From positions 1-64,000 of the forward strand of contig NZ_LQBK01000037.1 in assembly GCF_001483755.1 (NCBI RefSeq): DNA of 64,000 nt, written 5' to 3'. Origin of the DNA: Kocuria rosea subsp. polaris. GTDB taxonomy: Bacteria; Actinomycetota; Actinomycetes; Actinomycetales; Micrococcaceae. Position 1 is the stretch's first letter. The number at the start of each line of letters is the position of its first letter. The position numbers and the translations under genes were made by a program. The notes beneath the pieces were generated by a model. It was not told the DNA's origin, searched no databases, and worked only from the letters and a program-made list of their open reading frames with translations. This document shows, one piece after another, positions 1 to 64,000 of the stretch.

Positions 1-40
1 CCACCCCGCCAAGCGTCCATGTAGTTCAACTACGGGCCAC

Positions 41-95
41 TAGACGGTATGTAGTGACCGCCCAGATCACCCGGGCGGTCACTACATACCGTCTA
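41..95. terminator. Long perfect inverted repeat, possible terminator
   Basis: Two 23-base arms (41-63 and 73-95) are exact reverse complements around a 9-base spacer. The resulting hairpin is far longer than expected by chance. There is no T-run after it on either strand, so it may be an actinobacterial terminator of a gene left of the window, or a structural or recombination element. Confidence 0.5.
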
Positions 96-770
96 AGACA
101 GGAGCTGAGCCATGGAAACCACACGGCCCGCTCCCTATGTGCATTTTTCATTTTGACCAGTGGCGAACTTCCACACCGATAAGGGGCCGGATAATTGGCA
201 GTCACTCTCACAAGCGTCGCCCTACGACCTTTAAAGCGCAGCGGAGCCACAACACAATGATCGTGCAAAATACGATGATAGTGACATACTATTGCGTAAC
301 CAACTGCAGAGTAATCACGCACCTATAACGCAACGGTATATGTACTGTATCTGTGCAAAGCCTTGCACTCGCATACTGTGACGCAAGAGCCCCGCACACA
401 AGGTAGCGCATCGATTGCTCAACTAGTAAACAACATTAATAGAGCAGTCGCATATCATATCGCATGCAACGCACGTCAGACCATCAGCACGATGACACAT
501 TATACAAATGCGAAATAAATCGATTTCGGATTTAAGATGAGGGAGTCACTATGGGAAAAATCAATTAGCGTTAAAAATAATCATAAGTGTCCATGGCTGG
601 CTACGGAGGGTCCTAAATCCCGAGGCGGCTCTAGACGCACGCAATGCGAATACTCTTAATGTCAAAGGTCGGATCAATAAAGATACGCACCTACATGCGA
701 TCGCTTTTGAGCGCTAGTCCAGCGAAGGGCATAGCCCCTGCATCGGGCGTGTACGAAAGGAATCCACAAA
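96..770. other. AT-richer intergenic stretch without a convincing gene
   Basis: About 675 bases, clearly lower in GC than most of the window. The open frames at the start of the window are short, rich in Arg/His/Cys, and have no ribosome binding site or family resemblance. I see no gene here. The promoter of the following gene must lie near its right end. Confidence 0.5.
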
Positions 771-1373
771 ATGTTTGAAACTCATGAAACGCTAATTATC
801 CCGGAAACGCTGGAGTTGCAGCAAGCAGGTTTTGGCGCAGCACTCAGTGGAACCATGGAGGGGTCCCAAGTCCGCGACGTGTTGGCAGATCCAGCGATCG
901 CAGCGCTGATAGAAGACACCCCTGACAATCTCCAGGTATACCGAGGGAAGTCAGTTGCGAAGCGTTACGGCATCGGTGTCCAGGGCTCTGGGGCAAAGGC
1001 GAAGGGCAGAATCAGCGGCACGTTCACTGGCTATGACTACACAAGGGCGTATCAGGTTTACAACCTGCCGTCGAACACGTCGGCAAAGTACTGGTTCATT
1101 ACTTACAGCAGGTCAAGCAATAACTCTGCGCTAAAGGAAGTGGCAGGTACAGCGAATACCACTCGGCTCAATTATAATCTTGAATTTGAGCTCACCGGGA
1201 ATGATCGAGGCATCACTAGCGTCTTTATCTACTTTGAGACCATCCGCCTTAAGTTTAACGGTCAAACCAAGGACTTCGTCGTAACGAATCCAGAGAGTTC
1301 GGGTGCGGCTGCGCCTGATGGGACCCCTTACCCGGGAGGGTTCACGCCCATTGAGCAAAGCGGCGGCGGATGA
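771..1373 (+). CDS. Uncharacterised 200-residue protein, copy A
   Basis: I do not recognise this family. A GAAAGGA ribosome binding site (755-761) stands 9 bases before the ATG. It is a full-length paralogue of the protein at 3726-4328. Both share an N-terminal block with LPETLELQQ or IPETLELQQ, then IAALIE and LQVYRGK near residue 60. A probably beta-rich middle follows (GYDY, VFIYFETIRL). The flexible tail after TKDFVVTNP is rich in Gly/Pro/Ser. There is no signal peptide or membrane segment, so it is predicted cytoplasmic. A subtilase gene lies between the two copies, suggesting the protease may process or be controlled by these proteins; that is inference. Confidence 0.75.
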   Translation: MFETHETLIIPETLELQQAGFGAALSGTMEGSQVRDVLADPAIAALIEDTPDNLQVYRGKSVAKRYGIGVQGSGAKAKGRISGTFTGYDYTRAYQVYNLPSNTSAKYWFITYSRSSNNSALKEVAGTANTTRLNYNLEFELTGNDRGITSVFIYFETIRLKFNGQTKDFVVTNPESSGAAAPDGTPYPGGFTPIEQSGGG

Positions 1374-1430
1374 TTAGACAGTTATTACGCGCCTGGCTGA
1401 TCGCCGGAGCATAGCTTCTCGATTGGCGTC

Positions 1431-1484
1431 GACAGTCGGGCTCTACGACCACCGTGTAATACGTACCCGTAGGGCCCGACTGTC
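1431..1484. terminator. Hairpin between copy A and the subtilase gene
   Basis: Arms 1431-1447 and 1468-1484 (17 bases) pair with one G-U wobble in plus-strand RNA, around a 20-base loop. It lies 58 bases after the stop of copy A in a 347-base gap. It is probably a terminator or attenuator separating copy A from the protease. Nothing else is evident in the gap (1374-1720). Confidence 0.5.
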
Positions 1485-1720
1485 ACGGCGGTTTGTCCAG
1501 CCAGACCTCGGAATGACGATGCGACAATTCTTAAAACTCTCGTTTATCTGTCCGCCAACGCCATTGCAAGTTCCACCAAACCATTTATTCAAAAAACATC
1601 CAGTGAGTATTTAGTCTCGGTTTGCGGGGTGAGCTTCAATCCTATCTCAAGAACCATTGCAGTTTGGGAAAACTAGATAACACGCTGGGAAAATAATAAC
1701 CATGCTAGAAGGTGCCCATC

Positions 1721-3613
1721 ATGCTCGACTCGAGATTAAAGTTTCTGAATACTCTAAAAGAACAGGACGGGAGCGAGAAAATTTTTTCCACACTGGAATC
1801 TACAGGTCGCTTTGGTCTTGTTAGTGAGGAAGAGCTGAGGGTACGTATTCTAGTCCAGGTTGACGGAGTCAGGGACACTGAACTCCGGGAGCATGGCTTA
1901 AGAATCAACACTCGAGCGGGAGATGTTATATCCGGCGACATTGCTTTATCCTCCGTCGAAAGCCTTGGCAATGTCGAGGGGGTAGTCCTTGTCGAGGCAG
2001 CCCGACCGATGGCCTTCGAACTAGATATAAGCCTGCCAGAAACTCGCGCCAATCTTGTGCATCAAAGTCCGCCGGGTCATCGAGGTGCAGGAGTCATTCT
2101 CGGCATCATTGACTCGGGAATCGACTGGATGCACCCATGCTTCCGGGACGGCGCAGGCAACAGCCGGGTGCTTCGCATATGGGATCAGACGCTATTCCCT
2201 CTAGCCGGTGAAATCTCACCCGCCCAGTTTAACTATGGAGTGGAATATCAGCAAGGGCAAATCGACTTCGCTCTCGCGACGGCAAATTCACGTAATACGA
2301 TTCGTAGCATGGATGGCCCCAGTGGGCATGGCACACACGTTACTGGCGTTGCCGCAGGAGACGGCTCCGCTGCCGGCAATGGCGTGCCACCGTTCAACTT
2401 CGTTGGCGTTGCACCGGAGGCAGACATTATCATCGTCACCAATCAAGTGACGACTGAAGCTTTTGGCGACTCCGCGACGACGTTGGACGCCATTCAGTAC
2501 ATTTATAGCGTCGCTCAGACTTTTGGCCGACCCGCCGTAATTAACATCAGCCAGGGTGACAATTTGTCTGCCCATGATGGAACTGCCCTTCTGGAACGGG
2601 GCATCGATAATCTACTCGGAGGTGGTGGGCGTGCACTCGTTAAGTCCGCTGGCAACGCCGCGAATGGGGGAGTACATGCGAGCGGCACGGTAAATACCGA
2701 CAGCACGAGCGCAATTCAGTTCATCGTGCCGGAGAGTGACAAAACACCGGACACTCTAGATTTTTGGTATAAAGCGACGGACCGCATTGGTTTTGCTTTG
2801 AAACCACCATCGGGTACGGAAACTGAAGCGATTGCCCCAGGCACGAGCGCCACGCTTGCCATGGACAATGGAAACCGCGTCTTTGTCGACTCTGTCGTCA
2901 ATTATCCAAACAACGGCGACAATCGCATATACGTCCAGTTACACCCTGGTGCGGCACCGTCTGTGGAATCGGGCACCTGGACGGTGAAGCTCATAGGGGA
3001 TTCGGTGGTCGACGGTGTTTGGCACGGCTGGATCGAGCGCGGCACAACGGTTCCAGAATTCATCGGGGAATACCGCAATGACAAGGTCACTATCTCTATT
3101 CCTGGAACCAGCACCGAGGTGATTACGGTCGGAAGTTACATCACCAAAGGTTCTGGCACAGGAAACCTCTCGACGTTTTCCAGTCGGGGTCCAACCCGTG
3201 ACGGACGGTCTGCGCCGACGATAGCAGCGCCAGGACAGGCCATCCTATCCGCCAACTCCGGTGCCAGCTCGTCGGATATGCAATACATCAGTATGTCGGG
3301 CACGAGCATGGCGAGTCCACATGTGGCCGGGGCGGTTGCACTTATGCTCCAAGCGTCGCCGACCCTCACTCAGCGGGAAGTTATTAATCGGCTGGTAGGC
3401 GCGGCGCGCGACGACAATTTCACGGGCAACGTACCCAACAACGATTGGGGAGCAGGCAAGCTCGACGCATTCGGGAGCAGCCGCCAGCTGAGCGACGAAG
3501 TCCAGGCTGAACTTTATGCGCTTCGCAATGAGAATAACGAACTTCGAAGGGAAGTTGATATTGTCAGAGGCCGGATTGCCCGCTATTCCAAAAATGACAC
3601 TTATCAGGAATGA
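1721..3613 (+). CDS. Subtilisin-like serine protease (peptidase family S8), no signal peptide
   Basis: This 630-residue endopeptidase has the full catalytic triad: Asp131 in IIDSGIDW, His203 in GHGTHVTG and Ser529 in SGTSMASPH. Residues about 38-100 form an I9-like prodomain ending VLVEAARPM. Between His and Ser is a large insertion (roughly 290-460). The last 40 residues form a charged coiled coil (LYALRNENNELRREVDI). Start choice: an upstream in-frame GTG at 1712 exists, but AGAAGG (1707-1712) sits 8 bases before the ATG at 1721. No signal peptide is seen, unlike secreted subtilisins, so it should act inside the cell. The flanking paralogues at 771 and 3726 and the standalone prodomain at 4645 suggest a regulated proteolytic module. 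Confidence 0.93.
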   Translation: MLDSRLKFLNTLKEQDGSEKIFSTLESTGRFGLVSEEELRVRILVQVDGVRDTELREHGLRINTRAGDVISGDIALSSVESLGNVEGVVLVEAARPMAFELDISLPETRANLVHQSPPGHRGAGVILGIIDSGIDWMHPCFRDGAGNSRVLRIWDQTLFPLAGEISPAQFNYGVEYQQGQIDFALATANSRNTIRSMDGPSGHGTHVTGVAAGDGSAAGNGVPPFNFVGVAPEADIIIVTNQVTTEAFGDSATTLDAIQYIYSVAQTFGRPAVINISQGDNLSAHDGTALLERGIDNLLGGGGRALVKSAGNAANGGVHASGTVNTDSTSAIQFIVPESDKTPDTLDFWYKATDRIGFALKPPSGTETEAIAPGTSATLAMDNGNRVFVDSVVNYPNNGDNRIYVQLHPGAAPSVESGTWTVKLIGDSVVDGVWHGWIERGTTVPEFIGEYRNDKVTISIPGTSTEVITVGSYITKGSGTGNLSTFSSRGPTRDGRSAPTIAAPGQAILSANSGASSSDMQYISMSGTSMASPHVAGAVALMLQASPTLTQREVINRLVGAARDDNFTGNVPNNDWGAGKLDAFGSSRQLSDEVQAELYALRNENNELRREVDIVRGRIARYSKNDTYQE

Positions 3614-3725
3614 TCGATAAAATAATGCCCTGCCACCTCCCCTTCCACCTACTACTTAGCTGAGGTAAAGCAAATAGGAGGGGCACGCTAGCAGTACGGG
3701 AACGGCAAAAAGGAAAATCTAAGAC

Positions 3726-4328
3726 ATGCTGTCAACAAATGAAAGACTCATACTGCCCGAGACGCTGGAGCTGCAGCAGTTACGCTGCGGTATAGCACTA
3801 GGTAGAAATCAGAGAAATACCCCAATTAGTGACCCGCTTGAAAATTCAAGTATCGCTGCACTGATAGAGAAAACCTCTGGCGCCTTACAAGTATATCGAG
3901 GCAAGCGGCCTATTACAAGTTCCACCGTGCCGGTGCTAATTTCCGGCGGGGTCACAACTGGTGACATTAATGGAACGTATTTTGGATACGACTATAACGA
4001 TATTTTCCAAATATATAAATTGACATCGACTGTTCCTGCGGAAGAATGGTTCCGCAATTATGTGAGTTCGTCGGACAATCAAAATTTGAAAAGTATTTTT
4101 GAAAAATCCAGTACTAAAAAACTCTCATATCAACTTAAATTCACATTGTACGGTAATAATGAGGGGGTCGTTACTGTCTTTATTTACTACGATATCATTC
4201 GGATCACAATGGACGGACAAACGAAAGACTACATGGTGACGAATCCCGCTAGCTCCGGAGCGGTAACACCTGGAGGCGTCATCTATCCTGGATATAGCGC
4301 TGAGTCTGCCCCTATTCCAGAGGAATGA
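3726..4328 (+). CDS. Uncharacterised 200-residue protein, copy B
   Basis: Paralogue of the 771-1373 product with exactly the same length. It keeps the N-terminal LPETLELQQ, IAALIE and LQVYRGK blocks, the GYDY core, the VFIYYDIIRI strand and the tail TKDYMVTNPASSGA before a Gly/Pro-rich end. A poly-A/AAGGA ribosome binding site (about 3707-3714) lies 11 bases upstream. The DNA is lower in GC than copy A. The middle of the protein has diverged much more than its two ends, as expected if the ends make conserved contacts. Function is unknown. It lies 112 bases after the subtilase gene on the same strand and could be co-transcribed with it. Confidence 0.75.
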   Translation: MLSTNERLILPETLELQQLRCGIALGRNQRNTPISDPLENSSIAALIEKTSGALQVYRGKRPITSSTVPVLISGGVTTGDINGTYFGYDYNDIFQIYKLTSTVPAEEWFRNYVSSSDNQNLKSIFEKSSTKKLSYQLKFTLYGNNEGVVTVFIYYDIIRITMDGQTKDYMVTNPASSGAVTPGGVIYPGYSAESAPIPEE

Positions 4329-4644
4329 ATCGATGCCTCTACCGTCGTACCGGTCGCGGGCAAATTTCTGCATAACACCTGCACCTTAGGTGTGAGTGCA
4401 AGGCCATTTGTATCGCCAACCATAGCTTACTGCATATAATAAATTGCAAAGTGCCACGGAACTGATTTGAGTATACGCGGCAATGTAATCCTCGATTATC
4501 TACGGCAGCATTACCGTATAATTGCTTGGGGTAGTTTTCCGTGAATCTCCAAAAGTTATTCTGGCCAGAGTAGGAAACGATAACACTTCGCCACAGTGGG
4601 CATTTTGCCCGTCGAGCATGCACCCGATCTACGTGACGTCATGC
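4329..4644. other. Intergenic region between convergent genes
   Basis: 316 bases between the end of copy B and the end of the standalone prodomain gene. AT-rich. I see no open frame with coding character and no strong hairpin. Confidence 0.4.
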
Positions 4645-4986
4645 CTATGTGCTGGCTTTTGGATTATCGTCAGCGTGCATTGACTCAGACGGGAGGGGGC
4701 GGCTGACCTCGATGAATTTAACGATCTCAAGGTTAGCTAGCTCTTGGAGTTGACTCGAGGGAATAGACGCTGTAAGGATGTCGCTCGCAATTGTTCGCAC
4801 CGTTGCCCCGACTGACTTGAAAATGAGCACATCGTCAGGTGCCGATAGTGGACGCGTCGTTCGCACAAGAACGTCCGTTTCTTCTTGCTTATTTTCTGCG
4901 AATCTTTGACGCCAGAATGATGCCTTTATAAATATTTGTTTAGCTTCGGGGCTGAGCTTTTCTTGTGGCTTTTTTGAGTTTTCCAT
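4645..4986 (-). CDS. Standalone subtilase prodomain-like protein (I9-type inhibitor fold)
   Basis: 113 residues. Residues about 38-97 align without gaps of note to the prodomain of the neighbouring subtilase. Both run from a (V/I)LV strand through a RI/VRTIA(S)D(I/V) centre to a closing VEAARPM or IEVSRPL. Prodomains of this fold act in family S8 as folding chaperones and tight inhibitors. A free copy without a protease domain therefore suggests an immunity or inhibitor protein that restrains the protease in trans. The N-terminus is a charged helix (KKPQEKLSPEAKQIF). No strong ribosome binding site is visible. It is transcribed towards copy B. Confidence 0.65.
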   Translation of the reverse strand: MENSKKPQEKLSPEAKQIFIKASFWRQRFAENKQEETDVLVRTTRPLSAPDDVLIFKSVGATVRTIASDILTASIPSSQLQELANLEIVKFIEVSRPLPSESMHADDNPKAST

Positions 4987-5118
4987 GAATTTGATTCTTT
5001 TTCACACCACGGCCGCTATTATTGCTCTGGGCATTTTAGCCAGCGTCCTAATTGATGCTAGTAGCTTAATCGGAGAACCTATGAAGAGAAATGCATATAG
5101 GTGCAAATATTTTTATAC

Positions 5119-5159
5119 GGAGGGCTGTCAGTCCATTGCCAATGGACTGACAGCCCTCC
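5119..5159. terminator. Perfect 20-base inverted repeat
   Basis: Arms 5119-5138 and 5140-5159 are exact reverse complements, making a nearly loopless hairpin of very high stability. On the minus strand it is followed by an A/T-rich run, so it could be an intrinsic terminator for leftward transcription entering from the right. It equally fits an IS-related scar. The flanks (4987-5436) hold no convincing gene. Confidence 0.5.
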
Positions 5160-5436
5160 CCGTCTACTAAAATTTATGACTTGATATTCCTTTGCGGCAT
5201 AGATTCTCAGGAGACCCCAAGCGTCACCGTGAAAACAAGCATAACGATAGAGATGAAAGCCTCACTAAATTCGGTCATAATTTCAATAATTATATTAGTC
5301 ATGTACTTCTCTCAACTTTCTACGGTCTCGCCCTAGTGGTGAGATCGGATATAAATAGTATGAGTGTCTATGGGTCTTGTTTTCAACGGCACCTAGATTT
5401 ACGTCCTTACGTTACTGTGCCTATGTTCATGCAGTC

Positions 5437-5824
5437 TCTTATTGCCTATGGGTACGGATGGCATGCCGGTGGTCGTGGGGGCGGTAATATCGCTCGGGAC
5501 AGCAGCACTCGGGTTGGTTTTAACTACGTCCACTCAATAGTCGATGCCCCATTGAGGCTTGCGTATATGGATATTGTGGCGATAAGGATAGCTACGCCTG
5601 CACGAGATTCCTGGCCGGGGCCGCGTCCTACTTTGCCGCCCGCGTCATTTTCCAAATCGAGCGGGCAATGACCGTTAATGCCTGAGCTTACCGGCAAGTT
5701 CACTTCGGCAAGTACTTACGCACCGCGGCCTTTATTTTCTAGATCGAGCACTACAACATCGAAGGACTCCAGTAGCGCATTCGGTGGGCATCCGGTGGGC
5801 AGCCGTCTGCGACCAACCTCATGA
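5437..5824 (+). pseudogene. Decayed IS481-family transposase remnant
   Basis: Reading across frames gives recognisable pieces of an IS481-type DDE integrase core. They are GYGWHAGGRG and then RVGFNYVHSIVDAPLRLAY around 5450-5580; CTRFLAGAASYFAARV and an ERAMTVNA*AYR segment in another frame (about 5595-5700); then IEHYNIEGLQ and SSAFGGHPVGSRLRPTS ending at a TGA at 5822-5824. Family members read roughly VGFDYVHS, LAY, RVMTDNGxxYR, HYN and HSALGGRPPxSRL in this order. Stops, at least two frameshifts and a deletion show it is dead. It marks past IS insertion at the edge of the low-GC block. Confidence 0.7.
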
Positions 5825-6073
5825 TTGGCTACATATAGGGAGGGCTATGGAGGATTTAGTTGGTTGGCGGCCAGCAATACCAACCAATGGCGAGGCGATA
5901 CATGCACGGGTAAGCGTGAAAGACATGGCAGACCCTGGATCGCAACCACATCGTTGTATGTAAGACATGCCGTCGCGGGCCCATGACATTTCGTTGACTT
6001 GCGGGCGGAGTGGCCCTCAATATGTCTGTGAGCCCGAGTCGGTGTACCGGCTAGTCAGAGCGGGGTTTAGTCC

Positions 6074-6817
6074 TTGGATGATCAAAACGTCATTCGAATT
6101 GAGTTGCTCGGACGGTGGAGCGCGTCCGTCCGGGGATACAGCGTCCAGGTGGGTCGCCGGCAGGAACGTCTGCTGGCGGCGTTGGCCGTGCACGGTACCC
6201 GTTCTCGCAGATTTCTCAACGGTTTACTGTGGCCCGAATGCACGGAATTTCATGCCCAGGGAAGCCTCCGAGCGACGGTCTTCGCGCTTTCCCGCCGACT
6301 GCCTGGAGCAGTGGTGTGCCACGACACCGACCTCAGTCTCAGCGAATTCGTGGACGTCGACTTGCACAGGCTACGGCAGGTCCTGGATCGGCCGGCGTCC
6401 TCCGTCTTATCCAGTTTGGAGGAGCGGTGGTTGCTGGACCGCTCCCGCATCGAGCTGTTGCCCGGGTGGTGTGAGGACTGGGTCGTGTCCGAGGCAGACA
6501 AGCTGAGAGAGGAATATTTCGACTTCCTCGAAATGCATGCCCTTGTTGCCCTCGACCAGTGCGACCCTCGCCGAGCACTCCAACTGGCCCGTACCGTGCA
6601 CCGACTTGACCCGTTAAGGGAGAGCGCCGTGAGCATTCTGGTGCGAGGGCATCTGACGCTGGGGGACGAGATCGCGGCTTTGCGGGAATTCCGGAATTAC
6701 TGTGGTGTAGTAGCTCAGGAACTTGGTTCCGGGCCTTCTCCTAACCTCGCGGGCCTCTTTGAGAGCTGGTCCCATGTCCGGGCTCAAGGCTTCCCCGGTC
6801 CGCCTTCGGCCAAATGA
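6074..6817 (+). CDS. SARP/BTAD-type transcriptional regulator (short)
   Basis: 247 residues with the two-part layout of small Streptomyces antibiotic regulatory proteins. An OmpR-like winged-helix half (about 5-100; IELLGRWSASVRG, RRQERLLAALAVHG, SLRATVFALSRRL) precedes a bacterial transcriptional activation domain (about 100-235; ALDQCDPRRALQLARTVHRLDPLRESAVSILVRGHL). It probably binds promoter DNA as an activator. The frame has a TAG at 6068-6070, so the TTG at 6074 is the earliest possible start; no strong ribosome binding site is seen. No biosynthetic cluster is adjacent, so its target is unknown. It sits alone between IS remnants and may itself be a passenger. Confidence 0.8.
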   Translation: MDDQNVIRIELLGRWSASVRGYSVQVGRRQERLLAALAVHGTRSRRFLNGLLWPECTEFHAQGSLRATVFALSRRLPGAVVCHDTDLSLSEFVDVDLHRLRQVLDRPASSVLSSLEERWLLDRSRIELLPGWCEDWVVSEADKLREEYFDFLEMHALVALDQCDPRRALQLARTVHRLDPLRESAVSILVRGHLTLGDEIAALREFRNYCGVVAQELGSGPSPNLAGLFESWSHVRAQGFPGPPSAK

Positions 6818-6826
6818 CACCTGATC

Positions 6827-6955
6827 TTATAACCCGGTCGTCCGGCATAGGCGGCGGAGGTTGGTTAGCGCGACGGCGAGCAGCACCAGCCGCGAGAGCA
6901 ACGTGGTTGTGGTGCGGTCGTAGCGACCCCGAGTCGCTTGAAGCGTATCCGTTAC
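6827..6955 (-). pseudogene. C-terminal fragment of IS5-family transposase
   Basis: The minus strand reads TRGRYDRTTTTLLSRLV followed by LLAVALTNLRRL and a TAA at 6827-6829. This is the typical end of small actinobacterial IS5-family transposases. Only about 43 codons remain. The fragment is fused on its upstream side to the IS256 remnant near 6956, so two elements have been joined by deletion. Confidence 0.7.
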
Positions 6956-7521
6956 CGGCCTAGATCCCGAGGATGTCGCGTTGTTCCCCGTGCACGGTCA
7001 CGCCCATGACGACGTAGAACGGGGTGTTGCGCACCTGCCCGTCGCGGACCAACACCGGCGATCGCGTCGACGAAGAGCACCGGGTAGAGCGGGTCCAGCG
7101 GGCGCGAAGACCACTCGGCCAGCTCGCCGGCGACCTTCTCGGTGATCTTCGAGATGGTGTCTTTGGAGACCTTAGCGCCGTAGACCTCCTCGAAATGCGC
7201 CGAGATCTCCCCGGTGGTCAGCCCGCGGGCCGACAGCGAGAGCACGATCTGGTCGATCCCGTCCAGGCGCCGCTTGCGCTTGGGCACGATCACCGGCTCG
7301 AAGGACCCGTCCCGGTCCCGGGGCACCTCGATCTCGACCGGGCCGATCTCGGTCAGCACGGTCTTCATTCGGGTCCCGTTGCGCATGTTGACCGCGATCG
7401 GTGCCTGCCCGTGGTCGTGCCCGAGGTGCTCGGTTAGCTCAGCTTCCAGGGCTGTCTCGAGAACGTTCTTCGTGAGCTTGTACCTTGTCCTGTTTCCCTG
7501 CCGGAATGCGAACTGCAGCAT
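6956..7521 (-). pseudogene. Truncated, frameshifted IS256 (mutator) transposase
   Basis: The N-terminal half of an IS256-family transposase: ALEAELTEHLGHD, then EIEVPRDRDGSFEPVIVPK, GLTTGEISAHFEEVYG and YPVLFVDAI. The frame breaks near 7055. The continuation LVRDGQVRNTPFYVVMGVT and HGEQRDILGI sits in another frame and stops about 6962, before most of the catalytic domain. The family's usual length is about 400 residues. The first residues (MLQFAFRQGNRTRYK) also look foreign, so the 5' end is rearranged too. Confidence 0.85.
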
Positions 7522-7594
7522 TCGTGGTCTCGCTGGCGACAGATTTGTGGATATTCCGGCAAAAGGCCGATAATGATGTCAGGGTAACAAACGA

Positions 7595-9577
7595 TCAGAT
7601 GGTTGCCGCGCGTGCTGCGATGAGTTCCCCGGCGGCGAAGCCGTAGACGCCTAGTCTTTGTCCCGGTACCACGTCCGCGACGGTCAGATGGACGCCGCCG
7701 TCTGTCACATCCTGGGAGGTCCGGGGGCGGGTGTCCAGGTAGAGGTCGATGCGGTCGATTCCGGCGACCGTCAGGTCCACGGTGGCCACACCACCGGTCG
7801 GGTCTCCGACAACTACCTCCAGTCGACGCGCTGGCATCGACGCCAGTATTTGCCCTGCTGCAGCCAACAGGTCGACGTTCCCGTTGAGCACATCATTGCG
7901 TGTCATCCGGTGGGTCGTGTCCGGCCGGACCCCAAGGTCTTCGACGGGGGTTCCCGCCGCCGCACCGACCCGTAGCGTTCGGCGAATAGCCGTCCGGAGG
8001 TTCGCGCCGTTGGGAAGCGCGCGGTAGGGCGAGTCGGCGTCCGCTGGATCTGGGATTTTTAGCAGCTGGGCCAGCAAACTGTGGGCCCAGACGTTTGCCC
8101 CACCCGCGCCGGTGTTGTCGTCGGTTCCAAGGATTTTTCCTATCTGATGGTCCGCGAACCCGGCGGCGAAGATATCCGTCGCCGAGTAGCAACGGGCATC
8201 GGTGATCATTACCACCGGCCCGTGATAGGTCTGACCGATCTCGTTCGCCCCGCTTGCAGGCGTGATGGGGTGCGCAGCCGAGTAAGTCGCCCCTGTCTCG
8301 GTGGCCTGCTCCAGCGATTCGTACCATGGCCCTAGATCGATCTGACCCGTCGGGTTATCTTTGTGCCGGCGAACAATCCGAAGGTTGAGCCCCGTGCTGA
8401 GGAACTGCGCCGGTTCGGGGAATATCGCCTTCGGAGTCAGGGTCTGCAGGAGGAACTCCGCGGCATAAATATGTCCGCCGCCGTTGTCCCGTACATCGAC
8501 GATCAGCCCATTCTGGGGCAACTGTCCGATCAAGCGTACGAATTCGTCGCGAAAAGCCACCGGATCCGGGACGTTAAAGGTGAATATCCGCACATACCCG
8601 AATGTCCCGCTTGTGGTGCTCACCGCCCGTGCTCGCACCACTCCTGGCATGGTGGTCGCGATGTCAGCGTCCGCCGCTGCCACCGGCTCAGTTAACTCAG
8701 CTGAGCTCTGCCCATCTTCGAGGCTCACGACATCGGGGCGGTACAGCAATTTCATTGCGCGTGACTTCTCGTCGGAATCTAGGTCCAGACCCATCGAGGT
8801 GGCCTCTACGCTCACCGCATCGTGGTCGGTAGCCGGCGGCAAGTTGGTCGCGACCTGCCATTGAACGCGCCACTCACGAGCCACTCCGTCGCTGCCAACA
8901 AAACTCACGATTACCCACTCCTCCTCCGGCGGGAGCTGGATGATCAGCGGGCGTAACGTCAGTGAATCAAGCCCTCGTGCCAGATTCGCCGCCTCATTGC
9001 TGCCCGCGAAGCGGGCGCCGTTCACCGCCACAGCGCGTGCGATCGGTGTTCCGTTCCAATGAGTGATCTCCGCGCCCACGCCGAAACCTTCGGCGTGGAC
9101 CCCTCCCATGATCTCCGTGACAATGTAGTGGTCAGCACCGGAGTCGTAGGCTTTTTCGATCCGGAACGGCAGGAAGGCGATACGGCCAGCAAAGGGCGCC
9201 GGGAGTAGATAGTTGGTATGTAGGTCACGCACCGAGTGAAAGATGCTCGACATTTGCCCGTGAAACAACCACTCCGGATCCATCGTCGAGTCCGTCTGCC
9301 GATCCAGCCTCGTGCGCAGCAGCTGCAGGCGCCGCACCGGGTTCGCCGCGTGCATCGCCTCCTTCAACGGCAAATGCACGTAGTTCGATTCGACCAGGAG
9401 CAGCGCCTGATCGACGATCAGTTGGCGATCCTGCAACGTCAACGAGCCTGCTTGGGCAAGAAACGCACCCAGAGCTTCGGACGCTAAGTCAGGCACGTCA
9501 CCTTCTCGACTATCTCGTGCCATTGTCCGGTGCGCTAACGCACTCGCATTTGTTGTTGGCTGCTCAGATTTAGACAT
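7595..9577 (-). CDS. S41-family (C-terminal processing type) serine peptidase
   Basis: 660 residues. The C-terminal half carries the S41 core: VDVRDNGGG, then the nucleophile Ser465 in DARCYSATDIFAAG, with a glycine-rich DDNTGAGGA loop after it. The N-terminal 230 residues include a helical region and a PDZ-like segment (GGVHAEGFGVGAEITHWNG). No signal peptide is visible, although many S41 proteases are exported, so a cytoplasmic or peptide-processing role is possible. An AAGGAG ribosome binding site 7 bases upstream fixes the ATG at 9577. It stands alone. Substrate unknown. Confidence 0.88.
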   Translation of the reverse strand: MSKSEQPTTNASALAHRTMARDSREGDVPDLASEALGAFLAQAGSLTLQDRQLIVDQALLLVESNYVHLPLKEAMHAANPVRRLQLLRTRLDRQTDSTMDPEWLFHGQMSSIFHSVRDLHTNYLLPAPFAGRIAFLPFRIEKAYDSGADHYIVTEIMGGVHAEGFGVGAEITHWNGTPIARAVAVNGARFAGSNEAANLARGLDSLTLRPLIIQLPPEEEWVIVSFVGSDGVAREWRVQWQVATNLPPATDHDAVSVEATSMGLDLDSDEKSRAMKLLYRPDVVSLEDGQSSAELTEPVAAADADIATTMPGVVRARAVSTTSGTFGYVRIFTFNVPDPVAFRDEFVRLIGQLPQNGLIVDVRDNGGGHIYAAEFLLQTLTPKAIFPEPAQFLSTGLNLRIVRRHKDNPTGQIDLGPWYESLEQATETGATYSAAHPITPASGANEIGQTYHGPVVMITDARCYSATDIFAAGFADHQIGKILGTDDNTGAGGANVWAHSLLAQLLKIPDPADADSPYRALPNGANLRTAIRRTLRVGAAAGTPVEDLGVRPDTTHRMTRNDVLNGNVDLLAAAGQILASMPARRLEVVVGDPTGGVATVDLTVAGIDRIDLYLDTRPRTSQDVTDGGVHLTVADVVPGQRLGVYGFAAGELIAARAATI

Positions 9578-10274
9578 CCGCTGGCTCCTTATTGGCGACT
9601 TCGGAGATTTATCCGCCAGCTTCTCTGCCTTCCGACGACGAGAAGCCCGTTTCTCATTTCATCGACGCACACGATTTCCATTGGCGGGGACCACGACTAC
9701 CTTCACGTAACCTCACGCGTTAAGCACTCAGGCGCGACTGGCCTTGTGGTGGGGCGACTGTTGCACCTGGGCGACTAACCTGGAGGACACCATCTCGACG
9801 TGGGCGTTACTGGGGCGTTACTGCCTCCTCCTCCCAAGCTGATATGACTCCTTCCACAGCCAATATTCTGAGGTGGTCTTACCCGTGGCGTCGGTGTTGC
9901 ACATTCCGCGTTGCAGGAGTGCCTACCCCGCTCAGGGAACCATGCGGCCTTCGCAGTTGCTCTCCTGAACTGCGTCAGTCCCCTGGGATCATGGACACCA
10001 GAGCTATTCCGCTCGCTACGATGAGGCTGTCAGGGGCGATTACGACGGCGCTGACTGGTTCCAGGAAGCGAAGCTGTGTACGGATCGGGGCTTGACGGCC
10101 TGACCAGGCCACCGGATCAGCCAGCATCTCAGCAGTTATGGCTCCCACCGCCCAGGGCCACGTACCGGGTAGAGCCGTGGTCCGTGCTGGGCTGAAAGTC
10201 CCTGACGGCCGGGACGGAAGGCGTTGGAGTAGGTCGCCTGTCGGGTGCCGTTGCCCCACGGCAACCATTCCGCC
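9578..10274. other. Intergenic region without a supported gene
   Basis: About 700 bases between the divergent S41 and VOC genes. The only frames (for example 9975-10298 minus) lack a ribosome binding site and any family resemblance. A short direct repeat, GCGTTACTG, occurs twice near 9804-9824. The promoters of both neighbours must lie here. Confidence 0.4.
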
Positions 10275-10640
10275 ATGACACCGCAGCCCCGCCATCACTC
10301 GCTCAACTACATTGAAATGACCGTCACCGACCTCGACGCGGCGAAAGCGTTCTACACCGAGGCATTCGAGTGGAGACTTGTCGACTACGGTCCCGAATAC
10401 GCTGACATCGCGTCCTCAAACGATGACGGCGCCGAAGTAGGAGGACTGCTGGCGGCTGCCGAGCCGCGCCCGAGTGGAGGTCCCTTCGTGCTGCTCTACT
10501 CGGAGGACCTGGAGGCAACGCAGCGGGCCATCGTCAAAACCGGTGGACGCATCATCCAGGAGCCGTACACGTTCCCGGGCGGCCGGAGACTGCACTTCGC
10601 TGATCCCAGCGGCAACGAGCTCGGGGTCTGGGCGAAGTAA
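10275..10640 (+). CDS. VOC (glyoxalase/bleomycin-resistance) superfamily protein
   Basis: 121 residues with one vicinal-oxygen-chelate fold unit. It has the N-terminal NYIEMTVTDLDAAKAFYTEA repeat, a central FVLLYSEDLEATQRAIVKTG segment and the closing HFADPSGNELGVWAK with the usual metal-binding Glu. These small cytoplasmic proteins bind or isomerise small ligands; this subgroup is often annotated as a glyoxalase but rarely tested. An upstream in-frame GTG at 10245 would add an unlikely Pro/His-rich extension, so the ATG at 10275 is preferred. Confidence 0.85.
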   Translation: MTPQPRHHSLNYIEMTVTDLDAAKAFYTEAFEWRLVDYGPEYADIASSNDDGAEVGGLLAAAEPRPSGGPFVLLYSEDLEATQRAIVKTGGRIIQEPYTFPGGRRLHFADPSGNELGVWAK

Positions 10641-10892
10641 GAACGGCCGGCGATCAGAGTGTCGGGTGCGCCCATCCCGGGGACGGCCTCCATGTCGTCA
10701 GGAGCCGCCAGGATCGCCCACACCGAACTGAATTGCACCCTTAACCCCGTGGGGCGTGCGTCTGCGCTGTCCTCGCTAGGCCGGCAATTGCCGGTCTTGC
10801 CTCGCGCGAGCGCGTGGCGCCCGGAATCGGTGCCGGTGGGCTGGCTACGCTCGAGCTGACCAGTAGTCCGGCGTTGCAGAGGAGCTCACCCC

Positions 10893-11138
10893 GTGTCCGT
10901 GGAGATCACCGAGGGCGGTGCCGTGGTGGCTGCCGGCCAGCCCGTCGACTACGCCACCGCCTACAGCTGGGCCGTGGACAACCCTGAGAAGATCACCTCC
11001 CTGGTGGAGGACACCAAGGCGTTCGTCACGGTGATCGCTGACGCCGAGACCGCCCCTGTCGAACGACAGCAGTCCGCGGTGCGTGAGGCGTTCACCGCTG
11101 GCCGGCCCAGGCAGCCCGGGGACTCTTGGAGCTCCTGA
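10893..11138 (+). CDS. Small hypothetical protein (81 residues)
   Basis: GTG start with a GAGGAG box 8 bases upstream. The first 60 residues are soluble and look folded (VAAGQPVDYATAYSWAVDN, then KITSLVEDTKAFVTVIADAE). The tail is Pro/Ser-rich and probably disordered. I do not recognise the family. It is monocistronic and ends at a strong hairpin shared with the convergent nuclease gene. Confidence 0.6.
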   Translation: MSVEITEGGAVVAAGQPVDYATAYSWAVDNPEKITSLVEDTKAFVTVIADAETAPVERQQSAVREAFTAGRPRQPGDSWSS

Positions 11139-11157
11139 GTACCGGCCGAGGACACGG

Positions 11158-11208
11158 CGAAGCCCCGCCCTCCGGATCCCTGCCGGGACGAGGTGAAGCG
11201 GGGCTTCG
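11158..11208. terminator. Bidirectional terminator hairpin
   Basis: Perfect 11-base arms (CGAAGCCCCGC at 11158-11168; its complement at 11198-11208) lie between two convergent genes, which fits a shared terminator. Confidence 0.7.
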
Positions 11209-11226
11209 TGCTGATGGGGGAGCCGC

Positions 11227-12360
11227 TCAGCTCTCGCAGGCCACGCCGTCGCCGTCACGGTCGAGCTTGGGGGCGTAGCCCGGGGACCCGGCGTAGAGCG
11301 GAGCCGCACCGGCGGCCTTGGCCGCGGCGCAGTTGGCGAACCCGCCGGTCGGGCCGGCCGGAGCAGCCGGCGCGGCGGGCACCGGCTCGGGCTTCGGAGC
11401 GGGGGCGACTGGGGCCGGAGCCACGGGGGCAGGCTCGGGGACGACCGGCTCGAGCGCCACTGGGGCCGGCTCGGGTGCCTTCTGCGCCGGGGCAGGTGCC
11501 GGCTTGGGTGCCTTCTCGACCGGGGCCGGGGCGTTGGCGTCGATGTTGGCGAGGACCGCGGTGGTCGGGACTTCCTGGCCTTCGCAGTCGGCGAGCACCT
11601 CGGTTATCGCGGTCTTCTCCGGGGCGGTGACCCACAGCTCGTATTTGGCCTTCACCGCGATCTGGATGGCGACGAACTCGCAGCGGAAGTCCACGTTCGG
11701 CGGCAGCCACTCATTGGCGGGCTTGTCGGACTTCGCCTGGTTGGTCGGCCCGTCCACCGCCAGCAGGTTCAGCGGGTCATTGGCCAGCTCCACGCGCTGG
11801 TCCTGGGAGAGGTTGCGGGCCCCGGTGATCCAGGCGTTGCCGAGTGAGACCACGTGGTCGATCTGCACGTCGGAGGAGGTGGCCGGCCCTCGCACGAAGT
11901 CGATCGTGGTGTCGGTGTAGGGGTCCGGGTCCAGGACCCCGGAGTCGACCTTGCACCCGTCGGCGGAGACGACGTCGTCGAGGTCACGGTTGAGGATTTC
12001 CTGGCGGGTGTCCTCGCAGTCGCCGTCGGCGTCGATCCACCCGCCGAACAAGCCGTCACGGTCGTAGTCGGACATGGTGCCCCGGGCGGCGACCTTCAAC
12101 TCGTTGAGCGCGGTCAAGGCCTCGGAGGAGGCGGCCGCGGGCGCGGCCGGGGCCTGCGTCGGAGTGGTCGTGGGCTCCGCAGACGCGCTGGAAGCCGTGG
12201 GGGAGGGAGCTGCTGTGCTCGCAGCGGTGGCGGGACTGCCACCGGGGTCGGCCGGGGCGCTGGTGCAGCCGGTGAGTAGGGCCAGGGCCATGGCCGCCGA
12301 GGTCCAGGCAGCGGCGGTGCGGCCGCGGGCGCGGCGGGAGACGGGAGGGTGGAGGGGCAT
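11227..12360 (-). CDS. Secreted lipoprotein nuclease: HNH (DUF1524-like) plus excalibur domain
   Basis: 377 residues. A lipoprotein signal ends ALLTGC near residue 32, and a Thr/Ala/Pro-rich spacer follows. The HNH/DUF1524-type nuclease region (about 80-260) shows VQIDHVVSLGNAW, NDPLNLLAVDGPTNQAKSD and ANEWLPP. A Pro/Ala/Glu repeat stalk (about 265-335) leads to an excalibur calcium-binding module (FANCAAAKAAG and LDRDGDGVACES). Such proteins are surface-anchored or released DNases; here it could degrade extracellular DNA for nutrition or as a barrier to competing DNA. An AGGAG lies close to the ATG. It is monocistronic. Confidence 0.85.
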   Translation of the reverse strand: MPLHPPVSRRARGRTAAAWTSAAMALALLTGCTSAPADPGGSPATAASTAAPSPTASSASAEPTTTPTQAPAAPAAASSEALTALNELKVAARGTMSDYDRDGLFGGWIDADGDCEDTRQEILNRDLDDVVSADGCKVDSGVLDPDPYTDTTIDFVRGPATSSDVQIDHVVSLGNAWITGARNLSQDQRVELANDPLNLLAVDGPTNQAKSDKPANEWLPPNVDFRCEFVAIQIAVKAKYELWVTAPEKTAITEVLADCEGQEVPTTAVLANIDANAPAPVEKAPKPAPAPAQKAPEPAPVALEPVVPEPAPVAPAPVAPAPKPEPVPAAPAAPAGPTGGFANCAAAKAAGAAPLYAGSPGYAPKLDRDGDGVACES

Positions 12361-12777
12361 GTCGCTCCTGGGGGAGGGGTCGGGTCATCTCGGGGATCAC
12401 GGAGGTACCCGGCACGGGGGATCGAGGCGTCTCTCATCTTCCTACCGGCTGGTCACCAAAGCGAACAGGCAGCGGATGTGACGGCCCACCGCAAGAACGT
12501 CACCGCCACAGGCTCTCGTGCGGCCCCGTAGCAGCCTGCTGTCACCAGCTATCGGTGCGAGGAGGCCGACTGCGGGTCACCGGGGGAGAACGCGGTGTCC
12601 CGGGGCGAAGGGACGCCCCCACCACCGCTGGGGTAGACGACCGAGCAGGGGGGAGGGTGCCGAGGCATCTCGGACAGCGCGGACTCGGCACCCGCATTCC
12701 CTCGAGGTGCCAGAGACAGGGGTCCGGCGGCGGTGGACGGCGCCTCCGTAGGCTGGGCGTATGCGAAAGAGAACACC
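12361..12777. other. Promoter-bearing gap between divergent genes
   Basis: 417 bases separate the divergent nuclease and ABC-exporter genes. No gene is supported. The frames inside are GC-rich shadows without ribosome binding sites. I could not identify clear promoter hexamers. Confidence 0.35.
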
Positions 12778-13731
12778 ATGAGTGAGCCGCTGGTCCACAT
12801 TGACGACTTCCGGATGATCTTCGGGAACTCCACTGTGATCGAGGATTTGTCCTTCGATGTGCACGCGGGGGAGACCTTTGGGTTCCTGGGCTCTAACGGG
12901 TCCGGGAAGACCACGACCCTGCGGGCGTTGTTGGGGATCTATCAGCCCACCGCGGGGACCCTGCACATCAACGGCAAGTCCTTCGCGCCTGCCGACGGGG
13001 CCCGGCTCGGGTACCTGCCGGAGGAGCGAGGGCTGTACAAGAAGGAACCGGTGCTCGAGACCATGGCCTACTTCGGCCGCCTCAAAGGCCTCGACAAACA
13101 GGCGGCTCGGTCCTGGTCACTGGAATACCTCGAACGCGTCGGGCTGGCCGACAAAGCAGCCACCCGCCTGGACAAGCTTTCTGGGGGTCAGCAGCAGAAG
13201 GTGCAGCTGGGGGTGACGATCATGAACACCCCGGAACTGCTGATCCTGGACGAGCCGACCAAGGGCTTCGACCCGGTCAACCGCCGGCTGCTGATGGACA
13301 TCATCGAAGACCAGCAAAAGGCCGGGGCGACGGTGGTGATGGTCACCCACCAGATGGAAGAGGTCGAGCGGCTCTGTGATCGGGTGATCCTGCTCAAGGA
13401 CGGCACCTCCCACGCCTACGGCACGGTGCGGGAGGTGCAGGAGCAGTTCGGCGGCACTACCTACCGGGTGACCCACACCGGTGTGGTACCAAATTCACAC
13501 CACTACACCGTGATGAGCAGCCGCCCGGCAGGGGAGGGGCAGGTGTCCGATCTCGCCCCGGCCCCGGGTGCCGATGAGACCACGGTGCTCACCGAGCTCG
13601 TGGGCGCCGGTGTCCCGGTCAGCGGCTTCAGCGCCGCCCGGATCTCCTTGGAGGAGATCTTCATCCGCGTCTACGGCGCCGACAGCCTCGAGGACGCCAG
13701 CCAACCCGAGACGGCGGGGGTGGGGGCCTGA
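12778..13731 (+). CDS. ABC exporter ATP-binding protein (NatA-like)
   Basis: 317 residues. Walker A is GSNGSGKTTT, signature LSGGQQQKVQLG, Walker B LLILDEPTKG, and the switch His is in MVTHQMEEV. The C-terminal 80 residues form the extension typical of NatA-type exporters. It would energise export of Na+, drugs or peptides with the permease encoded next to it. The ATG at 12778 starts the conserved fold; an upstream in-frame GTG at 12733 adds an unconserved leader. Its TGA overlaps the permease ATG by one base, implying translational coupling. Confidence 0.92.
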   Translation: MSEPLVHIDDFRMIFGNSTVIEDLSFDVHAGETFGFLGSNGSGKTTTLRALLGIYQPTAGTLHINGKSFAPADGARLGYLPEERGLYKKEPVLETMAYFGRLKGLDKQAARSWSLEYLERVGLADKAATRLDKLSGGQQQKVQLGVTIMNTPELLILDEPTKGFDPVNRRLLMDIIEDQQKAGATVVMVTHQMEEVERLCDRVILLKDGTSHAYGTVREVQEQFGGTTYRVTHTGVVPNSHHYTVMSSRPAGEGQVSDLAPAPGADETTVLTELVGAGVPVSGFSAARISLEEIFIRVYGADSLEDASQPETAGVGA

Positions 13732-14969
13732 TGGGACAGCACAACCTCTCCACGGTCGTCGGGTTCGAGTTCCTCCGGACCGTGCGCAAGCGCGGGTTCT
13801 GGATCGCGGTCCTGGCCGTACCGGCGGTCATCGCGATCATCTTCGCCCTGTCCTTCACCTCCAACACCTCGATCAGCAACTCCTCCCAGGCTCAGGCCGA
13901 GGCCGAGCTCACCTTCGCCTACACGGACCCTTCCGGGACCATCCCGGACGAGTTGGCTGCCGCTTATGGCGGCGAAGTTGCCACCAACCCCGATGCGGCG
14001 ATCGAGGCGGTACAGACGGGAGAACTGGACGCCTACTTCGCCTACCCGGTCGATCCGGCTGCCGAGCCGATCGAAGTGACCGGGGCAGACCGGGGGCTCT
14101 TCGACAACGGGGCCTACGAGGCCGTCGCCGCATCCCTGCTGACCACCGCCGCCCAGGCCCAGATCGGGGACCCGGGTCTGGCCGCGGCCGCGGCCGGGGA
14201 TCTGGAGGTGGAGTCCACGATCTTCCGCGACGGGGAGGTCACCGGCGGGTTCACCGAGGCCATCGCCCCGCTGGGGCTACTGGTGGTGTTCTTCCTGGTA
14301 ATCGTGATGCTGTCGAACCAGATGCTCAACTCCACCCTGGAGGAGAAGGAGAACCGGGTCACCGAGATGATCCTCACCACCGTGAACCCCACGACCTTGG
14401 TGCTGGGCAAGATCCTGGCCGTCTTCGCCGTCGGGGCCGTGCAGATCCTGGTGCTGCTGGCCCCGGTGGTGATCGGCTACGTCTTCTTCCGCGACCGGAT
14501 GAACATCCCCGACCTGGATTTGAGCCGGCTGCCACTGGATGCGGGGACCATGGTCGTGGCGGTGTTGCTGCTGATCGGCGGGTTCGTGCTGTTCACGGGG
14601 GTGCTGGTGGCGATCGGGGCGATCATGCCCACCGCCAAGGACGCCGGAGTGATCTTCGGGCCGCTGATCTTCTCCATGTTCATCCCCTTCTACGCCATCA
14701 GCCTCACCATCTCCGACCCCGATGCGCTCATCGTGCAGGTCTTCACGTTCTTCCCGCTCACCGCCCCGGTCACCGCGATGCTGCGCAACGGCTTCGGCAC
14801 CCTCGACCCGCTCACCGCCGGCATCGTCATCGCCGAGCTGTTCGTGTTCGGGATCCTGGTGCTGCGGGTGGCGGTGCAGTTGTTCCGCTACGGCTCCATC
14901 GCCTACACCGACAAGCTCAACCCCCGCACCGTCCTGGGGCGCCGGCGCCCGGCCACGGCGAAGAACTAG
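13731..14969 (+). CDS. ABC-2 type exporter permease (NatB-like)
   Basis: 412 residues: one N-terminal membrane helix (about 20-42), a large extracytoplasmic domain (about 43-180), then five or so membrane segments. The intracellular loop NSTLEEKENRVTEMILTTV is characteristic of the ABC-2/NatB family. It forms the membrane half of the exporter with the preceding ATPase. The substrate cannot be read from sequence; Na+/K+ efflux and antimicrobial extrusion are both known in the family. Confidence 0.9.
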   Translation: MGQHNLSTVVGFEFLRTVRKRGFWIAVLAVPAVIAIIFALSFTSNTSISNSSQAQAEAELTFAYTDPSGTIPDELAAAYGGEVATNPDAAIEAVQTGELDAYFAYPVDPAAEPIEVTGADRGLFDNGAYEAVAASLLTTAAQAQIGDPGLAAAAAGDLEVESTIFRDGEVTGGFTEAIAPLGLLVVFFLVIVMLSNQMLNSTLEEKENRVTEMILTTVNPTTLVLGKILAVFAVGAVQILVLLAPVVIGYVFFRDRMNIPDLDLSRLPLDAGTMVVAVLLLIGGFVLFTGVLVAIGAIMPTAKDAGVIFGPLIFSMFIPFYAISLTISDPDALIVQVFTFFPLTAPVTAMLRNGFGTLDPLTAGIVIAELFVFGILVLRVAVQLFRYGSIAYTDKLNPRTVLGRRRPATAKN

Positions 14970-14982
14970 CTTCCACCGCTCG

Positions 14983-15043
14983 GCCCGTCTGACTGGTGGA
15001 CGGGCAACGACTCCGGCCCCGAGCGCATCGCGCGCCCGGGGCC
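14983..15043. terminator. Tandem hairpins between exporter operon and DUF4193 gene
   Basis: Two adjacent stem-loops occur (14983-14989 with 14999-15005; 15015-15021 with 15037-15043) in the short convergent gap, consistent with termination from both sides. Confidence 0.55.
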
Positions 15044-15076
15044 TGAGCCGTGTGTTCCATCAATGGCCTGCGGAGC

Positions 15077-15382
15077 TCAGCCCTCGCAGTCGGTGCAGTA
15101 GCTGGTTCCGTTCTTCTGGCGGGCGAGCTGGGAGCGGTGGCGGACCAGGAAGCAGGAGCCGCAGGTGAACTCGTCGGCCTGCTCCGGGACGACGGCCACG
15201 GTGAGCTCTTCGTGGGAGAGGTCCGCCCCGGGCAGGTCGATGCCCTCGGCGGTGTCGAAGTCCTCGGCGTCGATGACCGCGGTCTGGGTGGCGGCGCTGC
15301 GCTGGACCTGGATCGCCTCCAGGGACTCGTTGGCCGGCTCGTCCTCGGGCCGGGAGCGCGGAGCGTCGTAATCGGTGGCCAT
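15077..15382 (-). CDS. DUF4193 family protein
   Basis: 101 residues, the usual family length. The acidic N-terminus begins MATDYDAPR, the centre has GIDLPGADLSHEELTV, and two CxxC knuckles (CGSC and CTDC) near the end suggest a zinc ribbon. DUF4193 is widespread in Actinobacteria, usually on the chromosome; its function is undetermined. Transcription is leftward from the gap that also holds the promoter of the next rightward gene. Confidence 0.9.
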   Translation of the reverse strand: MATDYDAPRSRPEDEPANESLEAIQVQRSAATQTAVIDAEDFDTAEGIDLPGADLSHEELTVAVVPEQADEFTCGSCFLVRHRSQLARQKNGTSYCTDCEG

Positions 15383-15496
15383 GGTCTGGTGCGTGCTCCT
15401 TTGAGCAGGAAGGGGGTGCTGGCATCGACCACAACTCAGACACGAGGCCCGCTATTCCAGTGATCGTGGACCATCGCGCCCATTAATCCATGGTTG

Positions 15497-15526
15497 TTGA
15501 CATATCAAGTTACTGGAGTGTATGAA
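15497..15526 (+). promoter_or_regulatory. Sigma70-like promoter with TTGACATATCAA operator-like motif
   Basis: TTGACA (15497-15502) and TATGAA (15521-15526) are 18 bases apart, about 40 bases before the small membrane protein gene. The -35 box lies within the near-palindrome TTGACATATCAA. The identical 12-mer, also followed by GGAGTG, occurs on the minus strand at 47103-47092 before the helicase operon. Confidence 0.55.
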
Positions 15527-15565
15527 ATAGACTAAAGTCTAGTTCGAGCTCGAGGAGGGCCTCTA

Positions 15566-15847
15566 ATGGCAGGCGCATTGATCGCGGTGACTACTGGTGT
15601 CGGCGGTTCTGCGGCCGTGGTGGCCGCCGCCGGGCTGTGGCTGTCCGTTAAAGTCGATCAAATGCCGGATCCGGCCTCGATGGCTCTGCTGGTGGCTGGG
15701 GTGGTGCTACTGGCTATCGGGTTCGTAGCGAACTTTGAGCACCAGTCGCGCCTGTGGACTGCTCGGATGGAAGCGCAGCTCCAAGAGCGCAGGCGCGAGT
15801 TGCAGTCGCTGGGGATCACCCCAGGTCATTCGACTCAGACACAGTGA
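15566..15847 (+). CDS. Small two-helix membrane protein
   Basis: 93 residues with a GAGGAGG ribosome binding site about 8 bases upstream. Two hydrophobic helices (about 5-26 and 39-58) are followed by a charged amphipathic C-terminal helix (TARMEAQLQERRRELQSL), probably cytoplasmic. No family recognised. Its promoter motif matches that of the conjugative helicase operon, so it may belong to the element's regulon. Confidence 0.65.
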   Translation: MAGALIAVTTGVGGSAAVVAAAGLWLSVKVDQMPDPASMALLVAGVVLLAIGFVANFEHQSRLWTARMEAQLQERRRELQSLGITPGHSTQTQ

Positions 15848-16044
15848 CGGCCACGGTGGGTGCGCACGGCAGGCGAGGCCTCGGAGCAGTCCAGCTCACC
15901 GCGGCCTTACGCAAGTCCGGTTAGCGGCCGGCCCTTGCAGGGAGTCCCGGGAGGCGGCGGTCGCCGCATGGTCGCGCTGGTCGCCGTTCATGAGGTTCTG
16001 CAGCAGGCCTGGACACCCTAGGCCGTGAACCTGCCGGTTCGGGT

Positions 16045-16869
16045 TCAGGTCAGATGGTCGTGGTCCCCGCGGACCCACCCCACGTGCCGGGCGGCGGAGC
16101 GTGCCACTGCGTCCCGGGCCCCGGCCTCGATGGCGCCCCCGGTGTTGCTGTAGAGCCGGTCGAATTCCAGGGCCGTGGCGGCCGCCGCGATCCGTTGCAC
16201 CACGGCCGCCGAGAGCGGGTACTGATTGACGTAGCTGCGCATGAACGCCACCGTCCGCCCGTCCGGGTTGGCGTAGAGCGTGTCGCCGGCCAGCAGCACG
16301 CCGCGGCCCTGAGCCCCGGCCTCCCAGTGCACCACAGCGCTGCCGGGAAAGTGCCCACCCAAGGTGTGCAACCTCACTCCGGGCAGCAGTTGCCGCTGCC
16401 CTGACCAAGAGCTGATCACCGGATCCTCGCGTTGCACCCATTGGCGGTCGGCCTCGGCCACCATCACCGGAACCCCGCCCAGGGCGCGGGACCATTCAAC
16501 CTGCACCCCGTACATGTGCGGGTGGCTGGCGATGATGAAGGCGGCCCCGCCCAACTCCTGCACCCGCTCGATCGCGGCCGAATCGAGGAAGCCGGTCGGA
16601 TCCCACAGCAGGCTCCCAGCCGGAGTACGCAACAACAGGGCACGCTGGCCGATCCCGAAACGGGGAACGACACGGATTCCGTACAGGTCCGGCTCGAGCT
16701 GCTCGAACCGGGTCTCATGGCCCGCCCTCCGCAGCTCTTCCAGAGTCGTCCACCGCGGGCCATGGAGCACCTTGTCCTCCCGGTCGTCCGCGCAGATTGC
16801 GCAGCCTTTCGGAGGCTGGGCCGTCAGAGCATGCTCCACACCACACGATCGACAAATCCACACAGGCAC
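16045..16869 (-). CDS. MBL-fold metallo-hydrolase with N-terminal Cys-rich segment
   Basis: 274 residues. The N-terminus (ICRSCGVEHA and CAICADDRE) resembles a small zinc knuckle. The rest is a metallo-beta-lactamase-like fold with SHPHMYGVQ in the position of the first metal motif, GGHFPGSAV for the next ligand and LLAGDTLY for the bridging Asp. The first motif lacks the usual Asp-His of HxHxDH, so one metal site may be altered. Start: AGGAGGAG sits just before GTG codons at 16869 and 16863. The longer frame to 17037 would add an Arg-rich leader with no ribosome binding site. Substrate unknown. Confidence 0.82.
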   Translation of the reverse strand: MPVWICRSCGVEHALTAQPPKGCAICADDREDKVLHGPRWTTLEELRRAGHETRFEQLEPDLYGIRVVPRFGIGQRALLLRTPAGSLLWDPTGFLDSAAIERVQELGGAAFIIASHPHMYGVQVEWSRALGGVPVMVAEADRQWVQREDPVISSWSGQRQLLPGVRLHTLGGHFPGSAVVHWEAGAQGRGVLLAGDTLYANPDGRTVAFMRSYVNQYPLSAAVVQRIAAAATALEFDRLYSNTGGAIEAGARDAVARSAARHVGWVRGDHDHLT

Positions 16870-17367
16870 AGGTTCTCCTCCTACGGTGCGGCATTGGCCA
16901 CAGCGTACAAACCCATGGCGAGCACACCACCGACGGGACTGCCGCGCAATCAGATGACGTTGATCTGACTTGCCCGTGAGCGGGTACAGCCGAGATCCGG
17001 GGGTGCCACTGTGCAGGTGCCGGTCGGTCATGGACACCGCTTATCGGGCAGTTGTCCTAATGAATTTACATAACAATAATTACCGGACAAAAACCTACGG
17101 GAGTTCTCGCATCTGGTGGAGCTCCCGTCGGGCCGATTCCATAGCAGTTCCGCGACGTACCGCGGCCGGCGAAATTGCAGTGTGCATCAGATGATTCACC
17201 AGGGTGTTGCTGGGCCGCTGGTGAGCGGTGATTTCCTGCATCAGATGCACGATTCCACGGTGAGGTGAAGTGAGATTCGGATGGAAGCCGTACCGGGCCA
17301 GGTTCCTGCTGTCCTGACCGACGCCGGCGTGGGATTGTTCCCCACCGACGTGGTGTGGGATCAAATT
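16870..17367. other. Gap containing a degenerate repeat (copy 1)
   Basis: No gene is supported. Bases 17066-17120 share the TTACATAA...CCGG and GGAGTTCTCGCATCTG blocks, at the same spacing, with 33823-33876. Read on the minus strand the block encodes RRELHQMRELP and a stop, apparently the end of a decayed gene continuing up to about 17364. The block marks the left edge of the transfer region. Confidence 0.45.
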
Positions 17368-17961
17368 TTATTGGGTCTTGCTCATGTCGCGGGACTGATG
17401 GCCGACGACTTCCCACTGGCCGTCGTGCTCCTCGAGGTAGAGGGTGACCTGCCGACGACCCGTTTCGTGGACGGTGGCCCCGTCGCGGGTATTCCAGGTC
17501 CATTCCACGGTGTAGGCGCGGATGGCCTTGTCCGGAGCGACGTCCTGATTGACGTCGCCGCGGACGGGGACGATGGTGGGTGCGCTGTACCCCTGGTGCT
17601 CAGCGGCCGCGAGCCACGGGGCACCTGCTGCGTTGCGTTCGGGCTCGACCTGATGCGCGGCCCAGTCGGCGGACATCAGCGGCTTGGCCCGGACCGCGGC
17701 AGCGGTCTCGGTGCGATCGATGGTGGTGTCCCAGAGGTGGAGCATCAGGGCGACGACCTCGGCAGTGGAATCCACGTCGGTGCGCTCAGCGTCGTCCGGG
17801 GTGGCGAAAGTTCCCTCGCCCAGCTGTGGCAGCACGGTAGAGACAATGGCTTCTGGGGAACTTTGCTGGGCCTCGCTGGGCGAGTCACAGGCGGCAAGCG
17901 GCACCGCGCACAGCAGCAGTGCTGCGGCGAGGCTGAATGGGTGGCGCATCATCTCGGCCAC
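17368..17961 (-). CDS. Conjugation-associated lipoprotein
   Basis: 197 residues. A lipoprotein signal ends AVPLAAC near residue 25. The remainder is soluble, ends in a likely NTF2-like sheet (TVEWTWNTRDG, RRQVTLYLEEHDGQWEVVGH), and resembles extracytoplasmic VirB8/TcpC-type scaffolds. It is the last gene of the leftward arm and overlaps the wall hydrolase by 13 bases, so the two are probably coupled. Start uncertain: a GTG at 17961 has AGAAAGG 3 bases before it, and two ATG codons follow at once. Likely a cell-envelope partner of the secretion channel. Confidence 0.7.
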   Translation of the reverse strand: MAEMMRHPFSLAAALLLCAVPLAACDSPSEAQQSSPEAIVSTVLPQLGEGTFATPDDAERTDVDSTAEVVALMLHLWDTTIDRTETAAAVRAKPLMSADWAAHQVEPERNAAGAPWLAAAEHQGYSAPTIVPVRGDVNQDVAPDKAIRAYTVEWTWNTRDGATVHETGRRQVTLYLEEHDGQWEVVGHQSRDMSKTQ

Positions 17962-19061
17962 GCACCTTTCTCTTTGAGGATGGACTCGGGGTCGAGGTTG
18001 TGCCCTTGGTAGGGGAAGACGAGATCGGGGGCGCCGGGCTTGTAGATCTCAAAGTGCAGGTGGGTGGCCATGCCGAAGCGTCCACGGTTGCCCTCGACGC
18101 CGATGATGTCCCCGCGTTTGAGCTTCTGGCCCTTGGTCACATCCCAGGAGTGCAGGTGACAGAACGCGAAGCCGAAGTCGGGGTCGGGCCCGTTCTCTTT
18201 GGCGATGACGCAGCCGTCGGTGGCGTTGAACCCGGTGATTCGCAGGCTGGTGGGGGCAACGACGACTCCGCCGCTGCCGTTGCCGGCCCCAGGGGTGGCG
18301 ATGTCCACGCCCACGTGCTGGTTGGCCCAGGACGGGACACCGGCCAGGGCGCGGCCGCCGTACCCGGAGGTGAAGACACCGCCGGGCAACGGGGTCGTCC
18401 ATTGCCCGTCGCCGAGGTCGCCGCCCCAGGACCTCGCACCGGTAGAAGCCTTGCAGCCGACGGAGAAGTTCCCCTGGGCGCCGTCGAGGATTTTCTCGAT
18501 GTACTGCTGGGTCTCCGGGTAGGGCGGGACGCCGTGGTGCTGCTGCACCGCACCGGGTCCGGCGTTGTAGGCGGCCAGGGTCAGGCGCACGAGCTCGTCC
18601 GGATCGTCCCCGGCGATGGGCTGAACTTGGCTTTTCAGGGCTGCCATGTAGCGGCCCAGGGCAGCGATGGCGTCTTCGGGGTCGAAGGGGTTGCCGCCGT
18701 TGCCGTGGGTGGTCCAGGTGGCGGGCATGAACTGGGCCAGGCCCTGGGCGCCGACGGGGCTGGTGGTGTCCGGGTTCCACCTGGACTCCTGCGCCAGTTG
18801 CGCGGCGACCAGACTGGCCGACAGTCCGGCCTGGTCGGCGGCCGCGTCCACGAGCGGCCCCCAGCCGTTGGGAACGGACACCACATTGGCCTTCTCGTTG
18901 GTGCCGACGGCGGTGGCCGTGCAGCTGGTGGACAAGCCCGCGGCGTCTTCATCCTCGGCCAGGGTGGCCACGAGCATGGTCAAAGCCATGGTCATGCCCA
19001 CCGGCAGTCCAAGGAGCAGCAGGGCCGCGCCGCCGAGGGTTCGGGGGCGGGGTCCGGCCAT
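17949..19061 (-). CDS. Lytic transglycosylase-M23 peptidase wall hydrolase of the conjugation system
   Basis: 370 residues. An N-terminal membrane anchor (about 11-33) precedes an SLT transglycosylase domain (about 65-190; AQESRWNPDT, GLAQFMPATW, LAAYNAGPGAV). An M23 (LytM-like) domain follows (about 215-360; HVGVDIATP, CHLHSW, HLHFEIYK). It cuts both glycan strands and stem peptides to open the wall for the transfer channel, the usual job of such fusions in Gram-positive type IV secretion. Its ATG overlaps the TGA of the upstream ATPase gene. Confidence 0.92.
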   Translation of the reverse strand: MAGPRPRTLGGAALLLLGLPVGMTMALTMLVATLAEDEDAAGLSTSCTATAVGTNEKANVVSVPNGWGPLVDAAADQAGLSASLVAAQLAQESRWNPDTTSPVGAQGLAQFMPATWTTHGNGGNPFDPEDAIAALGRYMAALKSQVQPIAGDDPDELVRLTLAAYNAGPGAVQQHHGVPPYPETQQYIEKILDGAQGNFSVGCKASTGARSWGGDLGDGQWTTPLPGGVFTSGYGGRALAGVPSWANQHVGVDIATPGAGNGSGGVVVAPTSLRITGFNATDGCVIAKENGPDPDFGFAFCHLHSWDVTKGQKLKRGDIIGVEGNRGRFGMATHLHFEIYKPGAPDLVFPYQGHNLDPESILKEKGAWPR

Positions 19062-20479
19062 CAGAAGCCTTGTGAGACCAGGGCTGCGGCGTGCAGCCAG
19101 GCCCGTCGGGTGGCAGGGCGCAGTTGTCGGTGGTGAATGCGGCCCTGCACCAGGTGTGGGTCGAAGGGGACGATGGCCACCTCACGCACGAACGGGGCGT
19201 ACTCCTGGGCGATGGCGTGGGCCTTGGTGCTGTGCGAGGGCATCAGCTCGGAGATGACCACCACGGCATTGCGGGCCAGTTCCCCGGCATGGGGGCCTCC
19301 GGCGTGCAGGGCTTTGAGGGCGTTGACTCCGCCCTGGGCCTTGTCGGACTCGGTGGTGGTGGCGATGACGATCTGGTCGGTGTGGGCGATCATGTGCGCC
19401 CAGTTCTCGCCCCGGGTGGAGTTGCCGCTGTCCATGATGACGAGCCGGTAGTACTTCTCGGCGACCCGGTGCAGGGCGTCCACCTCGGCCCCGGTGATTT
19501 CGTGGGTGTTGGACGGCGATTCGTCGGAGCGGAGGACGTCGTAGGCATCCTGGGTTTGGTGGTGGACGAAGGCGGCCAGCTCGGCCGCTTTGGCTTCGGC
19601 GGTGAGGAAGTGATTGGCGTGGTGGAGAAGGTCCAGTGCGGTGGAGTCGTGGCCGGCGCCGTCGGTGCGCCAGCCCAGGGAGCCCATGGCTTCGTTGTTG
19701 TCCCAGGCGAGCACGCCGGCCCCGCCGTGGCGGGCGAACTGGGCGGCGAGCAGGGCAACGGTGGGGGTCTTGTTGGCACCGCCCTTCTGGTTGACGACCG
19801 CGATGGTGCGGGAGCCGATCCAGTGCCGTGAGACCGCGGCCAGGTCTTCTCGTTCGGCTACTTCCCCAGGCCCGGGGGGCAGGTGCAGCCCGATGCGATT
19901 GAGCATTCCGCGCCAGCCGTGGGTGGCTGGTGCGTCGGTCAGGGAGCTGTCGGTGGCGATGAAACTGGGGGCGGAATCGATGTCCCAGACTGTCGTGTCC
20001 GATGGTTGCAGCGCCGGGGCGCTGGAGGGCATCGGCTTCGTGTGCATGGGACGGGGCTGCGACGCGCTCTCGAGAGTCGGCGCGACGAGGGTGGAAGGCA
20101 TCGAGTCAGCTTCTTCAACAGAGGAACTCTCGGGCTCGGTCAGCGTTGGCTCCGGGGCCGACTCGGCGGGCACGAGCTCCTCAAGGCTGACCCCACGGCT
20201 GCCTCGACGCCCGGCCCGAGAGGGGCGGGTGGCCGTCCCGTCGGTGGAGACCTCCCCGTCAGGCCCAACGACCAGGTAGGTCTCGAGTTCGCTTCCCGAA
20301 GACGGGTCGACGGCTACGACCTTGACGGGCCGATCCAAGATACGCGCGGTCTCGGTTAGATGAGCAATGGCGTCGTCCATCGAGTTCAGGGGGGTCACCA
20401 CACCGTCGATGGAGACTTCAACGGTGTCGTCGTCGTTGATCGTTGCGGTGCATCGCGGACGGTCGAGCGCCTGCGCCAT
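19061..20479 (-). CDS. ParA/MinD-like ATPase with long N-terminal region
   Basis: 472 residues. The first about 190 are low in complexity and acidic. The C-terminal 270 form a SIMIBI-class ATPase with a deviant Walker A, VNQKGGANKTPT, and Walker B LVIMDSGNS. This architecture is common near actinobacterial conjugation and ESX-like loci, where it is thought to position the machinery or partition DNA. In the P-loop an Asn (GGANKT) stands in place of the Gly of the standard GGxGKT, which deserves a check for ATPase activity. The ATG at 20479 has AAAGG 7-8 bases upstream. Confidence 0.8.
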   Translation of the reverse strand: MAQALDRPRCTATINDDDTVEVSIDGVVTPLNSMDDAIAHLTETARILDRPVKVVAVDPSSGSELETYLVVGPDGEVSTDGTATRPSRAGRRGSRGVSLEELVPAESAPEPTLTEPESSSVEEADSMPSTLVAPTLESASQPRPMHTKPMPSSAPALQPSDTTVWDIDSAPSFIATDSSLTDAPATHGWRGMLNRIGLHLPPGPGEVAEREDLAAVSRHWIGSRTIAVVNQKGGANKTPTVALLAAQFARHGGAGVLAWDNNEAMGSLGWRTDGAGHDSTALDLLHHANHFLTAEAKAAELAAFVHHQTQDAYDVLRSDESPSNTHEITGAEVDALHRVAEKYYRLVIMDSGNSTRGENWAHMIAHTDQIVIATTTESDKAQGGVNALKALHAGGPHAGELARNAVVVISELMPSHSTKAHAIAQEYAPFVREVAIVPFDPHLVQGRIHHRQLRPATRRAWLHAAALVSQGF

Positions 20480-20495
20480 GGGGATGCCTTTCGTA

Positions 20496-20738
20496 TCAGT
20501 CGGTCTCCCCCACTCCGAGGTTGGGCTGCTGAGAGACGTTGTAGTGAGCACGCAGGTGCTCTTTCACGTCGTCCCGGAGGATGATCCAGTGCGAGCCCAG
20601 CTGTATGGCTGGCACCCGCCCATCCCTCAGCCACCGGTAGGTCACCGTGGTGCTGGACAGCCCCAGAACCTCGGTCAGCTGGGCCACGGTGAGTCGCTCG
20701 GGCAGCCCGTTGAAGAGTCTGTCCAGCGACTCAGTCAT
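20496..20738 (-). CDS. Excisionase/MerR-type small helix-turn-helix protein
   Basis: 80 residues with an HTH_17-like winged helix: LTVAQLTEVLGLSSTTVTYR then WLRDGRVPAIQLGSHWII. Such proteins act as recombination directionality factors or small promoter regulators. The chosen ATG at 20738 has GGAG 8 bases upstream. It is the first gene of the leftward transfer arm and faces the rightward operon, so it may bind the palindrome at 20831-20844. Confidence 0.8.
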   Translation of the reverse strand: MTESLDRLFNGLPERLTVAQLTEVLGLSSTTVTYRWLRDGRVPAIQLGSHWIILRDDVKEHLRAHYNVSQQPNLGVGETD

Positions 20739-20825
20739 GGAGAGCGCTCCGGCGATCACGGCGGCTCCGGTACATCGAAGTGGGAAAAAGTTGCTTACGG
20801 TTGCACACCATAGCTCGAAACCGCC

Positions 20826-20844
20826 TATAGTTGAACATGTTCAA
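20826..20844. promoter_or_regulatory. Divergent control region with perfect 14-bp palindrome
   Basis: TTGAACATGTTCAA (20831-20844) is a perfect palindrome overlapping a -10-like TATAGT (20826-20831). It lies between the two divergent arms of the transfer operons. The placement suggests a repressor site controlling at least the rightward operon. Confidence 0.55.
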
Positions 20845-20908
20845 TTCGTTTCCGTAGGTGACCCACGGGGATGCACCTCGGTGCATTGGATTCAACTTAG
20901 GAGCCTAG

Positions 20909-21532
20909 ATGGGCAATCGGTGGACGGGGTTCGTCGCACCCGGCACGAGGGCCCAGACGGTCTCGCTCCTGGAGGAGACCCATCCTGAACCGCCCTCGGT
21001 GCTTCGGGGGGCGCAGGCGCCCCAGCAGGGTATTTCCGCACCGGACGGCGACAGACGGCTCGAACGGTTCCCCACGTCCTCCGCTGGTCCGTACTGGTTA
21101 GGCGCCCATGGCGGAGCGGGAGAGACCACATTCCGGGAGCTGCTGGGCGGTGTCGAATGCCATCACCGTTGGCCTTCTCCCATCCCAGAGGCACCGTCTC
21201 CTGTCGTTGTCCTCCTCGCCCGACAGACGCATCGCGGGTTGGAAGCAGCTCGACGTGCCGCCCAGGACTGGGCCTCCGGGCAACACCCGGAGGTAGTGCT
21301 CGCGGGGTTGGTGATCGTGGCCGGCACCCCGGGCAAGACCCCGAAACCCCTGGCCGCAGCGACCCGCGTGATTTCCGGTGGTGTCCCCTCCACCTGGGTG
21401 GTGCCGTGGATCGAAGAACTCCGACTCACCGGAGCCACGGACTGGGAGTCCATGGCCCGTGAGCCGAGGAAAGTCCTCACCGCCCTCGGTGAGGCAGCCG
21501 ATGAAGCAACTTCTGAGAGGACCCCCCAATGA
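20909..21532 (+). CDS. DUF6668-like conjugation-associated protein
   Basis: 207 residues. The core PYWLGAHGGAGETTFRELL looks like a degenerate P-loop (GAHGGAGETT without the Lys), followed by VVLLARQTHRGLEAARRAAQDWA. I believe this matches the DUF6668 family found at the head of actinobacterial transfer operons. TAGGAG lies 5 bases upstream. It overlaps the next gene by 4 bases. Cytoplasmic; role unknown, but its conserved position suggests a regulatory or assembly function. Confidence 0.7.
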   Translation: MGNRWTGFVAPGTRAQTVSLLEETHPEPPSVLRGAQAPQQGISAPDGDRRLERFPTSSAGPYWLGAHGGAGETTFRELLGGVECHHRWPSPIPEAPSPVVVLLARQTHRGLEAARRAAQDWASGQHPEVVLAGLVIVAGTPGKTPKPLAAATRVISGGVPSTWVVPWIEELRLTGATDWESMAREPRKVLTALGEAADEATSERTPQ

Positions 21533-21828
21533 TCGACCTTGTACTTGCCGCCCAGGACACCGTGCTGGCGCTGCCGGCCGCCCTGCCCGACTCCGACCCG
21601 CTGGCCCCTCCCGGGATCGGTGACACCTGGAACCGCATGGTCGGTGTCGGCAAATGGATCGCCCTGGGCATCGCTGTGCTGGGCCTGCTGGTGGTCGGCG
21701 GAAAGATGGCCTTCGATGCCCGCCGTGGAGAGACCACCGAGGAGGTCTCCGGGATCATCAAGATCGTGCTGGCCGTGGCCTTGATCTCCGGCGGCGCCTC
21801 GATCCTGTCCTTCATCTCCGGGGCATGA
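21529..21828 (+). CDS. Small two-helix conjugation membrane protein (TrbC/VirB2-like)
   Basis: 99 residues: a hydrophobic N-terminal segment and two membrane helices (about 43-62 and 74-96) separated by a short charged loop (DARRGETTEEV). Size, topology and position upstream of the VirB6-like gene fit the pilin-like or pore-lining subunits of type IV secretion systems. Overlaps the previous stop by 4 bases. Confidence 0.7.
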   Translation: MIDLVLAAQDTVLALPAALPDSDPLAPPGIGDTWNRMVGVGKWIALGIAVLGLLVVGGKMAFDARRGETTEEVSGIIKIVLAVALISGGASILSFISGA

Positions 21829-21874
21829 CCTCTGGCCCCCGCAAGACCAACCCCCCGCATCAGAGGAGCAGCAG

Positions 21875-22624
21875 GTGACAGATCAGATCGAGACCGACGA
21901 CAACAACGCCTGGTGGAAGGCCCCCCGCTTCCTGATCTCAGCGGTCCTGGTCGCGTTGCTGATTGTGCTGGGGGTGGTTCTGTGGCTGTGGCCCGACGGT
22001 GAAGAGCCCACCCAGGCCGCCCCGGCGCCAGCCACCACCGCCGAACCGGTGGCGGGCGGGGAGTCGGAGTGCGGTTTGGACGCCTCCGGCGGCACCACGC
22101 TCACGAAGGCCCCCGAGGACGTCGAATGGACCGCCCTGGGCGCGATCTACGCACCGTCCTCGGAGGAGCACGGACCGGGCACCGTAGACGAGTCAACGGG
22201 TGTGCGCTCCTGCTACTCCCACACTCCCGAAGGGGCGTTACTGAGCGTCGCCAACATGCTGGCCTCGAGCAACGATCCCCAGCTTCTGCTGGACACTCTC
22301 AACGAGCTTGCCATTGAGGGCCCCGGTAAGGACATCGCCGTGGGGCAGGTCCAGCAGCGGGTCTCCGCGGGGGATGCTTCCACGGTCCCAGTCGAGGTTG
22401 CCGGCTTCCGACTGCTTTCGTACACGGGCGAGCGAGCCACGGTCGAGGTCGTATTGGCAGGAGACGACGGGAACGAAAAGACATACATCACCACTAGCGC
22501 AGACCTTATGTGGCAAGACGGCGATTGGCGCTTCGCCCTGCAGGACAACGGCGGCACAGGCCCCGTCTCCGGCCAGGTGTCAGACCTGAACGGGTACATC
22601 GAGTGGGGACCCCACGATGGCTGA
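21875..22624 (+). CDS. Bitopic conjugation protein (VirB8/TcpC-like placement)
   Basis: 249 residues: one membrane helix (about 19-41), a Pro/Ala-rich linker, then an extracytoplasmic domain with two Cys (ECGL, RSCY) that could pair. GTG start with GAGGAG 6 bases upstream. The single helix plus outer domain matches VirB8-like assembly scaffolds, though sequence resemblance is not obvious. It overlaps the next gene by 8 bases. Confidence 0.65.
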   Translation: MTDQIETDDNNAWWKAPRFLISAVLVALLIVLGVVLWLWPDGEEPTQAAPAPATTAEPVAGGESECGLDASGGTTLTKAPEDVEWTALGAIYAPSSEEHGPGTVDESTGVRSCYSHTPEGALLSVANMLASSNDPQLLLDTLNELAIEGPGKDIAVGQVQQRVSAGDASTVPVEVAGFRLLSYTGERATVEVVLAGDDGNEKTYITTSADLMWQDGDWRFALQDNGGTGPVSGQVSDLNGYIEWGPHDG

Positions 22625-24494
22625 GGAAGAGAAGTGCTTCGCACTCGATGGCTTCTGCAAGGTCAAGGAAGGAGTCAGCGACGCACTCACCGGAGCGGCC
22701 GGTGATGCGCTGGATCAGATCGCCGACGGTGTAACCGCTGCCGTGGTCGACACGATCGCCTCCCTGGGCTCCATGTGGACTCTGATCGGCAGCGCCAACC
22801 TCACCAGCAACAGTGCACCCGCCTCCCAGGCTCCGGCGCGTGGGGAATTCAACGCCTACATCGACCTGCTGCTGAGCTACGCGAGCTGGATCGGGCTGGG
22901 GGTGTGCGTGTTCGGGGTGCTGTTCCTGGGCATCGTGTTGGCCACCAACGCCCGCCGCGGCGACGGGGCCAGCCTGGTGAACACGGCCACCGTGCTGGCC
23001 TCCGGGGCCGCCCTGATCGGTGGGGCCACCAGCCTGATCGGCTTCCTCGTCCCCGCCCGGGCGGGAAACCTGTCCGGGTCGGTGGGCTTCATCCAGGACC
23101 AGACCTTCTACCTCACCCTCGCCGTGGCCGCACTCAGCGTGATGATCGCCGGGGCCCAAATGGCCTGGACCCAGCGCGCCGAACCGGCCCGCGACCTGCT
23201 CAAGAACCTGCTCACCCTGGCCGTGGTGACGGCCTCGGGAGTGACGATCCTCAACGTCCTGGTGGCCGGCACCGACGCCCTGGCCGTGCAGATCATCGAC
23301 TCGGCCATCGGCGAGGACTTCCAGACCGACGTGCTCAAGCTCCTGGCCCTGGACAACGCCACCAGCGCCGGTGCGGCCGATCCGGTGTGGTTGGGCGGCA
23401 ACGTTATCCTGATCATCGTCGGCGGGATCGTGGCGATCATCGTGAACCTCATCCAGTTGATGCTGATGGTGCTGCGCACCGGGATGCTGTTCCTGATGGC
23501 CGGGATCCTGCCGCTCTCAGCCGCCTTCCTGAACACCGAGACGGGCAAAAACTTCTTCCAGAAGGTCATCGCCTGGACCCTGGCCTTCGCCTTCTACAAG
23601 CCCGCCGCCGCGTTGATCTACGGGTTGGCGATCAAGATGTCCACCACCGGGGTCTGGGAAGACGGAGGCAGCGGGCTGATCCAGTTCGCCGCCGGGCTGA
23701 TGATGATCGTCGCCTCCGTGTTCGCCCTGCCCGTGCTCATCGGCTTCCTCAGCCCCGTCCTGGGCTCGATGTCCTCCTCCGGCGGTGGCGGCGGGGCGCT
23801 GGGGATCGCGGCGATGGGCGCGGCGATCCCGCAGGGCGCCTCCCACCTGGCCCGGTCCGGGCGCGGCTTCGGCTCCGACAGCTCCGCTGCCCAGCCACCC
23901 AGCAAGGCCAGCGCCCCAACCACATCGAGCCCCGCTCCCACCGGCAGTGGGGGCACGGGAACGACTGGGGCCGGTGCCGCAGGGACCACAGGAACGAGTG
24001 CCGCTGGCACCGCAGGCACTGCCGCCGCTGGTGCGGCCGCGGCCCCGGTCGCGGCCGGAATGATGGCCGCGGACGCGGTGAAGAAGACCGGGGAAACCGT
24101 CTCCGAGGCCACTCAGTCCAGTGCCGGAGGCGGCACCTCCGCTGGGAGCTCCACCTCGCCCAGCAGCTCGGCAGGTGCAGCCTCCGTCGCCGCGCCCGGC
24201 CACGACGGAGCCGGAAAACCCTCCACGGGCACCGGGGCGCAACCCGCCCCGGGTCCTGGTGCGGGTGTGGCAGCACCGGGCAGCGGGGCCCGCCCGACAA
24301 CGAGCACAGGGGCCAGCCCGTCCCCAGGCAGTGGCTCCGGTGCGACACCGCTGCGTACCGGGGCGCGGCCGACTGGCTCCGCCGGTGCGGGACAGCTCGG
24401 GAAGGCCGCACAGCAGCAGGCGCGTGCGTTCAAGGCGCAGATCGCCAACGAGACCGGAAACGAGGCCCGCCCTGATGGCGCAGACCGAAGCTAA
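22617..24494 (+). CDS. VirB6/TrbL-like polytopic channel protein
   Basis: 625 residues. Several membrane helices between about 80 and 385 form the channel part; an amphipathic N-terminal region precedes them. The last about 240 residues are an Ala/Gly/Ser/Thr/Pro-rich, low-complexity tail (TTGAGAAGTTGTSAAGTAG type). VirB6/TrbL proteins form the inner-membrane part of the DNA channel. The long disordered tail is common in actinobacterial versions and may be cytoplasmic. It overlaps the next gene by 20 bases. Confidence 0.8.
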   Translation: MAEEEKCFALDGFCKVKEGVSDALTGAAGDALDQIADGVTAAVVDTIASLGSMWTLIGSANLTSNSAPASQAPARGEFNAYIDLLLSYASWIGLGVCVFGVLFLGIVLATNARRGDGASLVNTATVLASGAALIGGATSLIGFLVPARAGNLSGSVGFIQDQTFYLTLAVAALSVMIAGAQMAWTQRAEPARDLLKNLLTLAVVTASGVTILNVLVAGTDALAVQIIDSAIGEDFQTDVLKLLALDNATSAGAADPVWLGGNVILIIVGGIVAIIVNLIQLMLMVLRTGMLFLMAGILPLSAAFLNTETGKNFFQKVIAWTLAFAFYKPAAALIYGLAIKMSTTGVWEDGGSGLIQFAAGLMMIVASVFALPVLIGFLSPVLGSMSSSGGGGGALGIAAMGAAIPQGASHLARSGRGFGSDSSAAQPPSKASAPTTSSPAPTGSGGTGTTGAGAAGTTGTSAAGTAGTAAAGAAAAPVAAGMMAADAVKKTGETVSEATQSSAGGGTSAGSSTSPSSSAGAASVAAPGHDGAGKPSTGTGAQPAPGPGAGVAAPGSGARPTTSTGASPSPGSGSGATPLRTGARPTGSAGAGQLGKAAQQQARAFKAQIANETGNEARPDGADRS

Positions 24495-25989
24495 AACCGA
24501 GAACCGTCCGCGGGTGTACGGCAACTTCCGCACCCCCACTTCCAAGGGCCTGGCCGGGCTCTCGACTGCCGGCACCGTGCTGCTGATCGGTGGGGTGGTC
24601 GGCGGGATTCTGCTGATGATGCTCAACCTGTGGCTGGTGGCCCTGGGCTTCGAGGCGGTGATCCTGGTGTTGATCGCCCTGTCGATGCAGAAGAACAAGC
24701 ACGGGCGCACCCTGATCGAGCGCATCGTCCGCCGCGCCGGGTGGGCCAACGCCGTCTACGCCGGGGCGATCGTCTACCGGGCCGGGCCGGTGTCCCGGGT
24801 CCCTTCAGGCACGACGAAGCTGCCCGGGATCTCGGCCCGCTCCAGGATCACCGAGCACGTCGACGGCTACGGCCGCCCCTTCGCCCTGCTTGAGGTCCCG
24901 CAGAAACACCACTACACCGTGGTGTTCTCCTCCGAGCCCGACGGCGGGGGCATGGTCGACCAGGAACACATCAACCGGTGGGTGGACCGCTGGGCGCACT
25001 GGCTGGGCATGCTCACCGACGAGCCCGGCCTGACCGCCGCCTCCGTGACGATCGAGACCGCCCCGGACTCCGGATACCGCCTGGCCCGCAAGATCGAGGC
25101 GCGCATGGCCGACAACGCCCCGGCCTTCGCCCGCGACGTCATCAACGAGACCGTGCAGATGCTGCCCACCGGGGCCACCGTCACCCGGGCCTACATCGCG
25201 GTGACCTTCAAAGCCTCCGTGCGGGCCGGCGGGCGGATCCGCAAGCCGGAAGAGGTCGCCGATGATCTGGCGGCGCGTCTGCCCAACCTCACCCTGTCCC
25301 TCAACGACACCGGGGCCGGGGTGGCCGCCCCGCTCACGGCCCAGCAGCTGTGCGAGGTCATCCGGGTGGCCTACGACCCGGCCGAGGCAATCCTCTTCGA
25401 CCGGGCACACGCCCAGGGGGTGGCCCCGGAGCTGAACTGGAGTGAGGTCGGCCCGCAGGCCGCCGACACCTTCTGGGACTGCTACCACCACAACAACGCC
25501 TGGTCGAAGTCCTGGGCGATGTCGGTGCCCCCGCGCTCCACCGTCCAGGCCAACGTCCTCCAAGCCCTGATCGCCCCGAACCCGGAACTGGTGCGTAAGC
25601 GCGTCACGCTGCTCTACCGCCCCATTGACCCCGCCCGGGCGGCGCAGATGGTGGAAACGGATATCAACACCGCCACCTTCAACGCCTCCTCCCGCAACCG
25701 CGCCACCGCACGGGACACCCGCGAGACCCGCGCAGCCCAGGCCACCGCCGCCGAGGAAGCTGACGGGGCGGGGTTGTTGAACTTCGGGCTCGTCGTCACC
25801 GCCACCGTCCGTTCCAAGGGCGAGCTGGATGAGGCCGAAGCCATCATCGAGAACCTCGGCACCTCGGCGAGGATCCGCCTGGAGGAGGCCTACGGCGCCC
25901 AGGACTCCACCTTCGCCGCCGGCCTGCCCCTCGGTGTGGTCATCCCGGATCACCTGGCCCTGCCCTCGACCGTGAGGAACGCCCTCTGA
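24475..25989 (+). CDS. SCO6880-family conjugation protein
   Basis: 504 residues. Two adjacent membrane helices (about 27-65) precede a conserved soluble domain (HHYTVVFSSEPDGGG, DSGYRLARKIEARMADNAPA, TDINTATFNASSRNRATARD). This matches the SCO6880 family, which in Actinobacteria takes the place of VirB3/PrgI plus the N-terminal part of VirB4. The start lies inside the previous gene; longer upstream frames are shadows of that gene's low-complexity tail. It ends in a TGATG overlap with the ATPase gene. Confidence 0.82.
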   Translation: MAQTEAKTENRPRVYGNFRTPTSKGLAGLSTAGTVLLIGGVVGGILLMMLNLWLVALGFEAVILVLIALSMQKNKHGRTLIERIVRRAGWANAVYAGAIVYRAGPVSRVPSGTTKLPGISARSRITEHVDGYGRPFALLEVPQKHHYTVVFSSEPDGGGMVDQEHINRWVDRWAHWLGMLTDEPGLTAASVTIETAPDSGYRLARKIEARMADNAPAFARDVINETVQMLPTGATVTRAYIAVTFKASVRAGGRIRKPEEVADDLAARLPNLTLSLNDTGAGVAAPLTAQQLCEVIRVAYDPAEAILFDRAHAQGVAPELNWSEVGPQAADTFWDCYHHNNAWSKSWAMSVPPRSTVQANVLQALIAPNPELVRKRVTLLYRPIDPARAAQMVETDINTATFNASSRNRATARDTRETRAAQATAAEEADGAGLLNFGLVVTATVRSKGELDEAEAIIENLGTSARIRLEEAYGAQDSTFAAGLPLGVVIPDHLALPSTVRNAL

Positions 25990-27743
25990 TGAGCACCAAG
26001 GCCCGTAAGCAGATCATCCTCCCGGCCAGCCGGGGCAACACCTCGACCACCGTCCTGGACCGGGCCTTCGCCCGGACGAAGCTGGGCAAGGTGTTCGCCA
26101 AGCCCAAGCGCACCGGCAGCACCTCGGTTACTGCCTCCTCCACTCGTCGCCCGGGCCCGCGGGGTCACAAGGGCCGGGGGTTGGGGGAGGCGCAGCTGCT
26201 GCACCCGATCCGGGAGATGCGCGGCACCAACTACCAGGTGTGCGGACTGTTCCCCTTCCCCATGGGCGGCGGCTCTCCACTGGAAGGCGTGCCGCTGGGG
26301 CGGAACCTGCTCTCGGGGGAGCCGGTGTGCTGTGACCCGATCTCCTGGTTCCAGAAGCTGCGGGTGATCGCCAACCCCTCGGCCTTCATCATGGCCAACC
26401 CGGGGCTGGGCAAGTCCTCCCTGCTGCGGCGGATGGCCATCGGGCTGGCCGCCTTCGGGGTGTGGCCGATGGTCCTCGGCGACATCAAGGGCGAACACGT
26501 CGCGATGATCGAGCACCTGAGCGGGGCCGTCCTCCCGCTGGGCCGCGGGGTCGGGCACATCAACCCGCTCGACGACGCCGGAGCGGTGGCAGCGGCCAAG
26601 CTGCTGTCTGCTGCGAAGGCGGAGGAGCTGCTGGCCGATCTGCACACCCGACGGTTCGACCTGATCCGGTCGCTGATCGCGATCCTGCGCAAGAAGCCGC
26701 TGAACGAGCGCGAGGACCAGATCCTGGATCGGTGCCTCACCGTCCTGGAAGCCCGCCACACCGAGACCGGCACGGTCCCGGTCATGGCGGACCTGCGCCA
26801 GGTGCTCAAGGACAAGCCGGTCGAGGTGCGCGAGGTCTCCCTGGATCGCGGCAGTGATGAGCGTTACGAGGCCATCACCGAGGGCCTGGAGTCCTCGCTG
26901 AACTCCTTGTGCGGGACCGGGGCCTTCGGGCAGATGTTCGCCCGCCCCTCCACCAACAAGATTGACGCCTCGAGGCCGATGGTCTTCGACCTCTCGCGGA
27001 TCTCCCAGTCCGAGTCCGATCTGCGGGCGGCCACGCTGTTGGCGTGCTGGTCGGTTGGCACCGGAACGGTGCGGACCTCCAACATGCTCGCCGATGACGG
27101 GGTGATCGCCCGGCAGCGGTTCCTGCTCATCCTTGACGAGCTGTGGAACACCCTGGCGGCCGGGCCCGGCATCGTCGATCAGGTCAACGCGCTGACCCGT
27201 CTGAACCGGGAGATGGGGGTCGGGCAGATCATGGCCTCCCACACCCCGTCTGACCTCATGGCTGTGCGGGGCGAGGAGGACCGGGCGAAGGCCAAGGGCA
27301 TCATGGACCGCTGCGGGATCAAGATCCTCGGCGGCCTGGCCAAATCCGAGATGCCGCTGCTGACCGAGTCCGTGCCGCTGTCGATGCGCGAGCAGGAACA
27401 GCTCGCCGCCTGGCAGGACCCGCCGGCCTGGAACCGCCGCGGGGACGAGGAGATCCAGTACACCAACGATGACGTGTACGCCTCCACCGACCGGCTCACG
27501 ATCAACGAGGCCGAGCTGCGGGCCTGGCTTCAGGACCCCGAGAACCGGGAATGGTACTTCGACGATCGCACCACCTCCCCGCCGCCGGGCCAGGGGAAGT
27601 TCTTCATCAAGGTCGGCGCGAGGGCGGGGATTCCGTTCTCGATGGAGTTCACCCCCACCGAGCGCCGGTCCCAGGTCCACGACACCGAGAAGAAGTGGCA
27701 CGAGGCCAAGTTCCGCGCTGCTCAGGAAAGGGGCGAACGATGA
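25989..27743 (+). CDS. VirB4/TraC-like type IV secretion ATPase
   Basis: 584 residues. Walker A NPGLGKSSLLRR lies near residue 140 and Walker B FLLILDELWN near 380, followed by ASHTPSDLMA and GIKILGGLAKSEMP, typical of the VirB4/TraC motor. The N-terminal membrane-interaction part found in long VirB4 proteins is absent here and appears to be supplied by the preceding SCO6880-like protein, so one function is split over two coupled genes. It powers assembly or transport. The stop overlaps the next ATG (ATGA). Confidence 0.88.
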   Translation: MSTKARKQIILPASRGNTSTTVLDRAFARTKLGKVFAKPKRTGSTSVTASSTRRPGPRGHKGRGLGEAQLLHPIREMRGTNYQVCGLFPFPMGGGSPLEGVPLGRNLLSGEPVCCDPISWFQKLRVIANPSAFIMANPGLGKSSLLRRMAIGLAAFGVWPMVLGDIKGEHVAMIEHLSGAVLPLGRGVGHINPLDDAGAVAAAKLLSAAKAEELLADLHTRRFDLIRSLIAILRKKPLNEREDQILDRCLTVLEARHTETGTVPVMADLRQVLKDKPVEVREVSLDRGSDERYEAITEGLESSLNSLCGTGAFGQMFARPSTNKIDASRPMVFDLSRISQSESDLRAATLLACWSVGTGTVRTSNMLADDGVIARQRFLLILDELWNTLAAGPGIVDQVNALTRLNREMGVGQIMASHTPSDLMAVRGEEDRAKAKGIMDRCGIKILGGLAKSEMPLLTESVPLSMREQEQLAAWQDPPAWNRRGDEEIQYTNDDVYASTDRLTINEAELRAWLQDPENREWYFDDRTTSPPPGQGKFFIKVGARAGIPFSMEFTPTERRSQVHDTEKKWHEAKFRAAQERGER

Positions 27744-29536
27744 GCTCCCTGGACCGCAAGTACAAGGCCGGCGGCGGGGAGGAAGCCCTGCTGCTGACTC
27801 TGCTCTTCGCCCTCGTCGGTGTTCCGACCATCCTCTACGTCGTCGCCAGCGCCGGCCATGCCCTGACCCCGCGTGCTAATCCGCTGCCTACCGGGTACTG
27901 GGAACGGTCCCTGGGCGTCTTCACGGGCGAGGCCCCGTGGCGCACCACGGAGACCGTCCTGGCCGCCACGGTCGGGTTGTTCCTGACCGGGCTGTTCGCA
28001 CTGTGGGGGTGGAAGCGTCATCAGAAGGCGAAGAAGGTCGTCAAGCACGACCGTGCCGCCCCGCGCATGGCGTCGGTCCGTGACGTCGCTCCCTTCACCG
28101 AGAAGCAGGCGCGCGCCAAAGCTGCTCGCTTCGGCGTCGAGGTCCCGGGGGTGATGATCGGCAAGATGGTCCGCGGCGGGCACACGCTTTACGCCTCTTG
28201 GGAGGACACCCTCCTGCACATCTGGGGCACCCGTACCGGCAAGACCACCTCCCAGGCGGCCCCGTCGATCATCGAGGCCCCGGGTCCGGTGATCGCCACC
28301 TCCAACAAGCGCGACCTCTCCGATCTGACCCGCGACCTCCGCGCCGAGAACGGCGACGTGTGGGTTTTCGACCCCCAAGGTGTGGCCGGGGAGGCGCCGA
28401 CCTGGTGGTGGAACCCGCTGAGCTACGTCACCGATAGTGAGCGCGCCGCTGAGATGGCGAACAACTTCGCTACCGGCTCCCGCCCGGCCGGGGCCAAGAT
28501 GGGGGACGCTCACTTCGATTCGGCCGGCAAGGACCTGCTGGCCGGGCTGTTGCTCGCCGCCGCCTGCGGTGGGGAGCCGATTGAGCGGGTGCACTACTGG
28601 CTGACCCGTTCCACCGATGACACCCCCGCCAAACTCCTCGACGCGGCAGGGTGGTCCAAGGAAGCCGACTCGGTGGCCAGCACCATCCGCCAGCCCGAGA
28701 AGTACCGCGGCAGCGTCTACTCCACCGCCCTGCAGATGGCCGCGTGCCTGAAGAACGAGAAGATCGCCGCCTGGGTCAACCCCACGGGTCCGGACGACGA
28801 CCGCCCGCAGTTCGACCCGAAGCCGTTCGTGGCCGGCAAGCACACCCTCTACGCCCTGTCCAAGGAAGGGGCCGGCACCGCAGGTCCGCTGGTGACCGCC
28901 CTGACCGTGGCCACCGTGACCGCCGCCGAAGAGCACGCCGTCACCCAAGCCGGGGGCCGGCTGGCCACCCCGATGGTCTGCGTGCTCGATGAGGCGGCCA
29001 ATGTGTGCCGGTGGGCGAACCTGCCCGACCTCTACAGTCATTACGGCTCCCGCGGCATCGTTGTCTCCACCTTCCTGCAGTCCTGGTCCCAAGGCGTGGA
29101 CGTGTGGGGCGAGTCCGGGATGAAGAAGCTGTTCTCCACCGCCAACGTCGTCACCTACGGCGGCAACGTCAAAGAAGAAGGCTTCCTCAAGATGCTCTCG
29201 GAGTTGATCGGCAAGTACACCTACACCTCCGTCTCCTCCTCCCGGCAAAAGGACTCAGGCTCTACTTCCCGCCAGGACGCCACCGACGACATCCTCTCCG
29301 TGGCCGACCTCGCCGCGATGCCCAAGGGCCGGGCGGTGATGCTCGGCTCCGGGACCAGGGCCGTACTGCTGCGCACCGTCCCGGTCAGCGCCCGCCCCTA
29401 CGCCGAAGCAGCAGCGGCCTCCGAAGCCGCACACAACACCCCTGCCAAAGTGGAGCCGGTGCCTGAGCTCCAGGCTGCTGAGCCGAGCCCGACCAAGCCC
29501 ACGGGCAACCGGTGGGCGGCCCTGGTGAAGGAGTAG
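27740..29536 (+). CDS. VirD4/TraG-type coupling protein
   Basis: 598 residues. Two N-terminal membrane helices (about 16-38 and 72-94) anchor the protein. The cytoplasmic ATPase has Walker A GTRTGKTTSQAAP, a VFDPQGVAGE segment and Walker B MVCVLDEAANV, followed by the motor core (FLQSWSQGVDVWG). Coupling proteins dock the relaxase-DNA complex to the secretion channel and pump DNA. The start is the ATGA overlap at 27740; the longer frame upstream is a shadow. The relaxase it should serve is encoded at 38535-40049. Confidence 0.92.
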   Translation: MSSLDRKYKAGGGEEALLLTLLFALVGVPTILYVVASAGHALTPRANPLPTGYWERSLGVFTGEAPWRTTETVLAATVGLFLTGLFALWGWKRHQKAKKVVKHDRAAPRMASVRDVAPFTEKQARAKAARFGVEVPGVMIGKMVRGGHTLYASWEDTLLHIWGTRTGKTTSQAAPSIIEAPGPVIATSNKRDLSDLTRDLRAENGDVWVFDPQGVAGEAPTWWWNPLSYVTDSERAAEMANNFATGSRPAGAKMGDAHFDSAGKDLLAGLLLAAACGGEPIERVHYWLTRSTDDTPAKLLDAAGWSKEADSVASTIRQPEKYRGSVYSTALQMAACLKNEKIAAWVNPTGPDDDRPQFDPKPFVAGKHTLYALSKEGAGTAGPLVTALTVATVTAAEEHAVTQAGGRLATPMVCVLDEAANVCRWANLPDLYSHYGSRGIVVSTFLQSWSQGVDVWGESGMKKLFSTANVVTYGGNVKEEGFLKMLSELIGKYTYTSVSSSRQKDSGSTSRQDATDDILSVADLAAMPKGRAVMLGSGTRAVLLRTVPVSARPYAEAAAASEAAHNTPAKVEPVPELQAAEPSPTKPTGNRWAALVKE

Positions 29537-29539
29537 GCC

Positions 29540-29971
29540 ATGGACATCGGTGCCCGCCGCACCAACAGCCACGACGACATCGACGACGAGCCCCTCGCGG
29601 AAGCCGAACCGGGGGAGGGGGAGCGGGAGCTCGTATACGCAAACGTGGCCGAGTTCGTCACCGAGCACCTGGCCTACCAGTACCGCCGCGACATCGACCT
29701 CGCCGGCCGCTCCACCACCTTCACCTGGTGCGCCCAATGGTGGCGCCACGAAGAAGCCGTCAGCCGCCTCACCGGCCTCTGGCGGGCCTGGGAGAACCTG
29801 CGCACCGACCCCACCACCGGGCTAGCCGTGTGGTGGCGCGACTACGCCGACCCAACCATGCGGGTGCTCTTCGACGAGAAGGGACCTTTCCATGGCTGTA
29901 CCCCTAGGGCCCACAGTCCCAAGGGGATACCGCTTCCGCTGGATCCTCCACCAGCCGGACTGTTCGACTGA
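29540..29971 (+). CDS. DUF4913 family protein
   Basis: 143 residues. The core TFTWCAQWWRHEEAVSRLTG and LWRAWENLRTD, then the closing HSPKG...LPLDPPPAGLFD, match DUF4913, a small family carried at the end of actinobacterial transfer operons. Function unknown. It follows the coupling protein by 3 bases and is probably the last gene of the operon. Confidence 0.85.
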   Translation: MDIGARRTNSHDDIDDEPLAEAEPGEGERELVYANVAEFVTEHLAYQYRRDIDLAGRSTTFTWCAQWWRHEEAVSRLTGLWRAWENLRTDPTTGLAVWWRDYADPTMRVLFDEKGPFHGCTPRAHSPKGIPLPLDPPPAGLFD

Positions 29972-30590
29972 GCAAGCACTACGAGCCATTGCTGGCCAGT
30001 GCCCGCGCTAATGCGGTTACTCCTCTTCCGTCACCTCCCACCCAAGCCCGCCAAGATCATGACCGCTGGACCCGCCAGTGTCGCCGAGCGCAATCCCAGC
30101 CCATTGGAGTGACCGAGGTCCGATCGTCGTCATGGCGGCGCTAAGTCTGGAAAAGACAGCAACCCGGCTGTGGCAGCGCTCCACTGCGCTGCGCCTCCAG
30201 GCATCAGGGAGTTTGCTACGACCCGCGGCAATTACAGCGCCCCGGCACGATCGAATGGCACTGTGTGGCGCGGGCTGATGGGACGCCTACTTCCTCCCGC
30301 GGACGCTTTTAAAGCTACCGCCACTCTGTTTTGCTTAGGCGTACCGGTGAGTAGATCCGCCGCGCTTTACCCAGGTGCCGGAGGCCGTCTTTATCTGAGA
30401 TCTGCTGGTCACGGCACCACCCTGCACTCATATGTACGGGATTTGCTCATGTCGGTGTCCTGTCCGCCCGGGACGCCTACGGTCAGCTCCGCTGAGAAGG
30501 CTTGTATGGCTGAGTGTGGACCACGCCCGCTAGCCCGGCGTGAGTGCATCTCAGCTTGTGAGAGGGGGGTAAGTCGGTGAGACTACTCCT
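29972..30590. other. Gap without a supported gene
   Basis: About 620 bases. Two frames (30078-30278 and 30170-30580) have compositions typical of shadows (Cys/Arg/Pro-rich) and no ribosome binding site. A 39-codon frame at 29892-30011 overlaps the DUF4913 end and is unconvincing. Confidence 0.4.
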
Positions 30591-31496
30591 ATGGGGGAAT
30601 CAGAGCAGGAAGCAGTCAGAGTGTGGTTGGGGGAGTACTGGTGGTTAATACCGCTTGGAATCCTATTCGTCATCATCGTCCTAGGCGTTCTGGGTAGGGC
30701 AAACCAGCAGAGTGCTCGGCGAAAGTACCTGAATGACCCCAAGACCATCGCCTGGCGAGAAAAGTTGCTCGACTTTGTGGTTGAAGAAAGTAGCAACCAA
30801 AAGGAAAAGGTGCCACTGCGGAGGTTTTGGAAACGAAACAAAATCAGGGGGCGGAGGCGTTATTTTGTGCTGAAACCCCTTCTGGACAATAAAACTTTGT
30901 ATATTGCGCAAAAACCCGAAAAGTCAAAGCCAGAACCCAAGGATGACGGGTTGCCCGCCATGCTGGCTGCCATGTTGGATGATGCATTCGACGCGATGAT
31001 CAAAGGCATAGATGGATGGCTGAATCGAGCGCTATGCATACCCCCGGACAGTGTAGTTCTCAGTGATCGCACCTGGCTTCGAATCCGGAATGGGGAAGCA
31101 ACGACTCACCAAGTCACCATCGAAAGTGTAAAGCAAATGCAGTATTTCGGGGAAAATAGCAGTGTGGGAAACGCCATGATGGCGGGTGAAGGAATCAGTG
31201 ACAGTTCGCAGCGAAGCACGCATACGAACGTCAATACAGCGGACCACCTTGACAAGCTGCACGAACTTCACATCGCTCTACTGACCGATGCACGTAAGGC
31301 GGACCCAGATGAGGCCGTCATTATCCGCAAGCTCGCCAACGAATTACAGGGAGTCCTCAACGATGATCAGGGGGCAAAAGACGATCGTTTGCAGCCGCTA
31401 ATGAAACGCATTAAGGGTGCCACCAGCACGTTCAGCGGTGCGATGAATACGACTGCATCAGCTCTTACAGTTATGAAGGAAACGGGCATCCTCTAG
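30591..31496 (+). CDS. Uncharacterised membrane-anchored protein, lower GC than neighbours
   Basis: 301 residues. A single membrane helix near the start (about 16-36) is followed by a basic patch (RRFWKRNKIRGRRR) and a soluble domain. The C-terminal 130 residues are helical (HLDKLHELHIALLTDARKAD, VIIRKLANELQGVLNDD). No family recognised. Base composition and codon use are distinctly more AT-rich than in the transfer genes on either side, a sign of separate acquisition. It could be an exclusion, defence or host-interaction function of the element, but nothing in the sequence decides this. Confidence 0.65.
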   Translation: MGESEQEAVRVWLGEYWWLIPLGILFVIIVLGVLGRANQQSARRKYLNDPKTIAWREKLLDFVVEESSNQKEKVPLRRFWKRNKIRGRRRYFVLKPLLDNKTLYIAQKPEKSKPEPKDDGLPAMLAAMLDDAFDAMIKGIDGWLNRALCIPPDSVVLSDRTWLRIRNGEATTHQVTIESVKQMQYFGENSSVGNAMMAGEGISDSSQRSTHTNVNTADHLDKLHELHIALLTDARKADPDEAVIIRKLANELQGVLNDDQGAKDDRLQPLMKRIKGATSTFSGAMNTTASALTVMKETGIL

Positions 31497-31537
31497 GACC
31501 ACCAGTTTTAAAACCGCCTTACCCGGCGCATCAACCG

Positions 31538-31561
31538 GGCGGGGCATGTGACGACCCCGCC
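31538..31561. terminator. Terminator-like hairpin after the 301-residue gene
   Basis: GGCGGGG (31538-31544) pairs with CCCCGCC (31555-31561) 40 bases after the stop. A perfect 16-base palindrome, CCCTCGGCGCCGAGGG, follows at 31620-31635. The rest of 31497-31901 holds no gene. Confidence 0.5.
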
Positions 31562-31901
31562 AGCCGGCGCGTCCGGTGCCGTTGAGATGTAGTGACCCTC
31601 AGGCATTCGGGGAATGGGTCCCTCGGCGCCGAGGGGTGCCGCATACACGTGGCACGCTTCAATCTCACTGCCCGCGGGGTTTGCTCGCTAACCCGTAGTG
31701 AGTCCGCGCCGAATCCGGACCTCTATCCGCCAGGCGTGCGCTGAACGGTTTTCAACCCCCGACACCCGTGTGGGTGAGCCATCGTCTGCATGGGCCACCC
31801 GGAACCTCTAAGCGAGGCCCCTGCTTGCAGGGTGATGCACCCTGGCTCCGATTACCCCATGGCGACCAAATTTTCCGGTTTTGTGCACTATGCTGAGGTG
31901 C

Positions 31902-32570
31902 ATGGAGCACGCCGAGAAGAACCCTGACCCTGCTCGCCCCCAGCTCTACGTGGCTGCTGAGGACGCCACCTCGGTGCTGGGGACCCTGGGGCTGGATGCC
32001 GGGGTCTTGGTGAGCTCGGTGCGTACGGGAGTGGAGAGCGCTCAGGAGATCACGCCGTTCCACCCGGTGACTGCCCGAGGGTTCACGCAGTGGTCGGAGA
32101 CAGTGGCCTATCTGCGCCATGAGCTCGTGGAACAAGGGTGGAGGCGCGGGGACCCGCAGAATTCTCCCCGAGTTTTTTCCCCGGATGGGTCGATGGCGAT
32201 CATGGTCATCGGCGGGAACGCCGACACCGGCATCTCGCTGACGGTGAATCCGCGCACGGCGCGCCGTCGCGGTCCGGCGACTCGAGCTGCAGTGCAGTGC
32301 AACGATCAGCAGGTGCTGGACATCAATGTGCCGGCCGCTTGGACGCGGCAGCAGCCGCTCACTTGGGTGCTGCTGTACCACTGGTCGAAGGACGAGCCGG
32401 TGGTGCGGGCTGAGCTGTCCCTGCCGGTGAGGGTGACCGACGACGGTGATATCGCCCAGTGGAGCAGCCGCATTTTGTTGCCTTCCCAGGATCTCACCGG
32501 CCTGGAGCTGCCCCAGCGGCCGGCTGGCCCTCAGGATGACGTCGACTTCAGGATTGTGGAATTGTCGTGA
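31902..32570 (+). CDS. Hypothetical partner of the XRE-ImmA protein
   Basis: 222 residues, soluble, no recognised domain. The C-terminal half alternates strands (LDINVPAAW, PLTWVLLYHWSKDEPVVRAE) and looks like a beta-sandwich. A TATGCT hexamer at 31889-31894 lies 7 bases before the ATG at 31902, so the message may be leaderless; GAGG is too close to serve as a normal ribosome binding site. It overlaps the ImmA-type gene by 4 bases, so the two products are probably made in fixed proportion and may interact. Confidence 0.65.
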   Translation: MEHAEKNPDPARPQLYVAAEDATSVLGTLGLDAGVLVSSVRTGVESAQEITPFHPVTARGFTQWSETVAYLRHELVEQGWRRGDPQNSPRVFSPDGSMAIMVIGGNADTGISLTVNPRTARRRGPATRAAVQCNDQQVLDINVPAAWTRQQPLTWVLLYHWSKDEPVVRAELSLPVRVTDDGDIAQWSSRILLPSQDLTGLELPQRPAGPQDDVDFRIVELS

Positions 32571-33739
32571 CCCTCGAACCCTCTCGGATCACTCTGGCGA
32601 GGTTGCGGGCGGGACTCAGTAAGACCGAGCTGGCCCGCCGACTTCAGGCCACTTCTCGCACGGTGACCAACTACGAAACCGACGGTGCCCCAGATCGGGT
32701 GGCTCCGACACTGGCAGATGCGCTGGATTGCACCCCGGCCTTCTTTCGTATGCCCGCCACGGCGCCACTAGAGGAGGACCGAGTCTTCTTCCGTGCGCGG
32801 CGCCGCTCGAGCGCCTCGCAGAAGCATGCAGCTACCTCTGCTGGACGGACCGGGGTGGAACTGTACGCGCTCATCACCGAGCATTTCGTGCTGCCTGAGC
32901 TCACGGTGCCTGATCTGGCGGGCTTAGACCCTCTCGATGCTGCCCAGCAGGTGCGCGCAGAATGGCATCTAGGCATTGACCCGCTACCCAACTCGGTGCG
33001 CCTAGCCGAATCCCACGGCGTTCGAGTTTTGAGCTTGCCGTCAGGGACAGCCGATGTGGACGCCTTCAGTATTTGGGAGGACGGACGACCATACGTTTTT
33101 CTCTCCACGATGAAGACCGCTGAAAGATCTCGCTTTGACCTGGCTCATGAACTTGGACACCTGGTGATGCACAGCGGCCTTGATGCATCATCGGATCTTG
33201 AGCGAAACGCAGAGAAAGAAGCTGACCAGTTCGCTTCTGAACTGCTGATGCCACGCATCCTGCTACGAGCCCGAGTAGGGAGGGAACCCTCCATCTCCGC
33301 TGTGCTCAAGCTCAAGACATACCTGGGTGTCTCCGCGATGGCGCTGGCTCATGCTCTGCATAAAGCTGGATTGATGACGGACTGGTCCTATCGTCAGACC
33401 TGCATCGAACTGACTAAACGCGGTTACCGATCCAGCGAGCCCGAGGGGATGGATCGAGAGACATCACGAGTATTCAGTGTCATTCTCCCAGCCCTTCATA
33501 AATCCAAAGGATGGGGTACAGAAGAAATTGCTCAATGCCTTGGCGTTCCAGCCACCGAAGTGCATGATCTGACGTTTGGCCAGGCTCTGGCGAACATCAC
33601 TTCTCAACAATGCGGCAAGGCATCCCAGGAGCGTTCGAGATCTCATTTGTCCCTGTTGCACGGAGGAGCGGCTACCACGACTCACCATGGTCTTCATGCC
33701 GTCTCAACACCACGTCCTGCTACGGGGCGCAACCGCTAG
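32567..33739 (+). CDS. XRE-family HTH / ImmA-IrrE Zn-metallopeptidase fusion
   Basis: 390 residues. An N-terminal Cro/C1 helix-turn-helix (about 5-60; RAGLSKTELARRLQATSRTV) is joined to an ImmA/IrrE peptidase domain with the zinc motif FDLAHELGHLVMH and the downstream EADQFASELLMP glutamate. ImmA-type proteases cleave repressors to induce mobile elements (ICEBs1) or stress responses. The C-terminal 100 residues are Ser/Thr/His-rich at the end and unconserved. In this element it may relieve repression of transfer or act in a toxin-antitoxin-like pair with the preceding gene. Confidence 0.88.
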   Translation: MTLEPSRITLARLRAGLSKTELARRLQATSRTVTNYETDGAPDRVAPTLADALDCTPAFFRMPATAPLEEDRVFFRARRRSSASQKHAATSAGRTGVELYALITEHFVLPELTVPDLAGLDPLDAAQQVRAEWHLGIDPLPNSVRLAESHGVRVLSLPSGTADVDAFSIWEDGRPYVFLSTMKTAERSRFDLAHELGHLVMHSGLDASSDLERNAEKEADQFASELLMPRILLRARVGREPSISAVLKLKTYLGVSAMALAHALHKAGLMTDWSYRQTCIELTKRGYRSSEPEGMDRETSRVFSVILPALHKSKGWGTEEIAQCLGVPATEVHDLTFGQALANITSQQCGKASQERSRSHLSLLHGGAATTTHHGLHAVSTPRPATGRNR

Positions 33740-34756
33740 ATAGAACCCGTTGCGCTGAATCTATGGAAGAGAGCCTTTACGAAGCTCAGCGACATCGCCA
33801 ATGAGGTGCACCAAGCCCTACTTTACATAATCATTCTTATCGGCTAACGGTCAGTGGGGAGTTCTCGCATCTGATGCAAGTACTCGTCCCACCTTGCCTA
33901 CGGGCGTCTGTCCAGGCGGTGACAGGGTGCACGGCGGATGGGATGGATCGTCGAGCTCGTGAGGCCGGCGTCGTCCACGCAGGCCAGCATGGAGAACTCT
34001 CGTTTTATGAGAGATTCGCGCGTACAGCTGAGGTGTGGAACGGCGCTTGGTCGTACACCTCGGCTCTTCGCCGATGAAGGCGCGCGTGGTTGTGGACTGA
34101 GACTCGAGCGCTGGAAGTGCACGCACTGCCGCCCCAGCGACTGCTCTGCCGGCGTGGCAGGAAGTTACTCATCCTGCCTCAACACGTCTCGCTACCGGTC
34201 ACTCCACGGAAGTCCTCGCATCTGGTGGAGATCCCGTTCAGCTGATTTTTAATTCACCGGCGTTGGTTACGTGGCGTGGGCATGGATGAGCACCAATGGG
34301 AGGGATCAGCCGTTGCGCGAACCCCGAGCCACGACTGCCGCTGCAACCGGCCCGGCGGGCGCGGCGTCCCCTCCATCAGGGATGGGCTGCCCCCGCGCGG
34401 CCTGACATCTTCAGCGCCTTAGCGCAGCGACACCGCCCCCGCATTCACTGCTGACTGGGCCCATGGCCGGGAGAGAAGGCAATGGGGCCTTGTCGACACT
34501 TTGTGACCGCTAGCTTCATTCCCATAAGAAAATAGATGTGTCACGATGTGAGCGCTCAGGCCGGACGGGGCCATCGATCCGCCGCGACAGCGTTGCCGGT
34601 CGCGGCGGCGAACTCCGCGAGAACACGACCCCACGGCTTCCACCGACAATTCCACCCCGTATCTGCCAGGTGCCTCCAGCTCCTGCCGGTCCCCGGTGGC
34701 TGCAGTGACGTCCCCGGGCAACGCCCGGAGCGCACCAGGATGGATGGAGGAATTCG
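33740..34756. other. Gap with two degenerate repeats (copies 2 and 3)
   Basis: About 1 kb without a supported gene. Two copies of the CTCGCATCTG(A/G)TG block occur at 33856-33876 and 34208-34237. On the minus strand they read DEYLHQMRELPTDR-stop and ERDLHQMRGLPWSDR-stop. The frame before copy 2 contains further protein-like residues (REFSMLACVDDAGLTSSTIH) interrupted by a stop. These look like decayed ends of one gene type, also present at 17.1 kb. Confidence 0.45.
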
Positions 34757-37300
34757 ATGAGGAAGCTCTGGTTGCCGGTGGTCCTGTCTACCGCGCTCAC
34801 CTTTGGGGCTCTGCCAGCACTGACGGCAGGGCCTGCTGCGGCCGTCGGGACGGGTGCGGTGGTCTCCGAGGCCGCCTGCACCGAAACCGATCTCTCCCGT
34901 AACGATGACGGGTCCAGTCCCGCGGTGGAGTTGCCGTTCGAGGTCGATTTCTACGGCCAGCGCTACGAGCAGTTGTGGGTGAATAACAATGGCAACGTCA
35001 CCTTCGACCAGCCGTTGTCCACCTATACGCCGTTCGGACTCGACGGCACTAACCGTGTCATCGTCGCCCCGTTCTTTGGTGACGTCGACACCCGCGGCTC
35101 CGGGTCTGACGTGGTCCGCTACGGCTACGGGACCACGACGTTCGAGGGGCGTCCGGCCTTTTGTGTGAACTGGCTCGAGGTCGGCTACTACCCCGCCCAG
35201 TTCGACAAGCTCAACAGCTTCCAGCTGTTGCTGGTCGATCGCAGCGACCGCCGTGCCGGGGACGTGGACATCGTCTTCAACTATGACGGGATCACCTGGG
35301 AGGCCGGCGACGCCTCCGGCGGCTCCGACGGGCTGGGAGGGGCCCCCGCCAGGGTCGGATTCTCCAACGGGAGCGGGCAGGTCGGCACTAACTTCGAGTT
35401 GGTCGGATCCGGACAACCCGGAGCGTTCCTGGACACCAACCCGGCGACGGGGCTGGTGAACAAGAGTGTGGGGAGCACGGTGCCGGGCCGGTACGTGTTC
35501 GAGGTCCGCAACGGCACCCCGCCGCCGCAGACCTGGGTGGCGATGGGTGACTCCTACCAAGCCGGGGTCGGCACTAACGAGTACTACGACGACAGCGGTG
35601 AGTGCCAACGTTCCCCGTACGCCTACGCCCCGTTGCTGGGCACCCGCGGCGCCGTGGCCAAACGGCTCGAGTTCCTCGCCTGCAGCGGCGCGACCACGGA
35701 CGATCTCTACAACGGCCGGCACGGTGAACCACCGCAGTTCGACCAGCTCAAGGGCGATCTCGGCAAGGACGTTGGGCTGGTCACCCTGGGTATCGGTGGC
35801 AACGATATGGGCTTCGCCCCGGTGCTCACGGACTGCATTCTCACGAACTTCATGTTCCGCACGTGCGAGGATGAGCACGCGGAGAACATCGATGACCGGT
35901 TCGATGCTCTCGCTGGCACCGCGGACGCCGAGGGGCTGACGACGCTGCAAAAGGTCTACCGCGACGTCCGGTTCAACGCCTACCGCGCCGACACGATGGT
36001 GCTCACCTACCCGAAGTTCTTCCCCGTCGAGGGCGGACGCGGCACCTGGACCTCGGGCGCGTTCGTCCCCCGCTGCCAGAACCTGCGGGTCAGCGACCAG
36101 CTGTGGATCAACGACCAGATCCGTCGGCTGGACACCGCCATCGTCGACGCCGCCCTGACCATGGGCGTGCGGCCCGTTGACCTTTACGACGCCCCCGAGG
36201 GCCGGGAGCTGTGCAATCCTGACGGCAATGAGACGTTCCTCAACGGGGTCACCCTCAACAACGACCGACAAGACTCCTTCCACCCCACTCGGCTCGGCTT
36301 CGAGATGATCGCCGATCGGCTCGAGGAGGAGTTCTCTGCCGTGGGCGCCAACGGGTTCACGGCCAGGTCCACCACCGACAGCCTCCGGGAAGAGCTGGTC
36401 ATCCACCCCGAGCAGACCCTCACCGCGCCATACCAGGTCCCCGCTGACTCCCCGGCAGTCGGGTTCTCCACCTCCTGGCCGGGCAGCGATGTCGTGATGC
36501 GCTTGCGCTCACCGAGCGGACGGGTGATCGACCGTGACACGGCGGCCGCCGATGTGGTGCACCAAGTCGCCCCCACCCAGGAGCTCTACTACGTGCAGAA
36601 CCCCGAAGCAGGGGAATGGACGATCGAGCTCTACGGCGCCGATGTCGCCGGCTCCGGCGAACCAGTCACCCTCAGCGCCCACGCCGCGGCCCCGGTGAAC
36701 CAACCGCCGGTGGCCGAGTTCGACCTCGCCCAGGACGGGCGCTCCGTCACCCTGGACGGGCGCGCCTCCCACGACCCGGACGGCGAGGTGGTCCGCTACA
36801 TCTGGGAGTTCGACGACGGGACGGTGCTGGAGGGCCCGGTCGTCACGCATAAGTACGCCGAGCCCGGGGAGTACTTGGCGACCCTCACCGTGGTCGACGA
36901 CCGCGAGTCCGTGGATGTGGCCACCGCCCAGAGCACGGTTGTGATCTCCGCCTACGAATTCACCGGCTTCGAGAACCCGGTGAAGCCGCTGCCCACGGTC
37001 AATGCGATGAAGGCCGGGCGGGCGGTGCCGCTGCGGTTTGGTCTCGGCGGAGACCAGGGAATGGACATCCTGGTCGAGGGCAGCCCTGCCTCGCGGCAAG
37101 TGGATTGCGATTCCGGCACTGAGGTGAGCGACGTGGAAGAAACCGTGGCAGCCGGCTCCAGCACCCTGCAGTACGACCCGGCCACCGACCGCTACACCTA
37201 CGTGTGGAAGACATCTGCGGCCTGGGCCGGGCAGTGCCGAAACATGCAGATGACCTTCGACGACGGCTCCAGCGCCACCGTCCGATTCAAATTCCGGTGA
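34757..37300 (+). CDS. Secreted multidomain NIDO-SGNH hydrolase-PKD protein
   Basis: 847 residues. A Sec signal peptide (about 1-29, AGPAAA) is followed by a NIDO-like domain (about 45-255; VNNNGNVTF, NRVIVAPFFGDVDT). An SGNH/GDSL esterase follows, with Ser266 in MGDSYQAG, GIGGNDMGF, and Asp506/His509 in DSFHPTRLG. A beta-sandwich and a PKD domain come next (about 645-735; VAEFDLAQ, VTLDGRASHDPDGEV), then a C-terminal beta domain. GGAGG lies 8 bases before the ATG. It should be an extracellular esterase with adhesion modules. Its place between transfer arms hints at a surface role in mating or substrate binding; this is inference. Confidence 0.88.
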   Translation: MRKLWLPVVLSTALTFGALPALTAGPAAAVGTGAVVSEAACTETDLSRNDDGSSPAVELPFEVDFYGQRYEQLWVNNNGNVTFDQPLSTYTPFGLDGTNRVIVAPFFGDVDTRGSGSDVVRYGYGTTTFEGRPAFCVNWLEVGYYPAQFDKLNSFQLLLVDRSDRRAGDVDIVFNYDGITWEAGDASGGSDGLGGAPARVGFSNGSGQVGTNFELVGSGQPGAFLDTNPATGLVNKSVGSTVPGRYVFEVRNGTPPPQTWVAMGDSYQAGVGTNEYYDDSGECQRSPYAYAPLLGTRGAVAKRLEFLACSGATTDDLYNGRHGEPPQFDQLKGDLGKDVGLVTLGIGGNDMGFAPVLTDCILTNFMFRTCEDEHAENIDDRFDALAGTADAEGLTTLQKVYRDVRFNAYRADTMVLTYPKFFPVEGGRGTWTSGAFVPRCQNLRVSDQLWINDQIRRLDTAIVDAALTMGVRPVDLYDAPEGRELCNPDGNETFLNGVTLNNDRQDSFHPTRLGFEMIADRLEEEFSAVGANGFTARSTTDSLREELVIHPEQTLTAPYQVPADSPAVGFSTSWPGSDVVMRLRSPSGRVIDRDTAAADVVHQVAPTQELYYVQNPEAGEWTIELYGADVAGSGEPVTLSAHAAAPVNQPPVAEFDLAQDGRSVTLDGRASHDPDGEVVRYIWEFDDGTVLEGPVVTHKYAEPGEYLATLTVVDDRESVDVATAQSTVVISAYEFTGFENPVKPLPTVNAMKAGRAVPLRFGLGGDQGMDILVEGSPASRQVDCDSGTEVSDVEETVAAGSSTLQYDPATDRYTYVWKTSAAWAGQCRNMQMTFDDGSSATVRFKFR

Positions 37301-37319
37301 GCAGGATAGGTGGTCGCGC

Positions 37320-37676
37320 ATGAGCCGCACATTGATCGCCGTCGTGGCCGGGCTGATCGGCCTGTCCGCCGCTGTGGCTCTCTACTTCGGTCTGGTGACA
37401 GCCGTCCCGCTGGTGGACTGGGGTGCCGATGAGACTGACAGGTTGCGGGCCGCTGGTGCACGCCAGGTGCGGTTCGCGTCCCTGGCCGCAGTCGCGGCCG
37501 GCGCGTTACTGCTGGTCGGCCGAGCCTGGAAGGCCGGCACGGTCACCGTGGCCGCCGCCGTTCTGCTGGGCTTGCTAGCCGGAGCGAACACGGTTGTCTC
37601 CTGGGCTCTGCTGCTCGTTTATGTGCTGGCCTTGCTGATCGGTTGCAGCGTGCTCGCCCGGCGCCCGCGTGACTGA
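37320..37676 (+). CDS. Small polytopic membrane protein
   Basis: 118 residues with four likely membrane helices (about 4-25, 48-66, 70-88, 92-110) and short loops. No family recognised. It starts 20 bases after the NIDO-SGNH gene, so it is probably co-transcribed with it. Confidence 0.6.
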   Translation: MSRTLIAVVAGLIGLSAAVALYFGLVTAVPLVDWGADETDRLRAAGARQVRFASLAAVAAGALLLVGRAWKAGTVTVAAAVLLGLLAGANTVVSWALLLVYVLALLIGCSVLARRPRD

Positions 37677-37761
37677 GTTCTCACACGAAGACGCCGACCA
37701 CAGCACCAGGAACCCTCGCAGATAGCCCCACGGCCCCTGCAGCGGTCAGCACACCTGCATT

Positions 37762-38532
37762 TCAACCCAGGCCCAGGCCCCTGTCCCGCCCCGCGTCACG
37801 CCCAGTGTTCTTGCCAGCTTTAGGCCCTCGTTTGATAGACCGCACCGCGTCGACCGGGGGCGTGCCTTGGTCTCGCTCGGCGGCCAGACGGGCCTGGACC
37901 CCGTCGCGGCCTTCCTCGGTGTCGCCCAGGGCAGCCAGGAGCGTCTCGGCCAGACGCGCTCTGCGGTCTCCTGAGTCCCAAAGCTCTTCGGCGTCGGCGG
38001 CCGTATGGCGGGTGTCCGAGTCGTTCCGCAGGTCACCTCGTGCGGCCATAGCGGCGTTGCGGGCGGCTTCGGCGTGGTCGTGCTGCGCGTCTGTTGCTTC
38101 ACGGGCTGCAAACCCCTGTTCCGGGGAATCGGTGCGCTGCTGTTGCGGTGCGTGGTCGTTCAGGTAGTCCTCCACTTTCAATCCGTGGCGGTCCTTCACC
38201 TCCGACTCGATCCGCCCTCGAGCCGCCTTAGCAACCTCGTCGTGGTGCTCCCACTGCCGGGCCAGCCCGTAGTGGCCGGCGATGTCAGTCGGCTTCGCAG
38301 ACTCCCAGAACCGCTCCGTCGCCACCGGCGCGAGCTCGGTGCGCATCACCGCGCGTTCGGCCTCGAAGCGTTCCTCGAGCTCACGCCGCCGGTGCTGCTG
38401 CTCCATCTGGCGTTGGCGGAGTTGTTCGGCGCGTTGGCGGGCCATCATCTCGCCCCAGCGCCCGGCCACGGCCATCGCCGCTTGAAGGTCCCTCAAGAGC
38501 AGGTCATTCACGCCATCGGGGTGGGTGCTCAT
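37762..38532 (-). CDS. Coiled-coil protein encoded behind the relaxase
   Basis: 256 residues, almost entirely charged helix (RQRAEQLRQRQMEQQHRRRE and onward), with a basic Gly/Arg/Lys tail. GGAG lies 8 bases before the ATG at 38532. It follows the relaxase stop by 2 bases, so it is translationally linked. Composition and position suggest an accessory relaxosome or DNA-binding factor; no family is recognised. Confidence 0.65.
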   Translation of the reverse strand: MSTHPDGVNDLLLRDLQAAMAVAGRWGEMMARQRAEQLRQRQMEQQHRRRELEERFEAERAVMRTELAPVATERFWESAKPTDIAGHYGLARQWEHHDEVAKAARGRIESEVKDRHGLKVEDYLNDHAPQQQRTDSPEQGFAAREATDAQHDHAEAARNAAMAARGDLRNDSDTRHTAADAEELWDSGDRRARLAETLLAALGDTEEGRDGVQARLAAERDQGTPPVDAVRSIKRGPKAGKNTGRDAGRDRGLGLG

Positions 38533-38534
38533 CA

Positions 38535-40049
38535 CTACAGCTCCATTCCGTGCTCGTCTCGGGTGTGGTCCACGTAGGGGCGCACCGTGGCGGTGGGCCC
38601 CTGGGTCTCCCGCAGCGCCCCGCGGTCACGGGTGGGGCCGGCGTGGGAGGCCGAGCGCGCCGGCCCGGAGGTCTCGACCTCCGGTAAGGGTGCGGCGACG
38701 GCGGCCAGGTGCTGCTCGAAAGCGTCGTTGATCAACTGGGTCTCGCGCAGGTCCTGGTTGGCCTGGTGCATCTCGTAGAACGCCTGGGTCATCCGCAGCA
38801 TCTGGTTCATGATCAAGGCTTGGGCCACCGGAGACGGGGCCCGGGTGGCCGCCAGCAGGAAGGCCGTGGTGCCGCTGGTGCGCAGCGGCGCCTGAAGCGG
38901 GGTGGTGATCTTCACCCCGGAACGGTGCGCGGACCGTGCCAGCACCCGGGCAGTCCGTCCCAGCGGCCCCTGGCCGTCCTCGGTCGCGTGCGACCACGCC
39001 GCGAACACCCCGGAGGCTTCCCGGGCCGCGTGCGCCCAGGACTGGTGGTCGTCCGGTGCGATCTTCACCAGCCGCCGGCGCACCTCCTTCAATTCCCCGG
39101 CCAACCGCCGGGCGGTCTCCTCATCCAAAACCGCACCGGGGGCGTCGGGGTGGACGATGCGGCGGTGCCGCTTGGCCGCCACCCACTCCTCGGATCCTTC
39201 TTGGGCGGACTCGGGGGTGTCGGGCCAGCGGGTCCGCAGGGACGGGAGCGTGAGGTCCTGGGCGAGCTTGCCGCCACCGAACCACAACGGCCGCATCCCC
39301 TTCGGCGGACGCTCCGCCACCGAATACCCGGTGACCACTGAGTCAGTGCCGGCGGCGAAGCGGGGGTGCACGAGCAGGTTGGCTCGGCGCATCTGCCGCA
39401 CAAACTGCGCCTCCGTCTCGGCGGCCACCGCGCACGCGCGCACGGTGCGCTCCAGGGCGAACCGAACCGGCTCCCGGGTGCTGTCCCGGTTGATCTCACC
39501 CTGCTGCAGCCAGCGTTCGGAGTGGTTGCCGAGCTGGATGAGGTTGAAGTCCTTCTCGATGCCCCGGGCGACCTTCTGCGCCCGGGCGTAGTCGTTGCCG
39601 TCGGCCCACTTCGTGCCGTCCTCCCGGATGGTGGAAGCCATGATGTGGATGTGGTCGTTGCCCTTGGTGGAGCGTCCGTGATGCACCGCGACCCACGGGC
39701 ACGGGGCTTTGGCCCCGGCGTCGGTGAAGTCCATCTCGTCCATGAACTTCTGAGCGATGTCGGCCCATTCCTGGTCGGTGACCTCCCGGTCCTGGTACGG
39801 GATCGACAACGAGCAGTGCCAGATGTGCTTGGTGTCTGCCTCAAAGCCCAGCATCCGCCGGTTCAGATCCACCTCGCGGGCGATCCCCACCGCGGCTTCC
39901 TCGTTGAGCTGCACGTCGTCGTACCACGCCATGATGAGCGGCGAGCCGCCCACCAGGTGCGGGTCAGTGTGCTCGTTGGCCCGGCCCGGCCCCACCAGGT
40001 ACTTCATCAGCCCGACCGGCTTGTCACCCTTGGTGATGTTCGGGATCAC
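38535..40049 (-). CDS. Conjugative relaxase (MobA/VirD2-like, HUH type)
   Basis: 504 residues. The N-terminal 200 hold the HUH nuclease: opening IPNITKGDKPVGLMKYL, the HIWHCSLSIP strand, and the metal motif in VAVHHGRSTKGNDHIHIMAS (about 120-140). Candidate nicking tyrosines are in PGRANEHTDPH-flanking Y18 and AWYDDV. The C-terminal part is helical. It nicks oriT, attaches to the 5' end and is carried to the recipient through the channel. GTG start, overlapping the mobC stop (GTGA). The nick site is probably just upstream of mobC. Confidence 0.9.
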   Translation of the reverse strand: MIPNITKGDKPVGLMKYLVGPGRANEHTDPHLVGGSPLIMAWYDDVQLNEEAAVGIAREVDLNRRMLGFEADTKHIWHCSLSIPYQDREVTDQEWADIAQKFMDEMDFTDAGAKAPCPWVAVHHGRSTKGNDHIHIMASTIREDGTKWADGNDYARAQKVARGIEKDFNLIQLGNHSERWLQQGEINRDSTREPVRFALERTVRACAVAAETEAQFVRQMRRANLLVHPRFAAGTDSVVTGYSVAERPPKGMRPLWFGGGKLAQDLTLPSLRTRWPDTPESAQEGSEEWVAAKRHRRIVHPDAPGAVLDEETARRLAGELKEVRRRLVKIAPDDHQSWAHAAREASGVFAAWSHATEDGQGPLGRTARVLARSAHRSGVKITTPLQAPLRTSGTTAFLLAATRAPSPVAQALIMNQMLRMTQAFYEMHQANQDLRETQLINDAFEQHLAAVAAPLPEVETSGPARSASHAGPTRDRGALRETQGPTATVRPYVDHTRDEHGMEL

Positions 40050-40432
40050 GGCGCGAGCTCCTCGAGCTTCGCCAGCACTTCCTCACCGAACCGCCGCGCC
40101 TCGCGCATCGTCTCGACCGCCTCCGGCAACACCTCACCGGTGCTGTTGGCGTGCCGGGCGATCTGGTTCACGTTGTTCGAGATTGTCGCCATCAGCCGGC
40201 GCATCGCCAGTAACTCGACCAGCTGGTTCCGCCGCAGCTGCACCGCCACCGGATCCGCCGACCCGAACACGGCCTCGACCATCAGCGCCGACGGGGACAG
40301 CCCGGTCTGCTGCTCCAGCACCATCAACTGGGCACGCTCGGACTCCGACATGGACACCCGGACGTACTGGGTCTTGCCCTCGATCCGCTTGCGACGGGAC
40401 TTCCACACCCGACGCGGATTCTCCTGCTCCAC
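40046..40432 (-). CDS. MobC-type relaxosome accessory protein
   Basis: 128 residues. A ribbon-helix-helix-like start (KTQYVRVSMSESERAQLMVL) precedes the MobC C-terminal helix (RRLMATISNNVNQIARHANST). MobC proteins bind oriT and help melt DNA for the relaxase. AGGAGG is 4 bases before one GTG (40435) and 7 before the next (40432), so the second is chosen; the longer frame to 40534 runs through the promoter/oriT side. Confidence 0.88.
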   Translation of the reverse strand: MEQENPRRVWKSRRKRIEGKTQYVRVSMSESERAQLMVLEQQTGLSPSALMVEAVFGSADPVAVQLRRNQLVELLAMRRLMATISNNVNQIARHANSTGEVLPEAVETMREARRFGEEVLAKLEELAP

Positions 40433-40530
40433 CACAGCACCTCCTCTCCTTGCCGGCCCAGCGCAGCGCCCCCACTCCCGTGGGCCCCACACGACCAGTG
40501 TGCCACCGCAAAGCCCCGCGGGCCAGCGGT

Positions 40531-40587
40531 GCACCCGTTTTATGGCACATAAAACATAGCTTTGCTCCGCTGGGGCACCACGGGTGC
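40531..40587. other. Candidate oriT
   Basis: Between mobC and the divergent gene at 40651 there is a perfect 8-base inverted repeat, GTTTTATG-GCA-CATAAAAC (40537-40555). Overlapping it, a second pair GCACCCGT/ACGGGTGC (40531-40538, 40580-40587) encloses the segment. AT-rich palindromes nested in GC-rich DNA directly upstream of mobC-relaxase genes are typical of transfer origins. The nick site itself cannot be fixed by eye. Confidence 0.5.
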
Positions 40588-40650
40588 GAAGCGGCAGCTG
40601 AGCAGGCGTGGTCTCTGGAACGCACCGTGTGCGTTCGTTAAGGTAGGGGC

Positions 40651-40980
40651 ATGGCTAAGCTCACCGACCCCCAGCAAGCAGAAGAAGCAGCCCAGCGGCT
40701 GCTCAACGACCGGATGGACTACGTCCGCCGTGCTATCACCGCCCGCGGCGCCCTCGACGAGGCCCGCGAGGCCCTCAAGGAAGCTGAGAAGAATGACGTT
40801 CAGGCGTTCCAGGCCGCGGTGAACAACGGCGGCTGGAGCGCCGAGGAGCTGCGCAAGATTGGGCTCTCCGCACCTGAGAAGGTGCAGCGCGTGCAGCGCC
40901 GGCGGAAGGCCACCTCGACCTCCCCAGATGCCCATACCGCGTCTGCGCAGGACGGCGGCGGCACCGAGCCGGAGCAGTGA
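40651..40980 (+). CDS. Small helical hypothetical protein
   Basis: 109 residues. The first 80 are helical and charged (QQAEEAAQRLLNDRMDYVRRAI); the end is disordered. TAAGGT at 40639-40644 is 7 bases before the ATG, so a leaderless message is plausible. It is divergent from mobC across the candidate oriT and overlaps the next gene by 4 bases. Probably an accessory or regulatory gene of the mobilisation arm. Family not recognised. Confidence 0.65.
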   Translation: MAKLTDPQQAEEAAQRLLNDRMDYVRRAITARGALDEAREALKEAEKNDVQAFQAAVNNGGWSAEELRKIGLSAPEKVQRVQRRRKATSTSPDAHTASAQDGGGTEPEQ

Positions 40981-41162
40981 CGGCCAGTCGCTGGGTTCTC
41001 ACAGCCAGCTACGGCGCGCTCCTGATCATTTCCATCGTCCTGGTGGCCCGAGGCTCGAAAATCGGGTTGCTGGCTGGCTTACTCCTGGTGGTCTCGCTGC
41101 TCGTCATCTGGCGTGAAGCACGCCAGATTCGAGCGGACCGTGAGTTGGACAACCGCGGCTGA
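40977..41162 (+). CDS. Small two-helix membrane protein
   Basis: 61 residues; GTG start in a GTGA overlap with the previous stop. Two hydrophobic segments (about 6-24 and 29-45) with a basic cytoplasmic tail (REARQIRADREL). Possibly an entry-exclusion or accessory transfer peptide; no family evidence. Confidence 0.55.
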   Translation: MTASRWVLTASYGALLIISIVLVARGSKIGLLAGLLLVVSLLVIWREARQIRADRELDNRG

Positions 41163-41421
41163 GTTCCTGGCCCCGTGCCCACATGGGCACGGCAAAAGCT
41201 CTCCTCGCTCCGCGGCTTTTCCCGCACCCATGATGGACACGGGGACCCCCGCCGACCACCCGACCACAGCCGGCAGGTCACCTCACGCGCGACCGTGGCA
41301 CTTCCGTTCCCGCCGACTGTGGACGGCTTCCCGAGCACGTGGTCACCACGCATCAACGGTGCCCGCTCCCACAATGGGGAGCGGGCACCGTCCGTCTGAA
41401 CAGTCCAAGCAGAGCGAGTAT
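41163..41421. other. Short gap between convergent genes
   Basis: About 260 bases. GTGCCCACATGGGCAC (41175-41190) and GCCCGCTCC...GGAGCGGGC (about 41359-41387) are inverted repeats and likely terminators for the two convergent operons. No gene seen. Confidence 0.45.
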
Positions 41422-44400
41422 TTACAGCTCCAAGCCGCCCTGTTGGGGTCGCTGCTCGTCGTGCCGTCGTGCCACCTCCGGGGGACGCCCGGAGCCGTTG
41501 CCGCCACGCCCGGCACTGCTACGACCCACAGTGGGAGCGTCGGGGAAGTTGATCCGCATTCTCTTCTTCAACGCCTCCAGCTCCGGGTCCAGGGTCGGCT
41601 GTGGCGTCTCCTCACCGCGCATGGCGCGCCCGATCCGCTCCACCTCCCACCGGGCGGCCTCGAGTGCGTCCTGGTGCTTGAAGGGCACCCCTAGCGCCTC
41701 CCGGGCGTCCACGGCTTCCTGCCGGGCGGCGGTCAGTCGCGCTTCGCGCTTGGTGACTTCTTCGGGCAGTGCTCGGACTTGGTTCTCCAGGCGCTGAATC
41801 ATGCCCACGCTCGGGTTCAGCGACGTCGCCCGGGTGACTTCCACGGCCACACCGGGGGCGTCGTCGATGCGCAGCTCCACCGGGGACGCACTGAGATCGG
41901 CCAGGTTCCCCGGCCGCTGCACGACCCGGATGTCGTGCCCACCAATGGCGCCGGCGACACCGAGATCGGTCTCCCCGGCTCGGGGCGGACGCGAGGTGGC
42001 GTGCACCCCGGCCCATTGCTGCCACGCCTCCGCCGCCTCGGCGCGCTTGTCGTAGGTGGCCCCGTCGATGGTCATCCGGAACCGTTCACCGCCGAGCTCA
42101 TCGGTGGTCCGCTCCGCCGCTGCGCGGAGCACGGGGATCTCCCGCTCCAGCGCATCAGCGCGCACCTGGGCGGCGTCCTTGCGGAACACCAGCGAGGACT
42201 GATTGCGGTGCCAGGCCCGGTTCAACCGCTCCAACCGGGCGAGCTCCTGATCGGCCTTCGACTTCTCCAGGATCAACGGGTTGCCGCTGGAGATTGCCTT
42301 CACCTCGGCGAAGGACAGAGTGTTGTCCCCGACGTCCTCGATCTCGCGCACGTCCAGGCGCCCGCGCATGATCTGGTCAATGAACTTCGACTTCCGCTCC
42401 AACGTCTGCCACATGAAGGTGTCGAACGAACCCTTCGTCACCACCTGCGAGATGGCGACCTCCGGGTTCTGGTTGCCTTGCCGGATGATCCGCCCGTGGC
42501 GCTGGGCGACATCGGCCGGGCGCCACGGGGCGTCCAGATCCACCAGGTGCACCGCCCGGGCCTGGATGTTCGTGCCCACCCCCATCTTCTGTGTGGACCC
42601 GATCAGCACCGCCACCTCCCCGGTCCGCGCGGCCGAGAACAACCGGCCCTTCTCCGCATCGTTGCGGGCTTCGTGCATGAACCGAATCTTCTCCCCCGGC
42701 ACCCCCCGCTCGACCAACTGGGCGCGCAGCTCGTCGTAGACGTTCCAGGACTCCGAGGGGGTGCCCAGGTCGCAGAACACGATCTGCAACCCACCCCGGG
42801 CGGGGTGCTCCTCCCCGGTCGAGGGATCCGTGAACACATCGTTCCGGTGGTCCTCGTACACCCGGGCCATCAGGTCCGCGGCGGCACTGATCTTGGTCTC
42901 CGCCACGACCGACCCCAGCTCCGGATCCACCAGGCGCAGGTCCAAGGCGGCTTTGCGCCCGTCGGAGCTGATCTTGAGCATGTTGTCCTCGGTCGGGGAC
43001 ACCAACCGCGCCTGGATCGCCTCGGCCCGCCGGCCGATCTCCGCGATGTAGTCCTGCAGCTCCGCAGAAGCCTCCACCGGGACCATGCGCGGCAGCCGCT
43101 TCCCGTCCTCCCGCACCACCAGATCCGGGGTGGGCAGCTGCAAGTCCTCGGCGGTCTTCACATCGGCGAAAGTGTGGAACATCTTCAACAGCTCCGGGAC
43201 GTTCTGGAACTTCGCGAACCGCTCCTTCATCTTGAAGCTGTCCCCGCCGGCCACCGACAGCTCCATCTCGGAGACCACCTGACCGAAGGTCGCCGCCCAC
43301 GAGTCGAAGTCGTGGATCCCGGCCCGCTCCAACAACTCCGGACCCAGATAGCGCTGCATCACATACATCTCGGTCACCGAGTTCGCGATCGGCGTCGCCG
43401 TCGCCCCGGTCATCACCCGATCCCCGTGCTGGGACCGCAGGTACTCCACCTTGGAATGCAGGTCACTGGCCCGCTTGGACCCATCGATCGCCGCATCAGA
43501 GATGTTCGAGGCGGTGTCGAGGTTCTTGTACTCGTGCAGCTCATCGACCAACAGGTAGTCGATGCCGGTCTGCTCGAAGGTGATCCCCGGATCGGTGGCC
43601 CGGTCGGACTTGGCCTTGAGCTTCTCCTCCCTCGCCTGCAGTCGGGCTTCCATGCGCTTGATGGACATGGTGTCCGCCCCGCTGGCCGCGGCCCGTTCGT
43701 TGGCCGCTTGCAGCTCGGAACGCTGACGCTCGAGCTCCGCCAGCTGGTAGGCCATCCGGGAGTCCGTGGAGAGCTCGATGCGCTCGAACGCGGTACGGGT
43801 CATGATGATCCCGTCCCAATCACTGGCCGCCGCCCGGGCCACGAACACCCGCCGCTTGTCCCCGGCCAGATCCTCGGAGGAGGCGGCCAGGATCTGGGCC
43901 TGGGGGTAGAGCTGCAGCCACTCCCGGGAGAACTGGTCCAGCATGTGGTTGGGCACCACGATCACCGGTTTGCGCGCCATCCCCAATCGGCGCAGCTCCA
44001 TCGCGCCGATGACCATCTCGGCGGTCTTGCCCGCTCCGACCTCGTGGAAGAGCCCCACCGAGGGCTCCGAGAGCATCCGTGCCACTGCGGCGCGCTGGTG
44101 GGGGCGGGGGGTGAAGTTCTTCACCAGCCCGGGGAACGTCAGGCGTTCCCCCTCGACGGTGTAGTCGCGCAGCACGATGGAGTTGAACCGCCGGTTGTAC
44201 TCATCCACCAACCCGGCCGCTCGTGCCGGGTCCTCCCACACCCACTCGCCGAAGCGCTCCTGCATCAGTTGCGCTTTCTCCTGGGCGGCGGTGGTCTCGG
44301 TGGCGTTGACCACTCGGCGGTTGCCCTCGGGATCCGACGGGTCGGGGTCGGTGACCTGCACCCGGCGCTGCTCCAGCAGCTTCTTGAAGATGTCTCCGGC

Positions 44401-46992
44401 CGCCATCCGCTCGGTGCCCCAGTCGTTGCGGGCCGCGAAGACATGACGGCTGGCCCGTACATCCCAGTTCGCGCCGCTGATCCGGTCCACCTGCGCACTG
44501 GGGTCCTTGAGGATGTGGCGCAGGAACTGCTCATGAATCTCTGGGGCCACCCACACCGCGCCGATGCGGGCCTCGATCTCATCCGCCCCCAACGGGGCCG
44601 GCAGCACCGCCTCCAGGGCGGTCACGTTGGTCTGGAACCGGCCATCGGCGGCCGCTGCGGCCTGGGCTGTGTCCAGCTTCTCGCGCACGTCCCCGGACAG
44701 GTACTCCGCCCGGGTCTCGTAGACCCCGTCCTCCCCGGGCACCTCGTAGACCAGTTCCCCCAAGGTCTCGCGCGCGGACTTCTCGTCGGTGCCCAGCAGG
44801 GCCGCGATGTGGGCCATCTCCACGGTCCCCAGCGTGTCCAGGGTGACGGCCAGGGCCTCATCCGGGGTGTCCACCCCGAGCACGGGTCGGCGTGGCTGGA
44901 CCTGCCGCTGCGACAGCAGATCGGCTGGGGCGGCGGTGCCGGTGCCTTCGTCGAAGTGCTCCAACGCTTTCACCAACGGCCCGAAGGGATCCCCGCGCAG
45001 CAAGCGGACCGCCGGCGGGGTGACGCGGGCCAGGATGTCCGCCCCCGCCTCGTCGTATTTGCCGGTGCGGCGTTCGGTGAACCGGTTGATCGCTCCGTAG
45101 CGGTCGTAGTAGCTCAGGTAGGTGGTGCGCAGCTGCTCGCGCATGGCGTCGAGTTCCGGAGTGTCCTCGACGTTGGCGGCCTCCAAGGTGAGCACGGCCC
45201 GTCCTTGGTCACGCAGCCCGAGCAGGGCACGGAGTTCGGCCTGCTGGGTGGTCGGCACCGGCAACGGTGCGTGCACCCCCTCGAGGGTGACCTGAGTGAA
45301 CGTCCCGTCCCCTCGCGCCGTGATGTGTCCGACCTGTTCCTGGTCGGTGGTCGGCACCAGGGCCGCCGCCTCGAGCTCGTGCTCACTCGTGCGCTCGACC
45401 ATTCCCCGCCCGGCCGCCAGGGCCTCGGCAGTGATGTCCGCCAGTTGCTCGTGCAGCCGGGCCCCGGTGGCCGCCAGGTCCTCAGCGCGCACAGTGAGGG
45501 TGGCGGAGCCGTACATGCCGTTGCCGATCACCGGCTCACCGAGCACCCGCTCAGGGCGCTCCAAGAAGTAGACGTTCATCCGGCCCTGCTGGCCGCCCAG
45601 TTCCACCGGTGCGGTCTCCACCCAGGACTGATCCAGCGGCTCCTCCCCGGGCAGGCGGCGCCGGAAGATCAGTACGTCGGTCAGTGCGTCCGTGCCGGCC
45701 GCCCGACGGTGGGCCCCGGTGGGCAGGCGCACCGCGCCCAGCAGATCGGCGGTCTCGGCCATCTCCCGGCGGGCCGCGGGGTTCTGCGCGTCCAGGGTAA
45801 AGGCTGAGGAGATTACCCCGACCACCCCGCCGGGGCGGGTCAGGGCCAGAGACTTGAGGATGAAGTGGTTGTGCATCGAATGCCCCGCCGCGTTGTGCCG
45901 GGGATCGTGCAGAGAGTTGCGGGAGAACGGGACGTTGCCCACCGCGGCGTCGAAAGTGCCACCGGGCATCCGGGTGTCGGCGAAGGACTCGGGGCGGATG
46001 ATGGCGTCCGGGTAGATGGCCTGGGAGATGGCCGCGGTCACCGGGTCCAGTTCCACCCCGGTCATCTGGGAGCCTTCCGGGGCCAGGCCGATGAAGGTGC
46101 CGGCACCGGAGCCGGGCTCCAGCACCCGCCCGCCCGCAAAGCCCAGCCCGGTCAGGGCACCCCAGACCTCGGCGGCGATCGCCGGATCGGTGTAATGGGC
46201 GTTGATCACCGTGCGCCGTGCGGCGGCGTACTCGGTCTCATCCAGCAGCTCGTGCAGTTCGGCCCGCTCGGCCTCGTACTCGGTGCGGGACTCGTCGAAG
46301 ACCTCCGCCACCCCGCTGGCGCCCCAGGAACCCCACCGGGCCAGGGTGGTGCGCTCGGCCTCGGTGGCGGCCCGATCCTCGGCCTGCAGGGAGCGCAGCA
46401 CGTGAAGCGCTGCCAGATTGGCCCGGAACCTCGCCTGCGCCCCGGACGGGGCCAGGTCGTCCTGGGCGCGGGGGACGAAGCGCCCCGGCCCCGCAGGCTC
46501 AGGAGCGTCTGGAGTTACGCCTGTTCCGCGTCCAGCCGGTTCACCTCTTCCCAGTACTCCCGGTCCTCGCGGTTCGACTCCTGGATCGCCTGGAGCATCC
46601 GCGCCACCCCGGACTCCTCCTCGTCCTCCTCCTCCGGTTCCTCCTGCACCGACGGGTCCGGAGTCAGCATCTCGACCCGCACGATCTCCTCGGCCTGCAG
46701 CTTCGCCGCGTTCAACCGCCCCCACTTCTCCAGGAAGCTCTCCCCCACCGGGTCCGGGCCGGCCAACGCCGTCGTCAAGTCCTCCACCCTGATCGAGGCC
46801 TCCTCCCCCAGCTGCTCGAACCACTGATCCGGGTCCGGGATCAGGGCGTACTCCGCCGGCGCGGTCGTCCTCCACGCTTCCTGCGCGAACTTGCCGTACG
46901 TGTTCATCACGAACCTCCTCGGGTTCCGGGAAGAGAAAGGCATCAATGCTCAACTGCCCCTCGACTTGTGTCCTTCTACGGGCTCGGGCCAT
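41422..46992 (-). CDS. Giant N6-adenine methyltransferase-SNF2-like helicase protein of the conjugative element
   Basis: Up to 1856 residues. After an unusual N-terminus, a class I methyltransferase domain has VLEPGSGAGTFIGLAP and the catalytic-type GNVPFSR (in place of NPPF). The SF2 helicase has Walker A HEVGAGKTAEM, box II LLVDELHEY, TGATATPIAN, and C-terminal QRHGRIIRQGNQN. Similar proteins occur on many conjugative elements and phages, where they are thought to modify or remodel incoming DNA and protect it from host restriction. AGGAG 8 bases before the ATG at 46992 supports that start. However, residues about 28-160 are Gly/Arg-rich shadow-like sequence overlapping a separate gene (46515-46907), so the true start of the enzyme is uncertain. 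Confidence 0.85.
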   Translation of the reverse strand: MARARRRTQVEGQLSIDAFLFPEPEEVRDEHVRQVRAGSVEDDRAGGVRPDPGPGSVVRAAGGGGLDQGGGLDDGVGRPGPGGGELPGEVGAVERGEAAGRGDRAGRDADSGPVGAGGTGGGGRGGVRGGADAPGDPGVEPRGPGVLGRGEPAGRGTGVTPDAPEPAGPGRFVPRAQDDLAPSGAQARFRANLAALHVLRSLQAEDRAATEAERTTLARWGSWGASGVAEVFDESRTEYEAERAELHELLDETEYAAARRTVINAHYTDPAIAAEVWGALTGLGFAGGRVLEPGSGAGTFIGLAPEGSQMTGVELDPVTAAISQAIYPDAIIRPESFADTRMPGGTFDAAVGNVPFSRNSLHDPRHNAAGHSMHNHFILKSLALTRPGGVVGVISSAFTLDAQNPAARREMAETADLLGAVRLPTGAHRRAAGTDALTDVLIFRRRLPGEEPLDQSWVETAPVELGGQQGRMNVYFLERPERVLGEPVIGNGMYGSATLTVRAEDLAATGARLHEQLADITAEALAAGRGMVERTSEHELEAAALVPTTDQEQVGHITARGDGTFTQVTLEGVHAPLPVPTTQQAELRALLGLRDQGRAVLTLEAANVEDTPELDAMREQLRTTYLSYYDRYGAINRFTERRTGKYDEAGADILARVTPPAVRLLRGDPFGPLVKALEHFDEGTGTAAPADLLSQRQVQPRRPVLGVDTPDEALAVTLDTLGTVEMAHIAALLGTDEKSARETLGELVYEVPGEDGVYETRAEYLSGDVREKLDTAQAAAAADGRFQTNVTALEAVLPAPLGADEIEARIGAVWVAPEIHEQFLRHILKDPSAQVDRISGANWDVRASRHVFAARNDWGTERMAAGDIFKKLLEQRRVQVTDPDPSDPEGNRRVVNATETTAAQEKAQLMQERFGEWVWEDPARAAGLVDEYNRRFNSIVLRDYTVEGERLTFPGLVKNFTPRPHQRAAVARMLSEPSVGLFHEVGAGKTAEMVIGAMELRRLGMARKPVIVVPNHMLDQFSREWLQLYPQAQILAASSEDLAGDKRRVFVARAAASDWDGIIMTRTAFERIELSTDSRMAYQLAELERQRSELQAANERAAASGADTMSIKRMEARLQAREEKLKAKSDRATDPGITFEQTGIDYLLVDELHEYKNLDTASNISDAAIDGSKRASDLHSKVEYLRSQHGDRVMTGATATPIANSVTEMYVMQRYLGPELLERAGIHDFDSWAATFGQVVSEMELSVAGGDSFKMKERFAKFQNVPELLKMFHTFADVKTAEDLQLPTPDLVVREDGKRLPRMVPVEASAELQDYIAEIGRRAEAIQARLVSPTEDNMLKISSDGRKAALDLRLVDPELGSVVAETKISAAADLMARVYEDHRNDVFTDPSTGEEHPARGGLQIVFCDLGTPSESWNVYDELRAQLVERGVPGEKIRFMHEARNDAEKGRLFSAARTGEVAVLIGSTQKMGVGTNIQARAVHLVDLDAPWRPADVAQRHGRIIRQGNQNPEVAISQVVTKGSFDTFMWQTLERKSKFIDQIMRGRLDVREIEDVGDNTLSFAEVKAISSGNPLILEKSKADQELARLERLNRAWHRNQSSLVFRKDAAQVRADALEREIPVLRAAAERTTDELGGERFRMTIDGATYDKRAEAAEAWQQWAGVHATSRPPRAGETDLGVAGAIGGHDIRVVQRPGNLADLSASPVELRIDDAPGVAVEVTRATSLNPSVGMIQRLENQVRALPEEVTKREARLTAARQEAVDAREALGVPFKHQDALEAARWEVERIGRAMRGEETPQPTLDPELEALKKRMRINFPDAPTVGRSSAGRGGNGSGRPPEVARRHDEQRPQQGGLEL
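46515..46907 (-). CDS. Small acidic protein nested in the 5' end of the giant helicase gene
   Basis: 130 residues, start ATG with GAGGAGG 6 bases upstream, the best ribosome binding site in the area. The N-terminus (MNTYGKFAQEAWRTTAP and YALIPDPDQWFEQLGEEA) is well folded-looking and, from memory, resembles small proteins often encoded just before such giant helicases. The tail is strongly acidic (EEPEEEDEEE). It lies wholly inside the giant frame on the same strand, in a different phase. Codon quality favours this frame as the real one here. Function unknown. Confidence 0.75.
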   Translation of the reverse strand: MNTYGKFAQEAWRTTAPAEYALIPDPDQWFEQLGEEASIRVEDLTTALAGPDPVGESFLEKWGRLNAAKLQAEEIVRVEMLTPDPSVQEEPEEEDEEESGVARMLQAIQESNREDREYWEEVNRLDAEQA

Positions 46993-47090
46993 GGGGGGAT
47001 CTCCTGATTGCGATCGGGAATCTCCCTCACACGCTACCCAGCACCTCCACGACCATCTTCTAGAACACGCACCAGCCAACACTCCTTATG

Positions 47091-47104
47091 TTGATATGTC
47101 AACA
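47091..47104 (-). promoter_or_regulatory. Operator/promoter motif of the helicase operon
   Basis: On the minus strand GTTGACATATCAAC is followed by GGAGTG. The 12-mer TTGACATATCAA is identical to the -35/operator region at 15497-15508, about 100 bases before the helicase ATG. It probably marks a shared regulator. Confidence 0.5.
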
Positions 47105-47166
47105 TACTGGCCTTGCCTGGCTTCACCATTCACTGCCAGTGGCCCTGCCCCGGGTTGGCCATCAGA

Positions 47167-47213
47167 CGTCAATACCAATTGACGATGCGCTCCAGCGTCA
47201 ACCAGCATTGACC
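47167..47213. promoter_or_regulatory. Cluster of CGTCAA half-sites
   Basis: CGTCAAT (47167-47173) and ATTGACG (47178-47184) form a perfect inverted repeat. A further CGTCAA lies at 47196-47201 and ATTGACC at 47207-47213, directly before the ATG of the HTH-like gene. This fits autoregulatory operators. Confidence 0.5.
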
Positions 47214-47214
47214 C

Positions 47215-47544
47215 ATGAGCGGAGACGAGCAGATCATCAGTCAGGCCGAAGAGCTCGGGCGCATGCTGGCCAGTTCGGGAAGCTTCGCGAACGTCGCGAA
47301 AGCCATCGCACGAGGCTTCGCCGATGCCCAGACCGGGGAAGCCCAACGCCGGGCGCATCTCGCGCTCTTGGGCGCTGAAGCGCTCGTGAGGGGATCACAG
47401 ACAGCCCGCGGATGGGTTGTACAGGATGCCCGCGACGTGGGCCTGTCGTGGTCCACGGTGGGCGGGGCCCTGGAGATCAGCAAGCAGGGCGCCCAGCAGC
47501 GCTACGGCACAGCCTCAGGGCCGGACCCTTCACCCGTCCCATAA
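47215..47544 (+). CDS. Small helix-turn-helix-like protein
   Basis: 109 residues. The C-terminal ARDVGLSWSTVGGALEISKQ with GAQQRYG following has the shape of the helix-turn-helix seen in small actinobacterial proteins (consensus roughly GxSWxxIGxALGxSrQaAqqRf). The N-terminal 60 residues are helical. It is divergent from the helicase operon, across a gap holding both the TTGACATATCAA site and the CGTCAA cluster, so it is the prime candidate for a local transfer regulator. No clear ribosome binding site. Confidence 0.65.
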   Translation: MSGDEQIISQAEELGRMLASSGSFANVAKAIARGFADAQTGEAQRRAHLALLGAEALVRGSQTARGWVVQDARDVGLSWSTVGGALEISKQGAQQRYGTASGPDPSPVP

Positions 47545-48060
47545 CGGGCGCCCCCTGCTGCCCCACGCCAGGAACAGCCCGGACTTTTGCTAAAAAGTGG
47601 CCGGTAGCCGACCAAATGTAAAACGGAAGGAGACTGAAGCGGGATTGGATGTCATATGATGGCGCGGCAGCTCCAGGCTTCATACCTCAGGTTGCCGACC
47701 ATATTGAGAATGATTCATAACTTAAGGCGTTGCGATAACGAAGGTCACCAAGACATCGCGGTAACCTTTTTGAATTCTGCGGTACCAAATCACCCAAATA
47801 GCGTCCGCACTAGGCTGTCGTCACTCCTCTGTAGGCAATTTGAATTCCAGCATGGGATTTAGGTTGCGGTACGCTTCCTCGGCCTCATTCTCAGCCAACC
47901 CACCCCTGTGGAATTTCCACAGGTGCACCACAGCCGTTGCAGCCAACGTTACATTGATCGGCGCGGCGCGGTTCCCACGTTGTGCTCGAAATGTTAAGAT
48001 GCAAACAGACAGCGCGTTTATGGCACAATATATAAATCACAAGTAGAGCATCGGGGAATT
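47545..48060. other. AT-richer intergenic stretch
   Basis: About 515 bases of markedly lower GC than the transfer arm. No gene is supported. It is the left flank of an apparently acquired nuclease gene and must hold its promoter. Confidence 0.4.
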
Positions 48061-49953
48061 TTGAGAATCTCACGGGTACATATTGAAAACTTCCGCTCCT
48101 TGAGAGATATAACGATAGAATTCAGCTCTATCACAACTTTCATTGGTCCCAATGGAGTGGGGAAATCATCTGTACTGAGAGCTCTCGACTGGTTCTTCTC
48201 GCCTGTAGGCAAAACAGGACTTCTATGCGACGACGACCTTACTAGCGGATGTTCTGGTGAAAAGATCCGTGTCGAAGTGCAGTTTACCGAACTTACAGAC
48301 GAAGATCGTGACGCTCTCGGCGCATATGTGCCTGAAACGTCAAAAACATTTATTGCGTGGAAAACACGAACAGCGGAGGGCCGCGAATACTTGTCAGCCA
48401 ATGCCAAATCATACGCGGCATTCGAGACTATCCGTGAACAAGGACTGAGCGCTGCGGAAAAAAAGGCACGATATAAAGCTCTTCGAGAGGAAGATCAGTC
48501 ACTAAACCTTACCAATGCAACTACCAGCGCGGCGATCGACGAAGCAATGCGCACGTTCGAGGCAACCAACACTCATCTTCTGACGGACGCTGCCGAAGAG
48601 CTGCAGACCAACTTTTTCGGCTTTAACGGCAATGGAAAGATGAGTGGCCTCTTTGATTATGTACTGATCACGGCAGATTTACGCGCAGCAGAGGAGTCGT
48701 CTGACATTAAAACCAGCATCGTCGGAAGGATTCTAGAGCGAACTATCGATAGGTCAGTTGCAGACAAGGAAATCGCGGCGATTGTCGAGACCAGCCGCCT
48801 CAGTCAGCAAGAAATCTACAAGAAGCACTTCGAAGCTCCATTGACTGACGTCGCCGAACGTCTCAATAGAGTGGTCGGGAGCTACAGCCCAGGCCGGAGC
48901 GTGAAAGTTTCGCCTGCGGAGATTGAACTCAAGGCACCACGAACGTCTTTTGGTGTAAGCATACTGGACGGGGAGATCGAAACCACTGTTGACCGCCAAG
49001 GCCATGGTTTTCAACGAACCATACTTATCTCCGCCCTTCAGATGCTCGCTGCCGTAGGGGCAGCGTCAGATACGGGAGTTATATTTCTAGCCATCGAAGA
49101 GCCCGAGCTGTTCCAGCATCCCGTCCAAGCACAGGCGTTTGCTAAGGTATTACGCGACCTCGCCAGTGACTCTGGCAAGAACATTCAAGTAGCTTATGCT
49201 ACGCACAGCCCATACTTCGTGGATGGGGCTCATTTCGATGAAGTGCGCCGACTCGTTCGTGATGCCTCTGGAGAGCGCACTGTTTCCGTACACTCGTGCA
49301 CACTGACTGACGTTGAAGCGCGCATCAATGACACCACTCAGTCTGAGAAAATCAAGCGGCAATTGAACGGAGTGATTAGCAACCAGCTTTCGTCTGCAAT
49401 CTTTGCAAATGCCGTACTTTTAGTAGAAGGAACCACGGACCAAGCAATCTTGGAAGGTATCGCCGACCGCCATACGATTGGAAGATTCGAAGCTTCGGGA
49501 ATTGTAGTGGTGCCAGCTAACGGCAAGTCTAATATTCCACTCCCGCACGCTATTCTCTGTAGCCTCGGCATTCCAGTCTATAGCGTATTCGACGCAGACT
49601 CAGGCCTTGAAGGCCGCGCAGTAGACAAGGGTAAGAAACCGGCCGAGGTTAGAGCTCTGGTTTCAAACAACCACAAGATGAACCGTAGGAATCTGAAACA
49701 CTTTGGACTTGCGGAAGAGGACCTTCCTTGCAAGCAAGTGGGCGACAGAGTCGCTATTTTCGAAGATCACCTCGAAGCTTTGCTGGAGGGCGAATGGCCA
49801 CAGTGGAGCCACTCCTGTTCGGCACATGAGGCAACTACCGGTGAAGTAATCTCGAAGAACCATGCTATATATCGCACAGTGGCCCGGAGCATAGACGCAG
49901 ATCCGCCCCGACAGCTGGCCGACATTATCGACAAAGTTTTTACACTTACCTAA
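48061..49953 (+). CDS. OLD-family ATP-dependent endonuclease (AAA-TOPRIM)
   Basis: 630 residues. The ABC-like ATPase half has Walker A GPNGVGKSS near residue 30, a signature-region helix and Walker B FLAIEEPELFQHP with the ATHSPYFVDG switch. The TOPRIM nuclease half has LLVEGTTDQAIL and the acidic VFDADSG. Length and order fit class 1 OLD nucleases, which act in phage exclusion or DNA repair. The TTG start follows a GGGGA. There is no adjacent UvrD-like GajB gene, so it is not a Gabija pair. The gene is lower in GC than its neighbours and ends at a strong terminator: a self-contained defence-type cassette. Confidence 0.9.
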   Translation: MRISRVHIENFRSLRDITIEFSSITTFIGPNGVGKSSVLRALDWFFSPVGKTGLLCDDDLTSGCSGEKIRVEVQFTELTDEDRDALGAYVPETSKTFIAWKTRTAEGREYLSANAKSYAAFETIREQGLSAAEKKARYKALREEDQSLNLTNATTSAAIDEAMRTFEATNTHLLTDAAEELQTNFFGFNGNGKMSGLFDYVLITADLRAAEESSDIKTSIVGRILERTIDRSVADKEIAAIVETSRLSQQEIYKKHFEAPLTDVAERLNRVVGSYSPGRSVKVSPAEIELKAPRTSFGVSILDGEIETTVDRQGHGFQRTILISALQMLAAVGAASDTGVIFLAIEEPELFQHPVQAQAFAKVLRDLASDSGKNIQVAYATHSPYFVDGAHFDEVRRLVRDASGERTVSVHSCTLTDVEARINDTTQSEKIKRQLNGVISNQLSSAIFANAVLLVEGTTDQAILEGIADRHTIGRFEASGIVVVPANGKSNIPLPHAILCSLGIPVYSVFDADSGLEGRAVDKGKKPAEVRALVSNNHKMNRRNLKHFGLAEEDLPCKQVGDRVAIFEDHLEALLEGEWPQWSHSCSAHEATTGEVISKNHAIYRTVARSIDADPPRQLADIIDKVFTLT

Positions 49954-49982
49954 GGTAAGTTAACTACAGTTGTTCGTTCTTA

Positions 49983-50016
49983 CACTTTCTCGCCCTATTT
50001 TGGAGGCGAGAAAGTG
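49983..50016. terminator. Intrinsic terminator-like hairpin after the OLD gene
   Basis: Perfect 12-base arms (49983-49994 and 50005-50016) around a 10-base loop, 30 bases after the stop. The remainder of 49954-50322 contains no supported gene. Confidence 0.75.
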
Positions 50017-50322
50017 AGACACCATGCCACGAGTCAGCTATTGTGATCAACATAAACGTCCTCTAATTCTGCGGGAAGCTTAGATTGAAAGGCATTATCA
50101 AGGAGTCTTTGACGTCCTGCGTGCCACCAATCAATTCCGGTATATCAACAAGGAGCAGCCCCAGTTACGACACGTCGCCAAGGGACGGTTCACGAATACG
50201 ACCTCGCTCGAACACCACAGGCACTCAACACCGCTGGAAGGTAGCGACCACGACTGGAAACCAAACCATAGGTCAGGTCAAACTGTCATCTGCTGGCGCG
50301 GCAGTCCCAAGCCTGTCGCGGC

Positions 50323-51102
50323 TTAGGGTTGCCGGAAGGGCCCTTTGGCTGCGTTGATGGTTTGCGCGTGCGCATCGATATCTGGCCCCGTGAAGAGACG
50401 GTGGAACGCTTCGTCGAGCGCCCTGGCACCGTCCAATACCTCGATGGTGGTCAAGTCCGACTCTTCGTGCGTTCCGGCGTTCCCGAGCCACTTGACTGCG
50501 AAGAACAGGTCGGCGACCGGAGGACGATTGGGGTCGGCATCCCGCCACTCCTCGATGCGTTCGTGAGCGCTACGAAACTGTCCGGTTGATCGGGTCGCCG
50601 AGATGCCCTCAGAGCTCAGAAAGCGTTCCACCGTGGCACGTAGCGCGGTTGCGGCTAGGCCGGGATCAACGAAGAGCACGCGAGAAGCGCGCAAGACGCC
50701 CTCTCGGACCTCGTCGGGCGCCGACTTAGGGATCGGCATCATCAGTATCGGCGGGTGCAAATGCCTGACGGTGTAGTACGAGGAGTAGGGAATGCCTTGG
50801 TATTCAAACTCGTCGTCGCGGTTGGACTTCTGGGAGGAGTCGACGCGGTAGTCCCCGGTACCATGCACGGCTTGCTGACATTTAGGGTTCTCACACTGCC
50901 CGCGAACGACGAACGTGCCGGAGATCCACTCTGGCTCGAACGCAGGATGGCTGCGCGCTGAAACTGAATCGTGGCCCTCATCCTCGGTAGGCGATGAGAA
51001 CCCGATGTACCCGGTCTGGCAATTGGGGCACGCGGGGCGAGGCCACGGCTGGCCGGACTCGATGGTCCTGGCGAGGCCGGAGAGTGCAGGATCTACAGGC
51101 AT
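50323..51102 (-). CDS. DUF4145-domain protein
   Basis: 259 residues from the ATG at 51102 (an in-frame TTG at 51132 is possible; neither has a clear ribosome binding site). An N-terminal zinc-knuckle-like part (CPNCQTGYIGF, CENPKCQQAVHGTG) is followed by the DUF4145 helical domain (ASRVLFVDPGLAATALRATV, WLGNAGTHEE). DUF4145 is frequent in restriction and defence contexts; function not established. It is separate from the OLD gene and convergent with it. Confidence 0.8.
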   Translation of the reverse strand: MPVDPALSGLARTIESGQPWPRPACPNCQTGYIGFSSPTEDEGHDSVSARSHPAFEPEWISGTFVVRGQCENPKCQQAVHGTGDYRVDSSQKSNRDDEFEYQGIPYSSYYTVRHLHPPILMMPIPKSAPDEVREGVLRASRVLFVDPGLAATALRATVERFLSSEGISATRSTGQFRSAHERIEEWRDADPNRPPVADLFFAVKWLGNAGTHEESDLTTIEVLDGARALDEAFHRLFTGPDIDAHAQTINAAKGPFRQP

Positions 51103-51132
51103 GCCTGGAGCGTAAACTGAATCGCCCGGCAA

Positions 51133-51646
51133 GCAGATTCAAGAGCTCCCGTAGGCAGGTGTCCGAGAACCGGGCCTTATGTGAAGCTGGAAGCGGGCGG
51201 CCTGCCTCCCTGTCTGGTCAGCCTGCGTTGCAACCCGATGTGCTGGGGCGCTGAACCGACGGAACTGGGTGAATGGCGTAGCGCTACTCTCGGGGCGATC
51301 GGCAGATATTTATCCGGTCTTGAAGGCGTGGTGGTCGCTGCTGAATTGAAACGGACCGTCCTCGCTCGGACTCACCTGACCTCGCCTGAGACCTTTGACC
51401 TCCGCGCCGTCGGCGCAGCCGATGCGTCGCTGAAAAACCCACGTGCATTGCTGGCCGCACTCGCCCAGGGTCAGGCTGTGGATCTACTCGCTCACAGGTC
51501 TCGCAACCGTCTGGCGTGCCTGCACTTGGGCCATGTTGGCGTCCTCGTGCCAGCGATTCGGCGGACATCTCAGAAGGCAGAAAGGTGCCATAGGTCTATT
51601 GACGACCTGTTCCGGCCAGGGTAAATTCCCCTTGTTTTAGCGTAGC
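51133..51646. other. Gap between DUF4145 gene and inulin locus
   Basis: About 500 bases. A frame at 51181-51624 (plus) is open for 147 codons but has no ribosome binding site, starts with an odd Cys-rich stretch and matches no family; I do not call it. The boundary between the element and the sugar locus probably lies here. Confidence 0.35.
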
Positions 51647-51658
51647 CAAAACGTTTTT
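51647..51658 (+). promoter_or_regulatory. LacI-family operator before the GH91 unit
   Basis: CAAAACGTTTTT closely matches the perfect palindrome CAAAACGTTTTG found before the transporter operon (56052-56063). A LacI-type regulator is encoded in the same locus (60539-61624). The site is 26 bases before the Tat-signal ORF. Confidence 0.6.
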
Positions 51659-51683
51659 GCGTTTCGCGGTGAAAGGGAATCCC

Positions 51684-51869
51684 ATGCCCAACGTTGGTCT
51701 TTTCATGCACCGTCGTTCGCTGCTCAAAGCGATGCTGGTAGGAGGAGCTGCCGCGGCCATCTGCGTAGCGGCGAATCCGCCGGCTTACGCAAACACGTCG
51801 AGCCCCGAAGCGCCGGAGGCCGCGGCCGAGCCCACCAGTGATTACCGCTCAATTATCGGTCTCCTCTAA
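51684..51869 (+). CDS. Tat signal-peptide mini-ORF upstream of GH91
   Basis: 61 residues: a twin-arginine leader (HRRSLLKAML), a hydrophobic segment (VGGAAAAICVAA) and a likely cleavage after AYA near residue 36, then 25 Ala/Pro/Glu-rich residues and a stop. AAAGGG lies 6 bases before the ATG. Related secreted inulin fructotransferases carry such a leader fused to the enzyme. Here a stop plus a phase change separate it from the GH91 frame, which restarts 29 bases later with its own AGGAAG. It is either a broken leader (or sequencing error) or an independent Tat peptide. Confidence 0.7.
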   Translation: MPNVGLFMHRRSLLKAMLVGGAAAAICVAANPPAYANTSSPEAPEAAAEPTSDYRSIIGLL

Positions 51870-51898
51870 CCCCCTCCATTTTCGCAGGAAGACGTGCC

Positions 51899-53104
51899 AT
51901 GACAACCGTTTACGACGTGACGACCTGGTCAGTTCCGGACAACCCGGGCGCCAGCCCGACGAACGACATCGGGCTGGTCATCAACAGCATCATCAGCGAC
52001 ATCAAGGCCCAGCAGACGAACCAGGCCTCGAAGCCCGGGGCGGTCATCTACATCCCGCCGGGGGACTACTCCCTCAAGACCCGCGTCAATGTGGACGTCA
52101 GCTACCTCACCATCCGGGGATCCGGGCACGGATTCACCTCTCTCAGCATTCGGTACAACGCCGGCAATACCGGCTCGTGGTTCGAGATCAACCCCGGTGG
52201 AAGCCGGATCCGGGTGGAGAACACCGACGGGCACAGCGAGGCGTTTCGGGTCTTCCGCTCCGGGGATCCGCGGCTGAGCTCGATCATTTTCGAGAACTTC
52301 TGCCTCGACGGCGTCGGCTTCACGGGAAATCAGAACTCCTACCGCAACGGCAAGACGGGCATTCTGATGGAGTCCGCCAACGACGCCTTCCGCGTCCAGG
52401 GCATGGGCATGGTTTATCTGGAGCGGGGGCTGGTCGTACGCGACGCCGACGCGCTGAGCGTCAGCGGCAACTTCATCGCCGAGTGCGGCAGCTGCGTGGA
52501 GCTGGTGGGTTCCGGGCAGGCGAGCAAGGTCACCGACAACCTCCTCGGGGCCGGCTACATCGGCTTCTCCATCTTCGCGGAAAACCACTGGGGCCTGCTC
52601 GTCGCGGCGAACAACATCTTTCCCCGGGGCAAGAGCATGGTTCATTTCAAGAGCTCGAGCCGCTCGACCATCACCGCCAACCGGTTCCATGCTTTCTACC
52701 CAGGCATGGTGGTGTTCGAGGGCGGCTGCAACGAGAACCTCGTGGCGAGCAACCACTTCCTGCGGCAGATCGAACCGTTTGACCCGCTCAAGCCCTACAA
52801 CAACGGCCTGGACGATCTGTTCGGCCTGGTGCACCTGCGCGGTAACGGCAACAGCGTCCTCACCAATCACTTCTCCTTCGATGTTCCCGCCAACGCCGTC
52901 GCCCCCGCCGGGCGGACGCCCACAATCGTTCTGGTGGCGGCCGGGCAGGACAACTTCATCGCCACCAACAACACCGTGGCCAGTATCGCGGTCAAGGCCG
53001 TGGTCCTGGACGCCTCCACCGTCCGCACCAAGGTTCTGGACAGCGCGACCACAGCACAGTTCGACCCCCTGACGACGAACCACACCTTCCGCCCGACCCC
53101 CTGA
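51899..53104 (+). CDS. GH91 inulin fructotransferase / difructose dianhydride enzyme
   Basis: 401 residues of right-handed parallel beta-helix matching family GH91 along its whole length: YDVTTWSV at the very start, PGAVIYIPPGDYSLKT, FENFCLDGVGF, AECGSCVEL, NNGLDDLFG and VLDASTVRTKVLDS at the end. Family enzymes convert inulin ends to DFA III (EC 4.2.2.18) or DFA I (EC 4.2.2.17), or hydrolyse DFA III to inulobiose. AGGAAG 7 bases upstream supports the ATG, which would give a cytoplasmic enzyme; the Tat leader is on the preceding ORF. Residues about 217-232 (GAGYIGFSIFAENHWG) differ from the acidic pattern I recall for DFA III-forming members. The GH172 gene downstream favours DFA I chemistry. 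Confidence 0.88.
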   Translation: MTTVYDVTTWSVPDNPGASPTNDIGLVINSIISDIKAQQTNQASKPGAVIYIPPGDYSLKTRVNVDVSYLTIRGSGHGFTSLSIRYNAGNTGSWFEINPGGSRIRVENTDGHSEAFRVFRSGDPRLSSIIFENFCLDGVGFTGNQNSYRNGKTGILMESANDAFRVQGMGMVYLERGLVVRDADALSVSGNFIAECGSCVELVGSGQASKVTDNLLGAGYIGFSIFAENHWGLLVAANNIFPRGKSMVHFKSSSRSTITANRFHAFYPGMVVFEGGCNENLVASNHFLRQIEPFDPLKPYNNGLDDLFGLVHLRGNGNSVLTNHFSFDVPANAVAPAGRTPTIVLVAAGQDNFIATNNTVASIAVKAVVLDASTVRTKVLDSATTAQFDPLTTNHTFRPTP

Positions 53105-53241
53105 CCTCAGGTCTCCCCCGAGCCGGGCTGAGCCGGTGCACGAACCCTCCCAGCGCGCCCGCTGCCGGTCCCCCCGCCGTGCCGGCACCGACAAGATCGT
53201 CGAGCACCGACTCGACCCGCTCCCCAGGAAGGCGCCACCCC

Positions 53242-55860
53242 ATGGCACCACCACGCCTGTCCACGACCACGCCGGGGCTGTTCGTCGTCCTCGCACTCAT
53301 GCTGAGCCTGCTCGGTCTGCCCCCCGCCGCAGCACAGACCGCTGCAGCCGCCTCGACCGCAGCCCGCTCCGAAGCGGAACCGTATCGACCCGGTCTGCAC
53401 TACACGCCTGAGCAGAACTGGATGAACGACCCGAACGGGTTGGTCTACCACCAGGGCGTCTACCACATGTACTACCAGTACAACCCCTTCGGCACACGGT
53501 GGGGCAACATGAGCTGGGGGCACGCCACTTCCACTGATCTGATGCACTGGCAGGAACAACCTGTAGCGATCCCCCAGACCGTCAATGATGCCGGGGTGTC
53601 CACTGAGGACATCTTCTCCGGATCCGTCGTGGTGGACACGACGAACTCGACGGGCTTCGGCACGCTGCAGGATCCGGCCATGGTGGCGATCTATACCAGC
53701 ACGTACACCAGCGCCCACCCGACACTGGCCGGCAAGCAGGCCCAGTCCCTGGCCTACAGCACCGATGACGGGCAGACCTGGACGAAGTACGCCCAGAATC
53801 CCGTGCTCGACCGCAACTCCGCCGACTTCAGAGACCCGAAAGTGTTCCGCTACGACGGCGACGGCGGGTCCTACTGGGTGATGGCGGCGGTGGAGGCTGT
53901 GGAGCGCAAAGTGGTCCTCTACAAGAGCTCCGATCTGAAGTCCTGGACCTTTCTCAGCGACTTCGGCCCCGCCAACGCCTCCGAGGGCATCTGGGAGTGC
54001 CCGGACCTCTTTCCCCTTCCGGTGGACGGGGACCCCGCCAACACCAAATGGGTGCTCGTGGTCAACCTCAACCCCGGATCGGTCGCCGGCGGCAGCGGCG
54101 GACAGTACTTCGTCGGAGACTTCGACGGCACGACCTTCACCTCACAGACCACAGATCCCGTGGCAGGCCTGCCACCGGGCCCCTCCCTGGGCGGCTTCAA
54201 CGACCAGACCTACAACGGCTGGACCGTCCGCAACGACCCCACCAGCACCGGACTGCCCTGGGCCTCGGCCCCCGCTGCCGGAACACTGCCTGGGCAGAAC
54301 CCGGTGACCGGCTTCATCGGATCCGGATTGATCAACAGCTTCCGAGGAGGAGACGCCTCCATCGGAAGCCTCGAGTCCCCGACCTTCACGGTGAACAACG
54401 ACTACCTGAACTTCCTCATCGGCGGCGGTCACCATCCCCGCGCCCCCGGTACCCAGGCCGGCAACGAACCACCTCCCGGCTATCTGCTCTTCGACGGGTT
54501 CGACTACCCGGGCACACTCACCGAGGCCGGGTGGCAGATCACCGGGGACTTCACCGCGGCCCGGAACCCCTCCACCTCCGGTGGTGAATTCGCCATCGGA
54601 AAGCGGATCAACACCTTCGAAGGTGGAGCCCTCGGCGACGACAACCGGGGCACCATCACCTCGCCGCAGTTCTACCTGACCGACACGAACATCGGCTTCC
54701 TGCTCGGCGGCGGCAGCCGTACCGACGGGCAGCTGCAGGTCGAACTGCTCGTCGACGGCGCAGTCGTCAGAACCGCCACCGGCAAGAACTCCGGTGCCCT
54801 GGACTGGCAGAACTGGGACGTGAGCGCCTACTACGGCAAGCCTGCGTTCATCCGTATCGTCGACAACGCCACCGGCCCCTGGGGACACCTCACCCTGGAC
54901 CACATGGTCCTCGGATCGACACCGGCCCAGCCACGCAGCACCGAGACCTCGGTGAGCCTGCTCGTCGACGGCAAGACGGTCCGCTCCGCCACCGGCGACA
55001 ACAGCGAGACACTGGACTGGAAGTCCTGGGACCTCCGCCCCTTCCGCGGACAACAAGCCACCATCCGCATCACGGACAACAACCGCGCAGGATGGGGACA
55101 TGTGCTCGCCGACGAGTTCACCCTTTCGGACACCCGCGCCCTGCCCCGGATGGAAGAGCACGACTGGCTCGACTGGGGCAAGGACTACTACGCCACCGTC
55201 TCCTTCCACAACGCCCCCGAGAACCGGCGCATCATGCTCGGCTGGATGAACAACTGGGACTACGGCCAGGACACCCCCACCACCACCTGGCGCGGTGCCA
55301 TGGCACTGCCGCGCGAAGTGACACTGACGCAGACGCCACAGGGCCCCCGGCTCCGACAAGACGTGGTCGCCGAGATCTCCACGCTGCGCGACACCACCTC
55401 CCAGTACACCGCACCGGCCCAGGACGTGCCGGCGGGAACCCACGCACTACCCGTCAGCGGAGAGCTCGTGCAGATCGACGCCGAGTTCTCCCCCGGCACC
55501 GCCGAAGACTTTGGCCTCACCGTGCTCGGCAACGCCACCGAGGCCACACGCATCGGCTACAGCACCACCGAGGGACGCCTGTACGTAGACCGGCGCAACT
55601 CCGGCAACGACAGCTTCCACCCGGCCTTCGCCTCCCTCGACGACGCCCCGGTAGCGCTGGACAACGGCCGGCTGAGACTACGCATCTACCTCGACCGCTC
55701 CTCGGTAGAGGTCTTCGCCCAGGACGGCACGACCACCATCACCGACCAGGTCTTCCCCTCCGCAGGAGCCACACAGATCGGCCTGTACAGCCAGGGCGGA
55801 ACCGCCCGGCTGGAAAGCCTCAACATCACCCCGCTCACACCGACCATGTGGAGCCGCTGA
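53242..55860 (+). CDS. Secreted GH32 fructan hydrolase with inserted tandem beta-sandwich modules
   Basis: 872 residues. The start has AGGAAGG 9 bases upstream; the signal peptide ends about AAAQTAAA. Catalytic residues of GH32 are all present: nucleophile Asp63 (WMNDPNG), Asp198 (FRDPKVF) and acid/base Glu252 (ECPDLF). Between the propeller and its last part (WMNNWDYG near residue 665) sits an insertion of over 300 residues. It contains two related modules (VELLVDGAVVRTATG and VSLLVDGKTVRSATG, each ending in a WGH segment), probably substrate-binding. The C-terminal GH32 beta-sandwich closes the protein (LRIYLDRSSVEVFAQDG). It likely releases fructose or short fructans from inulin or levan outside the cell. 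Confidence 0.92.
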   Translation: MAPPRLSTTTPGLFVVLALMLSLLGLPPAAAQTAAAASTAARSEAEPYRPGLHYTPEQNWMNDPNGLVYHQGVYHMYYQYNPFGTRWGNMSWGHATSTDLMHWQEQPVAIPQTVNDAGVSTEDIFSGSVVVDTTNSTGFGTLQDPAMVAIYTSTYTSAHPTLAGKQAQSLAYSTDDGQTWTKYAQNPVLDRNSADFRDPKVFRYDGDGGSYWVMAAVEAVERKVVLYKSSDLKSWTFLSDFGPANASEGIWECPDLFPLPVDGDPANTKWVLVVNLNPGSVAGGSGGQYFVGDFDGTTFTSQTTDPVAGLPPGPSLGGFNDQTYNGWTVRNDPTSTGLPWASAPAAGTLPGQNPVTGFIGSGLINSFRGGDASIGSLESPTFTVNNDYLNFLIGGGHHPRAPGTQAGNEPPPGYLLFDGFDYPGTLTEAGWQITGDFTAARNPSTSGGEFAIGKRINTFEGGALGDDNRGTITSPQFYLTDTNIGFLLGGGSRTDGQLQVELLVDGAVVRTATGKNSGALDWQNWDVSAYYGKPAFIRIVDNATGPWGHLTLDHMVLGSTPAQPRSTETSVSLLVDGKTVRSATGDNSETLDWKSWDLRPFRGQQATIRITDNNRAGWGHVLADEFTLSDTRALPRMEEHDWLDWGKDYYATVSFHNAPENRRIMLGWMNNWDYGQDTPTTTWRGAMALPREVTLTQTPQGPRLRQDVVAEISTLRDTTSQYTAPAQDVPAGTHALPVSGELVQIDAEFSPGTAEDFGLTVLGNATEATRIGYSTTEGRLYVDRRNSGNDSFHPAFASLDDAPVALDNGRLRLRIYLDRSSVEVFAQDGTTTITDQVFPSAGATQIGLYSQGGTARLESLNITPLTPTMWSR

Positions 55861-55916
55861 CACCGCAGCCTCACCACACCGCACCCCTGGTGCGTCAACG
55901 ACCGGTGGCCGCCTAC

Positions 55917-55955
55917 GGGGGCTCCGGCTGGCCTCAACGGACAGCCGGAGCCCCC
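55917..55955 (+). terminator. Terminator after the secreted GH32 gene
   Basis: Perfect 14-base arms (55917-55930, 55942-55955) followed by TTT. It ends the first transcription unit of the sugar locus. Confidence 0.8.
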
Positions 55956-56039
55956 TTTCCCGTATCGGAAAGAATCTTCTCCCCGAAAATCCCGCCAAAG
56001 CTGTTGACGAGTGACCGAGGTCACTTTACGCTTACCGCC

Positions 56040-56066
56040 AAGACGTTTTGGCAAAACGTTTTGTCA
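56040..56066 (+). promoter_or_regulatory. LacI-type operator before the transporter operon
   Basis: A perfect palindrome CAAAACGTTTTG (56052-56063) is preceded by a half-match ACGTTTTG (56043-56050). The site is 44 bases before the binding-protein ATG and fits repression by the locus LacI protein. Confidence 0.7.
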
Positions 56067-56106
56067 CTCTCTCAGCGATGATGCCGCCCAGAATGGAGCC
56101 CCTGTC

Positions 56107-57447
56107 ATGGCCAACCCCGTTGATCCCCGGGTGCACGGCGCCGCCGTCCCTCGGCAGAAGATCTTCCTCTCCACCGCCGCCGCGCTGTCCGCCTTCGTCC
56201 TGGCCGGCTGCGGCGCCGGGGGCGGCGGTGCGACAGCCGATGCCGCCGAGGACTCCCTGACCGTGCTGGTCGAGGCCGGTGGCAAGGCCGAGCTGACCGG
56301 CATCGCCGAGAAGTTCACGGAGGAGACCGGCACCGAGGTGACCTTCGTGGAGCTGCCCTACGAGGGCCTCTACAACCGTCTGAACACCGAGTTCTCCTCC
56401 GGCAGCACCTCCTTCGACGTCGCCGCCCTGGACGCGATCTGGTTGCCGACCTTCGCCGATGCGGTCACTCCGCTCGACGACATGTTCACCGAGGAGGTCA
56501 AGGCCGATCTCTTCCCGGCGCTGGTCGAGGAGGCTCAGATCGACGGTGAGTTCGTCGGCATGCCGGTGTGGACAAACTCGGAGATCCTCTTCTACCGCAC
56601 GGACCTGTTCGAGGACCCGGCCGAGAAGGCCGACTTCAAGGCCGAGTACGGATACGACCTCGCTCCGCCCACCACCTGGGAGCAGTACCAGGACGTCGCG
56701 CAGTTCTTCACCAGGGACACCGACGGGGACGGGGAGACCGACCTGTACGGCACGGACGTCAAGGGCGCCGTGGAGACGGAGTGGCTGGCCACCGTCTCGC
56801 AGGCGGGGGCGGAGCACATGGTGCTCAACCCCGAGGGCGAGGTCACGGTCAACGACGCCGACCACCTGGCGGCCCTGGACTTCTACGTCGGGCTGAACAA
56901 CGAGCTGGAGGCCGCCCCGCCGGGAGCCGCGCAGATCGACTGGGCCGGCGCGCAGAACCTGTTCTACCAGGGCGAGACCGCCATGATGCGATTCTGGGCC
57001 CACGCCTACCCCCAGACGCCGGAGGACTCCCCGATCGCCGGTGACATCGGGGCCGCGCCGATGATCGGCGGGCCCGGCGGGGTCGCAGGCGTGCCCGGCC
57101 CCTGGTACCTGTCCATCCCGGAGTCGACCGAGAAGCAGGACAAGGCGGCCGAGTTCCTGCAGTTCGCCTACGACAACAACGCCCTGGGCATCGAGTCCTC
57201 TCTCGGGCTGGCCGCGCGGGTCTCGGCCTTCGAGCAGTACGAGGGCGAGCCCGGCTACGAGCACTTCGACGCGCTGGTGGAGACGCTCTCGGCGGAGAAC
57301 ACGAAGCCGCGCCCGGCGACCGAGGACTGGCAGGAGATCGTCGACTCCGTGCTCGTGCCCATGCTGCAGAAGGCGCTGGAGCCGGGGGCCGACAACCAGC
57401 AGCTGCTCGACGAGGCCAAGCAGCAGATCGAAGCCATCACCCAGTAG
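56107..57447 (+). CDS. Sugar ABC transporter substrate-binding lipoprotein
   Basis: 446 residues. A lipoprotein signal (FVLAGCGAG, Cys near 33) is followed by a family 1-type solute-binding fold (LTVLVEAGGKAELTGIAEKF, TEVTFVELPYEGLYNRLNTE, GETAMMRFWAHAYP). It captures the substrate outside the membrane; the locus suggests a fructo-oligosaccharide or difructose dianhydride. GGAG lies 8 bases before the ATG. The longer frame to 56011 runs through the operator and is rejected. A strong hairpin follows its stop. Confidence 0.92.
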   Translation: MANPVDPRVHGAAVPRQKIFLSTAAALSAFVLAGCGAGGGGATADAAEDSLTVLVEAGGKAELTGIAEKFTEETGTEVTFVELPYEGLYNRLNTEFSSGSTSFDVAALDAIWLPTFADAVTPLDDMFTEEVKADLFPALVEEAQIDGEFVGMPVWTNSEILFYRTDLFEDPAEKADFKAEYGYDLAPPTTWEQYQDVAQFFTRDTDGDGETDLYGTDVKGAVETEWLATVSQAGAEHMVLNPEGEVTVNDADHLAALDFYVGLNNELEAAPPGAAQIDWAGAQNLFYQGETAMMRFWAHAYPQTPEDSPIAGDIGAAPMIGGPGGVAGVPGPWYLSIPESTEKQDKAAEFLQFAYDNNALGIESSLGLAARVSAFEQYEGEPGYEHFDALVETLSAENTKPRPATEDWQEIVDSVLVPMLQKALEPGADNQQLLDEAKQQIEAITQ

Positions 57448-57453
57448 GTGGAC

Positions 57454-57484
57454 GGCGTGGTGGTGGGGCACCCACCACCACGCC
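57454..57484 (+). other. Intercistronic hairpin after the binding-protein gene
   Basis: Perfect 14-base arms (57454-57467, 57471-57484) with a 3-base loop, only 6 bases after the stop. Such hairpins often protect the upstream message and reduce read-through, so that binding protein exceeds permease. Confidence 0.7.
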
Positions 57485-57514
57485 GGCACTTCCCCTCGAG
57501 CAAAGGTGCATTCC

Positions 57515-58510
57515 GTGCATGTGACCGACCGCCGGGACCCCGTCCCCGGATCTCCTCCACCAGCCGCTCCCGCCCCGCCGGCCCGACCCGTCGAGCCGGT
57601 GCCGTCCCGGCGCCGGCGCCGTCGCGGGCTGACGGACCGCCGCTTCGCGACCCTGATGATGCTGCCGGCCGCGGCGTTCCTGGCCGTCTTCGTCGGCTGG
57701 CCGCTGCTGCAGTTCGTCTACGACAGCTTCTTCAGCATCGAGCCCTTCGGCGGAGACCGCGAGTTCATCGGCCTGGCGAACTACTCCACGGCGCTGGCCT
57801 CGGAGGCCTTCACCGGGGCGGCCTGGCGCACCCTGGTGTACACCCTCATCGTGGTGACCCTCGAGTTCAGCCTGGGGCTGGCCGTGGCCCTGCTCTTCTC
57901 CGCGCTGGGCGACAGATCGCGGATCTTCCGCACCGTCTTCATGTACCCGCTGATGATCGCCCCGGTGGTCGCCGGCCTGCTGTGGCGGTTCCTGCTGATC
58001 GACAACTTCGGCATCCTCAACGAGCTGCTGCGCCGGGTGGGCATCCTGCGCAGCACCGACCAGATCCAGTGGCTGAGCAATCCGGACATCGCCCTCTTCT
58101 CGGTCGCGCTGCCTGACGTGTGGCTGACCACCTCCTTCATCACCCTGATCCTGTTCGCCGGGCTGCAGAACGTGCCGGGGGAACTGCTCGAGGCCGCCCG
58201 CATCGACGGGGCCAGCTACCCCACGATCCTGGGCCGGATCATCCTGCCCCTGCTGCGCCCGGTCATCGCCGTCGCGCTGATCATCCGCGGCATCGACGCG
58301 GCCCGGGCATTCGACATCATCCTCATCCAGACCAACGGCGGCCCCCAGGGCAGCACCGAGACGCTCTCCCTGCTCGTCTACCGCACCTTCGTCCGTTTCG
58401 GCGACCCGGGCCTGGCCAGCGCCATGGGCACCATGTACCTGCTGGGCATGCTCGTCGCCGCCGTCGTGGCCATCTACACCATCTGGCGCCCAGGAAGTGA
58501 TCGCACATGA
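57515..58510 (+). CDS. Sugar ABC transporter permease (MalF type)
   Basis: 331 residues with six membrane helices after a Pro/Arg-rich cytoplasmic N-terminus. The EAA loop is visible as LLEAARIDGASYPTILGRII. AAAGG lies 8 bases before the GTG at 57515; other GTG codons at 57506 and 57521 are possible. It overlaps the next gene by 4 bases. It pairs with the following MalG-type permease. No ATPase gene is present in the locus, so a shared MsiK-like ATPase elsewhere is expected, as usual for actinobacterial sugar importers. Confidence 0.92.
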   Translation: MHVTDRRDPVPGSPPPAAPAPPARPVEPVPSRRRRRRGLTDRRFATLMMLPAAAFLAVFVGWPLLQFVYDSFFSIEPFGGDREFIGLANYSTALASEAFTGAAWRTLVYTLIVVTLEFSLGLAVALLFSALGDRSRIFRTVFMYPLMIAPVVAGLLWRFLLIDNFGILNELLRRVGILRSTDQIQWLSNPDIALFSVALPDVWLTTSFITLILFAGLQNVPGELLEAARIDGASYPTILGRIILPLLRPVIAVALIIRGIDAARAFDIILIQTNGGPQGSTETLSLLVYRTFVRFGDPGLASAMGTMYLLGMLVAAVVAIYTIWRPGSDRT

Positions 58511-59346
58511 ACGGCCTCGAAGTCCGCGGCAGGGCCCCGCGCACCATCCTCTGGACCCTGCTCGCCGCCGTCACCGTCCTCTACGGGTTCCCCTTCCTCT
58601 ACCTGCTGCTGACCTCCTTCAAGACGCCGCTGGAGACGATCGCGGTCCCCCCGAGCGTCTTCGGCTCACAGTTCACCCTGGAGAACTACGTCTCCGCGCT
58701 GGGCCGGGAGGGGGTCGTGGCGTCCTTCGTCAACAGCGCCGTCACCGCGATCCTCAGCACGGCCATCTCCCTGGTCCTGGCCGTGCCGGCCGCCTACGCG
58801 ATCACCCGCTACCGCACCCCCGGCGGCCAGGTCTTCATCCTCATCGCCCTGGTGTGCCGGATGGTGCCGGCCGTCGTGGTCGGGGTGCCGCTGGTCACCC
58901 TGTTCCAGGGCCTGCGGATCGCCGACACCTCCTTCGCCCTGGCCATCGCGCACACCACCTTGTCCCTGCCGCTGTCGATCTGGCTGATGAGCAGCTTCTT
59001 CGACGCCGTGCCGGACGAGCTGGAGGAGGCGGCCAAGCTCGACGGCTGCAGCCGGCTCGGGGCGCTGCGACGGGTCGTGCTGCCGGTGGTCTCCGGAGGA
59101 GTGGCGGTCACCGCGATCTTCGCGTTCCTGGCCTCCTGGAACGAGTTCCTCTTCTCACTGCTGCTGACCGCCGTCCGGGCGCAGACCACCCCCATCATGA
59201 TCGCCAACTTCCAGACTCAGTTCGGTCTGGACTGGGGCTCCATGACGGCCCTGGCCGCGCTCTACTCCATCCCCGTCGTCCTGCTCACCCTCGTCCTCCA
59301 GCGCCACATCGTGGCCGGACTCACCCTCGGTGCGGTCAAAGGCTGA
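58507..59346 (+). CDS. Sugar ABC transporter permease (MalG type)
   Basis: 279 residues, six membrane helices, EAA loop ELEEAAKLDGCSRLGALRRV, and the family ending LTLGAVKG. It starts in an ATGA overlap with the first permease. Together with the lipoprotein it forms a CUT1-type oligosaccharide importer. Confidence 0.93.
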   Translation: MNGLEVRGRAPRTILWTLLAAVTVLYGFPFLYLLLTSFKTPLETIAVPPSVFGSQFTLENYVSALGREGVVASFVNSAVTAILSTAISLVLAVPAAYAITRYRTPGGQVFILIALVCRMVPAVVVGVPLVTLFQGLRIADTSFALAIAHTTLSLPLSIWLMSSFFDAVPDELEEAAKLDGCSRLGALRRVVLPVVSGGVAVTAIFAFLASWNEFLFSLLLTAVRAQTTPIMIANFQTQFGLDWGSMTALAALYSIPVVLLTLVLQRHIVAGLTLGAVKG

Positions 59347-59376
59347 CCCACCCCCACCCAAGAAAGAAGCACATCC

Positions 59377-60498
59377 ATGGAATTCTGGCAGCCGAACAGC
59401 CCCCTCAACGGGCTCGCCCACGTCAAGACGGCCCGCTCCAAGCGCGAATCGAGCTGGGACCGGACCGGCGGCAACCGCGACTTCAAGACCGTGGCCCCCG
59501 GGGACACCTTCGTCATCGCCGACATCCAGGGCGCCGGACGGATCCAGCACATCTGGATGACCACCCGCTGCTACTCCGAGAAGTACCTGCGCAAGCTCGT
59601 CCTGGAGATGTACTGGGATGGCGAGGAGAACCCGAGCGTGCGCGCCCCGCTGGGCGATTTCTTCGGCGTCGGGCACGCCGTGGCCAAGCACTACGTGTCC
59701 CTGCCCATGAACGCGATCTTCGGTCCGCGCCGCGGGCCCAAGGGCCCGTTCGCGGCGGCGATGAACAGCTACTGGACCATGCCCTTCGGCAGCGCCGCGC
59801 GGATCCAGATCCGCAACGAGTCCGACCAGCCGATCCAGAACCTGTTCTACTACGTCGACTACGAACTCACCGAGGAGCCCATCCCCGACGACGTGGCCCG
59901 CTTCCACGCCTACTACCGGCAGGAGAAGACCCAGAAGGTCGTCCACGAGCAGACCGAGGAGAACCCCGCCCCCTGGGACCTGCCCGGCACCAACCTCACC
60001 GGCGACGACAACTACGTCATCCTCGACGCCGCCGGCGGGCAGGGGCACTATGTGGGCTGCGTGCTGAGCATCGACAACCACGACGCCTCCAACCAGCAGT
60101 TCAGCTGGCCCGGTGAGGGCGACGACATGTTCTTCATCGACGGCGAGATCTGGCCGCCCTCGCTGCACGGCACCGGCACCGAGGACTACTTCAACGCCGC
60201 CTGGGGTTTCCCCAGCGGGGAGTACGCCGGCCCGTACCACGGGATCACCCTCGGCAGCAGCGTGCAGGAGCACTTCGGACTGTGGAGCATGTATCGCTTC
60301 CACATCGAGGACCCGGTGCGCTTCAATTCCTCGCTGAAGGTGTCGATCGAGCACGGGCACGCCAATGACCAGGGCAACGACTTCTCCAGCGTCGCCTACT
60401 GGTACCAGACCGGCACCCACGCCCACCACGAGGAGCTGCCGTCCGTGGAGGAGCGCCTGCCCAGGCGCTGGCCCGAGCACGGGCTCTGGGACGAGTAG
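59377..60498 (+). CDS. GH172 (DUF2961) difructose dianhydride / alpha-fructofuranosidase family enzyme
   Basis: 373 residues matching DUF2961, now GH172: VIADIQGAGRIQHIWMTT near the start, MYWDGEENPSVRAPLGDFFG, the acidic motif GTGTEDYF with Glu269, and FPSGEYAGPYHG. Characterised members interconvert inulobiose and difructose dianhydride I or act as alpha-D-fructofuranosidases; others act on alpha-arabinofuranosides. No signal peptide, so it works on imported substrate. The location between fructoside transporter and fructokinase makes DFA I the likely substrate. It follows the permeases by 30 bases in the same operon. Confidence 0.9.
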   Translation: MEFWQPNSPLNGLAHVKTARSKRESSWDRTGGNRDFKTVAPGDTFVIADIQGAGRIQHIWMTTRCYSEKYLRKLVLEMYWDGEENPSVRAPLGDFFGVGHAVAKHYVSLPMNAIFGPRRGPKGPFAAAMNSYWTMPFGSAARIQIRNESDQPIQNLFYYVDYELTEEPIPDDVARFHAYYRQEKTQKVVHEQTEENPAPWDLPGTNLTGDDNYVILDAAGGQGHYVGCVLSIDNHDASNQQFSWPGEGDDMFFIDGEIWPPSLHGTGTEDYFNAAWGFPSGEYAGPYHGITLGSSVQEHFGLWSMYRFHIEDPVRFNSSLKVSIEHGHANDQGNDFSSVAYWYQTGTHAHHEELPSVEERLPRRWPEHGLWDE

Positions 60499-60538
60499 AC
60501 CGCACACGAGACCACGACGGCACAGGACGGGGACACAG

Positions 60539-61624
60539 ATGGCACGGAAATCGGTAGGCATACGCGACGTCGCACGCGCTGCGGGGGTCTCCGTGACCAC
60601 TGTGTCCCACGTCCTCAATGACACCCCGCACACCCGCGTCAGTGAGGAGACGAAGAAGAAGGTCCGGGACGCCGCCGCGGCCCTGGGCTACGGACCCAAC
60701 CGGATGGCCCAGGGCCTGCGCACCCAGCGCTCGGCCATGCTGGGGCTGCTCAGCGAGGACATCGCCACCACCCCGCACGCCGGAATGATCATCAAGGGTG
60801 CGGAGGAGACGGCCCGCAAGCACGACTACACCCTGGTCATCATCAACACCGACAAGGACGCCGACCCGGCCTCCAAGCACAGGGACGTCGACGCCCTGCT
60901 CGAACGCCAGGTCGACGGCATCCTCTACGCCACGATGTACCACCGGGCCGTCTCCCTGCCGCCGCGGCTCTTCGAGATCCCGGCGGTCCTCATCGACGCC
61001 ACGGACCGGACCGGCCTGGTCCCCTGCACCGTCCCGGACGAGCGCGGCGGAGCCCGCACCGCGGTCATGGCGCTCCTGGAAGCCGGGCACCGCAGGATCG
61101 GGTTCGTCAACAACACCGACGACGTGCCCGCCACACACGGCCGGCTCGAGGGCTACCGGGACGCGCTGAAGGCCGCCGGGATCGACTTCGACCCCGGACT
61201 GGTGGCCGCCCGGGAGTCGGAGGCAGCCGGCGGTTACGAGGCCGCCCTCGAGCAGCTCGACCGGCCCGACCGCCCCACCGCCCTGTTCTGCTACAACGAC
61301 CGCATGGCGATGGGCGCCTACCGCGCCGCCGCCCAGCTCGGCCTGGCGATCCCCCAGGACCTGTCCGTCATCGGCTTCGACAACCAGGAGCTCATCGCCA
61401 CCGGACTGCACCCCGGGCTCACCACCATGGCGCTGCCGCACTACGACATGGGCGCGTGGGCGGTCGAGACCCTCATCCGGCTCATCGACGGCCACGCCGA
61501 GGAAAAGCTGCTGGCCGACCGGCCCACACTGCTCCCCTGCCCCCTCGTCCGCCGCGATTCCATCGCCCCACCCCGAGACACCACCCGCAAGCCCGCGCCC
61601 GATCCTCATCCTCCGACCGACTAA
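60539..61624 (+). CDS. LacI-family transcriptional regulator
   Basis: 361 residues. The N-terminal helix-turn-helix (VGIRDVARAAGVSVTTVSHV with the LNDTPHTRVS hinge following) is joined to a periplasmic-binding-protein-like effector domain (GLLSEDIATTPHAGMIIKGA, VIGFDNQELIATGLHPGLTT). It sits inside the operon it probably controls. The CAAAACGTTTTG sites at 51647 and 56052 are the expected binding sites, and an imported fructoside or fructose-derived compound the expected inducer. Confidence 0.93.
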   Translation: MARKSVGIRDVARAAGVSVTTVSHVLNDTPHTRVSEETKKKVRDAAAALGYGPNRMAQGLRTQRSAMLGLLSEDIATTPHAGMIIKGAEETARKHDYTLVIINTDKDADPASKHRDVDALLERQVDGILYATMYHRAVSLPPRLFEIPAVLIDATDRTGLVPCTVPDERGGARTAVMALLEAGHRRIGFVNNTDDVPATHGRLEGYRDALKAAGIDFDPGLVAARESEAAGGYEAALEQLDRPDRPTALFCYNDRMAMGAYRAAAQLGLAIPQDLSVIGFDNQELIATGLHPGLTTMALPHYDMGAWAVETLIRLIDGHAEEKLLADRPTLLPCPLVRRDSIAPPRDTTRKPAPDPHPPTD

Positions 61625-61637
61625 CAAAGGACCGACC

Positions 61638-62624
61638 GTGTTCGAACTGCCCTCCTCCTGGGTGTGGGACTTCTGGTTCGCCGACGACGGCGAGCAGTAC
61701 CACCTCTTCTTCCTCAAAGCCTCACGCGCCCTGCAGGACCCCGACCGGCGACACTGGCGCGCCAGCATCGGCCACGCCACCTCGGACGACCTGCGCCAGT
61801 GGCAGGAACACGCTGACGCCATCGTCCCGGCCGACGAGCCGGCCTTCGACGACCTCGCCACCTGGACTGGCTCGGTGGTGCGCGACGACACAGGACTGTG
61901 GCACATGTTCTACACCGGCGTGGACCGCGCCGGAAAAGGCCTGGTGCAGCGCATCGGCAGCGCCACCTCCCCCGACCTGTTCACCTGGACCCGCTCCGAG
62001 ACCGTCGTCGAACCGGACGAACGGCACTACGAAAAGCTCAGCCAGCGCGCCTGGCCCGACGAAGCCTGGCGCGACCCCTGGATCTCGAGGAGCCCCGACG
62101 GCCACGGCTGGCACATGCTCGTCACCGCCCGCGCGAAAGCCGGCAACCCGGACCAGCGCGGTGTCGTCGGGCACGCGTTCTCCCCCGACCTGGCCTCATG
62201 GGAGGTGCTGCCCCCGCTCAGCGCACCGGACAGCGGCTTCGGCCAGCTCGAGGTGCTGCAGACCGCCACCGTCGACGGGCGCGACGTGCTCCTGTTCTCC
62301 TGCCTCGGGACCGAACTGTCCACGGAGCGGAAGACGCGCGCCGAACGCGGAGGCATCTGGGCCGTGAACGCCCCCGGCCCGCTCGGGCCCTTCGACATCT
62401 CTTCTGCCTATCTGGTGGCCGACGAGTCGCTCTACGTCGGGCGGCTCGTCCAGGACCGCCAGGGCCGGTGGCAGATGCTCGCCTTCGAGAACACCGACGA
62501 CTCCGGGACCTTCGTCGGCCGCATCACCGACCCCCTGCAGGTGACGTGGGAGGCCGGCAAGCTCACCGCCACCGGCGCCCACCACCCACCGGCCGGGGAC
62601 CGACGCTACGTCGACGTCGCCTGA
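61638..62624 (+). CDS. Cytoplasmic GH32-type beta-fructofuranosidase, atypical nucleophile motif
   Basis: 328 residues, a bare five-bladed propeller without the usual C-terminal beta-sandwich or a signal peptide. The canonical WMNDPNG is replaced by SWVWDFWFADDG, where Asp11 should be the nucleophile. The RDP motif (WRDPWIS, Asp146) and the acid/base Glu205 (GQLEVLQ) are present. GTG start with AAAGGA 6 bases upstream. It probably splits inulobiose or short fructosides to fructose for the kinase encoded next. A GH43/GH68-like propeller is the alternative, but GH32/GH-J fits best. Confidence 0.85.
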   Translation: MFELPSSWVWDFWFADDGEQYHLFFLKASRALQDPDRRHWRASIGHATSDDLRQWQEHADAIVPADEPAFDDLATWTGSVVRDDTGLWHMFYTGVDRAGKGLVQRIGSATSPDLFTWTRSETVVEPDERHYEKLSQRAWPDEAWRDPWISRSPDGHGWHMLVTARAKAGNPDQRGVVGHAFSPDLASWEVLPPLSAPDSGFGQLEVLQTATVDGRDVLLFSCLGTELSTERKTRAERGGIWAVNAPGPLGPFDISSAYLVADESLYVGRLVQDRQGRWQMLAFENTDDSGTFVGRITDPLQVTWEAGKLTATGAHHPPAGDRRYVDVA

Positions 62625-63559
62625 TGCCCGGCGCGGCGCATGAGGCGCAGGTTCTGGTCGTCGGCGAAGCCCTCATGGACGTCGTCATGGCCGCCGGGGT
62701 GCCGACAGCCCACCCCGGCGGGTCCCCCGCCAACGTCGCGGTCGGTCTGGCCCGGCTGGGGTGCCGAACATCGCTGCTCACCGCCCTAGGCCGCGACGTG
62801 CTGGGGGTCGCCCTCGAACGCCACTTCCAGGACGAGGGGGTGCGCTTGTTCCCCGGGTCAATCCGGGAGGACGAACCCACCTCCTCGGCCACCGTGGCCC
62901 TGGACGCCGACGGCGCAGCCACCTACCACTTCGACGTGCGCTGGTCACTGCCCGAACAAGACCTCGACCAGCACTTCGATTTGCTGCACACCGGGTCGAT
63001 CGCGGCGTTCCTGGCCCCCGGTGCGTCCACCGTGCGCCGTCTGTTCGAACGCGCCCGCCCGAGCACGCTGCTGAGTTTCGACCCCAACATCAGGCCGCAG
63101 CTGCTGCCGGAGCGGGCCGACACCGTGAAAGCCTTCCATGCGATGGCCGACCTGGTGGACATCGTCAAACTCAGCGACGAGGACGCCGCATGGCTTTGGC
63201 CGGGCCGCGATGTGCACACCGTCCTGGACGAGCTCCTGGCTCGGGGAGCCGGCCTGATCGTCATCACCCGTGGAGCGCAGGGCGCGCTACTGGCCACAGG
63301 AGTCCACCGTTGTGACCTACCGGCCGCCCCCACCACAGTGAAGGACACCGTCGGAGCCGGCGACTCCTACATGGCCGCGTTGCTGAGCCTCATCATCGGC
63401 GCCGGACGGTTGCCCCGCGACCACCAGGAGCTGAAAACCCTCGGCACCACCGCGGCCCGGGCCGCCGCCATCACCGTCTCACGAGCCGGAGCCCAGCCCC
63501 CCACCTCACAAGAACTGCACCGGCTCCGCGCACCCCATGTCGGCTCCGGGAAGGCATGA
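62624..63559 (+). CDS. PfkB-family carbohydrate kinase (fructokinase)
   Basis: 311 residues. It has N-terminal VGEALMDVV and HPGGSPANVAVGLARLG, and the C-terminal TVGAGDSYMAALL with catalytic Asp247, as in ribokinase/PfkB sugar kinases. It most likely phosphorylates the fructose released by the GH32 enzymes, feeding glycolysis. The ATG overlaps the previous stop by one base (TGATG), so it is the last enzyme of the pathway operon. Confidence 0.92.
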   Translation: MPGAAHEAQVLVVGEALMDVVMAAGVPTAHPGGSPANVAVGLARLGCRTSLLTALGRDVLGVALERHFQDEGVRLFPGSIREDEPTSSATVALDADGAATYHFDVRWSLPEQDLDQHFDLLHTGSIAAFLAPGASTVRRLFERARPSTLLSFDPNIRPQLLPERADTVKAFHAMADLVDIVKLSDEDAAWLWPGRDVHTVLDELLARGAGLIVITRGAQGALLATGVHRCDLPAAPTTVKDTVGAGDSYMAALLSLIIGAGRLPRDHQELKTLGTTAARAAAITVSRAGAQPPTSQELHRLRAPHVGSGKA

Positions 63560-63642
63560 GCACCACCGCACCACACAGCGACGAGCGAGACGTGACGCAG
63601 GACAGCCTCGCGTGCACCCCGGCCGATCAGGGCGGCGCCTGA
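63556..63642 (+). CDS. Possible 28-residue peptide
   Basis: ATG in an ATGA overlap with the kinase stop; the frame encodes a hydrophilic peptide (MSTTAPHSDERDVTQ and onward) ending before AAAGGAG of the next gene. It may be real or a chance frame; no family. Confidence 0.25.
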   Translation: MSTTAPHSDERDVTQDSLACTPADQGGA

Positions 63643-63656
63643 CGAAAGGAGCACCG

Positions 63657-64000
63657 GTGCGCGACGATCTTCGGTTCGCCCGCCACCTCACTCTCCGAGA
63701 GCGGCTGCTGCTAAGACACAGCCTGCGACGAGCCGACTGCCTGCTGCATCCATCCGAAACGGTGCAATTCAGCGCCCGCGGGTGGTGGCGCGGCGATCAC
63801 TGCCTCGTTCTCGTCACCGCCTCCAGGGTGCTGTTGATCCGATGCTCGACGAAGTACCCGCACCGCGATCACATGGCGTTCGACTTCGACGGTCTCACGC
63901 ACCTCAGCGCGCACGAGGCGCCACCGGCCGGCGCCCGGCTACGGATCGCCGCCGGCTCCAGCTGGGAGGAATTCTCGGTCCTTCGCCACGGCTGCCAAAT
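63657..64000 (+). CDS. Partial protein with PH-like domain, runs off the window
   Basis: GTG start 5 bases after AAAGGAG (63645-63651); the frame stays open to the last base (114 codons visible). The visible part holds a basic helix (ARHLTLRERLLLRHSLRRAD) and a strand-rich stretch (WRGDHCLVLVTASRVLLIRC, FDFDGLTHLSAHEA, LRIAAGSSWEEFSVL) that looks like a bacterial PH/YokE-like domain. Function unknown. It follows the sugar operon closely but probably does not belong to the pathway. Confidence 0.65.
   Translation, partial: MRDDLRFARHLTLRERLLLRHSLRRADCLLHPSETVQFSARGWWRGDHCLVLVTASRVLLIRCSTKYPHRDHMAFDFDGLTHLSAHEAPPAGARLRIAAGSSWEEFSVLRHGCQ

Follow-up and report, generated by a model that had tools for sequence, protein, structure and literature searches.

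Gene content and setting of the locus

Four genes lie at the beginning of the window, i.e. the whole 64,000-nucleotide stretch of Kocuria rosea subsp. polaris DNA analyzed here, which makes up the first 64 kb of a contig of 73,291 bases in a 3.83 Mb genome of 42 contigs. Three of these genes are on the forward strand. The first encodes P0001, a protein of 200 amino acids (771-1373), the second the S8 subtilase P0002 (1721-3613), and the third P0003 (3726-4328), a second 200-amino-acid protein recognized by its identity to P0001 and by a profile match over its whole length. The fourth gene (4645-4986) is on the reverse strand, convergent with the P0003 gene, and encodes P0004, a protein of 113 amino acids that matches a profile of N-terminal subtilase prodomains and is referred to here as a free prodomain. 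By eye, none of the four proteins has a recognizable signal peptide. This gene content is as described in the original prediction, which reported a leaderless S8 protease with an intact catalytic triad, flanked by two paralogs of 200 residues and accompanied by a separate homolog of its prodomain; all of these elements are confirmed by the data below.

An inverted repeat with a 17-bp stem (1431-1484; arms 94% complementary) follows the P0001 gene and is a possible terminator; it is absent from the output of the terminator scan, which requires a T tail. Because this repeat separates the P0001 gene from the protease gene, the four genes do not obviously form one operon. A perfect inverted repeat with a 20-bp stem (5119-5159) upstream of the P0004 gene may represent a boundary or a terminator. 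This repeat and a second perfect repeat (41-95; 23-bp stem) are located near the two ends of a low-GC segment, and a sequence resembling positions 34-95 matches four places on one Gordonia plasmid. The GC content of the four genes is 44-55% (43.6% for P0003 and 54.8% for P0002) compared to 64% for the window, and bases 1-6000 have a GC content of 45-56%, compared to values near 65-70% over much of the window. The low GC content of the four genes suggests that the segment was acquired from elsewhere. In a search against plasmids, 22 plasmid records matched the first 20 kb of the window, the best matches being to Kocuria flava, at 86% identity over 26%, and to Kocuria rosea, at 97% identity over 13%; we infer that the contig is a plasmid.

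Beside the locus are genes for a BTAD-domain regulator (6074-6817, forward strand) and an S41 peptidase (7595-9577, reverse strand). A BTAD gene is also present near the S8 gene of Streptomyces canus (4899-7853 of its locus, L014), the product of which has 984 amino acids, with approximately 400 residues past the protease domain that lack a Pfam match. The remnant of an IS256-type transposase gene (6952-7521, reverse strand) adjoins the low-GC segment, and IS256 transposases are listed under the plasmid match. Further into the window, a reverse-strand gene (41422-47082) encodes a helicase-like protein of 1886 amino acids with weak similarity to DrmD, BrxH and mad2, and a second low-GC patch contains a forward-strand gene for an OLD-like ATPase-TOPRIM protein (48061-49953; PADLOC Old, E = 1.8e-57) and a reverse-strand DUF4145 gene (50323-51132).

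The subtilase P0002 and free prodomains

The ORF of P0002 (1712-3613, forward strand) is open from a GTG at 1712 and encodes 633 amino acids if started there. The ATG at 1721, with AGAAGG ahead of it, is the better start and gives a protein of 630 amino acids. Numbered from this ATG, the catalytic triad is Asp131/His203/Ser529, with which the Ser529 of the original prediction agrees, and the triad is invariant in eight aligned proteins. P0002 matches Pfam PF00082 with 139.9 bits and the PADLOC model named subtilase with an E-value of 4.9e-34. It has an N-terminal prodomain (1721-2048, end approximate), which is defined by homology to P0004 and to the prodomains of 15 other subtilases, a catalytic domain with a large insertion, and a C-terminal tail that by eye resembles a coiled coil. 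Because P0002 lacks a signal peptide, the protein is probably cytoplasmic.

The solved structures nearest to P0002 in PDB are those of germination proteases, i.e. 9sj6_C (E = 2.8e-39) and CspB (4i0w_B; E = 1.8e-30). In both comparisons, a single phmmer stretch (residues 121-584 and 124-581, respectively) spans the insertion between the His and Ser residues of the triad, and the Csp jelly-roll is alignable. Judged by sequence, P0002 is closest to the Csp-type jelly-roll subtilases. Similar to CspB, CspBA and CspC of Clostridium and Clostridioides, it has a prodomain, an S8 domain and an alignable large insertion; the insertion is a jelly-roll in CspB, and that of P0002 is likened to it by sequence alignment alone. 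However, P0002 is far below the NCBIfam curated cut-offs for CspBA (175.5 vs 1250 bits) and CspC (137.6 vs 675 bits), and it differs from these proteins in having a separate prodomain gene. Kocuria is not known to be a spore-former. In two Rhizobium plasmids, the S8 gene of a related subtilase overlaps the beginning of a gene for an MBL-fold protein (3563-7044 in L022 and 3515-6966 in L029).

Subtilase prodomains are usually regarded as part of their own enzyme. P0004 has 33% identity to the P0002 prodomain over 42 residues (E = 4e-6 in a single comparison), and it matches the profile of N-terminal prodomains with an E-value of 1.1e-7, or 6.3e-7 when P0002 is left out of the profile. It scores under the gathering threshold of the Pfam CspB_prodomain family (13.4 vs 25 bits) and has no match to Pfam Inhibitor_I9.

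The recurrence of free prodomains was analyzed at 20 Csp-like loci, comprising 15 from plasmid and phage records, three from genome searches, one from a viral contig (L039), and the window. This sample is non-random: the 15 loci were hand-picked from lists of plasmid and phage matches, and Sinorhizobium medicae is counted twice. For the profile, N-terminal prodomains were taken from 16 Csp-like subtilases, and no free prodomain was among its seeds or those of its leave-out versions; one earlier profile had included such seeds and was used in neither of the two tests reported here. Among the 5090 ORFs of 50-200 amino acids scanned at 99 loci (19 Csp-like loci and 80 viral-contig loci, the latter including L039), seven matched the profile with E-values from 8.4e-10 to 2.5e-5, and the next E-value was 3. 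All seven are at Csp-like S8 loci, i.e. those of the window (4645-4986), Sphingobium (L012), Agrobacterium (L013), Rhizobium leguminosarum (L025), Embleya (L026), a genome of the same class as that of the window (L035), and S. medicae ml49 (L021). When the subtilase of the same locus was left out of the profile (both rhizobial subtilases in the case of L013 and L025), the seven ORFs remained the top seven (E = 1.3e-9 to 2.4e-4), while the best ORF outside the seven had E-values of 2.0 to 4.0. The best E-value among shuffled ORFs (4 x 5090) was 1.4.

Six of the seven ORFs represent genes in their own right, while the seventh corresponds to the frame-shifted end of the protease of S. medicae ml49: in S. 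medicae ml20 (4797-7133 of L009), a second prodomain-like stretch with the same sequence is fused to the S8 protein as its C-terminus, and a difference in length of one base shifts the frame in ml49; therefore, this ORF is not a separate gene. Thus, among the 20 Csp-like loci, a separate prodomain gene is present at six and a copy that is fused or frame-shifted at two (both from one species), while the remaining 12 lack both, so that an extra prodomain is not obligatory. At five of the six loci with a free prodomain, its gene follows the protease gene on the same strand after 15-108 nt. P0004 is unlike these five cases because its gene lies past the P0003 gene and on the opposite strand. In the fetched records for L012, L013 and L025, the free prodomain gene is labelled "hypothetical protein". 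The free copies of Agrobacterium and R. leguminosarum stop approximately three residues past the last conserved strand and, by their sequences, may not reach or fill the active site. On this comparison, the general part of the arrangement is the free prodomain, which recurs beside related subtilases in other bacteria. In the open-licence literature searched, including that on Csp-like proteases outside germination, we found no report of a free prodomain encoded next to a subtilase gene in bacteria.

The family of 200-residue proteins

P0001 and P0003 share 47% identity over 189 residues without gaps (E = 1e-59 in a single comparison), and they are the only two members of their family in the genome; dS for the pair was undefined. 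Sequence-family searches gave nothing significant for the 200-residue proteins: P0001 has no match in Pfam, PADLOC or NCBIfam at E<=1, or in Pfam at E<=10, and a single PHROGs line (E = 0.22). The sole relative found outside the window is P0005 of Ruminiclostridium sufflavum, with 46% identity to P0001; a search of genome contigs with short patterns gave 28 stretches, of which one was a relative. No further members were found in 99 relatives and 396 genomes of the phylum of the window, in 398 genomes from the phylum of R. sufflavum and 58 from its order, in plasmids (searched with P0001 and P0005), in phages (searched with P0003) or in viral contigs. One of the two matches of the pattern search in viral contigs (8044-8346 of L019, minus strand; E = 8.5e-4) was taken as a chance match and not as a member because it is short, antisense to a long ORF and contains the motif that was searched for. 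By these searches, the family is very rare.

The original prediction that the 200-residue proteins are substrates or sensors of the protease gained no support from the distribution of the family. P0005 is encoded just downstream of a BtrH_N-like gene that scores 27.2 bits against a cut-off of 29.7 (both genes together at 6428-8162 of L006 in R. sufflavum), and no BtrH_N match was found in the genome of the window. The three S8 genes of R. sufflavum are on contigs other than that of P0005, and none reaches an E-value of 1e-25 with P0002. The family is absent from all 19 other Csp-like loci and from the 80 viral-contig loci, L039 being in both sets, and profile comparison gave no link between the family and the subtilases (probability 1%). 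At one of its two known loci, the family is therefore found away from S8 genes, which is the setting that the original prediction named as refuting it if prevalent, two loci being too few to decide whether it is. The motif LPET, which is common to the prodomain junction of P0002 and P0003, was rejected as a recognition site: a score at least as high was obtained with shuffled sequences in 38% of trials for P0003 and in 30% for P0001, and among 204 windows the junction was in 90th place.

It is possible, if doubtful, that the genes are chance neighbors, i.e. that a Csp-like protease with its regulator and an unrelated, duplicated family came together on a patchwork plasmid. The position of P0005 away from S8 genes, the lack of the family at the other Csp-like loci, the stem-loop between P0001 and the protease and the unequal GC contents of P0003 and P0002 are all in favor of this explanation. 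It is argued against by the position of the protease exactly between two paralogs without other close kin in the genome, with all three genes in one low-GC segment.

Proposed working of the locus and its alternatives

We suggest, and give this reading roughly an even chance of being right, that the locus encodes a leaderless Csp-like subtilase that is controlled by a trans-acting prodomain and has two partners or substrates. In this model, the core is a two-gene protease-inhibitor unit consisting of P0002 and P0004. P0002, which is probably cytoplasmic, has its own N-terminal prodomain, and P0004 would represent a second prodomain in the form of a free protein. P0004 would bind P0002 in trans, aid its folding and keep the protease inactive; as a consequence, activity would be set by the balance of the two proteins. 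P0001 and P0003 would most likely be lineage-specific partners, substrates or targets of P0002 on a mobile element. P0002 may cleave P0001 and P0003, and the locus may have a role in conflict with phages or plasmids; the sole tie of the two proteins to proteolysis is the position of their genes.

On the precedents of CspB and of stand-alone propeptide inhibitors, we argue by analogy that P0004 most likely acts on P0002 in trans, as an inhibitor or as an aid to folding. In CspB, as described in passages of PMC3567191, the prodomain remains bound, covers the active site and is inhibitory, and when supplied in trans it restores folding and blocks active-site labelling. Propeptide-like inhibitors that stand alone occur in fungi, plants and apicomplexans according to parts of PMC6993865, and include POIA1, the yeast protease B inhibitor, Arabidopsis SPI-1, TgMIC5 and Plasmodium SUB1-ProM, the latter being encoded next to subtilisin genes (MEROPS I9 and mimics). 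Similar to these inhibitors, P0004 is a small protein in its own right that is a relative or a mimic of a subtilase propeptide. However, the inhibitors named in those parts of PMC6993865 are eukaryotic, while P0004 is a bacterial, putative inhibitor outside Inhibitor_I9. Also against this reading are the short rhizobial free copies, the 12 Csp-like loci that lack an extra prodomain, the position of the P0004 gene, its low Pfam CspB_prodomain score, and the location of P0005 away from S8 genes. Thus, the prodomain half of the original interpretation is strengthened, with a free prodomain that is real, recurs at other loci and has a precedent in trans, while the half that concerns substrates or sensors, effectors and gasdermins is not.

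Alternatively, the locus could be a toxin-antitoxin or conflict module, in which the subtilase acts as a toxin or an abortive effector, with P0004 as its antidote, and the paralogs are sensors or effectors that are cut upon loss of the antidote. We consider this unlikely, if far from negligible. The element-borne position and the foreign GC content would fit such a module, and related subtilases are encoded near an HmaA/DrmD-like helicase (L035), near an MBL gene that matches LmuA and Avs1a models and a gene for which the annotation is Shedu SduA-domain protein (L022), and near a SIR2 gene of the PDC-S25 type (L039); in L013 and L025, phospholipase D-like genes are near the subtilase with the free prodomain in between. 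In this chosen set of loci, the defence-type neighbors hint at conflict systems. However, most of the fetched S8 loci are without an identified defence neighbor, and within the window the two further defence-like genes lie at a distance of at least 36 kb. Subtilase toxins with an AAA-ATPase antitoxin are described for mycoplasma and for Agrobacterium IetS in passages of PMC8562856. IetAS modules share with the Kocuria locus an S8 protease on a mobile element together with a regulator gene, and P0002 has weak matches to PADLOC IetS (1.6e-5). By contrast, the antitoxin of IetAS is an AAA ATPase according to the same passages, and there is none beside P0002: none of the other three genes of the locus matches an AAA family in Pfam, and the flanking genes are the BTAD and S41 genes. 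Moreover, P0004 has no known antitoxin features.

A more specific version of such a system, which we regard as very unlikely, is an antidote switch in which the duplicated prodomain is diffusible and, once it is lost or titrated, the subtilase cuts two paralogous effectors, perhaps pore subunits, thereby killing or arresting the cell. No description of a protease-antidote switch of this kind was found in the papers searched.

Structure prediction of the small proteins alone, which had been proposed as a check, yielded models to which no known fold can be assigned. With AlphaFold2 on three sequences, the mean pLDDT was 40 for P0001 and 53 for P0005, which is too poor for naming a fold. The P0005 model has long strands interrupted by helices. 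No Foldseek match was obtained at E<=0.001 with these models, and the best Z was 4.1. In a second-look structure alignment with a poor model, seven of 18 rows were pore-formers, including epsilon toxin, BinAB and monalysin, which we take to be beta pore-formers, and eight were Hsp70/Hsp110 chains. Gasdermin pores were at ranks 1, 5, 7 and 20 for the P0001 model, and the 200-residue proteins have no Pfam or PDB sequence match to gasdermins. The fold-search matches of these models were rejected as evidence and are a lead at most. It is highly improbable that the 200-residue proteins are subtilase-activated pore-formers because, although these matches and the fungal HET-Q1/HET-Q2 pairs (in passages of PMC10989679, a gasdermin and an S8 protease, i.e. 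a protease beside a small protein that it possibly activates) point in this direction, the models are poor, long antiparallel strands alone attract such matches, and the family has no sequence or reliable structural link to gasdermins.

Returning to the reading that we favor, i.e. a subtilase under the control of a free prodomain, the genes for separate prodomains that occur next to Csp-like subtilases in Actinomycetota and Alphaproteobacteria would represent a simple genetic off-switch for a protease inside the cell, and they would provide a ready test case for trans-inhibition. If the 200-residue proteins are substrates of P0002, the locus would represent a natural protease-activated effector pair.
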